Shown here piece after piece: positions 1 to 27,622 of a DNA stretch of 27,622 nucleotides. Source of the stretch: a virus; the IMG/VR virus record IMGVR_UViG_3300007541_000152, positions 1 to 27,622 of that record; one strand, 5' to 3'. Made by a program: the position numbers and the translations under genes. Every line of letters begins with the position of its first letter. The stretch's first letter is position 1. The notes under the pieces were generated by a model. That model did not search any database. It saw nothing but the letters and a program-made list of their open reading frames with translations, and had not been told where the DNA came from.

Positions 1-558
1 ATCATTAGGGTCTATTAAAACAACTTCTCTCCAATCACCTTTTAATTCTACAAATCCTTCTATACCTGATTTTCTAAATCCTTCTGCTATGGTTCCATCA
101 TCTAAACCTAATTGTTTTAATTCATTAATTAAACTATTTACATTTTGTGTTTTTGGATTTTTTATATCTGATAATGATATACCAGTTTCTTTAGCAAATA
201 TATTCCAATCTACTTTATCAATTTGATTTCCTAAAAAGCCATCAGGTTGTGTAATTAAAAGATTATTAGTATTTACTTGTACTTTATAATAATTACTAAC
301 AGGATTGTCTTGAATTTTAATACCCATAGTTTCAGCAGATACATCACCAACTGGTTCTCCATAAAAACCAGGAATAAATTTTTCAGTACCACTTCCTAAG
401 TTAGGATTATATTTAATGTCATTAGCTAATACTTGTTTTCCTTGATGCTTAATATAAAATTCTACATTTCCATCTGCTGAATTTAAAGTAGTATCAAATG
501 TAGAAAGTTTATCATCTACTACATTTGTAGGTGTGTCTGGTTTTTCTATTTCAGCCAT
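1..558 (-). CDS. Partial hypothetical protein, C-terminus off the left edge
   Basis: An open frame of 186 codons without a stop runs from ATG at 558-556 to the left edge. The start overlaps the stop of the upstream 419-aa gene as TAATG, and an SD-like GGGAGGTAA lies just before it, so the start is well supported. The protein begins MAEIEKPDTPTN and is acidic and Asn/Asp-rich. I recognise no domain with certainty. The last visible stretch (about residues 160-186), with GIEGFVELKGDWREV followed by LIDPND, resembles the closing strand of ADP-ribosyltransferase-like domains in large phage polyvalent proteins (G-x-D/E-G-x-V ... V-x-D-P), but this is only a resemblance. Its place at the end of the virion cluster suggests a particle component or an ejected protein. 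Confidence 0.75.
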   Translation of the reverse strand, partial: MAEIEKPDTPTNVVDDKLSTFDTTLNSADGNVEFYIKHQGKQVLANDIKYNPNLGSGTEKFIPGFYGEPVGDVSAETMGIKIQDNPVSNYYKVQVNTNNLLITQPDGFLGNQIDKVDWNIFAKETGISLSDIKNPKTQNVNSLINELKQLGLDDGTIAEGFRKSGIEGFVELKGDWREVVLIDPND

Positions 559-1817
559 TATTTACCTCCCATAAGAAATTTAAGATACTCAGCTTGAGTT
601 TCAGCAATTAAATTAGCTTCATCAGATAATTCAGATTGTTTTTTAGCTTGTGCTTGTAAACCTTCTATAGCAACTTGTCTAGGGTCTTCAGCTAAAAACT
701 CAGGTTTAATTTCTTCAAATGTAACATAACCGCCCATTTGTGGCTGGTCAAATCCCATTTTTTCCCAAGCTTGTGTACCAGTAAATTTATTCATAACTTC
801 TCCAGCACGTAAACTTTTATCTTGTGCAATCAATGCTTCAACATATGGATTCCAGTTACGCATAATTTCTAATGCTAAATCTGCTTTTCTACTGTCACTT
901 AATTTGTCACCTGTTAATGACAACCAATAATCGCTAAGTTCTTCTTCTAAAGTTAATCTATCAGGTTTAATATTAGCTGCTCTAATTTGTGCAGCTTTTG
1001 CTTTATCTATTTTAGCTTCTTCACCTTCTCTAACAGATTGTGTATTAGTTAAAAATTCTTGTAAAGCATTACTAAATATTTCTCTAGATAATACTTGATT
1101 TGCATTCATTTGAGTTTTTCTATAATCTATACCACCAAAAAATGAATTAATGTTTAAAGCTAATTTATTATTATTTCTTGCGTCTTCTTCTTCAGTTAAA
1201 AAAGTATTACGTTCAGAAGAACCTTCGTACCAACCATCGTATTCTTTATTTGCATAATCTAATACTTGGTATATAAAGTTTTCTGTAACAATACCCATAT
1301 TTCCATTTATTTCAGCACCTAAATCTTCTTCATCTAAATATCCCATATTTACAGCTAAATCTTGTATTTTAAGTACATCTGATTGATTTAAAGTTTGAAC
1401 AAATGTTTGTACAAAATTTTCTGCAGGAAAAATACCTTTTTCTAAATCTACTTCTACAGTTTTTGGATTACCATTTTCATCATAAACTACATTACCAGAA
1501 GCGTCTTTTACAACTATAAATCTTTTATTTTGTACATTAGATATACCAGCACCTACTATAACATTTCCACTTTCGTCAAATGAAACATCAGGTAATCCAG
1601 AATTAACAGCATTAACTTTTATCCTATCAAATAATGATATAAACTTTTGATTATCAACATCATCATTAATATAATATTTTAATAAATCTGCATCAGCAAC
1701 TGTTGCACCATAATCACCTGGATTTGTCATAAATGCTGCAAATGAAAATTCTTCTAAACCTAAATTTTCTGCAATTAATGTTTCTAATTCTTTTACTTTT
1801 TCTGGTGACAATGCCAT
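558..1817 (-). CDS. Hypothetical virion-associated protein, 419 aa
   Basis: A complete 419-aa frame whose ATG overlaps the stop of the giant gene (TAATG at 1815-1819) and whose stop overlaps the next start, so it is coupled on both sides. The protein is acidic and largely helical in character. A central region (about residues 85-125) contains DASGNVVYDENGNP, a beta-turn-rich segment. The C-terminal third (about 260-419) is charged and helical with many Ala, Glu and Lys. There is no signal peptide or membrane segment. I do not recognise the family. Position in the minus-strand late operon after the terminase, portal and giant protein suggests a structural, internal or ejected protein. It is not obviously a major capsid protein. 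Confidence 0.8.
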   Translation of the reverse strand: MALSPEKVKELETLIAENLGLEEFSFAAFMTNPGDYGATVADADLLKYYINDDVDNQKFISLFDRIKVNAVNSGLPDVSFDESGNVIVGAGISNVQNKRFIVVKDASGNVVYDENGNPKTVEVDLEKGIFPAENFVQTFVQTLNQSDVLKIQDLAVNMGYLDEEDLGAEINGNMGIVTENFIYQVLDYANKEYDGWYEGSSERNTFLTEEEDARNNNKLALNINSFFGGIDYRKTQMNANQVLSREIFSNALQEFLTNTQSVREGEEAKIDKAKAAQIRAANIKPDRLTLEEELSDYWLSLTGDKLSDSRKADLALEIMRNWNPYVEALIAQDKSLRAGEVMNKFTGTQAWEKMGFDQPQMGGYVTFEEIKPEFLAEDPRQVAIEGLQAQAKKQSELSDEANLIAETQAEYLKFLMGGK

Positions 1818-4800
1818 TACTTAGTACCAACTTTTCTTTTTCTCTGTTCTAATGCTGTATTATACTTCATAAATTCTCTATCACTAGACATTAACCTAAT
1901 AATTACATTTTGCCATATTGGATAAAAATCAGGATAATCTGCAATAACACTAAATGCATATGCAGCTACTTGACTTCTTATTGTAAATGCTACAGGGTCT
2001 TTAGAATTACGCCACCATGTACTACTATTTCCTAAAGATACTGACAGTTCTTCTGCATCTTTCCATCCTTCATAAAATTCTGCAAATCCTTTTCCAGCTT
2101 CTGTATTTAATGCATAATCACTTGTAAGCCATTCTGTTCGCATTTCATCAAATCTAACTTGTGATGTAGGTGTATCAGTTTGACCATAAGCAGATAAGAA
2201 ACCTGGTTTAATATCCATTAATGCAAGCCTAAATGCTTTTTTGTACATATCTTTTTCCGCAGATGACAAGTTAGGATTATCATCAATATCTCTACTAAAT
2301 TTTTTATAGTGTACTCCAGCAGCTGTATCATTAGCATATAACATGTAATCAGCTGGATTTAATGTTGCTTGTGCAATCATATCTGCATATGAACGTTCTA
2401 TTTCTGGATTATCAAAGTTTAAAAATTGATAAGTTGTTTTAAATCTAACAAGATTATCAGCATTTTTATCTTTCCAAGTTTTAACACTAGCATTAAATGT
2501 TCTAGCTCTAACATCTCTTTCTCTTGATGATGTTGTTACATAAGCATGTTCAAAACCATGTTTAGCATAAAATGCATTAGCAGCTGCTACATCATCACCA
2601 CCAAATTCATCTAATAAAAGTTGATATTCATTAGCAAGTACAGCTGTCATCCACCATTTACCTGATTTATCTTTTATTGCAGATTTAAATACTGCACCTG
2701 TTATAAAACCAAATTGTGATAAAAATCTATATAAATTTAGCCAACGTCCTTTATGAGCAGAGTATCTCATTAAAGCTAAATCTAATATTGCAGGAGATAA
2801 TACTCCTTTAGGCAAATCAATTGGTAAATTATTATTATCTAAATATGCATTAGTTAATTCTTCTAAATTAACCAACACTCTTTTACCATCCCATTCTGGA
2901 TAAATACTATAAATATATTTATCTAACTCACCTGAATATAATAATCTTTCTTCATCATGGCTACCTTTAATTGCATCCCAAACATCAATTGATGCTTCTG
3001 CACGCATATGTTCGACTTTAGAATCCATTTCCCATCGTTCAAAATTATTATCTGGGTCAACATATGTTTCTGATAAAGCTTCTCTAACTAAATCTATACC
3101 GCCTTTAGCACCACCTAAACTAGCTCTAAGTTTATCTAAAAATGTTAATCTACCACCAGCAAGTGTTTCTACAAAGTTATCTGGTGGAGGAAATGCACCA
3201 AAAAAGTCATCTGCTAATTCTTGTTTTACACCAACTTTATCAAATAAAAATTTAATATTCCAAGCAGCTAATGGAGTTTGTGCTGGAAATACTTGAGAAC
3301 TTATCATGTTTACACCAGATAAATAACCCTTTGCAATCATTTTAAAGTTACTATCTTGACCAAATAACAAGTTATTCATTTTAGCATTAAACGGCATAAT
3401 AAACATATCTTCACCAGTATCTGGGTCTTTTACAAAAGTACCTTGATTTTCATATGCATATACATTTCCAGCTGCTCTAGCTCCTTTATAAGATATAGCA
3501 CCTTGCCTTACAAAGTAAGGATTCATTGTGTACAATTTAGACCATCTTCTTCCCATTTCAAAGAAAACTTCTGGGAATGGAAATATGTTTCTTGATATTT
3601 CAGATATTCTATGTTTTGTTTTAGTATCGTATAATAACTCTTTAAGATTTGTTAAAGCATAACTAGATGCCATATCACTTGTCATTTGATAGTTATCTAT
3701 TTTTCCTGATTTTAATAAAGAAATACCTTTTAATTCATTAATAACACTATTAGGTATTTTTGCTGCTATAGCTTCTGCAATATATTCTTTTTGTAATTTT
3801 TTAGTAAAAGTATCAAATGAACCAGTTAAATACAACCATCTAAATTCTTTAAATTTAGGTGAACGATGTAATCTAGCTAATGGTTCTGATAATAAAAAAT
3901 TAAAAATAGAATCTAATGCATAATCTAATTTTTCATTTGCTCTAGCTAATGGTTTGTCAATTATTTTAGGGTCTTTTATTAAAACTTTACCAAAATTTAA
4001 TTCTTCTAAATTAACAATTTTTTGAAAACCTACTTGCATAGCTTTTTCTTCTTTTGAGCTATATCTTGCAAAAGGATTAGAAATATCTGGTGCTAAATTA
4101 AATTTAATTATTTCATCACCAATTGTTGTTTCTACACTACCTGATAATATACCTTGCCTTAAAGCAGGGTTACCTAAATCATCAAATGAATTATCAAACC
4201 AATGCATGCCTTGTTTTGGTCCTGATTCATAAATACCATAATGAACACCATCTTTCATAGGCATACCAGTACGCATACGAATATTTGCTTCAACTTTATT
4301 TAAATGTTCCATTAATCCTTGTTCTGTTCTTAAATATTCCATTTGAGGACCAAATGTATCTATATATTCATCAACCATTTTTGCTGCTTCATTAGTTTTT
4401 GTCCAAGCTATTAATTCTGGTGTATCCCAACCTAGTTCAACAATTTTTTTAGCAAATTTATCATTTCTTAATTTATGATATTGAAATATATAACCTTCTA
4501 ATGCTTTAGGATTTTTTGATGAAACTGGTACGTAATTAATTAATTTTGAATTTATGTTTTTATAATTCATACCACTATAAGTAAAATTAGCTTGCAAAGC
4601 ATCATGGTATATAGTTGATGCTGTAATACCATTTATATCTTCACCTGAATCAATAATTTTTTTCATTATTTTTGCTATAAAAGAACGTTTTGGTAATTGA
4701 CCATAACTAAATTGCCATTGCAATGCTTGTATTGGATGGTCAAGAAAACTTGTTAAATCAGGATGTACTAAAAATGCAAGTTGTTCTTCAAATATAACTC

Positions 4801-7765
4801 TTTGAGTTAATGCAGGTTTTCCTATAGCTTTAGGTTTAAAATAAGATTGTGTCCAAAAATCTAATACTTGTGTTAACGCATCATTTTCAATTTTTGTTGT
4901 AGGTATTTTAATTCCTGCAAAAAAACCATTTTCTTTTATTAATTTTTTCATATTGTCTAAAGAATTGCTTATAAATCCTCTACCAGACATTAATGGTTCT
5001 ATTTCAGTATAAAATCTACCAAGTAATCTATTCATTAACCTATTGTTAGTTAATGATGCACCTTGGTCAGCAGCTTCAGATATTAAAGTTGGAGAGTGAA
5101 CAAATGCAGTTTTACCAGTATTTGGGTCAACAATTCTTGGTGTGTATGAATCATTAACCAATCTTCCTTCAGGGTCAGCCATGTAACCTTTAAGTTGAGT
5201 TTCATCAGCATATAAAGCATCCATTCTTCTTTTTAAGATATTAGCTCTACTTTCACCAACTCTTTCTCTTATTAATGATAAGTCAGCATCTCTTAATCTT
5301 TTTGCAAAATCATTAACATTTGTAACAGTCCATTTATCAATATTGTAAAAATCTTTTAATATAACATCAATTTTAGCTGAACCATAACCTGTAGTTTTTA
5401 AATGCCTAATCAATGTTTCATAAGCTTTGCCTCTATTGTAATAATTTAAAGATTGTGTAGGTTGTTTACCAAATAACTTTTGCCATTGAGGTGACATGCC
5501 ATTAGTAAATTCAGAATAAAAACCTAAATTTCTACCTAAACTTTCATCTCCAGTTCTAGTCCAACGATAAAATTCTTCTTTGTTAAGAACTCTTTTACCA
5601 TCAAGAATTTTAGGTTTAATCATTTTTAATCCACCAGAATTAAATTGTCTAGGTATATTACCAACACTATCTATTGCTTTAAGAGTTCTGTTAGCAACTC
5701 TACCAGTTAAACTTCCTAAAGAAGGAACTGTTACAGGAGTACCTGTTGCTTTAGTTAAAGCTGCACTTAATAAATTAGATTGACCTTTTGGTAAAGTATC
5801 TAATTTAAATAATTGATTCATACCAGGCAATTTCAAACCTTGGTCACTATAAATTTTAGTAAATATTTTTTGCATACTATCTAAATTGTCAGTTTCTAAC
5901 AACAATTGATGTATCTGTTCAGGCATATTTTTAGTCCAAGGATTATTAATTAAAACATCAGGACTTTGATTTTTAACAAGTTTTTGTAATAAACCGCTAT
6001 CAGTTAAATTTTTAACAACTTTTTCAGTTGTAGTATTAAACATACCAGTAGCTCTACCGCCAAATAAACCCCACTCTTTACGTAATTTAGCAGTTTGTTG
6101 ACGAGCTAATTTTAAATCGTTTGATAATTCTTTAATTAATTTTTTAGAGCTAATAGTGTAATCAAAAGTATCAATAAACTCATCAACATTATCTATTGAA
6201 TTACCATTTAATGGATTAGCTTTATTTGACTTAATCCAATCTGTAATTATTTCTTTTTTCTTAATTGGACTATATAATTCAGCATCACTAAATCTATCAA
6301 GTTTATTTAATGTTGTTAATAATTTTTTACTTTTCTTTAAAAATTTAATAGCACCTCCACCAAAAAGTTCAGGTACTATTCTTTCGTATCCATCAATCCA
6401 ACCAGATAAATTGTTATATTCATCAGTACCAACATCAAACTTTAATGATGCTTGATATCTTCCAGATGAATATGGTATTTCAATACCTAATGCTTCATTT
6501 AAATTAGTTTGTTTATTTTCAGCATATTCTTGTGCTAAATCAGGATTATATATAAATTTTCTACCAGCAAAAGCTTCTATTTGCTGTGGTCTTTGAATTG
6601 AAGTCCAATTAATTGTTCCATTTTCATTTGGTAATACAATAGGTTTTCCATTGTATGCATACCAAATTGTTTCAGCATCTTTATCAGACCAACCACGTTG
6701 TATTAATTCTAATATTTCAGGTTTATAATTTCCTTGACTATCTTTAGCCATTAAACTTTCAACACTAACAATATTTTCTCTATTGTAGTTTACTGCTTGA
6801 CCTGAACGTACTTGATTAAGCATATCAAATAAATATGGACTACCACCTTGTTTTTTTGCTTCTTGTGCAAATTTAATCCAATCTTTGGTTTCTTGTAACC
6901 AACTACCTTTTTTACCTAAACCTTTAACTTCTGTTTTAGATAAATCAATAGGAATAAATTGTTGTGCATATTGTTGAGTATATCCTTTTTCTAAATATTC
7001 ATCCATAGCATTCATTTGTTGAGCATATGCCCATACACGTCCATTAAATAAAGCTTTATTTTCTGGTAATAATAAATTCAAACCTGGATATTGCATTATA
7101 TGTTTTTTAATTGGACTTAATTTTTCATATTCTTCTGGATAAATTAATTTATTTGTTTGTTTATCTAAATATGGTTTTTCAATAGATGAACGATAACTTG
7201 GAGAATATTTTACATATAATTCAGATATTGCATCAAATGTAGCCATTGTCCATAAAGACAAATTTTTAGCCATTTTAACTGGTCCAACAAAATCTTCCGG
7301 AGTTAAATCTAAATGGCCAAATCCTGGTATATCAATTTCTCCAAATGATTCATCAAATTCAATTGGTGTAACTGCTTCTACACCTTTTCTAAGCATCCAT
7401 AAAGCATTATCAATTCCATAACCAATACCAAATACTTGTAACATATTCATTTGCATATCATCGTTGTAACCACGAGATTTATATTCTTTTGAAACATCAG
7501 CCCAGTCATTAGCAGCTTGTACAGCTTTTTCCATAACCCACATATCGCTTAATTCTTGTAATGCTTTTGCATCTACAGGTATATCTTCTTGTTCAGCTAA
7601 TGGTTTTAATAATTCAGGAGGAAAATTATAACGTTCTGTTAATGCTAAATATCTTTGTTCAAATGCAGGATTTAATGCAATATAATCATTCATTTGTTTA
7701 TAACGTGATTTTAAACGTTGACTTTGATTACCTAAATTGCTTATATCGTATATATCGTTAAGCAT
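1817..7765 (-). CDS. Giant putative virion/internal protein, 1982 aa
   Basis: One uninterrupted frame of 1982 codons, about a fifth of the window, with start (TAATG at 7763-7767) and stop (TAATG at 1815-1819) both overlapping neighbours. The composition is that of a soluble, mostly helical protein rich in aromatic residues, without the coiled-coil and glycine-rich hydrophobic stretches of a classical tape measure. I see no reliable enzymatic signature. A segment near the middle (FKPKAIGKPALTQRVIFEEQ) and one around two-thirds (NIFPFPEVFFEMGRRW) resemble recurrent blocks in very large phage proteins of the internal/polyvalent type, which I cannot name firmly. Likely roles are an internal core, ejection or large tail component. 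A virion RNA polymerase or transglycosylase activity cannot be excluded by eye. Confidence 0.85.
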   Translation of the reverse strand: MLNDIYDISNLGNQSQRLKSRYKQMNDYIALNPAFEQRYLALTERYNFPPELLKPLAEQEDIPVDAKALQELSDMWVMEKAVQAANDWADVSKEYKSRGYNDDMQMNMLQVFGIGYGIDNALWMLRKGVEAVTPIEFDESFGEIDIPGFGHLDLTPEDFVGPVKMAKNLSLWTMATFDAISELYVKYSPSYRSSIEKPYLDKQTNKLIYPEEYEKLSPIKKHIMQYPGLNLLLPENKALFNGRVWAYAQQMNAMDEYLEKGYTQQYAQQFIPIDLSKTEVKGLGKKGSWLQETKDWIKFAQEAKKQGGSPYLFDMLNQVRSGQAVNYNRENIVSVESLMAKDSQGNYKPEILELIQRGWSDKDAETIWYAYNGKPIVLPNENGTINWTSIQRPQQIEAFAGRKFIYNPDLAQEYAENKQTNLNEALGIEIPYSSGRYQASLKFDVGTDEYNNLSGWIDGYERIVPELFGGGAIKFLKKSKKLLTTLNKLDRFSDAELYSPIKKKEIITDWIKSNKANPLNGNSIDNVDEFIDTFDYTISSKKLIKELSNDLKLARQQTAKLRKEWGLFGGRATGMFNTTTEKVVKNLTDSGLLQKLVKNQSPDVLINNPWTKNMPEQIHQLLLETDNLDSMQKIFTKIYSDQGLKLPGMNQLFKLDTLPKGQSNLLSAALTKATGTPVTVPSLGSLTGRVANRTLKAIDSVGNIPRQFNSGGLKMIKPKILDGKRVLNKEEFYRWTRTGDESLGRNLGFYSEFTNGMSPQWQKLFGKQPTQSLNYYNRGKAYETLIRHLKTTGYGSAKIDVILKDFYNIDKWTVTNVNDFAKRLRDADLSLIRERVGESRANILKRRMDALYADETQLKGYMADPEGRLVNDSYTPRIVDPNTGKTAFVHSPTLISEAADQGASLTNNRLMNRLLGRFYTEIEPLMSGRGFISNSLDNMKKLIKENGFFAGIKIPTTKIENDALTQVLDFWTQSYFKPKAIGKPALTQRVIFEEQLAFLVHPDLTSFLDHPIQALQWQFSYGQLPKRSFIAKIMKKIIDSGEDINGITASTIYHDALQANFTYSGMNYKNINSKLINYVPVSSKNPKALEGYIFQYHKLRNDKFAKKIVELGWDTPELIAWTKTNEAAKMVDEYIDTFGPQMEYLRTEQGLMEHLNKVEANIRMRTGMPMKDGVHYGIYESGPKQGMHWFDNSFDDLGNPALRQGILSGSVETTIGDEIIKFNLAPDISNPFARYSSKEEKAMQVGFQKIVNLEELNFGKVLIKDPKIIDKPLARANEKLDYALDSIFNFLLSEPLARLHRSPKFKEFRWLYLTGSFDTFTKKLQKEYIAEAIAAKIPNSVINELKGISLLKSGKIDNYQMTSDMASSYALTNLKELLYDTKTKHRISEISRNIFPFPEVFFEMGRRWSKLYTMNPYFVRQGAISYKGARAAGNVYAYENQGTFVKDPDTGEDMFIMPFNAKMNNLLFGQDSNFKMIAKGYLSGVNMISSQVFPAQTPLAAWNIKFLFDKVGVKQELADDFFGAFPPPDNFVETLAGGRLTFLDKLRASLGGAKGGIDLVREALSETYVDPDNNFERWEMDSKVEHMRAEASIDVWDAIKGSHDEERLLYSGELDKYIYSIYPEWDGKRVLVNLEELTNAYLDNNNLPIDLPKGVLSPAILDLALMRYSAHKGRWLNLYRFLSQFGFITGAVFKSAIKDKSGKWWMTAVLANEYQLLLDEFGGDDVAAANAFYAKHGFEHAYVTTSSRERDVRARTFNASVKTWKDKNADNLVRFKTTYQFLNFDNPEIERSYADMIAQATLNPADYMLYANDTAAGVHYKKFSRDIDDNPNLSSAEKDMYKKAFRLALMDIKPGFLSAYGQTDTPTSQVRFDEMRTEWLTSDYALNTEAGKGFAEFYEGWKDAEELSVSLGNSSTWWRNSKDPVAFTIRSQVAAYAFSVIADYPDFYPIWQNVIIRLMSSDREFMKYNTALEQRKRKVGTK

Positions 7766-8235
7766 TATATTTTATTATATTTTTGTACTGCTCTTGTATT
7801 TTTAAGTTGTTGTATTAAAGGATTGTTAGGATTTCTTGAATCAAGTACATCTAATAAAACATATACATCATCTTGTGCAGATGCTATAGCTTCAACACCA
7901 ATACTTTGACCAGTTGCACCACCAGCTCTAGGGTCTTGTCCAGGTAACTCTGTTCCTGTAAAAACTTGTGGTTTACTACCACCAGCTGATTTAACTATTT
8001 GAGCAGGTGTAGGTGCAGCTTTAGGTAAGCCATTTACAGCTTCTTGAGCAGCAACAAATGCTTTATTTTCTTGATAACCTGCATCAGGTAATCTTCTAAT
8101 AGGTTGTTTAAGACTAGCAGCTCCACCATCAGTTCTGTTAGCTCCAGCTCTAGCACCAGGTCCAGCAGCTTTTACATAAGCAGGTTCAGCTGGTTGTCTG
8201 TAGCCACCTCTATTAGTCCGTTTCTTGTTCCCCAT
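7765..8235 (-). CDS. Small basic disordered late protein, 156 aa
   Basis: Starts at the ATG at 8235 inside the end of the upstream small gene (22-nt overlap), with GGATATGT just upstream. The N-terminal 60 residues are basic and Gly/Ala/Pro-rich (MGNKKRTNRGG..., then AAGPGARAGANRTD) and look disordered. The C-terminal 40 residues (DDVYVLLDVLDSRNPNN onward) are more ordered and end in a helix. No known domain is recognised. A small Ala/Pro-rich protein directly after the portal is a common arrangement in phages of this size. It could be a scaffold-like, head-tail or minor head protein, but this rests on context alone. Confidence 0.75.
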   Translation of the reverse strand: MGNKKRTNRGGYRQPAEPAYVKAAGPGARAGANRTDGGAASLKQPIRRLPDAGYQENKAFVAAQEAVNGLPKAAPTPAQIVKSAGGSKPQVFTGTELPGQDPRAGGATGQSIGVEAIASAQDDVYVLLDVLDSRNPNNPLIQQLKNTRAVQKYNKI

Positions 8236-8380
8236 ACATATCCTTTGTTATTAAAATAATTATACCTGGTTGAGGTTGTATAATTTCTATAACATTCTCA
8301 GAAAGAATGTCTAGTTCGTCTACAACTCCATACTCTTGGTAAACCATTTCCCAAAATTCACCTTCGTAAAATTCATCCAT
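8213..8380 (-). CDS. Small acidic hypothetical protein, 55 aa
   Basis: The frame can be extended to a TTG at 8407, but the ATG at 8380 (MDEFYEGEFWEM) is the better start: it lies seven bases from the portal stop and is preceded by TAATGAG. The 55-aa product is strongly acidic (many Asp/Glu, ending EQETD), with a hydrophobic beta-like stretch PGIIILIT near residues 38-45 that is too short for a convincing membrane helix. It overlaps the next gene by 23 nt. No family is recognised. Coupling between the portal and the disordered 156-aa gene indicates a role in head assembly or a regulatory microprotein. Confidence 0.6.
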   Translation of the reverse strand: MDEFYEGEFWEMVYQEYGVVDELDILSENVIEIIQPQPGIIILITKDMYGEQETD

Positions 8381-8384
8381 CTCA

Positions 8385-10169
8385 TTACATTCCAAACGCA
8401 GCAGCAATACTAGGAGGTTGTTGTCCCATTTGTTGTTGCATCATTTGTTGTTCAATCATAGCCATTTGCTCAGGTGTCATCTGTGGTTCTTGTGGTGTAT
8501 AGAACTGTCTAAATATATCTAATATAGCAGCTGGATTTTCATAAACAGCTATAGCAGCCATAGTTGCTTGTACATCACCTTGTGCAGACCTTTGTAATAA
8601 AGCATCAAATAAAACGTTTTCTGCTTTATTTTTACGAATACGTTCTTGAACTTTTTGTATATTTTCTAAACCATCAATATTATCTTGTAAAGTTTCTACG
8701 TCTATAACACCAGCTTGTAATAATTGCAAACCAGTTACAATTTTTTGTGGTTCATCAAATCCAGCCATAACACCATAGACACGTCTTGTTCTATAATCTC
8801 CACCAATATCTTGTAGCGGATTATAGTTTTCAGAAAATGCTGTTCCGTTTAGATAACCAGCCATAGGTTTTTTACCTATAGCTTGTGAGTAAGACAAAAC
8901 AGTATCCATTTCTAATCTCTTAGAATCCATTTCAATAAGACCATGTTTAATGATTTCTCTATACTCATTAATCATTAATGACATAGCACCATTAAGTTCT
9001 TGAAGTCCAGCTCCAGTAACAAAACTATTAGGTGACTGTGCGTCATCAGTAACTGGATAACCACCTACTAATCTAAGTTGACGCTCTAACCTATCAATTT
9101 GTTGGAACAATTGATATGGCATATTGTTTTGTGGTTTAGAAACTTGTGTACCAGGTGCAAGATAATTTACTGCAAATCTACCTTTTCTATATTGTCCAGA
9201 TTCTATCTCACCTGATATGTTAGTTTCTGTAAACACAGAATCTTCCATAGCTATTGCTGACATAATATTTATTTTTGCCATCATAGCCATCAAGCCAATA
9301 ACATGGTCGTATTGTCCTTTAAGCATGTCAAAAGATACTCTTTTAACAAATACAAATGGTGGTGTTGATAGTACGTTAGGTATAAAATCTAGTATTAATC
9401 TACGTTCAGGAAATATTATGTATGTTCCACCTTGGTCATAATATTCAATAACTCGTACACCTTGAGAAGTATTATCTTCCCATTGTTGTTCACGGTTAGT
9501 ATCATATGACATAAATGGTGTAGCATAATCTTGATATTCTTGTCCTGTTTCATCATCATCATCTTGTTTTAAAATTTGTTCTGCAAATTCTGGATATATC
9601 TGTGCAAGTTTATATCTAGGTACTCTACGCACAACAGCAAGTTCTCTAGGTTTTTGGTCTGGACCAAAGTTACCTGGGAATGTATCAAATGGGTCACGTA
9701 GTTCAGCACTAGGATAATAAAAACCATTTTTATCTCTTTTAGTTGTAATTACCCAAGCACAATAACCGTAACCTGGTAACCATCTAGAAGCTTGTGCTAA
9801 TTGTAAACTTAAATTTTGTTTTTCATCATAACTTGTAACAATGCGTTCAAGTTTTTCTGCTCTATTTTTTGCTCTAGCAGAATCTACATCATTAGGAATA
9901 TCTACACGTACATTAGGTACGCCAGATATTTTTTGTGCAAGTCTATCAATACCAGACTGCAACATGTTAGGAGCTGGTAATAAATCAGCATCTGATGTTT
10001 CCATTGTTTCACCAAGTAATGCTTTAATACCATCTGGTCCACCATTTAAAATAGCTTTTATTCTAGCTTTGCTTATTTGTCTAGATTGAACATTTTTACC
10101 AGAAGTTAAATTAGCTGCATTAGCTAAAACTTCTTTGTATGACTTAACATCTAAATTTTCTATGCCCAT
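8385..10169 (-). CDS. Phage portal protein, 594 aa
   Basis: The portal forms the dodecameric ring at the capsid vertex through which DNA is packaged and ejected. Evidence: 594 aa, typical for the SPP1-gp6/podovirus-like portal groups; position directly after the large terminase with a 10-nt overlap; a helical N-terminal region; a Trp/Tyr-rich core with YGYCAWVITTKRDKNG near residue 135 and DPFDTFPGNFGPD near 160; and a long helical clip/stem region. The C-terminus is very rich in Gln and Met (MAMIEQQMMQQQMGQQ), as is common for portal tails. Early residues include the recurrent LLPAPNMLQSGIDRLAQKISG block. The identification rests on context and overall pattern. The start is ATG at 10169 inside the terminase C-terminus, with GGAG further upstream. 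Confidence 0.85.
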   Translation of the reverse strand: MGIENLDVKSYKEVLANAANLTSGKNVQSRQISKARIKAILNGGPDGIKALLGETMETSDADLLPAPNMLQSGIDRLAQKISGVPNVRVDIPNDVDSARAKNRAEKLERIVTSYDEKQNLSLQLAQASRWLPGYGYCAWVITTKRDKNGFYYPSAELRDPFDTFPGNFGPDQKPRELAVVRRVPRYKLAQIYPEFAEQILKQDDDDETGQEYQDYATPFMSYDTNREQQWEDNTSQGVRVIEYYDQGGTYIIFPERRLILDFIPNVLSTPPFVFVKRVSFDMLKGQYDHVIGLMAMMAKINIMSAIAMEDSVFTETNISGEIESGQYRKGRFAVNYLAPGTQVSKPQNNMPYQLFQQIDRLERQLRLVGGYPVTDDAQSPNSFVTGAGLQELNGAMSLMINEYREIIKHGLIEMDSKRLEMDTVLSYSQAIGKKPMAGYLNGTAFSENYNPLQDIGGDYRTRRVYGVMAGFDEPQKIVTGLQLLQAGVIDVETLQDNIDGLENIQKVQERIRKNKAENVLFDALLQRSAQGDVQATMAAIAVYENPAAILDIFRQFYTPQEPQMTPEQMAMIEQQMMQQQMGQQPPSIAAAFGM

Positions 10170-12079
10170 GGTGCGTTATTCATCTCCGTCATTTTGTAAT
10201 CTCCATAACTAGGATTGTAATCTAATCCTATATCAGCAGCATGCTCTTTTTGCATACGTCTGAAAACCTTCATAGGAAACCAACTAGCCATAACTATATC
10301 AGTTTTTGACTTGTTTCGCTTTGAAACAGGCTTACCATCAAAGTATAACAGTTGTTGCCTATATTGCTGTACTTTTGCATTTGACATACCATCACCTACA
10401 GGTAAGTGTATTCTTCTATCTTCAAATAAATCTGCCATAGCACCTACACCATAAAGTGGGTCATGTTTATTTTTACCTGTAAGATGTCCTTGTACTGTAA
10501 TACCTGTACGTAAAGTAAATTCTTTTATACCTTCGTCCATACGAATTGCAGACTGAAATCCGTTTTCTTCTACTATCCAATGTCTACAATCGTAATCACG
10601 TAACCATACAGCCATCTGGTCAAGTGCTGCTCTAATACCGCCACCTTGATTATTTTCTAAATCAATTAAATATAATTCTCCACGATATTGGTCAATACCC
10701 CAAAGTACAGCAGCTTGATAACCAGATGATGCAGGGTCTAGTCCAGCAACTAAATATAAATTTTTATAAACTTGACCTAGTACTAAATCAGGTCGCATAC
10801 ATTGGTCAATAATATTCATAGTAAAGATTTGTGTACCTTCTACATATGCTTGATTGTAATATACCATTTCAAATGTTTGCCTACCACCTGTACTTTCTGC
10901 AGAATGTAATCTAGACATTAACCATTTAAAAGTACGTTTAGTAGGCCATAACATACAATCAGTATGCATATCTTCTTCGTGTTCTGGTATAGCACAATCT
11001 AATGAATGTGCAGTTTCTACTATGCTTGTAAAATTATCTGATTCAAGTAAATGATTATACAAATCATCAGGATGCTGACGTGAACCAATTACTACTACAG
11101 CAGTATGTTCCTCTTTACGAGATGATAATGTTGTAGTCCACCATTGTCTTGTACTTTCTCTTGCACCAGGTTGCATTGTAGTTTGGTGGTCTTCAATGTC
11201 GTCTGCAATAATTATGTCACAGTCACGTGATAATATCTTTCCACCTTTACCTACAGCAACCATTGTAGGTGATTTAATACCTGCAACTGTTCTAGTACCT
11301 ACAGTAAATTGATTTTGTGACCAGTTTTTACCTGACCTATTATCAGGTTTAAATGACATGCCTGGAGGACAGAAGTCATCTCTTAATTCTTCATTTGTAT
11401 CTAGTACATCAAGTACAGCAGATAACGCATTTTTAGCTATATCTTCGTTACCACCTACCCACATAATACGTACGTTAGGGTTTTTGCATATCTGATATAC
11501 AGCAAAGTGTATTAACAGTTCAGTCTTTCCATGTCGTGGGGGTGACAGTATTAATAATTCTTTACCGTTGTTTATAGAATCAATTATATTATTTATCCAA
11601 TTGACATGGAATGGTGCAGTTTCATATTTTTTGCCCAGTTCTGTTCTAAAGTATCTAGAGCGAAAGCTCGAAAAATTTTCTAATGCAGCTTCAGCTTCAG
11701 CGGATAGTTCCCAATCTTCTGCTGCAACTTCGTTGCGTAAATCTATTTTGTATGCTGCCATCATTCTGCTGACAGTAGCTGAAGAACAGCCAAGGAGGGA
11801 AGCCGCCTCAGCTACTGCCATCTCGCCAGTTGCAACTGCATCAGCTATACCTTCGCTTACGAAAGCTCGGTAATGCTGACCCCTTCGTACAGAAGCGTAA
11901 TCACCCTCATCAGAATTACGTTCTATATTAATTGGTTTTACAATTCTATCATTGTGCCGTTTGTCGGCTGCAAACTGTCGTTTTTGGCAGGTAGGAGAAC
12001 AAAATTTACGTTGCTTGCCTTTAAGTTTTTTTCTACATCCATTTGCTATGCAAACAACATTATGTTTAGTATCTACCAT
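10160..12079 (-). CDS. terL: Terminase large subunit with N-terminal zinc finger and HTH
   Basis: The ATPase-nuclease motor that packages DNA into procapsids. Residues 10-31 hold C10, C15, C27 and C31, a treble-clef-like zinc finger (KFCSPTC). Residues about 72-112 form a helix-turn-helix (AVAEAASLLGCSSATVSRMM). The ATPase has Walker A SPPRHGKTE at about 179-187 and Walker B DIIIADDIED at about 288-297. The nuclease domain shows D448 in AGLDPASSG, E504/E505 in WIVEENGF and an acidic TDIVMA near residue 600. At 639 aa it is longer than the usual ~450-550. The extra N-terminus may replace a separate small terminase subunit, which is not seen. CGGAGGA lies about a dozen bases before the ATG at 12079. 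The gene leads the minus-strand late operon. Confidence 0.95.
   Translation of the reverse strand: MVDTKHNVVCIANGCRKKLKGKQRKFCSPTCQKRQFAADKRHNDRIVKPINIERNSDEGDYASVRRGQHYRAFVSEGIADAVATGEMAVAEAASLLGCSSATVSRMMAAYKIDLRNEVAAEDWELSAEAEAALENFSSFRSRYFRTELGKKYETAPFHVNWINNIIDSINNGKELLILSPPRHGKTELLIHFAVYQICKNPNVRIMWVGGNEDIAKNALSAVLDVLDTNEELRDDFCPPGMSFKPDNRSGKNWSQNQFTVGTRTVAGIKSPTMVAVGKGGKILSRDCDIIIADDIEDHQTTMQPGARESTRQWWTTTLSSRKEEHTAVVVIGSRQHPDDLYNHLLESDNFTSIVETAHSLDCAIPEHEEDMHTDCMLWPTKRTFKWLMSRLHSAESTGGRQTFEMVYYNQAYVEGTQIFTMNIIDQCMRPDLVLGQVYKNLYLVAGLDPASSGYQAAVLWGIDQYRGELYLIDLENNQGGGIRAALDQMAVWLRDYDCRHWIVEENGFQSAIRMDEGIKEFTLRTGITVQGHLTGKNKHDPLYGVGAMADLFEDRRIHLPVGDGMSNAKVQQYRQQLLYFDGKPVSKRNKSKTDIVMASWFPMKVFRRMQKEHAADIGLDYNPSYGDYKMTEMNNAPWA
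11661..11869. repeat. 10-bp direct repeats bracketing the terL HTH segment
   Basis: CGAAAGCTCG occurs at 11661-11670 and again at 11860-11869. The bracketed ~190 bp encodes roughly terminase residues 70-139 (the HTH region) and is visibly richer in G+C than the flanks. The two copies fall in different reading frames (RAFV and SSFR), so they are not conserved because of protein sequence. Confidence 0.5.
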
Positions 12080-12169
12080 GTTTTAACTATTCCTCCGTAG
12101 ATGTTTGTATAGTGTGAATTATATGCTATAGTTCTGTTAATTACAAACATTAAACCATAGTATTTTGTA

Positions 12170-12330
12170 ACAGGTAAAGCGGTGACCGGGACATCAAAAG
12201 CTGCTGACAGGTAATACTGTACACTAGAAAGGCAAAGGCAGTACCCAAGAACACTAGAACAGGTTTAATTAGCATCAATAATCTCTATGCCCGCTCATGC
12301 CTGAAATTACTGGGGTTTCTAGATAAAAAA
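12170..12330. other. GC-richer structured segment in the divergent region
   Basis: This stretch is clearly higher in G+C than its surroundings. Complementary segments include CTAGAAA 12224-12230 with TTTCTAG 12316-12322, and TACTG with CAGTA around 12214-12243. The half-motif CACTAGAA is repeated directly, and ACAGGT recurs three times. It could be a structured leader of the terL transcript or an independent RNA on either strand. A 41-codon minus frame crosses it but has foreign-looking codon use and no clear SD. Confidence 0.35.
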
Positions 12331-12383
12331 TTACCAGGATATTTTTTTAGACATACATAACATATATGCAACGTCAAGATTAA

Positions 12384-12497
12384 CATATGTAGGTCAAAGG
12401 ATATACAGATACAGTATTCTTTTTGAGTAGGTAATGTATTTTATTTTGTACTGTATATGTATACTGTATCTGTATATACATATAGTACCTACATATG
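12384..12497. repeat. Inverted repeat with tandem 13-bp boxes (operator or iterons)
   Basis: A perfect 17-bp inverted repeat ATATACAGATACAGTAT (12401-12417) / ATACTGTATCTGTATAT (12461-12477) is enclosed by an 11-bp one, CATATGTAGGT (12384-12394) / ACCTACATATG (12487-12497). The 13-mer TACTGTATATGTA (12449-12461) is followed immediately by TACTGTATCTGTA (12462-12474), one base different, and a third copy lies inverted at 12404-12416. Three copies of a 13-bp box in an AT-rich divergent region fit repressor or initiator binding sites. Confidence 0.7.
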
Positions 12498-12517
12498 ACC
12501 AGTATATAAATTTAAAT

Positions 12518-12660
12518 ACAGACCTATGGTAGTTAAATGATATGCCTTGAAGGATAATGTAAGTCCATACTTCTAGAATAATAAGTTCAAAAGAAAGTTA
12601 CTTAAATGAGTACTGAACTTCAAGGTCTGTATGTCTGTTATCCTTGCGGAACAGACATAC
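12518..12660 (+). promoter_or_regulatory. Structured leader of the first early gene
   Basis: The perfect hairpin GTATGTCTGTT (12629-12639) / AACAGACATAC (12650-12660) has a ten-base loop and ends 35 nt before the ATG at 12696. Further complementary pairs compete or stack: ACAGACC 12518-12524 with GGTCTGT 12624-12630, CCTTGAAG 12545-12552 with CTTCAAGG 12618-12625, and AAGTTC 12583-12588 with GAACTT 12615-12620. Their overlap allows alternative folds, as in an attenuator. A T-rich stretch follows the hairpin. Confidence 0.55.
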
Positions 12661-12695
12661 TGTTTGTTTCTCTAGTTAACTATAAAGGAGATTAA

Positions 12696-12932
12696 ATGCT
12701 AGAAATAAAAGAAGAAGTTGTAGATACTACAGCTAAAGAAACAAATACTGAAGCTAAGACTTTTGAGTGCAAGGCTTCTAATCATGAAGGCGATAGACAA
12801 GTTAAATTAGGTTTTAACTTTAGAGAAAGCCGAAGTAAAAAACAAGGTAATAATTATGTTAATTACGAGTTTTGGTATCGTAATTTATGCAAGCCTTGCG
12901 GTCAAAATATCCTATTAGAAGCTCAGAAATAA
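12696..12932 (+). CDS. Small putative zinc-binding protein, 78 aa
   Basis: First gene of the plus-strand module. AAAGGAG lies six bases before the ATG. The N-terminal ~22 residues are acidic and Thr-rich (probably disordered). The rest carries FECKASNH (C25, H29) and NLCKPCG (C69, C72), four potential metal ligands, consistent with a small zinc ribbon-like fold. The middle is basic and aromatic (RESRSKKQGNNYVNYEFWY), suggesting nucleic-acid binding. No named family is recognised. It has its own structured leader and its own strong terminator, so it is a monocistronic unit at the front of the early region. That position suits an early regulator or host-takeover protein (inference). Confidence 0.75.
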   Translation: MLEIKEEVVDTTAKETNTEAKTFECKASNHEGDRQVKLGFNFRESRSKKQGNNYVNYEFWYRNLCKPCGQNILLEAQK

Positions 12933-12944
12933 TAGGTCTGTATT

Positions 12945-12987
12945 ACAGGAGGTTGGGATTAAATATCCCAGCCTTCTGTTTTTTTTA
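12945..12987 (+). terminator. Rho-independent terminator
   Basis: A 14-bp stem (12945-12958 with 12966-12979, two G-U pairs), a seven-base loop TTAAATA and then eight T residues. It lies 13 nt after the stop of the 78-aa gene. Confidence 0.9.
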
Positions 12988-12995
12988 TATGGAAC

Positions 12996-13017
12996 TATTA
13001 ACAAACACGTGATAAGT
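12996..13017 (+). promoter_or_regulatory. Putative promoter element, copy 1 of a 22-bp repeat
   Basis: This 22-bp block differs from 14134-14155 at one base. It consists of TATTAACAAACAC, then G (T in the other copy), then TGATAAGT. It follows a terminator and precedes a leader hairpin and gene. TTAACA could be a -35 box with TACAAC 17 bp later as -10. Alternatively GATAAG could be the -10, which would start the RNA at the hairpin. The length and conservation would also fit a phage polymerase promoter. Confidence 0.6.
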
Positions 13018-13023
13018 CGATAC

Positions 13024-13047
13024 AACGCTTTTACTTACGTAAGCGTT
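13024..13047 (+). promoter_or_regulatory. Leader hairpin with TACTTACGT loop
   Basis: AACGCTT (13024-13030) pairs with AAGCGTT (13041-13047). The loop is T + TACTTACGT. The hairpin ends 20 nt before the ATG at 13068. The loop is shared with the hairpins at 16097-16129 and 20985-21015, while the stems differ. Confidence 0.65.
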
Positions 13048-13067
13048 ATATCTATATAGGAGGAATA

Positions 13068-13358
13068 ATGAATAATAAATTTAAGCAAATTAGAAAGAGC
13101 TTTTTAGAGATTAATTGGAAAAGCTATTTGTATTATAATTATGTATATAAATATTTATGGCGAATTATAGATAAAAAATACATAAGTATGGGAAAAGATA
13201 GCTTAAAACAATTTACTATCAAGTTTAATAAAGAATTTAAAACTGATTTTACAGAAGAAGAACTTGAAATGTTGCATGGCGATTACATAGTAGGAGCTAT
13301 TTTTTGGGATTCAATAGAAGAAGATATTAGTATGATATTAGAAAGTAGGAATAAATAA
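13068..13358 (+). CDS. Hypothetical protein, 96 aa
   Basis: A strong AGGAGG lies six bases before the ATG. The N-terminal ~45 residues are basic and Tyr/Lys-rich (SYLYYNYVYKYLWR). The C-terminal half is acidic (DFTEEELEMLHGDY and EEDISMILESRNK). The contrast suggests a two-part, possibly DNA- or membrane-surface-associated protein, but no membrane helix or known motif is evident. Its stop overlaps the start of a 33-aa membrane peptide (TAATG), so the two are probably made together. Family and function are unrecognised. Confidence 0.75.
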   Translation: MNNKFKQIRKSFLEINWKSYLYYNYVYKYLWRIIDKKYISMGKDSLKQFTIKFNKEFKTDFTEEELEMLHGDYIVGAIFWDSIEEDISMILESRNK

Positions 13359-13459
13359 TGGATATATTAGGACTAATGACTATTAGTGCTAAATGGTTGA
13401 CACTAGGACTAATGTTTACAGCTATTGTCATACTTGTATGGCTATTTAGTAAAGAATAA
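13358..13459 (+). CDS. Single-pass membrane microprotein, 33 aa
   Basis: A 33-codon frame beginning at the TAATG overlap with the previous gene. Residues about 12-30 (WLTLGLMFTAIVILVWLF) form one uninterrupted hydrophobic helix, followed by a short charged SKE tail. Translational coupling supports expression; no independent SD is visible. It may be a small phage membrane protein acting on host envelope or metabolism, or an antiholin-like peptide, but no homologue is recognised. Confidence 0.6.
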   Translation: MDILGLMTISAKWLTLGLMFTAIVILVWLFSKE

Positions 13460-13468
13460 CAGTATATC

Positions 13469-13497
13469 GTTGTCGTATATCTTTTGAATACGACAAC
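13469..13497 (+). promoter_or_regulatory. Leader hairpin / possible terminator
   Basis: A perfect 10-bp stem GTTGTCGTAT / ATACGACAAC with nine-base loop ATCTTTTGA, followed by TTTT. It sits 20 nt before the ATG at 13518. It could end the upstream transcript, protect the 5' end of the next one, or both. Confidence 0.65.
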
Positions 13498-13517
13498 TTT
13501 TCATGAAAGGAGATTAT

Positions 13518-13784
13518 ATGAAGACTGTTGTATGCGGATATTGTTCGCAAGATGTAGAAACTATGAGAGATAGATATTGGTATTTTTCTAAAAAGACTAA
13601 CGCTAAATATCCATTGTTTGTTCATAGTTCATGCGGAGTAAAAATATTTGAGATGAACGAAAATATTTGGACATTTCATAATTTAGGTAAGCAAAGAACT
13701 AATGTAATTATTACACCTATAGAACTTAAAAAAGAAGTAGAAATAGATGAAGTAATTTACGAACAAAGTAAACTTAAAATATAA
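13518..13784 (+). CDS. Small putative zinc-finger protein, 88 aa
   Basis: The ATG at 13518 is chosen over 13503 because AAAGGAG falls between them, leaving ideal spacing for 13518. The product starts MKTVVCGYCSQDVE and has a CxxC pair (C6, C9) and H-S-S-C-G near residue 37, a likely one-zinc ribbon or knuckle. An aromatic stretch RYWYFSKK lies between. The C-terminal third is charged with several Ile/Val beta strands. No named family. It is bracketed by hairpins on both sides, so it forms its own small expression unit. Confidence 0.75.
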   Translation: MKTVVCGYCSQDVETMRDRYWYFSKKTNAKYPLFVHSSCGVKIFEMNENIWTFHNLGKQRTNVIITPIELKKEVEIDEVIYEQSKLKI

Positions 13785-13792
13785 TATATAGC

Positions 13793-13822
13793 TAGAGTGT
13801 ATATCCCCTTATGTACACTCTA
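13793..13822 (+). promoter_or_regulatory. Leader hairpin
   Basis: A 9-bp stem TAGAGTGTA (13793-13801) / TACACTCTA (13814-13822) with a 12-base loop containing CCCC, lying 39 nt before the ATG at 13862. A second AT-only palindrome (GTATATAT ... ATATATAC) follows. Confidence 0.6.
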
Positions 13823-13861
13823 TGGTATATATAAATATATACTAATAAAAAAGGAGAAACT

Positions 13862-14074
13862 ATGAATATAGTAGAAATAGATAAAGCAATTACAACATTA
13901 GGAACTATTCTTAATGACTATCAATTAGACCAAGTAAAAAATTTAGTTGGCCAAGCAGTTATTGATTATCATGAAGATAAAGCAGAATCTAGATATAGAG
14001 CTGATTTAAAAGTTCTAAATGTAGATATGAAATTAGATGTTGATTCATCTGATTTTGGCGATATACCATTTTAA
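13862..14074 (+). CDS. 70-aa protein with SSB-like C-terminal tail
   Basis: AAAAGGAG lies six bases before the ATG. Residues 1-45 look like two amphipathic helices (IDKAITTLGTILNDYQLDQ...). The last residues are VDSSDFGDIPF. This closely resembles the conserved acidic tip of bacterial single-stranded DNA-binding proteins (D-F-D-D-D-I-P-F in E. coli SSB), the peptide that docks exonucleases, primase, RecO and other replication proteins. At 70 aa there is no room for the ~110-aa OB fold, and none is seen. Inference: a small adaptor or competitor that recruits or diverts host SSB partners. It is followed immediately by a terminator, so the tail is the true end. Confidence 0.75.
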   Translation: MNIVEIDKAITTLGTILNDYQLDQVKNLVGQAVIDYHEDKAESRYRADLKVLNVDMKLDVDSSDFGDIPF

Positions 14075-14085
14075 TATATTCCTTT

Positions 14086-14126
14086 GGAGAGTGCTGTTGC
14101 TTTTGCACAGCACTTTCCATTTTTTT
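14086..14126 (+). terminator. Rho-independent terminator
   Basis: A 12-bp stem (14086-14097 with 14107-14118, one G-U) around TGCTTTTGC, followed by a run of seven T at 14120-14126. It ends the unit containing the SSB-tail gene. Confidence 0.9.
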
Positions 14127-14133
14127 AGTTGAT

Positions 14134-14155
14134 TATTAACAAACACTTGATAAGT
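14134..14155 (+). promoter_or_regulatory. Putative promoter element, copy 2 of a 22-bp repeat
   Basis: Same block as 12996-13017 with a single difference. Here the core ACACTTGATAAGTGT is a perfect 6-3-6 palindrome, typical of a repressor operator. It again sits directly after a terminator and before a leader hairpin. Confidence 0.6.
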
Positions 14156-14229
14156 GTATATAGCTGGTAGTGTATGAATTGTTTTTGTGTTCGAGTTTTC
14201 ACAATTTGTATGCTACTAGCTGTATATAC
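14154..14229 (+). promoter_or_regulatory. 29-bp wobble-rich leader hairpin
   Basis: Bases 14154-14182 pair with 14201-14229 without interruption: 29 pairs, seven of them G-U, and an 18-base loop (14183-14200). G-U pairs would be mismatches in a DNA cruciform, so the structure is meant for RNA. It ends 24 nt before the ATG at 14254 and could be an RNase III site, an mRNA stabiliser or a protein-binding leader. Confidence 0.75.
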
Positions 14230-14253
14230 AGCAAAACGAAAGGAGTAATCGTT

Positions 14254-14478
14254 ATGGAAGAAAATCAATACGAGTTACCTATCTGCGGTATTACTGGTAA
14301 ACCAGTGCCATGGAATAAAAGAACTTGGATAAGCAGATACATAAATGGGGAACTTAAAACCATTCCATTGTATCTTGACATTGATGCAGTACGTGATTTA
14401 CATAGACAATCACCAACTTACAAAGCTAAGAAATCTGTATCAGTTGTTGACAATCAAGAGTTAGTGTCTACTGAATAG
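14254..14478 (+). CDS. Hypothetical protein, 74 aa
   Basis: The frame is open back to 14170, but that part lies inside the leader helix. AAAGGAG at about 14240-14246 points to the ATG at 14254 as the real start. The product begins MEENQYELPICGITGKPVPW and contains an ICGITGK turn, then basic NKRTWISRY and an acidic IDAVRDLHR helix. There are too few cysteines for a zinc site. No family is recognised. The last codons are part of a 14-bp hairpin (14459-14490) that precedes the next gene. Confidence 0.7.
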   Translation: MEENQYELPICGITGKPVPWNKRTWISRYINGELKTIPLYLDIDAVRDLHRQSPTYKAKKSVSVVDNQELVSTE

Positions 14479-14490
14479 TAGGCACTAACT
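14459..14490 (+). promoter_or_regulatory. Hairpin across the stop codon, before the next SD
   Basis: A 14-bp stem (14459-14472 with 14477-14490, one G-U) closed by the tetraloop GAAT. It spans the end of the 74-aa gene and finishes 13 nt before the ATG at 14504. It may govern coupling between the two genes or protect the mRNA. Confidence 0.65.
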
Positions 14491-14503
14491 AGAAAGGAAA
14501 ATT

Positions 14504-14698
14504 ATGGATGAAATAATAAAATTAAATCAATTAACTAAAAAACAATTACGTACAATTATATTGTTTATGTTGCGTGATACTCTTAATTGGTCTACCAATG
14601 ACAGAGTTATAGAAACAATTCGTCAACATAATGCAATGCAATATGAAGCAATTAAATATCAAATTAATAAACACTATAAAAATCAAGAGGAGGAATAA
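14504..14698 (+). CDS. Hypothetical helical protein, 64 aa
   Basis: AGAAAGGAAAATT precedes the ATG. The product is all helical in appearance: LNQLTKKQLRTIILFMLRD then a second helix RVIETIRQHNAMQYEAIKY. The basic first helix could contact nucleic acid. It ends QEEE because its last codons GAGGAGGAA are also the SD for the next gene, whose ATG overlaps its stop (TAATG). No known family is recognised. Confidence 0.75.
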   Translation: MDEIIKLNQLTKKQLRTIILFMLRDTLNWSTNDRVIETIRQHNAMQYEAIKYQINKHYKNQEEE

Positions 14699-15045
14699 TG
14701 CGACAATATACAGATAGTGCAGACGCTATCAAAGCTTATGCAGAAGAAGTTAATTTTGACTTATCCAAATGTGATGAGGTAATTGAAATTAAGGAAAGCG
14801 ATAAATCAAGAGGTGGTTTAAAAATTAAATTTCCTAATTACAATAAAAAAATTATGACAGTTACAGTACATCACACATGGGGAGATATGTTTGACATTAC
14901 ATTTCATACTGATGAAAAAGGAGAACAAACAGTTAATGATATTTTCTTTGATGATTTAATGAAAACATTTTCTGCTTTAAAACTAGCAATGACTGGTATT
15001 ACAAAAGAACAATGGAAAAATATTTTATTTAATGAGGAAGAATAA
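14698..15045 (+). CDS. Hypothetical protein, 115 aa
   Basis: Starts in the TAATG overlap after a perfect SD embedded in the previous gene. The product has an alpha/beta pattern: an N-terminal helix (SADAIKAYAEEV), a strand-rich middle (GGLKIKFPNYNKKIMTVTVHHTWGDMFDITFHT) and a C-terminal helical part. HHTWGD is conspicuous but is not a motif I can name. It ends NEEE, again doubling as the next SD. The following four or five genes are all coupled through the same kind of junction. Confidence 0.75.
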   Translation: MRQYTDSADAIKAYAEEVNFDLSKCDEVIEIKESDKSRGGLKIKFPNYNKKIMTVTVHHTWGDMFDITFHTDEKGEQTVNDIFFDDLMKTFSALKLAMTGITKEQWKNILFNEEE

Positions 15046-15194
15046 TGATTACAGACGTTAAAAAACTAGTAGCAATTATAAATGTATTACGCAGACAAAT
15101 AGATGTAGCATTTGAATTATTAACACCTGAACAACAGGCATATTTTTTAACTGCTATTAAAACTATTGGCGAACCATATATGGAGGAAGAATAA
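15045..15194 (+). CDS. Microprotein of a tandem paralogue pair, 49 aa
   Basis: A 49-codon frame starting in a TAATG overlap with GAGGAAGAA as SD. The product contains VLRRQIDVAFELLTPEQQA, then YFLTAIKTI and ends MEEE. It is clearly related to the next gene product (VLR-Q-D-AF---TPEQQA--L-AI--I), so the two arose by duplication. The pattern suggests two amphipathic helices, possibly forming a dimer. No outside homology is recognised. Confidence 0.8.
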   Translation: MITDVKKLVAIINVLRRQIDVAFELLTPEQQAYFLTAIKTIGEPYMEEE

Positions 15195-15373
15195 TGAGTG
15201 TTAATTTAAAATTAGCAAAAAGTTTAAGTAAAAGTATTACACAATTATTAAAAGTTATAGATGTTTTGCGTAAACAAAATGATGCAGCTTTTAAAATTAT
15301 GACACCAGAACAACAAGCTATTTGGTTAGTTGCTATACAACAAATTAAACAACAACCTATGGAGGAAGAATAA
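15194..15373 (+). CDS. Microprotein of a tandem paralogue pair, 59 aa
   Basis: Second copy of the pair: VIDVLRKQNDAAFKIMTPEQ, then QAIWLVAIQQI, ending MEEE. It has a ten-residue longer N-terminus than its paralogue (basic, LAKSLSKSITQLL). Start and stop are both TAATG overlaps. The 3' end ATGGAGGAAGAATAATG is identical to the ends of the genes on either side. Confidence 0.8.
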   Translation: MSVNLKLAKSLSKSITQLLKVIDVLRKQNDAAFKIMTPEQQAIWLVAIQQIKQQPMEEE

Positions 15374-15486
15374 TGCCAACTTATAAAATACTTGTCAGAT
15401 TTGATGCTGAAGATTGGGATGACGCTGTTAGCGTTGTTGAAAATATGTATATAAAAGATTGGATAAGTGAAATGGAGGAAGAATAA
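15373..15486 (+). CDS. Microprotein, 37 aa
   Basis: A 37-codon frame in the chain of TAATG-coupled genes. MPTYKILVRFDAEDWDDAVS reads as a strand followed by a helix, a half ferredoxin-like unit. It ends MEEE through the shared SD/stop/start cassette. It resembles the N-terminal part of the following 51-aa protein in layout (strand, acidic turn, Ala-rich helix) but not strongly in sequence. No family is assigned. Confidence 0.7.
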   Translation: MPTYKILVRFDAEDWDDAVSVVENMYIKDWISEMEEE

Positions 15487-15641
15487 TGTTAAATAGATAT
15501 GAAATTACAGCTAATGTAGAGTTTTCAGTTGTTGCTGATTCAGAAGAAAAAGCTTTTGAATTAGCTGATGAAAAACTTGTAATTATACCAAATAATATCA
15601 GTATTACTGGTATGTCAATTAGAAAAGGAGATGAAGTATGA
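15486..15641 (+). CDS. Microprotein, 51 aa
   Basis: Begins at the third copy of the 17-bp junction. The pattern EITANVEFSVVADSEEKAFE followed by LADEKL is strand, then Asp-Ser-Glu-Glu turn, then helix. This recalls the short DpnD/PcfM-like fold of mobile elements (V-x-V-x-A-x-S-x-E-E-A), but the match is only in pattern. It ends in an ATGA overlap with the 73-aa gene. AAAAGGAG for that gene lies inside its last codons. Confidence 0.7.
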   Translation: MLNRYEITANVEFSVVADSEEKAFELADEKLVIIPNNISITGMSIRKGDEV

Positions 15642-15859
15642 GTATGTATATATTTGTAGATACAAGTATTAAAGAAAATGTTAATGAAATTACTGTACAT
15701 TTTCAAGTGCCATCAGATATGACACCAGATGAAGCAATGAAAACTATTGATGATTTAGTTCAACTAGCAGATAATAATGAAAATATAAAAATATTATCAC
15801 ATGAGCATAGTGTATATAGTATTTATCAATATAGTGATTTAGCTGATACAATTAAATAA
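15638..15859 (+). CDS. Hypothetical protein, 73 aa
   Basis: Starts in an ATGA overlap, preceded by AAAAGGAG. The product shows strand (MYIFVDTSI), strand (EITVHFQVPSD), helix (TPDEAMKTIDDLVQLADN), strand (NIKILSHEH) and short helix, a compact alpha/beta domain of ferredoxin-like order. It shares the 'strand - Asp/Ser/Thr - Glu-Ala helix' idea with the two preceding microproteins, so the three may be distant relatives. It is the last gene before a 287-bp non-coding, structured interval. Confidence 0.75.
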   Translation: MSMYIFVDTSIKENVNEITVHFQVPSDMTPDEAMKTIDDLVQLADNNENIKILSHEHSVYSIYQYSDLADTIK

Positions 15860-15865
15860 ACATCA

Positions 15866-16059
15866 AAGCTATCAACATACTGCTAGTTTATAAGGTCATT
15901 CATACCTTTCCCTTGCTAGCCGTTAGACCAAAGTATGTAGGTAGCTTGTAGCACATAGGAACGCATAAGGTAGGAAACTCTAGCCTAGCACTAGAGATTA
16001 AAACAACCATATAAACAATGTAATTCCTGTTTGGTTCGCTAACTATGTGTTACAAGCTA
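15866..16059 (+). ncRNA. Candidate structured non-coding RNA 1
   Basis: A gene-free interval with dense complementarity. TAGCTTGTAGCACATAG (15942-15958) pairs with CTATGTGTTACAAGCTA (16043-16059), 17 pairs with one G-U, and encloses the hairpin CTCTAG / CTAGAG (15978-15983 / 15991-15996). Upstream, a nested arm is formed by ACATAC 15875-15880 / GTATGT 15933-15938, GCTAG 15882-15886 / CTAGC 15916-15920 and AAGGT 15892-15896 / ACCTT 15904-15908. AAGCTA at 15866-15871 could replace the 3' strand of the long helix. It has no tRNA-like T-loop and no coding frame. It may be an independent RNA or the long leader of the 150-aa gene. Confidence 0.55.
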
Positions 16060-16096
16060 TTTATATAGCACTCAAAAGTAAAAAATAAAAGTATAT

Positions 16097-16129
16097 GTGT
16101 CGTGTCGTTACCTATGTACGCCACGACAC
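16097..16129 (+). promoter_or_regulatory. Leader hairpin with TACCTATGT loop
   Basis: GTGTCGTG (16097-16104) pairs with CACGACAC (16122-16129). An inner CGT/ACG leaves the nine-base loop TACCTATGT. It ends 17 nt before the ATG at 16147. Confidence 0.65.
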
Positions 16130-16146
16130 TATATGAAAGGAGAATA

Positions 16147-16599
16147 ATGAAAATAAATGGTACAAATATAATTGCAAAATCTAGACCACAACAAAATTAT
16201 GTAGTTGAATTTGCTTTTATAAATGATTTTGATGAAAACCAAGATATAGATTCAACAGATTCTATTAATTTGTTGTTTTCAATTGAAGTCAAAGCTGTTT
16301 CAAATATAACTGCAATTAATACTGCATATGAAATATTAATGACTGAAAAAGCGTTAAGCTTTTATGGTTTTTCAAAAGAAAATGCAGAACATATTACAGA
16401 AAATCATTCAGAAGTAGATATAAAAGATTATCTAAAAGATTTTATGTTAGATAATCCTACAAGTGTTCAATGTTATGTTAAAGGTAATAAAAATGAATTA
16501 TTTAGACTTACAGAACAATCTATTTATCAATATCGTGAAGAAGTTAATGAAAATATGATTAATGACATTAAAACATATCTAGAGGAACAGGGGGAATAA
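16147..16599 (+). CDS. Hypothetical protein, 150 aa
   Basis: The frame is open from 16102, but that part is the leader hairpin. AAAGGAG lies four bases before the ATG at 16147, so the product starts MKINGTNIIAKSRPQQ. It is acidic and Asn-rich with an alpha/beta pattern: NYVVEFAFINDF, a second strand block (NLLFSIEVKAVSNITAINTAYEILM is strand then helix) and a helical C-terminus ending EEQGE. The arrangement of strands and a long Ala-helix again recalls the small alpha/beta proteins just upstream. The stop overlaps the next start (TAATG), and the last codons supply its SD. Function unrecognised. Confidence 0.75.
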   Translation: MKINGTNIIAKSRPQQNYVVEFAFINDFDENQDIDSTDSINLLFSIEVKAVSNITAINTAYEILMTEKALSFYGFSKENAEHITENHSEVDIKDYLKDFMLDNPTSVQCYVKGNKNELFRLTEQSIYQYREEVNENMINDIKTYLEEQGE

Positions 16600-16907
16600 T
16601 GTTTCCAGAAGATATGAAATTAGAAAATCCACCAACACCATTTGGTAATAGAACAGGTAAAAAACCTACATTATTGACAGATGTTAAGGTTAAAGTCTTG
16701 TTATCTATGCCAGGCCAATGGTTTAATATTGGTACTCGTGATAAGTGGATTAGCGGTGTCAAGGCAAATATAGAGTCTATGACACAAGCAAATATATCTC
16801 ATCTTAAAGATAAAGGTAAGTTTGAGATACAACAAAGAAAAAACAACGAAGGTAAAGTTGACATTTATTGTCGCTTTATTCAAAAATCTTCTGATGAAGA
16901 AGAATAA
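16599..16907 (+). CDS. Hypothetical protein, 102 aa
   Basis: TAATG-coupled to the 150-aa gene. The N-terminus MFPEDMKLENPPTPFGNRTG is Pro-rich. The body alternates strands and basic turns (VKVKVLLSMPGQWFNIGTRD then ISGVKANIESMTQ), and KFEIQQRKNNEGKVDIYCRF forms a beta hairpin. The tail SSDEEE is acidic. The basic beta-rich body with acidic tail could bind DNA or RNA, but it lacks the SSB tip and I do not recognise the family. It ends 15 nt before the AAA ATPase and probably belongs to the same operon. Confidence 0.75.
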   Translation: MFPEDMKLENPPTPFGNRTGKKPTLLTDVKVKVLLSMPGQWFNIGTRDKWISGVKANIESMTQANISHLKDKGKFEIQQRKNNEGKVDIYCRFIQKSSDEEE

Positions 16908-16922
16908 TAGAAAGGAAATACT

Positions 16923-17648
16923 ATGGAAAATACAGCAGACTGCTGGAAATTAGTAAATGCTGTACTTGGTAAATCAAGACGTATTTTATTATACGGACCA
17001 CCAGGTACAGGTAAATCATATAGTGCAATTAAAACAAATGCACCATTAAATATAAACGGAGAACCTAATGTGTTTTCTGTAACTATGACAGAAGATACTG
17101 CTTCTGCTAACTTAGAAGGCTTTTATAAGCCAAGTAGTAGCGGTACATTCGAATGGCATGACGGTATTGCAATACAGTCATGGAGAAATGGCGGTCGTCT
17201 TGTTATTAATGAGATAGACCATGCATCACCAGATGCAATGACATTTCTTCACGCTATTCTTGATGACCAAGAAATAGCACAATTAACAATCAATAACGAT
17301 ACAAAGGAAACTGTTAAACCAGAACCAGGTTTTCAAGTTGTAGCTACAACTAACAGTCCGCCAGAATCATTGCCATTAGCATTAAAGGATAGATTCCCAG
17401 TTAAAATATATATTAACAAGATACATCCTAAAGCTATGGCAAAATTTCCAGATGAATGGCATAAGGCTATCAATGATACATCTATTGTTGATGACCCAGA
17501 ATCTCGTGTTTCTGTTCGTTCATGGAAAGAATTCTTTGATTTACAAAAGAATGATTTTGATATAGAAACTGCAGCTAAATTAGTATTTGGTGATAAAGCC
17601 GAAGAATTAATTGATGCAATACAGTTATCTAAAGTCGATGCAGAATAA
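16923..17648 (+). CDS. AAA+ ATPase, MoxR/CobS-like, 241 aa
   Basis: An ATP-driven remodelling protein. Walker A GPPGTGKS is at residues 25-32, Walker B LVINEID at 93-99, the sensor-1 Asn in VVATTNSP at about 144, an Arg finger in LKDRF at 157 and a sensor-2-like SVRSW near 200. The E-G-F/Y block after Walker A (SANLEGFYKP) fits the MoxR/CobS branch. Such ATPases act with a VWA-domain partner, and here the next gene encodes one with an 11-nt overlap. In cells the pairs insert metals or mature enzymes; in phages the target is unknown. At 241 aa it is a near-minimal AAA module. AGAAAGGAA precedes the ATG. Confidence 0.9.
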   Translation: MENTADCWKLVNAVLGKSRRILLYGPPGTGKSYSAIKTNAPLNINGEPNVFSVTMTEDTASANLEGFYKPSSSGTFEWHDGIAIQSWRNGGRLVINEIDHASPDAMTFLHAILDDQEIAQLTINNDTKETVKPEPGFQVVATTNSPPESLPLALKDRFPVKIYINKIHPKAMAKFPDEWHKAINDTSIVDDPESRVSVRSWKEFFDLQKNDFDIETAAKLVFGDKAEELIDAIQLSKVDAE

Positions 17649-19137
17649 ACCATATCCCTATCCAGAAATAATTACAGGTACAGAATGGCAAGTTAGAGAA
17701 ACATTAAATGGTCAAGGTGCTTGTACAGATAATTTGAATTATCAAATGACTGTTCCTTTGGATAGAGAATGTGAATATTGTGGTTGTAATCATGGTCGTA
17801 TGGTTCGTAGACACGAATTAGGTCATGTTAAATGGTCACCAAAAACCATGGGCAAATTATCACCACAAACACGTAAAGAAGCTGTAGAAGTTCTAGAAGA
17901 AATACGTGTCAATTATTTAATGTATATTAATAATCTAGGCATAAATGAACCAACTATGTGTTTAGAAATGTTTAGGATGAAATTGATACAACTTATAGAA
18001 AAAGGTTCTATAGCAGAAATAATACTTTACGGTTTAGCTTGTATGTGGAAAACAAATGAAATAGATGAAGACCATAAATATGTTAATCCATATGAGGCAT
18101 CAAACGGTTTTTATAAAAAAGATAAATATCGTAGAGCCCAATATGAAAGTTATCATAAATGGTCTAGTGAATTTATTGCATTAAAAGAAATTATGGCTAA
18201 ATTCAGAACAGAGCCGAATGTCAGTCAAATAAGACAAGCGGAATTAGAATTTGCACATAATCAAATGTATCACTTTTATAGTAAATTAATAAAAGTTAGA
18301 CATAATAATTCTACTAGTATTAGCTATCGTAAAGTACAAAAAATTGCTGAAGAATTATCTTTAGTACTAGATACTTTTATGGATAAACCAGAAGAAAGTA
18401 TTTATCAACAACCAAGTCAAGACAATCTTGAAGAATCAGGAGAAAATTCTAATAATCAAGATGCTAAATCTGGTGTTGGTGACACTGTTAAAGACCTAGA
18501 AGAACGTATGCGTAAATCTTTGATAGAAGAAATGCAATATAATTCTAGTTCTGGTATTGGTAAATGGGGAACAATGACTATTCATAAACCACCATTAACT
18601 GATAATTTACAAGCAAGACTAAAAAATGGTAGACAATATAGACCAGCTGATTTTGGTTACAATCCTAAATACATAAATCGTTATTGTATTGACAAAAAGA
18701 TATTTAAACAAAAACAGCATGTATTAGGTGGAACTATATTGATAGATGCATCAGGTTCTATGAACTTTAGTGCAAATGATTTATTAGAAATTATGCAGTT
18801 GCTACCAGCAGTTAATATTGCTATGTACAATGGCAGCTACAATACAGGTGACTTACGAGTTATTGCGAAAAATGGTATGCGTGTAAATCAAAATTATTTA
18901 TACAAGCATAAAGGTCGTGGTAATGTCATAGATGGTCCAGCGTTAGAATGGCTAGCATCACAACCACCTAGAAGAATATGGGTATCAGATATGCATGTAT
19001 TTGGTATTCATGGTAAAAATTCTAGTGGTATGAATTTAATGCGTGATGTACTGCAAATTTGTACAAGTAATAAAATTATTAATCTAAAAGATATAGATGA
19101 AGTAAAGGAACATGCTATAAAACTTAATATGGTATAG
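17638..19137 (+). CDS. VWA-domain protein, CobT-like partner, 499 aa
   Basis: Chosen start is the ATG at 17638, overlapping the ATPase by 11 nt; in-frame TTG 17611 and ATG 17614 are less likely. An N-terminal metal-binding region has C45, C48 and C50 (CEYCGC) and HELGH at residues 59-63, followed by EEIRV at 87-91. The HExxH plus downstream E-x-R-V arrangement is typical of phage and bacterial CobT-like proteins. A helical middle and an acidic linker (about residues 255-290, Gln/Glu/Asn-rich) follow, then a VWA domain with the MIDAS motif DASGS at 370-374 and a later SDMH acidic loop. Family knowledge says AAA + VWA pairs form a chelatase- or remodelling-type complex. Whether HELGH is proteolytic or structural is open. 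Confidence 0.88.
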   Translation: MQNKPYPYPEIITGTEWQVRETLNGQGACTDNLNYQMTVPLDRECEYCGCNHGRMVRRHELGHVKWSPKTMGKLSPQTRKEAVEVLEEIRVNYLMYINNLGINEPTMCLEMFRMKLIQLIEKGSIAEIILYGLACMWKTNEIDEDHKYVNPYEASNGFYKKDKYRRAQYESYHKWSSEFIALKEIMAKFRTEPNVSQIRQAELEFAHNQMYHFYSKLIKVRHNNSTSISYRKVQKIAEELSLVLDTFMDKPEESIYQQPSQDNLEESGENSNNQDAKSGVGDTVKDLEERMRKSLIEEMQYNSSSGIGKWGTMTIHKPPLTDNLQARLKNGRQYRPADFGYNPKYINRYCIDKKIFKQKQHVLGGTILIDASGSMNFSANDLLEIMQLLPAVNIAMYNGSYNTGDLRVIAKNGMRVNQNYLYKHKGRGNVIDGPALEWLASQPPRRIWVSDMHVFGIHGKNSSGMNLMRDVLQICTSNKIINLKDIDEVKEHAIKLNMV

Positions 19138-19143
19138 TGTAGG

Positions 19144-19430
19144 GAACATAGTAAACCAGCAATGGTGCTTGTGACCTCCTTTCCACAAGTTAAGCTATGT
19201 TCACGTAGTGGAATAGAGTCGTAAGAGAATTACGAACAAGGGTTTTCTAGTCATGTCAACAACAATCCTATAGTTAACACCACTACACCTAATTTGTGCA
19301 TGCCGGGCATGGTTACGAACAAAGCGTTTATCAAGCATCACCTTGTTTTAGCAAATCAATATTTAACAAATTTAATGCGATGTGATGCGAAGATGAAAAG
19401 CGTGTGAGTACCGTGCTAGGCAGCACACAT
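19144..19430 (+). ncRNA. Candidate structured non-coding RNA 2 with anti-SD loop
   Basis: A gene-free interval of 341 bp between the VWA and HTH genes. GAACATAG (19144-19151) pairs with CTATGTTC (19195-19202) and encloses CTTGTG (19168-19173) / CACAAG (19184-19189), whose loop is ACCTCCTTTC. Next come GTAGTGG (19205-19211) / CCACTAC (19280-19286), enclosing CGTAA-gagaa-TTACG (19220-19234), a tight CATGCC/GGCATG hairpin near 19300, and GTGCT-AGGC-AGCAC (19413-19426). The loop matches the 3' tail of many bacterial 16S rRNAs and complements the AAAGGAG-type SDs used here. No tRNA-like pattern or supported reading frame is seen. Confidence 0.55.
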
Positions 19431-19478
19431 AATTAATTATTAATTTAAAAACTTGTATTAAAACAGAAAGGAATTATA

Positions 19479-19727
19479 ATGAAACCTATGATAGATATTG
19501 AACAACTGTTGACTGAAGCAGAAACAGGAAAAGTTAATCGTATATCAGAAAGAATAACTGATGAAGCCAAACCATTTTGGGATGGTATAGAATCAAGAGT
19601 TCTATCTGGTAGACCAATTAAACCATTTGTTGTAAGCAGATTGCTTAAAGAACATTATGGTATCAAAATAAGTGAAAGTGCAATTCGCAATCACTTTCAA
19701 AACTTAGTAGATAATGCCCAAGAATAA
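19479..19727 (+). CDS. Small helix-turn-helix protein, 82 aa
   Basis: GAAAGGAATTATA precedes the ATG. The N-terminus MKPMIDIEQLLTEAETGK is an amphipathic helix also found at the start of the next protein (EIEKLLAEAESIK). Residues about 45-75 (RPIKPFVVSRLLKEHYG, then IKISESAIRNHFQNL) look like an HTH with a recognition helix SESAIRNHFQ. It overlaps the metallophosphoesterase gene by 14 nt. Likely a DNA-binding partner or regulator of that enzyme; a terminase-small-like role is possible but the gene lies far from terL. Confidence 0.75.
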   Translation: MKPMIDIEQLLTEAETGKVNRISERITDEAKPFWDGIESRVLSGRPIKPFVVSRLLKEHYGIKISESAIRNHFQNLVDNAQE

Positions 19728-20778
19728 TAACGAAATAGAAAAGTTATTAGCTGAGGCTGAGTCTATTAAGATACAAGAACTAAAAGCAGATAATCTTAAA
19801 CTTCTTAAATTATTAGAGAAAGCTAAAAATAAAAAAGCTGATATGATAAATGCAGTTTATGATGCTGTATCTACAAATCTTCGTACATGGGATAAACCAA
19901 TTATTCCTAAACCAACAATACACAAAGCAAATAAAAACGAAGAAGTAGCAGTAGCAATATTATCTGATGTTCAATTAGCAAAAGTAACGCCAGATTATAA
20001 CACAAAAGTAGCTGAAAAACGTGTCATTGAATATGCAAATAAAATAGTTGAATTGACAAATGTTCAAAGATATGCACATCCAGTTAATAAGTGTGTAGTC
20101 CTAGCAGCTGGAGATATAGTTGAAGGTGAACTTATATTCCCAGGTCAACATCATTTAATTGATGCTTCGTTATATAACCAAGTAACAATTGATGGACCTA
20201 GAATATTGACACAATTCTTTGACATATTACTAGCTAACTTTGTGGAAGTAGAAGTACACTGGGTAATAGGTAATCACGGTTCACTAGGTGGACGTGCTAG
20301 AAAAGATTATCATCCAGACTCTAATGCAGACAGAATGCTAGGCAAAATAATGGATATGATATATGAAAAAGATAAACGAATTTCATTTACTATTCCAGAT
20401 TCTGAGGGCGATAATCATTGGTTTGATATTGCTGATATTGGCAAAGGATGTAAGTTCTTTGTATGGCATGGTGATAATGTTAGAGGACATGGTGGTTTCC
20501 CATGGTATGGATTTGGTAAAAAACTACTAGGTTGGAAAGCATTAGCATCAAGAGGCTTAATGCCAGACTTTGATTACGCAGTTGCTGGACACTTTCATAC
20601 ACCTACAACAATGTATGTTAATGACATAAGAGTTTGGGTTAATGGAAGTACTGAAAGCTATAACACTTATGCATTAGAACAATTAGCGTCAATGGGTAGA
20701 CCATGTCAATGGTTACTATTCGCTAAACCTAATCATGGTGTAACAGCAGAGTATCTTGTTAAATTAAACGACAAGTAA
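19714..20778 (+). CDS. Calcineurin-like metallophosphoesterase, 354 aa
   Basis: A probable metal-dependent nuclease/phosphodiesterase. The N-terminal ~45 residues form a coiled coil (EIEKLLAEAESIK, then ADNLKLLKLLEKAKNKK). The catalytic core follows the family order: motif I LSDVQLAK at 83-90, motif II AGDIVEGE at 132-139, motif III GNHG at 186-189, a WHGDN block at 251-255 and GHFH at 292-295. Motif I has Gln in place of the usual His (D-x-H), and motif III has Gly after GNH. SD-x-Q versions occur in phage relatives, so activity is plausible but metal coordination differs. Next to an annealing protein and HTH protein, a role in DNA end processing (Mre11/SbcD-like) is inferred. Confidence 0.85.
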   Translation: MPKNNNEIEKLLAEAESIKIQELKADNLKLLKLLEKAKNKKADMINAVYDAVSTNLRTWDKPIIPKPTIHKANKNEEVAVAILSDVQLAKVTPDYNTKVAEKRVIEYANKIVELTNVQRYAHPVNKCVVLAAGDIVEGELIFPGQHHLIDASLYNQVTIDGPRILTQFFDILLANFVEVEVHWVIGNHGSLGGRARKDYHPDSNADRMLGKIMDMIYEKDKRISFTIPDSEGDNHWFDIADIGKGCKFFVWHGDNVRGHGGFPWYGFGKKLLGWKALASRGLMPDFDYAVAGHFHTPTTMYVNDIRVWVNGSTESYNTYALEQLASMGRPCQWLLFAKPNHGVTAEYLVKLNDK

Positions 20779-20792
20779 TAAATATAGGTATA

Positions 20793-20978
20793 ATGTATAT
20801 TATGGATGACATAAATGTCAAACCTAATTGGAAAGTAACTGGAATAGAATACAGTGGTTTAGGTGATAGACCATATTTTATTCTTGCAGATGATGAGGGA
20901 AACATCAAATTACAACCACTTAGTCGTGGAGTTACAGACCTAAGGAAGACATTAAATCTAGATAAAGAAGAAGAATAA
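20793..20978 (+). CDS. Hypothetical protein, 61 aa
   Basis: A short frame 14 nt after the metallophosphoesterase, with only a weak TAGG before the ATG at 20793; a second in-frame ATG at 20802 is possible (MDDINVKPNW). The product is a small beta-rich domain: NWKVTGIEYSGLG, RPYFILADDEGNIKLQPL, then a helix and acidic tail KEEE. The beta-hairpin 'ADDEGNIKLQ' suggests an OB- or SH3-like barrel, but it is too short to assign. It ends just before the leader hairpin of the annealing protein. Confidence 0.65.
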   Translation: MYIMDDINVKPNWKVTGIEYSGLGDRPYFILADDEGNIKLQPLSRGVTDLRKTLNLDKEEE

Positions 20979-20984
20979 TATATC

Positions 20985-21015
20985 ATACGTTTCTTTACCT
21001 ACGTAAGAAACGTAT
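20985..21015 (+). promoter_or_regulatory. Leader hairpin with TACCTACGT loop
   Basis: A perfect 11-bp stem ATACGTTTCTT (20985-20995) / AAGAAACGTAT (21005-21015) with loop TACCTACGT, 21 nt before the ATG at 21037. TTTTATAAAAAGG follows, so it may also act as a weak terminator for the upstream gene. Confidence 0.7.
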
Positions 21016-21036
21016 TTTATAAAAAGGAAGGAAGTT

Positions 21037-21597
21037 ATGACTAATAACGTTGACTTGTTATCCCCATTCCCATCAGAACTTGTGCGTAAAGCACCATCTG
21101 GTAAGTTTGGAGATTATGTACCACACGCTAATTATGTAGAAAGATTACGTGATAGTGGTGTCAAATATTCATGGTCATGTGAACCAATCTATGGTATGCA
21201 TGGCGGTGAGAAAAGAATAGTAGGTGCTAAAGGCACTATAACTATTGAAGGTATGGGAAGTTATGATGGCTTTGGAGATGTTGATACATTTAAATTAACA
21301 AATTCAAAGTTTAATGACGGTACAAACCTTAAAGATGCTGAATCTGATGCATTCAAACGTGCATGTATGAGATTCGGTTTAGGCGTGGAACTTTGGTCTG
21401 GTTCTACTCAATCAGAAGAAGAAGCTACATCTTATGTATCTAATGAATATACACCAGAAATGGCTGCAAAAGATGCATCAGTTATAGTAACTAAAGTAGA
21501 CATGCGTAAAAAAGAAAATAAACCAAGTCCTGAAACATTGGCAAATATGGAAGCAATTATGGATGAAATTCTAAATGCTTCAGAAGGAGATAAATAA
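21037..21597 (+). CDS. Rad52/22-family single-strand annealing protein, 186 aa
   Basis: AAGGAAGGAAG precedes the ATG. The family signature is clear: a beta-sheet core with SWSCEPIYGMHGGEKRIVGA (residues about 45-64), GTITIEGMGSYDGFGD (66-81), and the hallmark helix DAESDAFKRACMRFGLGVEL at 100-119. These proteins anneal complementary single strands in recombination-dependent replication and end joining. The C-terminal 60 residues are charged and probably disordered, as usual for partner binding. It is the first gene of a new unit with its own leader hairpin, followed by the paralogue pair and a zinc-ribbon protein, likely a recombination operon. Confidence 0.88.
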   Translation: MTNNVDLLSPFPSELVRKAPSGKFGDYVPHANYVERLRDSGVKYSWSCEPIYGMHGGEKRIVGAKGTITIEGMGSYDGFGDVDTFKLTNSKFNDGTNLKDAESDAFKRACMRFGLGVELWSGSTQSEEEATSYVSNEYTPEMAAKDASVIVTKVDMRKKENKPSPETLANMEAIMDEILNASEGDK

Positions 21598-21599
21598 CT

Positions 21600-21911
21600 A
21601 TGGAATACACAATTGGTCAAACGTTTGATACGTTACCAGAATCAGCTGCACCTAAAAAAGCAAGTGCTTTGTTGTTTGAAGAACAATACAAAGATAAATT
21701 AGATGCTTCACCTAATAAATGGGTAGCTATGGACATTGAAAATATAGCTGGTATTGATAGAAAAAGCGTTGAATATATTAATAAAGTTGGTAAATACTAC
21801 CATAGAGTTAAAAGTTGGACTGATAAACATGGTCCTAACTATGAATTTAAAAATATAAGAACTGAAACTCAGTTTATTATGTTTGGAAAGAGAGTTATCA
21901 ATGGAATATAA
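21600..21911 (+). CDS. Hypothetical protein of a tandem paralogue pair, 103 aa
   Basis: Starts at ATG 21600, two bases after the annealing-protein stop; GGAGATAA in the end of that gene supplies an SD. The product begins MEYTIGQTFDTLPESA and has SPNKWVAMD near residue 40 and a basic beta-rich end (KNIRTETQFIMFGKR). It is a paralogue of the next protein (MEYKIGQVLDALPESA, QPNKWVVLD, TSQIFLGR). N-K-W-V followed by a basic helix and a final strand is seen in small DNA-binding phage proteins, but I cannot name the family. Confidence 0.75.
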   Translation: MEYTIGQTFDTLPESAAPKKASALLFEEQYKDKLDASPNKWVAMDIENIAGIDRKSVEYINKVGKYYHRVKSWTDKHGPNYEFKNIRTETQFIMFGKRVINGI

Positions 21912-22191
21912 AATTGGTCAAGTATTAGATGCACTTCCAGAATCAGCAAATAATGCTGGTAATTGGAAAAAAGCAGTATTTATTACTGATGATTATGCTA
22001 ATAAATTAACTGCACAACCAAATAAATGGGTTGTATTAGATACATTAGGTAATAGAACTGATACAAAATTTCATACACGTGTTAGAAATTACAATAAAAA
22101 ATACAACAATAAAGGATTCGAATTTGCCAGAATTGTTTCTGGAACAAGTCAAATCTTTTTAGGTAGATTCAATACTAGTTTATTGAAATGA
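21901..22191 (+). CDS. Hypothetical protein of a tandem paralogue pair, 96 aa
   Basis: The ATG at 21901 overlaps the previous gene by 11 nt and has GGAAAGAGAG upstream; extension to 21883 would need a TTG. The product aligns with its upstream neighbour along the whole length: IGQ--D-LPESA, a variable helix, NKWV--D, RV--Y/W--K, F--R and a final strand. The middle is strongly basic (HTRVRNYNKKYNNKG). Conserved spacing shows an old tandem duplication in the recombination operon. Confidence 0.8.
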   Translation: MEYKIGQVLDALPESANNAGNWKKAVFITDDYANKLTAQPNKWVVLDTLGNRTDTKFHTRVRNYNKKYNNKGFEFARIVSGTSQIFLGRFNTSLLK

Positions 22192-22733
22192 AACAAGATA
22201 TACAGTTCATAGCAACAACTGTTGCTGGTATAACTGAACATATTAAAGATGTAGATGTGCGTAAAAAAGTCATTGGCCAAGCTAATGACTACGCACGTTT
22301 AAAAAAGTTTCCTGATAATAAAACGTTTTGGAGTAATGAACAATTAGATAGTTATTTACAAATGCTTGAAAAATTATCTGGTACAGATGAAGCTAAAATA
22401 CCTAGTGCTTTAGACCAAATGTCATTAAATGATAAGGTTAAAACACTTGTTGAAGCTGGTGTAGTAGAAGATATTACTCCAAATCCAGAATTATCTGGAA
22501 TAGTAAAGAAAGTAGTAAACAAAATGGAAGAACAGAAAAAATATCGTGATGACCTTAAATGTCCTTATTGTGGACAAATGGTATACGATAATCGTAACAG
22601 CAAAAGAAGTGAAGCATCACCTGATTTTGTTTGTTCAACAAATGACCCAGCTATATGCGGTGGACATTCAGGTAAATGGCGTAAGTCATGGTGGTTAAAG
22701 AACAGTGATTTACCTACAGAATGGGGTATTTAA
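22188..22733 (+). CDS. Zinc-ribbon protein of the recombination operon, 181 aa
   Basis: Starts in an ATGA overlap. The N-terminal ~115 residues are helical (TTVAGITEHIKDVDVRKKVIG and SALDQMSLNDKVKTLVEAG). The C-terminus has four ligands C125, C128 (CPYCGQ), C149 and C157 (CSTNDPAIC), a zinc ribbon, followed by a Trp-rich basic tail (KWRKSWWLKNS). This layout fits a single-stranded DNA-binding accessory factor. The family name is not recognised. It sits directly downstream of the annealing protein and paralogue pair. Confidence 0.75.
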   Translation: MKQDIQFIATTVAGITEHIKDVDVRKKVIGQANDYARLKKFPDNKTFWSNEQLDSYLQMLEKLSGTDEAKIPSALDQMSLNDKVKTLVEAGVVEDITPNPELSGIVKKVVNKMEEQKKYRDDLKCPYCGQMVYDNRNSKRSEASPDFVCSTNDPAICGGHSGKWRKSWWLKNSDLPTEWGI

Positions 22734-23005
22734 TGATACCTGAATACTTTAGAGGTATTAAAGTACCTGCATTTATCAAATCAAAATCTCAACTTATTGC
22801 ATGGGCATTTGAGGAGTTTATGGATGATGAACCAATTAGTAATTGGGAATTTGTTACAGAGCTATATAGCCATAGGTTTGGTGGAATAATACATAATCTT
22901 AGAGCAGAAGGTTATGAAATTACTACCTTACCTAGTAAAAAAAGAGGATTAGTACATTACTATTGTACTAAAGTTCCTTCAAAGAAAGCTGCTACTATTA
23001 GCTAA
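22733..23005 (+). CDS. Winged-helix-like protein, 90 aa
   Basis: The ATG at 22733 overlaps the preceding stop (TAATG); an in-frame ATG at 22721 lacks an SD. Residues about 35-62 (EPISNWEFVTELYSHRFGG then IIHNLRAEGYEITTL) match the pattern of the phage HTH family in which the recognition helix is followed by '(I/L)--LR--G--I' and a wing (HTH_39-like). A basic tail KVPSKKAATIS follows. Likely a small DNA-binding regulator. Its stop overlaps the endolysin start, so it may co-express with lysis. Confidence 0.7.
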   Translation: MIPEYFRGIKVPAFIKSKSQLIAWAFEEFMDDEPISNWEFVTELYSHRFGGIIHNLRAEGYEITTLPSKKRGLVHYYCTKVPSKKAATIS

Positions 23006-23460
23006 TGATAGAAGTAATTGTCGGCTGTTTGTTTCCTATGTTACTTACAGCCGATAACTTAAATGAAGTAATTGAATGTTATGATGTAAAACAAAACATA
23101 GAAGTTGTAGAACATCATGCACCTTTAGTTGCTGAGTATTTCGAAGAACCAGACATCTTACGTGCTTTAGGTGTTATTTATTGTGAAAGTACAGGAATAT
23201 CCACCGCAATAAATACAAATACAAATGGCACAAAAGATGTTGGTCTTTGGCAATTTAATGATGACACCTGGTATTGGTTAAAACCTAAGCTTGGTATAAT
23301 TAATTCTAGGACCAACACACGCACCGCTACTTTTGTCGCTGCGTGGTTGGTATATAATGATGGTTGGCATCATTGGAATAGCAGTAAGCAATGTTGGAAA
23401 GGAACTAACAATGAACGATTATATATACAGTTATCTAAAGAACAAACAACAACTCAATAA
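23005..23460 (+). CDS. Lysozyme-like endolysin (SLT/transglycosylase fold), 151 aa
   Basis: Cleaves peptidoglycan glycan strands. The fold signature is visible: E61 in VIYCESTGIS (catalytic Glu then Ser), GLWQFND at 80-86, and ATFVAAWLVYNDGWHHWNSS at about 108-127, as in transglycosylase/goose-lysozyme-like endolysins of phages. The first 16 residues are hydrophobic (IEVIVGCLFPMLL) and could act as a signal or signal-arrest sequence, though no basic N-terminal region is present. C60 and C130 could pair. Unusually, it is encoded in the plus-strand module while the holin is on the minus strand. The start overlaps the upstream stop (TAATG). Confidence 0.85.
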   Translation: MIEVIVGCLFPMLLTADNLNEVIECYDVKQNIEVVEHHAPLVAEYFEEPDILRALGVIYCESTGISTAINTNTNGTKDVGLWQFNDDTWYWLKPKLGIINSRTNTRTATFVAAWLVYNDGWHHWNSSKQCWKGTNNERLYIQLSKEQTTTQ

Positions 23461-23593
23461 ACCATTAGAGGAATTGTTTAATTATCTTTGCGAAGACTGT
23501 TCAAGTGCATTTGTAACAGATGTACCTTGGAATAAAAAATGTGAGAAATGTCACGATAATTACTTTAAGGACTTTGATGAAAGAGAAAATTGA
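23411..23593 (+). CDS. Zinc-ribbon microprotein, 60 aa
   Basis: The start at 23411 is set by AAAGGAACTAACA. The gene overlaps the endolysin by 50 nt in another frame. After a helical N-terminus (DYIYSYLKNKQQLNKPLEEL), residues 27-51 carry two CxxC knuckles (LCEDCSSAF and KCEKCHDN), a classic rubredoxin-like zinc ribbon. It ends DFDEREN. Such small ribbons in phages often bind RNA polymerase or nucleic acid, but the target is unknown. Confidence 0.75.
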   Translation: MNDYIYSYLKNKQQLNKPLEELFNYLCEDCSSAFVTDVPWNKKCEKCHDNYFKDFDEREN

Positions 23594-23774
23594 TATAGAT
23601 AAAATAAATATATTTACTAATCCTAAATTCATGAAAGTTTGGGGTAACCAATTTGTTCAAGCATGTGGTAGTGATACCTTTAATGTAGCACCTAACATGA
23701 TTAAATTAAGATTTCTTATGGACAAATTTGTTAAAGATTATAATTGGCACTTATCACAATTAGAGGAGGAATAA
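23577..23774 (+). CDS. Hypothetical protein, 65 aa
   Basis: The ATG at 23577 follows AAGGACTTTG and overlaps the zinc-ribbon gene by 17 nt. The frame stays open upstream, but without an SD. The product (MKEKIDIDKINIFTNPKFMK...) has an amphipathic N-terminus, an aromatic middle VWGNQFVQACGSD and a helical C-terminus ending LEEE, which doubles as the SD GAGGAGGAA for the next microgene. No family recognised. Confidence 0.65.
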   Translation: MKEKIDIDKINIFTNPKFMKVWGNQFVQACGSDTFNVAPNMIKLRFLMDKFVKDYNWHLSQLEEE

Positions 23775-23854
23775 TGTCACATCCAGTTCCAGGAATGGAA
23801 TATTTTTGTCAAGATTGTTTAATAGAAATAGAGGAAGGACATAGCTGTGAATAA
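23774..23854 (+). CDS. Cysteine microprotein, 26 aa
   Basis: A 26-codon frame starting in a TAATG overlap with an ideal SD. The product MSHPVPGMEYFCQDCLIEIE, then EGHSCE, has CxxC, a His and a last Cys, enough ligands for one zinc ion. The end GAGGAAGGA provides the SD of the GTG-started next gene. The strong SD on the way in argues for real translation. It resembles a minimal zinc knuckle. Confidence 0.6.
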   Translation: MSHPVPGMEYFCQDCLIEIEEGHSCE

Positions 23855-24395
23855 TTTTACAGATTATAGTACAAAAAATAATGTTGAATACGACCATAAT
23901 GATATTAGTCGTATAAAATTTAGAGAACAAACTAAAGAACTAGTTAAGTTAGCTAAAGATGTTGAAGTCTTTGGTGGCCGTAGGTTCTTAGGTTTAAATG
24001 CAAATGGTACTGAAGTATGGGTATCATATAAAATTGACAGAGATACTTTAAATTTAGAGCTATCAACTACACATGACTTAAATAGTATTGTAGAACTAGC
24101 ACCTAAAAGAGTAACAGTAGGTATAAATGAAGTTGCACCTAATGATTTGATGCAAGCACGAGCTACTGATACAGGAGCAGTAACACATAATACATTACGA
24201 TACATACAACGGCTTATAGACCTACCACAAGGAGTAGGTAGAGTTGAAGGTAGATGTAGTACGCAACTATTTATGTACGTATCTAACGCTATTTACGAAG
24301 GTAAATGGGGATTAGGTCAAAACAAAGTTAGATGGCGTGACATATTAGAAGCTTGGGACTTCCCATCAGGGCGATACTTTACAGTGTATGGCTAA
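23847..24395 (+). CDS. Hypothetical protein with GTG start, 182 aa
   Basis: GTG at 23847, eight bases overlapping the 26-aa gene, with GAGGAAGGA upstream; no nearby ATG fits the SD. The product has an N-terminal helical region (IKFREQTKELVKLAKD), a beta block (RRFLGLNANGTEVWVSYKID, then LNLELSTTHD) and a helical C-terminal half with THNTLRYIQRLIDLP and RDILEAWDFPSG. The last part could be a small winged-helix-like domain. No family is recognised. Its end overlaps the SET-domain gene by eight bases. Confidence 0.75.
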   Translation: MNNFTDYSTKNNVEYDHNDISRIKFREQTKELVKLAKDVEVFGGRRFLGLNANGTEVWVSYKIDRDTLNLELSTTHDLNSIVELAPKRVTVGINEVAPNDLMQARATDTGAVTHNTLRYIQRLIDLPQGVGRVEGRCSTQLFMYVSNAIYEGKWGLGQNKVRWRDILEAWDFPSGRYFTVYG

Positions 24396-24690
24396 ATACA
24401 GGCCATTACCTGCATATTTAACAATCAGACCTAGTTCTATAGACGGATTAGGTCTGTTTACTGTTAAAGATATTTCTAAAGGTACAAATATAGGACTTAC
24501 TCATGTCTTTTGTGACTGCACATTACAGATAATACGTACACCATTAGGTGGTTTTATCAATCATAGCAATACACCTAATTGTAAATTAAGTAAACTTAAT
24601 GGTTTTAATTACTTATGGACAACAGAAGACATACCAGCATATACAGAACTGACACTTAAATATACTATGTATAATCCAGAGGAGGAATAA
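24388..24690 (+). CDS. SET-domain protein (putative lysine methyltransferase), 100 aa
   Basis: Transfers methyl groups from S-adenosylmethionine to protein lysines, if active. The SET motifs are compactly arranged: SSIDGLGLFTVKDISKGTNI at residues 17-36 (the S-x-I-x-G-x-G-L-F block), FINHSNTPNC at 56-65 (the N-H-S pseudoknot element) and TTEDIPAYTELTLKYTMY at 78-95 (D-I-x-x-x-x-E-L-T-x-x-Y). C42, C44 and C65 might bind zinc. At 100 aa it is a minimal core without the pre-SET/post-SET regions. It is coupled by TAATG to a 37-aa lysine-rich peptide. Confidence 0.85.
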   Translation: MAKYRPLPAYLTIRPSSIDGLGLFTVKDISKGTNIGLTHVFCDCTLQIIRTPLGGFINHSNTPNCKLSKLNGFNYLWTTEDIPAYTELTLKYTMYNPEEE

Positions 24691-24803
24691 TGAAAAAATT
24701 ATACAAAATACTTAAATTAAAATATAAGTTTCGTAAATCAACTAAATATGAAAAAATAAAAATACAAAATAAAACTTACAAATTACCTGTTAAAAAATAC
24801 TAA
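24690..24803 (+). CDS. Lysine-rich microprotein, 37 aa
   Basis: A 37-codon frame starting in a TAATG overlap behind the perfect SD GAGGAGGAA at the end of the SET gene. The peptide MKKLYKILKLKYKFRKSTKY continues in the same style: 14 Lys, 1 Arg, 5 Tyr and only 1 Glu, giving a net charge near +14. It should bind DNA, RNA or membranes. Direct coupling to a lysine methyltransferase makes it a candidate substrate. Its stop overlaps the HNH start. Confidence 0.7.
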   Translation: MKKLYKILKLKYKFRKSTKYEKIKIQNKTYKLPVKKY

Positions 24804-25075
24804 TGAACAATCTATCAGAACTACGTGAACAAGCTCTTAAAAGGGCTAATTATGCCTGTGAGTGGGCATATTGTGGCGATAAAAATTGGTTAGAACTAGC
24901 ACACATATTAGGTATAGGTATGGGTGGTAGAGATAAACAAAGTAAATTTGATATTAATAATGTAGCTATCTTATGTAAATACCATCACGACATATATGAT
25001 GGTCGTAGACCTAATGGAAGTAAAAGAGCTTATAGAGATTTACTTATGGGTTTTTTAAAAAGAGAGCGTCAATAA
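24803..25075 (+). CDS. HNH endonuclease, 90 aa
   Basis: A metal-dependent DNA nuclease. C19 and C24 (YACEWAYCG), LAHILGIGMGGRD with H34, NNVAILCKYHHDIYDG with N52/N53, C58, H61 and H62 follow the zinc-stabilised HNH pattern. At 90 aa it is a minimal free-standing HNH. In many phages an HNH protein supports terminase-mediated packaging; those are usually next to terL, and this one is not, so a role in recombination or as a homing nuclease is also possible. Its start overlaps the stop of the lysine-rich gene. Confidence 0.85.
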   Translation: MNNLSELREQALKRANYACEWAYCGDKNWLELAHILGIGMGGRDKQSKFDINNVAILCKYHHDIYDGRRPNGSKRAYRDLLMGFLKRERQ

Positions 25076-25088
25076 ACACGTAATAAGG
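25071..25088 (+). promoter_or_regulatory. Diverged third copy of the 22-bp element at the convergent junction
   Basis: AATAAACACGTAATAAGG matches 15 of 18 positions of the block at 13000-13017. It straddles the HNH stop and fills the 13-bp gap between convergent genes. It may be a decayed promoter, an operator or chance similarity in AT-rich DNA. Confidence 0.3.
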
Positions 25089-25379
25089 TTATTTAGATTT
25101 TCTTTCTTGTTTAATACCTTTATAACCCATTCTAAAAGCTTCTTCTTGTGCAAGTAAACCTTTAGCAAACATTGTATCTGCGTATTTATAAGCACCTTCT
25201 TTAGTTGCTGCAGCAGCTTTAGCAAAGAATTTATCAGCTTTAGCTTCAAACATCTTAGATAAATGCATACTTTGTTTAGCACGCATACCAGATTCTAATC
25301 TTCCCATAGAAGCTGTATCAGAATATATAGAAGATTTTTTTTGTTGTATTACTTTTTCAGGGTCATCTATATATTTCAT
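25089..25379 (-). CDS. Hypothetical helical late protein, 96 aa
   Basis: The last gene of the right-hand minus block, with its start in a TAATG overlap at 25377-25381. The product is almost entirely helical and basic, with an Ala/Lys/Phe-rich repeat-like middle (KMFEAKADKFFAKAAAATKE, GAYKYADTMFAKGLLAQEEA) that could form a coiled coil. No membrane segment. It is unrecognised; co-transcription with the holin suggests a virion or lysis-associated role. Confidence 0.7.
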   Translation of the reverse strand: MKYIDDPEKVIQQKKSSIYSDTASMGRLESGMRAKQSMHLSKMFEAKADKFFAKAAAATKEGAYKYADTMFAKGLLAQEEAFRMGYKGIKQERKSK

Positions 25380-25609
25380 TATGGATTTAATTTTGTTCCT
25401 TGATTAGCTTGATTTCTATCTTCCCATACTTTAATTAAAGCATTTTTTAAATTTTCTTTAAACATAGCATTAGGTAATTTATTAGAACCTGTTGAAGGAT
25501 AATAAGGCATTTTTTCAGGTTGTTTAGGCATTATTTTTGCAACAGGTCTACGTTTAAGTTTTTTTCTAGGATAATCTCCACCACCTACAATTAAAGGTAC
25601 ATTACTCAT
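25379..25609 (-). CDS. Small basic hypothetical late protein, 76 aa
   Basis: The start is in a TAATG overlap with the holin stop. The N-terminal half is Pro/Lys/Arg-rich and likely disordered (GGGDYPRKKLKRRPVAK, then MPKQPEKMPYYPSTG). The C-terminal half holds one helix (FKENLKNALIKVWEDRNQ). It is highly basic, so DNA or RNA binding inside the particle is conceivable. No family assigned. Confidence 0.7.
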   Translation of the reverse strand: MSNVPLIVGGGDYPRKKLKRRPVAKIMPKQPEKMPYYPSTGSNKLPNAMFKENLKNALIKVWEDRNQANQGTKLNP

Positions 25610-25818
25610 TATTTACTCACTTTCTTATCTACGACTGCTAATTGTTTCTTAGCAAACTCTTTTATTACTACTAACGAAGCAGATGCACCTGATATTGCAG
25701 CAAGTTGTATTGCATTAATATCTACGCCTACTAATGGAGCAACTGTTAACGCACCTAAAAATGCTTGAACAAATGTCCATAATGTTTTTTCTAATACTAT
25801 TTTGTATTCATCTTTCAT
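25609..25818 (-). CDS. Holin, r1t-like, 69 aa
   Basis: Forms lesions in the inner membrane that release endolysin or trigger lysis. The pattern fits the phage r1t holin family: a charged N-terminus followed by E-K-T-L-W-T-F-V-Q-A-F (residues 10-20), a first hydrophobic segment (ALTVAPLVGV), a short polar turn and a second segment IQLAAISGASASLVVI (about 37-52), then a basic tail. GGAGG seven bases upstream of the ATG is contributed by the end of the 456-aa gene. The matching endolysin is on the other strand at 23005-23460. Confidence 0.75.
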   Translation of the reverse strand: MKDEYKIVLEKTLWTFVQAFLGALTVAPLVGVDINAIQLAAISGASASLVVIKEFAKKQLAVVDKKVSK

Positions 25819-27189
25819 TTAAGCCTCCGGTTTTTTACCATAGCCAGGTAACATGCCTAGCATTTCTTCTACTGTTTTCTTAGGTAATACCATACCACCA
25901 AATTGTTTACCTTTGAAAGTTCTAGATAATCCTTTTAATAAAGGACCAGCTGTAAATACAGATAATTTAGGTAAATCTTTTGGCTTACCTACATCACCAA
26001 ATCCTGCACTTCCACCACCAGGAACTTTTGTTGTAGGAGGTTGTACTTTAAATGGTGTACCTGTTTCTTGTATTATTTTTGCATCTGGAGATGGTACACC
26101 AGGTGTATAATTAGTAACTCCTGTAGTAGGTTCTACATAAGGTAAATTTTTTTGTAATGCTTTCTTTTGAGCATCAGTAAGGTCAGGTTTTTCTTCTGGA
26201 CGAGGACCTTTAACTCCCATAACTGTTTCAATACTAGTACTTTTAACTTCGCCAGTTTCAAAATCAAATTCTTTTTTACTCATAGATATTTGTTCTTCAG
26301 CTATTTGAGCTGCATATTCAGCACCTTGTTTTTTATATGCTTCTACAATTTGTGCATCAGATTTTAAACCACGTTCTAAAATATATTGACTTGCAGGTAT
26401 TTTACCTTTGAGTTCTTTTGATATTGGTTCACCAGTTTTAAAATTTGTTCCTAATTCAGTACCAATACGCATTTCTGGAACATTGTATTTAGTAGGAGAT
26501 TTATATTCTAAACCACCAGGTGTTTTTTTAGTTTCCATTGATACAGTTATATCTGAAACTGCTGTTGGTTTTACAGTTTTAGCAGCTGATTGTGGAGATT
26601 GTGCTGGTTCTGGACCAATAGTTGCAGCACTACCAGGTAAATTAGGGTCAATTTTTACTACACCATATTTGCCACTAGCAAGTCTTATACTTTCTTCTAT
26701 TTTTGGAACATCAGTTGTTAAATAAGGAGGTTTTTTTTGACCTTGAAAAGAAACTTTCATTGGACCTTCAGTTGTTCTAGCTTTAACTAAAGCTTCTTGA
26801 GCTGTTACTTCTACTGGTGTACCTAATGCTTTTAATTTAGCATCTAATGATTTTTGTACAGCAGCTTTTTCACCTTCTAAAAAATTATAAGTATCTATTA
26901 AACTTTGTTCATAATCAACAGCTTTTTTAACACCAGCAGCACTACGAGGTTGTGGAGGTGCAACTCTACCTTTAGAAGTTTCAATTGCTTTTTTTGCTTT
27001 TAATAATTGTTCATCAATAGACTTCAACATATCACGTTCTACAAATGTAGATTGAGATAAACTTTCTTGTGTAGTTGCATATTGTAGATAATCAGAAGAT
27101 GGGCCTTGTGTAGCAGAACCTTTTTTGCCACTAGACATACCACCTTTACCTTCTATTTCTTCAATATAATCTTGTATTGGGTCTGACAT
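25819..27189 (-). CDS. Disordered Pro/Lys/Gly-rich late protein, 456 aa
   Basis: The start is in a TAATG overlap with the DUF5675-like gene, with AGAAAGATA as weak SD. Composition is low-complexity: Pro, Lys, Gly, Thr and Ala dominate, there are few aromatics, and long stretches look unstructured. A helical part at residues about 50-150 (RDMLKSIDEQLLKAKKAI...) and one at about 270-310 interrupt this. The C-terminus has a small hydrophobic section (LSVFTAGPLLKGLSRTFKGK). There is no catalytic motif. A minor virion, internal or ejected protein is the simplest reading, from context only. Confidence 0.75.
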   Translation of the reverse strand: MSDPIQDYIEEIEGKGGMSSGKKGSATQGPSSDYLQYATTQESLSQSTFVERDMLKSIDEQLLKAKKAIETSKGRVAPPQPRSAAGVKKAVDYEQSLIDTYNFLEGEKAAVQKSLDAKLKALGTPVEVTAQEALVKARTTEGPMKVSFQGQKKPPYLTTDVPKIEESIRLASGKYGVVKIDPNLPGSAATIGPEPAQSPQSAAKTVKPTAVSDITVSMETKKTPGGLEYKSPTKYNVPEMRIGTELGTNFKTGEPISKELKGKIPASQYILERGLKSDAQIVEAYKKQGAEYAAQIAEEQISMSKKEFDFETGEVKSTSIETVMGVKGPRPEEKPDLTDAQKKALQKNLPYVEPTTGVTNYTPGVPSPDAKIIQETGTPFKVQPPTTKVPGGGSAGFGDVGKPKDLPKLSVFTAGPLLKGLSRTFKGKQFGGMVLPKKTVEEMLGMLPGYGKKPEA

Positions 27190-27622
27190 TATACTATCTT
27201 TCTGCTATCTAGTTTAGCAGATAATAATTGGACTTCACCACTTATCTCTTGTAATTTTTCCATAACATCTTTAGAACTAATTAAATCTGGTGGACTAGCA
27301 TTACTTGCTTCTAATGGTAACTTACCATCATAATCTATATATTTAACCTCTACATTTAAACCTGACTGAATAGCTGCTAATACACGTGGATATACAAGTT
27401 TATACGCACTTGTACTTGAACCTACAAACCCATCTTTTTTAACAAGATTACTTTCTTGCGAGTCACCTAGCAATAAACAACCAGCAGTATTTTCATCTGT
27501 GTTGCCTATATGCCATAAAATATATTCAAATCCTGGTACATCTAATACCCATATCATGCCTTTATGAAAGTCAGCACCAAACTTAGAAATGTATTTAGTA
27601 TGAAATCCACCTTCAGTACGTA
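27189..27622 (-). CDS. DUF5675-like protein, N-terminus off the right edge
   Basis: The internal ATG at 27557 is not the true start: the frame continues to the edge as RTEGGFHTKYISKFGADFHK, joining GMIWVLDVPGFEYILWHIG and NTDENTAGCLLLGD. This is the characteristic order of the DUF5675 family (G-G-F-H-x-x-Y, H-K-G-M, D-V-P-G-F, I-H/x-x-G-N-T-x-x-x-T-x-G-C-L-L-x-G), common in phage and prophage genomes; its biochemical role is not established. At least 144 residues are visible. After the domain comes a helical tail ending KLDSRKIV. Position at the head of a block containing a holin has suggested cell-wall or virion roles, but that is inference. Confidence 0.8.
   Translation of the reverse strand, partial: RTEGGFHTKYISKFGADFHKGMIWVLDVPGFEYILWHIGNTDENTAGCLLLGDSQESNLVKKDGFVGSSTSAYKLVYPRVLAAIQSGLNVEVKYIDYDGKLPLEASNASPPDLISSKDVMEKLQEISGEVQLLSAKLDSRKIV

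Follow-up and report, generated by a model that had tools for sequence, protein, structure and literature searches.

Related hairpins and leader repeats in phages

Intergenic CUUCGG hairpins were reportedly described by Tuerk et al. in 1988 in phage T4 and other phages. In phage T7, the RNase III processing sites are long hairpins between co-transcribed genes. The available text on T4 reports a 5' CUUCGG hairpin as a stabiliser of gene 32 mRNA (PMC8948821), and that on T4 gp43 describes translational repression through a hairpin with UAAC in its loop (PMC3014915). For the cluster K mycobacteriophages, whose hosts are Actinomycetota, the accessible parts of two reports (PMC3203893, PMC12699233) show roughly half of the SAS start sites directly preceded by ESAS inverted repeats. 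The SAS occupy the non-structural genome half, mostly in gaps longer than 50 bp, and their function is given there as unknown.

Here we analyse leader hairpins in a 27,622-nt stretch of IMG/VR virus record IMGVR_UViG_3300007541_000152 (the window) together with a survey of 118 related loci from uncultured, mostly aquatic phages. As far as the T4-type hairpins are described in the accessible text, ours resemble them in being intergenic, with variable stems and a small constrained loop. They differ in the loop itself, which here is C[YNNY]G, CUUCGG being found at 3 of 115 leader apices, and in that most early gaps of 50-130 nt are filled while late gaps are nearly empty. Like the T7 RNase III sites they are intercistronic, and T7 itself gave a comparable result when folded by our procedure (9/16 gaps); unlike those sites, their stems are mostly shorter than 20 bp and are concentrated in the early operon. 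Their position upstream of a start and a recurring UAAC loop recall the T4 gene 43 operator as outlined in the available text, although that operator serves one gene and a known cognate protein, whereas many genes carry hairpins here and no cognate protein is known.

With SAS/ESAS, again on the text available, they share an inverted repeat before the ribosome sites of non-structural genes in gaps longer than 50 bp, and the hosts of the present family may likewise be Actinomycetota. ESAS arms, however, follow a 17-bp consensus, whereas here the window stems are unlike one another and those before the gene that we label Rad52-like, which was used for gathering orthologous leaders, fall into 36 groups; this lack of an arm consensus was judged from stem comparison. 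Searched on either strand with as many as two mismatches allowed, the 13-bp SAS GGGATAGGAGCCC was absent from the window and occurred once among 124 loci. We found no description of the element in this phage family in the open-access PMC literature that we surveyed, PMC3861242 included, as far as the accessible text of these articles extends. A phage collection held no DNA match to 19 kb of the window and no match for the Rad52-like or a 507-aa CobT-like protein; terminase identities were 27-29% among the 20 of 46 matches listed.

Leader hairpins of the window

The sequence-only reading of the window had named three hairpins (leader hairpins 1 to 3, Table 1) with unrelated stems around one nine-base loop, TACYTAYGT, each ending 17-21 nt before a start codon. 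All three are present as described, and the measured distances agree. The five further leaders that it listed, at 12629, 13469, 13793, 14154 and 14459, are also real, and two of the eight window leaders (13024, a named hairpin, and 12629) are without significance when taken alone. The stems are mostly unlike, but an inner TAC/GTA pairing is common to all three, and hairpins 13024 and 20985 additionally have CTT/AAG in common. The loop letters of hairpins 1, 2 and 3 are TACTTACGT, TACCTATGT and TACCTACGT, with an extra T in that of hairpin 1. Because the inner stem pairing is shared, the "nine-base loop" is better taken as a four-base loop closed by C-G (UUAC, CUAU, CUAC).

Table 1. Features of the window. 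Folding z-scores refer to the region given, with the number of dinucleotide shuffles in brackets.
Feature	Position	Strand	Sequence, match or source	Gene context	Folded region
Leader hairpin 1	13024..13047	+	AACGCTT/AAGCGTT, apex C[UUAC]G	ATG 13068, 20 nt downstream	13010-13066, z -1.6 (200)
Leader hairpin 2	16097..16129	+	GTGTCGTG/CACGACAC, apex C[CUAU]G	ATG 16147, 17 nt downstream	16080-16147, z -3.8 (200)
Leader hairpin 3	20985..21015	+	ATACGTTTCTT/AAGAAACGTAT, apex C[CUAC]G	Rad52-like gene ATG 21037, 21 nt downstream	20975-21036, z -3.4 (200)
Leader hairpin	12629..12660	+	loop CUUGCG	precedes gene 12696	12615-12690, z -1.75 (200)
Leader hairpin	13469..13497	+		precedes gene 13518	13455-13515, z -3.5 (200)
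Leader hairpin	13793..13822	+		precedes gene 13862	13780-13860, z -4.1 (200)
Long leader hairpin	14154..14229	+		precedes gene 14254	14135-14256, MFE -38.8, z -5.3 (200)
Leader hairpin	14459..14490	+		precedes gene 14504	14440-14500, z -3.9 (200)
Rho-independent terminator-like hairpin and T tract	12945..12979	+	terminator scan		
Promoter-like repeat	12998..13017	+	TTAACAAACACNTGATAAGT	adjoins the 13024 hairpin on its upstream side	
Promoter-like repeat, copy 2	14136..14155	+	same repeat as 12998..13017		
Terminator-like hairpin, then T tract	14090..14114	+	AGTGCTGT/ACAGCACT; read from the sequence, absent from the terminator-scan list		
Single-strand annealing protein gene (Rad52-like)	21037..21597	+	phrog_3290, E 1.9e-9		
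Large terminase gene	10160..12079	-	phrog_38, E 8.9e-64	start of the late (-) operon	

The 12629 hairpin is kept in some relatives with CUUACG or CUUGCG loops and is different in others, and leaders of the gene-14504 family had z < -3 in 30/30 cases of the first locus set. The promoter-like repeat has two copies in the window, two in L006 and one in L090. None of the three named hairpins was listed by the terminator scan; a short T run follows the 20985 hairpin. Rfam gave three matches in the window up to E 1, all below the gathering score and none at the named leader hairpins, and nine in four relatives, all below the gathering score and eight of them to microRNA models. The tRNA scan found no tRNA. 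Gene calling relied on a simple script, which missed some small genes (e.g., 15374-15487). Gene content is the basis on which operons are labelled early or late, the late (-) operon serving as internal control.

Pairing, position and loop class across the family

Gaps between gene pairs of the early (+) operon (n = 1323) were shorter than 40 nt in 775 cases, 40-49 nt in 5, 50-130 nt in 339 and longer in 204. Folding covered 338 of the 339 gaps of 50-130 nt; the 204 longer ones lay outside it. A z-score below -3 was found in 222/338 early gaps versus 2/58 late (-) gaps (Fisher p 9e-21, relatedness ignored), and one below -2 in 256/338 versus 5/58. The loci partly overlap and are related, so that these counts are non-independent; with identical 3' ends removed, 192/300 early and 2/56 late gaps remained below -3. 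The late gaps have an equal length range and similar base composition, with hairpins nearly absent. In the early operon itself, 116 of the 338 gaps fall short of z -3, and several gene families are without hairpins. Run through the same pipeline with its own gene caller, control phages had z < -3 in 0/3 (HTVC010P), 2/11 (TM4), 3/14 (T4, first 50 kb), 3/11 (Immanuel3) and 9/16 (T7) gaps of 50-130 nt.

That the hairpins are a leader feature throughout the family, as had been proposed, is also borne out by coding windows, which folded in 27/193 cases versus 137/195 for leaders (later loci: 14/82 versus 57/83; folding tests used 30-200 shuffles). Hairpins begin at most 12 nt past the stop codon in 106/120 cases and end 12-20 nt before the AUG in 69/120, the 12-nt floor and the stop-codon side being imposed by the stretch chosen for folding, which was bounded by the stop codon and a point 12 nt short of the start.

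Pairing survives while the stem sequence turns over. Of 83 distinct leaders collected for the Rad52-like gene, 81 form a hairpin with 9 bp or more, spread over the 36 sequence groups. Among alignable groups, compensatory change was seen in 41/257 pairs versus 18.6 in shuffled and 0-6 in slid controls, and non-pairing cells numbered 15/1346 versus 98.9 when shuffled; one group of 23 hairpins had no consensus structure and adds no pairs to the compensatory count. The median stem is 16 bp, and 45/227 stems reach at least 20 bp. By eye, 48 Rad52-like leaders showed no common upstream box.

The sequence-only reading had also held that the loop stays fixed, and here relatives disagree. TACYTAYGT is enriched in leaders: 278 family leaders, several of the positive ones from related loci, contain 13 forward copies and no reverse complement (1.07 on average in dinucleotide shuffles, at most 5 in 100 runs), and 7 of the 13 sit at a hairpin apex. 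As a loop on a stem of at least 7 bp it occurred 47 times on the plus and once on the minus strand, in redundant loci, versus 4/2, 0/3 and 6/0 for control loops in the same search. In the window as a whole, its three plus-strand copies, all inside hairpin loops, and one minus-strand copy are not clearly above the backward control (2 and 0), and ten related records held 31 copies versus 27 for that control. The other 265 of the 278 leaders lack it, and other loops often stand at orthologous places. The Rad52-like leader of L006 has the loop TACCTTACGT; its hairpin behind the same terminator and repeat as 13024 has TAGCTTACGC, while L161 keeps the 13024 hairpin unchanged; and leaders orthologous to 16147 carry TACCCTATGT or TACCTTTTGT, with ACCTATGT retained in L087. 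In L309/L310 the nonamer sits on another stem upstream of the same Rad52-like gene. It was absent from 23 held-out hairpins, those unlike the first set, a filter that had removed L310 and L342, the two of 83 later leaders containing it. The fixed nonamer is thus no general rule but a minor case, one instance of the broader class C[YNNY]G.

Four-base loops belong to this class in 32/53 leader hairpins versus 1/67 coding hairpins, C[UAAC]G being the commonest (9/53). At all leader apices CYNNYG was found in 55/115 and its reverse complement in 9/115, versus 18 and 32 of 200 coding hairpins. The loop constraint is therefore mainly on the RNA strand. A tighter consensus, CYTNYG, was picked after viewing the first 58 hairpins; it stood at 27 versus 3 of 115 in the pooled set but at 2/23 in held-out hairpins (shuffle mean 1.1), and since it was not reproduced there we retreated to CYNNYG, which had been tried alongside it on the first set. 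CYNNYG occurred in 9/23 held-out hairpins and its reverse complement in 2 (shuffles mean 3.2, maximum 9 in 500 runs). ACYNWYR and ACYNNYR gave 0/23 each, with reverse complements in 2 and 3.

Possible roles of the hairpins

The existence, position, early-biased distribution, compensatory change and strand-biased loop class of these hairpins are established. Free turnover of the stem, with pairing and a loose pyrimidine loop kept, suggests a structural element. Our preferred reading, held tentatively and at a little under even chances, is that they are structural plugs in ribosome-free gaps of early mRNA that guard the message and insulate the individual ribosome sites. The reported stabilisation of T4 gene 32 mRNA by a 5' CUUCGG hairpin speaks for it. 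The early operon is presumably one polycistronic mRNA. Its genes mostly either overlap or lie less than 40 nt apart, or else stand 50 nt or more apart with a hairpin filling the gap. That hairpin would span the RNA from a few nucleotides past the stop codon to just before the ribosome site, a stretch probably under neither a terminating nor an initiating ribosome. Pairing and the compact pyrimidine loop C[YNNY]G would be what counts, with stem sequence presumably irrelevant. The plug may shut ribosome-free, AU-rich RNA off from endonucleases and possibly Rho, and may keep upstream RNA and terminating ribosomes away from the ribosome site that follows. The mRNA-stabilising role raised by the sequence-only reading would then be a component of this function, at the same tentative strength. 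Late gaps are similar but poor in hairpins, so a need to close ribosome-free gaps can explain the pattern only in part. The third of early gaps of 50-130 nt that fall short of z -3 and the early gene families without hairpins also count against the plug reading. A further counterpoint is that the loop class is narrower than plain stability demands; to our knowledge, none of UUUU, UUAU and UCUU is an extra-stable loop.

Cleavage by a host double-strand nuclease, as at the T7 RNase III sites, would yield gene-sized messages with free ribosome sites. The position of the hairpins matches, stem sequence would be tolerated, T7 is the nearest of the five control phages, some of its stretches containing terminators or promoters, and all three MAGs holding relatives encode RNase III. 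Efficient RNase III cleavage usually needs about two helical turns, however, and the stem lengths given above, the scarcity of hairpins in late genes and the lack of a phage-encoded RNase III in 12 related virus records, which may be fragments, make this account unlikely. Insulation or standby alone, in which the hairpin blocks ribosome drift to the next start and frees the ribosome site with no role in decay, would explain the bimodal gaps and the placement close to the stop codon and the AUG, the latter with its 12-nt floor and stop-codon side set by the folded stretch; the bimodality is partly due to the space that a hairpin takes, and we regard this narrower account as improbable.

Alternatively, as the sequence-only reading also suggested, a phage or host RNA-binding protein would read C[YNNY]G just before each ribosome site and switch early genes jointly, for example off late. 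The early bias, the strand-biased class, the leader enrichment of TACYTAYGT and the gp43 precedent with its UAAC loop agree with this. The loop nevertheless drifts among relatives, CYTNYG failed in held-out hairpins despite its pooled excess, and a Pfam scan of 20 early proteins, with several small ones outside it, found no RNA-binding family above cut-off; such a regulon seems doubtful to us. We give similarly little credence to the related idea that uncoupled early genes share an RNA tag, any stem plus C[YNNY]G just before the ribosome site, read as a class by one trans-acting phage or host protein that would govern early messages jointly, the shape of the tag kept and its sequence nearly all replaced. 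Operator palindromes, promoters, terminators or cruciforms acting at the DNA level could be suspected from the promoter-like repeat immediately before the 13024 and 14154 hairpins. Kept pairing without kept stem sequence, the strand bias of the loop class, the missing shared upstream box and, notwithstanding the T run after 20985, the result of the terminator scan already disfavour them, and we consider them very improbable.

If the plug reading is right, which we put forward with the same reserve as above, the hairpins are a new form of an already known type, the phage intercistronic hairpin. Conserved RNA elements are usually found through sequence; here the sequence has been repeatedly replaced at orthologous places, so alignment-based searches can miss such an element. 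The C[YNNY]G loop class offers testable mutants, and the contrast between early and late operons within one genome is a natural control on the role of intercistronic hairpins in phage messages.

Genome and relatives

The 27.6-kb virus record carries a late-type operon on the minus strand (terminase, phrog_38; very long ORFs) and an early-type operon on the plus strand, encoding an AAA protein, an exonuclease and a single-strand annealing protein, here termed Rad52-like. No record of the phage collection showed DNA-level similarity to the window. In IMG/VR, at least hundreds of stretches encode relatives, as do MAG contigs labelled Actinomycetota (loci L213-L216, of which L214 and L215 lie on one contig) and Gammaproteobacteria (locus L212). 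An actinobacterial host for the phage family is possible, phage-contig binning being weak evidence.

An AAA ATPase (Pfam AAA_5) is followed by a 507-aa protein, and the two genes are adjacent in most of 14 sampled relatives. The names CobS/CobT-like are labels of this analysis, prompted by the phrog_249 match of the ATPase; the 507-aa CobT-like protein had no match in the phage collection. Another early gene has a SET-domain match (Pfam PF00856, E 1.8e-7, above cut-off), deemed unusual in a small phage.

Coordinates of features in the window
Feature	Position	Context
Leader hairpins	12629, 13024, 13469, 13793, 14154, 14459, 16097, 20985	upstream of early genes
Terminator-like hairpin and repeat, ahead of a leader hairpin	12945-13017; 14090-14155	early operon
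Conserved non-coding stretch 1	15862-16090	early operon; apart from the leader-hairpin finding
CobS/CobT-like genes	16923-19137	
Conserved non-coding stretch 2	19138-19478 (conserved part about 19138-19300)	3' of CobT-like gene, early operon; apart from the leader-hairpin finding
SET-domain gene	24388-24690	early gene

Leader hairpins of the early operon

All eight leader hairpins proposed in the sequence-only reading are present in the sequence where it placed them. Compared with dinucleotide shuffles, six show clearly stronger folding (z from -3.4 to -5.3); the other two, at 13024 (z -1.6) and at 12629 (z -1.75), are not distinctive when taken singly. Among relatives, with genes called by a mechanical gene caller, z < -3 was found in 137/195 intergenic leaders vs 27/193 coding windows in a first set of 77 partly redundant loci, and in 57/83 vs 14/82 in loci fetched later. 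By gene family, named here by window start, such leaders were frequent for the Rad52-like (45/49), 14504 (30/30), 13518 (15/19), 13862 (11/14) and 14254 (11/12) families, scarcer for 22721 (3/10) and 15638 (1/6), and absent from three further families (0/7, 0/6 and 0/6).

Early and late operons were compared with both sets pooled (124 loci; early pairs in 118, late pairs in 110). Early same-strand gaps measured <40 nt in 775 cases, 40-49 nt in 5, 50-130 nt in 339 and >130 nt in 204. Folding of 338 sequences of the 50-130 nt class gave z < -3 in 222 and z < -2 in 256, whereas late gaps of this length gave 2/58 and 5/58; mean G+C of the gap sequences was 32% (early) and 35% (late). The hairpin starts no more than 12 nt past the stop codon in 106 of the 120 distinct hairpins of the first set, and ends 12-20 nt 5' of the AUG in 69, with a tail to 81 nt, the 12-nt minimum being imposed by the folded stretch.

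Stems turn over while pairing is kept. The Rad52-like gene, whose products share 77-85% identity with the window's copy in 13 sampled, yielded 83 distinct leaders from 299 redundant loci; 81 contain a hairpin with 9 bp or more, and these form 36 groups (edit-distance limit 30%). At 257 consensus pairs from 19 groups, both sides had changed and still paired in 41 (18.6 in shuffles), and one-sided changes with pairing kept numbered 14 (26.5 in shuffles); a slid-partner control gave 0-6 two-sided changes. In the window the 16147 leader has the arms GTGTCGTG/CACGACAC; its counterpart in the related locus L336 has CGTGCCGT/ACGGCACG.

The early operon has two copies of one arrangement: a terminator-like hairpin, next the repeat TTAACAAACACNTGATAAGT, next a leader hairpin. 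The same order is found again in related loci L006 (twice) and L090 (once). This arrangement suggests internal promoters, with transcripts starting near the hairpin.

The sequence-only reading also gave three of the hairpins, those at 13024, 16097 and 20985, one conserved nonamer loop, TACYTAYGT. It occurs three times on the plus strand of the window and once on the minus strand (nonamer reversed: two and none). It is enriched in leaders (13/278; shuffles 1.07; reverse complement 0), and the apex holds it in 7 of these 13; the 13024 hairpin is kept without change in locus L161, and in L310 the nonamer caps a different stem upstream of the same Rad52-like gene. It is nevertheless a minor case, as corresponding places in related leaders have TACCTTACGT, TAGCTTACGC, TACCCTATGT or TACCTTTTGT instead.

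A looser class, CYNNYG, lies at the apex of 55/115 dereplicated leader hairpins (reverse complement 9) and in 18 of 200 coding hairpins of similar stem length (reverse complement 32). Among four-base loops, C[YNNY]G accounts for 32/53 in leaders vs 1/67 in coding hairpins, with C[UAAC]G contributing 9 of the 53. The class was first spotted on the first set and then tried on 23 held-out hairpins, where it recurred in 9 (reverse complement 2; shuffles mean 3.2, maximum 9). A tighter consensus, CYTNYG, failed (2/23 held-out). The strand bias argues for a role at the RNA level. Because the loop class already covers the nonamer enrichment, the latter leaves the odds of the readings below as they were.

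Two larger conserved non-coding stretches

Across the window and four relatives, no Rfam family scored above its gathering threshold at either conserved stretch. Stretch 2 gave 225 matches in redundant loci (92 distinct), all on a single strand, and 17/26 predicted consensus pairs show compensatory change (17 sequences). Four of six hand-drawn helices kept 97-100% pairing; two failed (24-26%). It has hairpins with the loops GCAA and GAGAA. It looks like an undescribed structured phage RNA.

Stretch 1 matched redundant loci on both strands (308 plus, 148 minus), and in locus L082 it lies 5' of a 14504-family gene. Across 18 aligned loci, an invariant GTAGGTAGCTT is followed 43-136 nt downstream by AAGCTA and then a near-invariant TCTAT, and the two arms are able to pair. 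An upstream GCTACTTACAT can also take this GTAGGTAGC as its partner, and the resulting folds are mutually exclusive. Possible readings of the stretch are an RNA switch and, at the DNA level, an inverted repeat.

Role and known counterparts

The hairpin occupies the ribosome-free interval separating non-overlapping genes. We tentatively regard a structural role as the likeliest, at slightly under even chances: it would shield the AU-rich leader RNA and insulate the next ribosome site. What speaks most against a purely passive role is that such hairpins are nearly absent from the late operon. The strongest pointer to a protein that reads the loop is how narrow the loop class is. We consider such a protein, and equally processing by host RNase III, improbable but live rivals.

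Passages of PMC8948821 describe CUUCGG hairpins between phage genes, with variable stems and a favoured loop, one reported as a stabiliser of T4 gene 32 mRNA. In cluster K mycobacteriophages, passages of PMC3203893 describe ESAS inverted repeats, in the same kind of position as the present hairpins, together with SAS words, none of which occurs in the window. As described there, ESAS arms share a sequence consensus, whereas none was seen in the present stems. Phage T7, run through the same pipeline, has a similar hairpin density. Unlike these three, the present hairpins have no stem consensus and another loop class, and they fill gaps of the early operon only. We therefore rate the hairpins of this family as a variation on a known theme, phage intercistronic hairpins, differing in stems, loop class and distribution.
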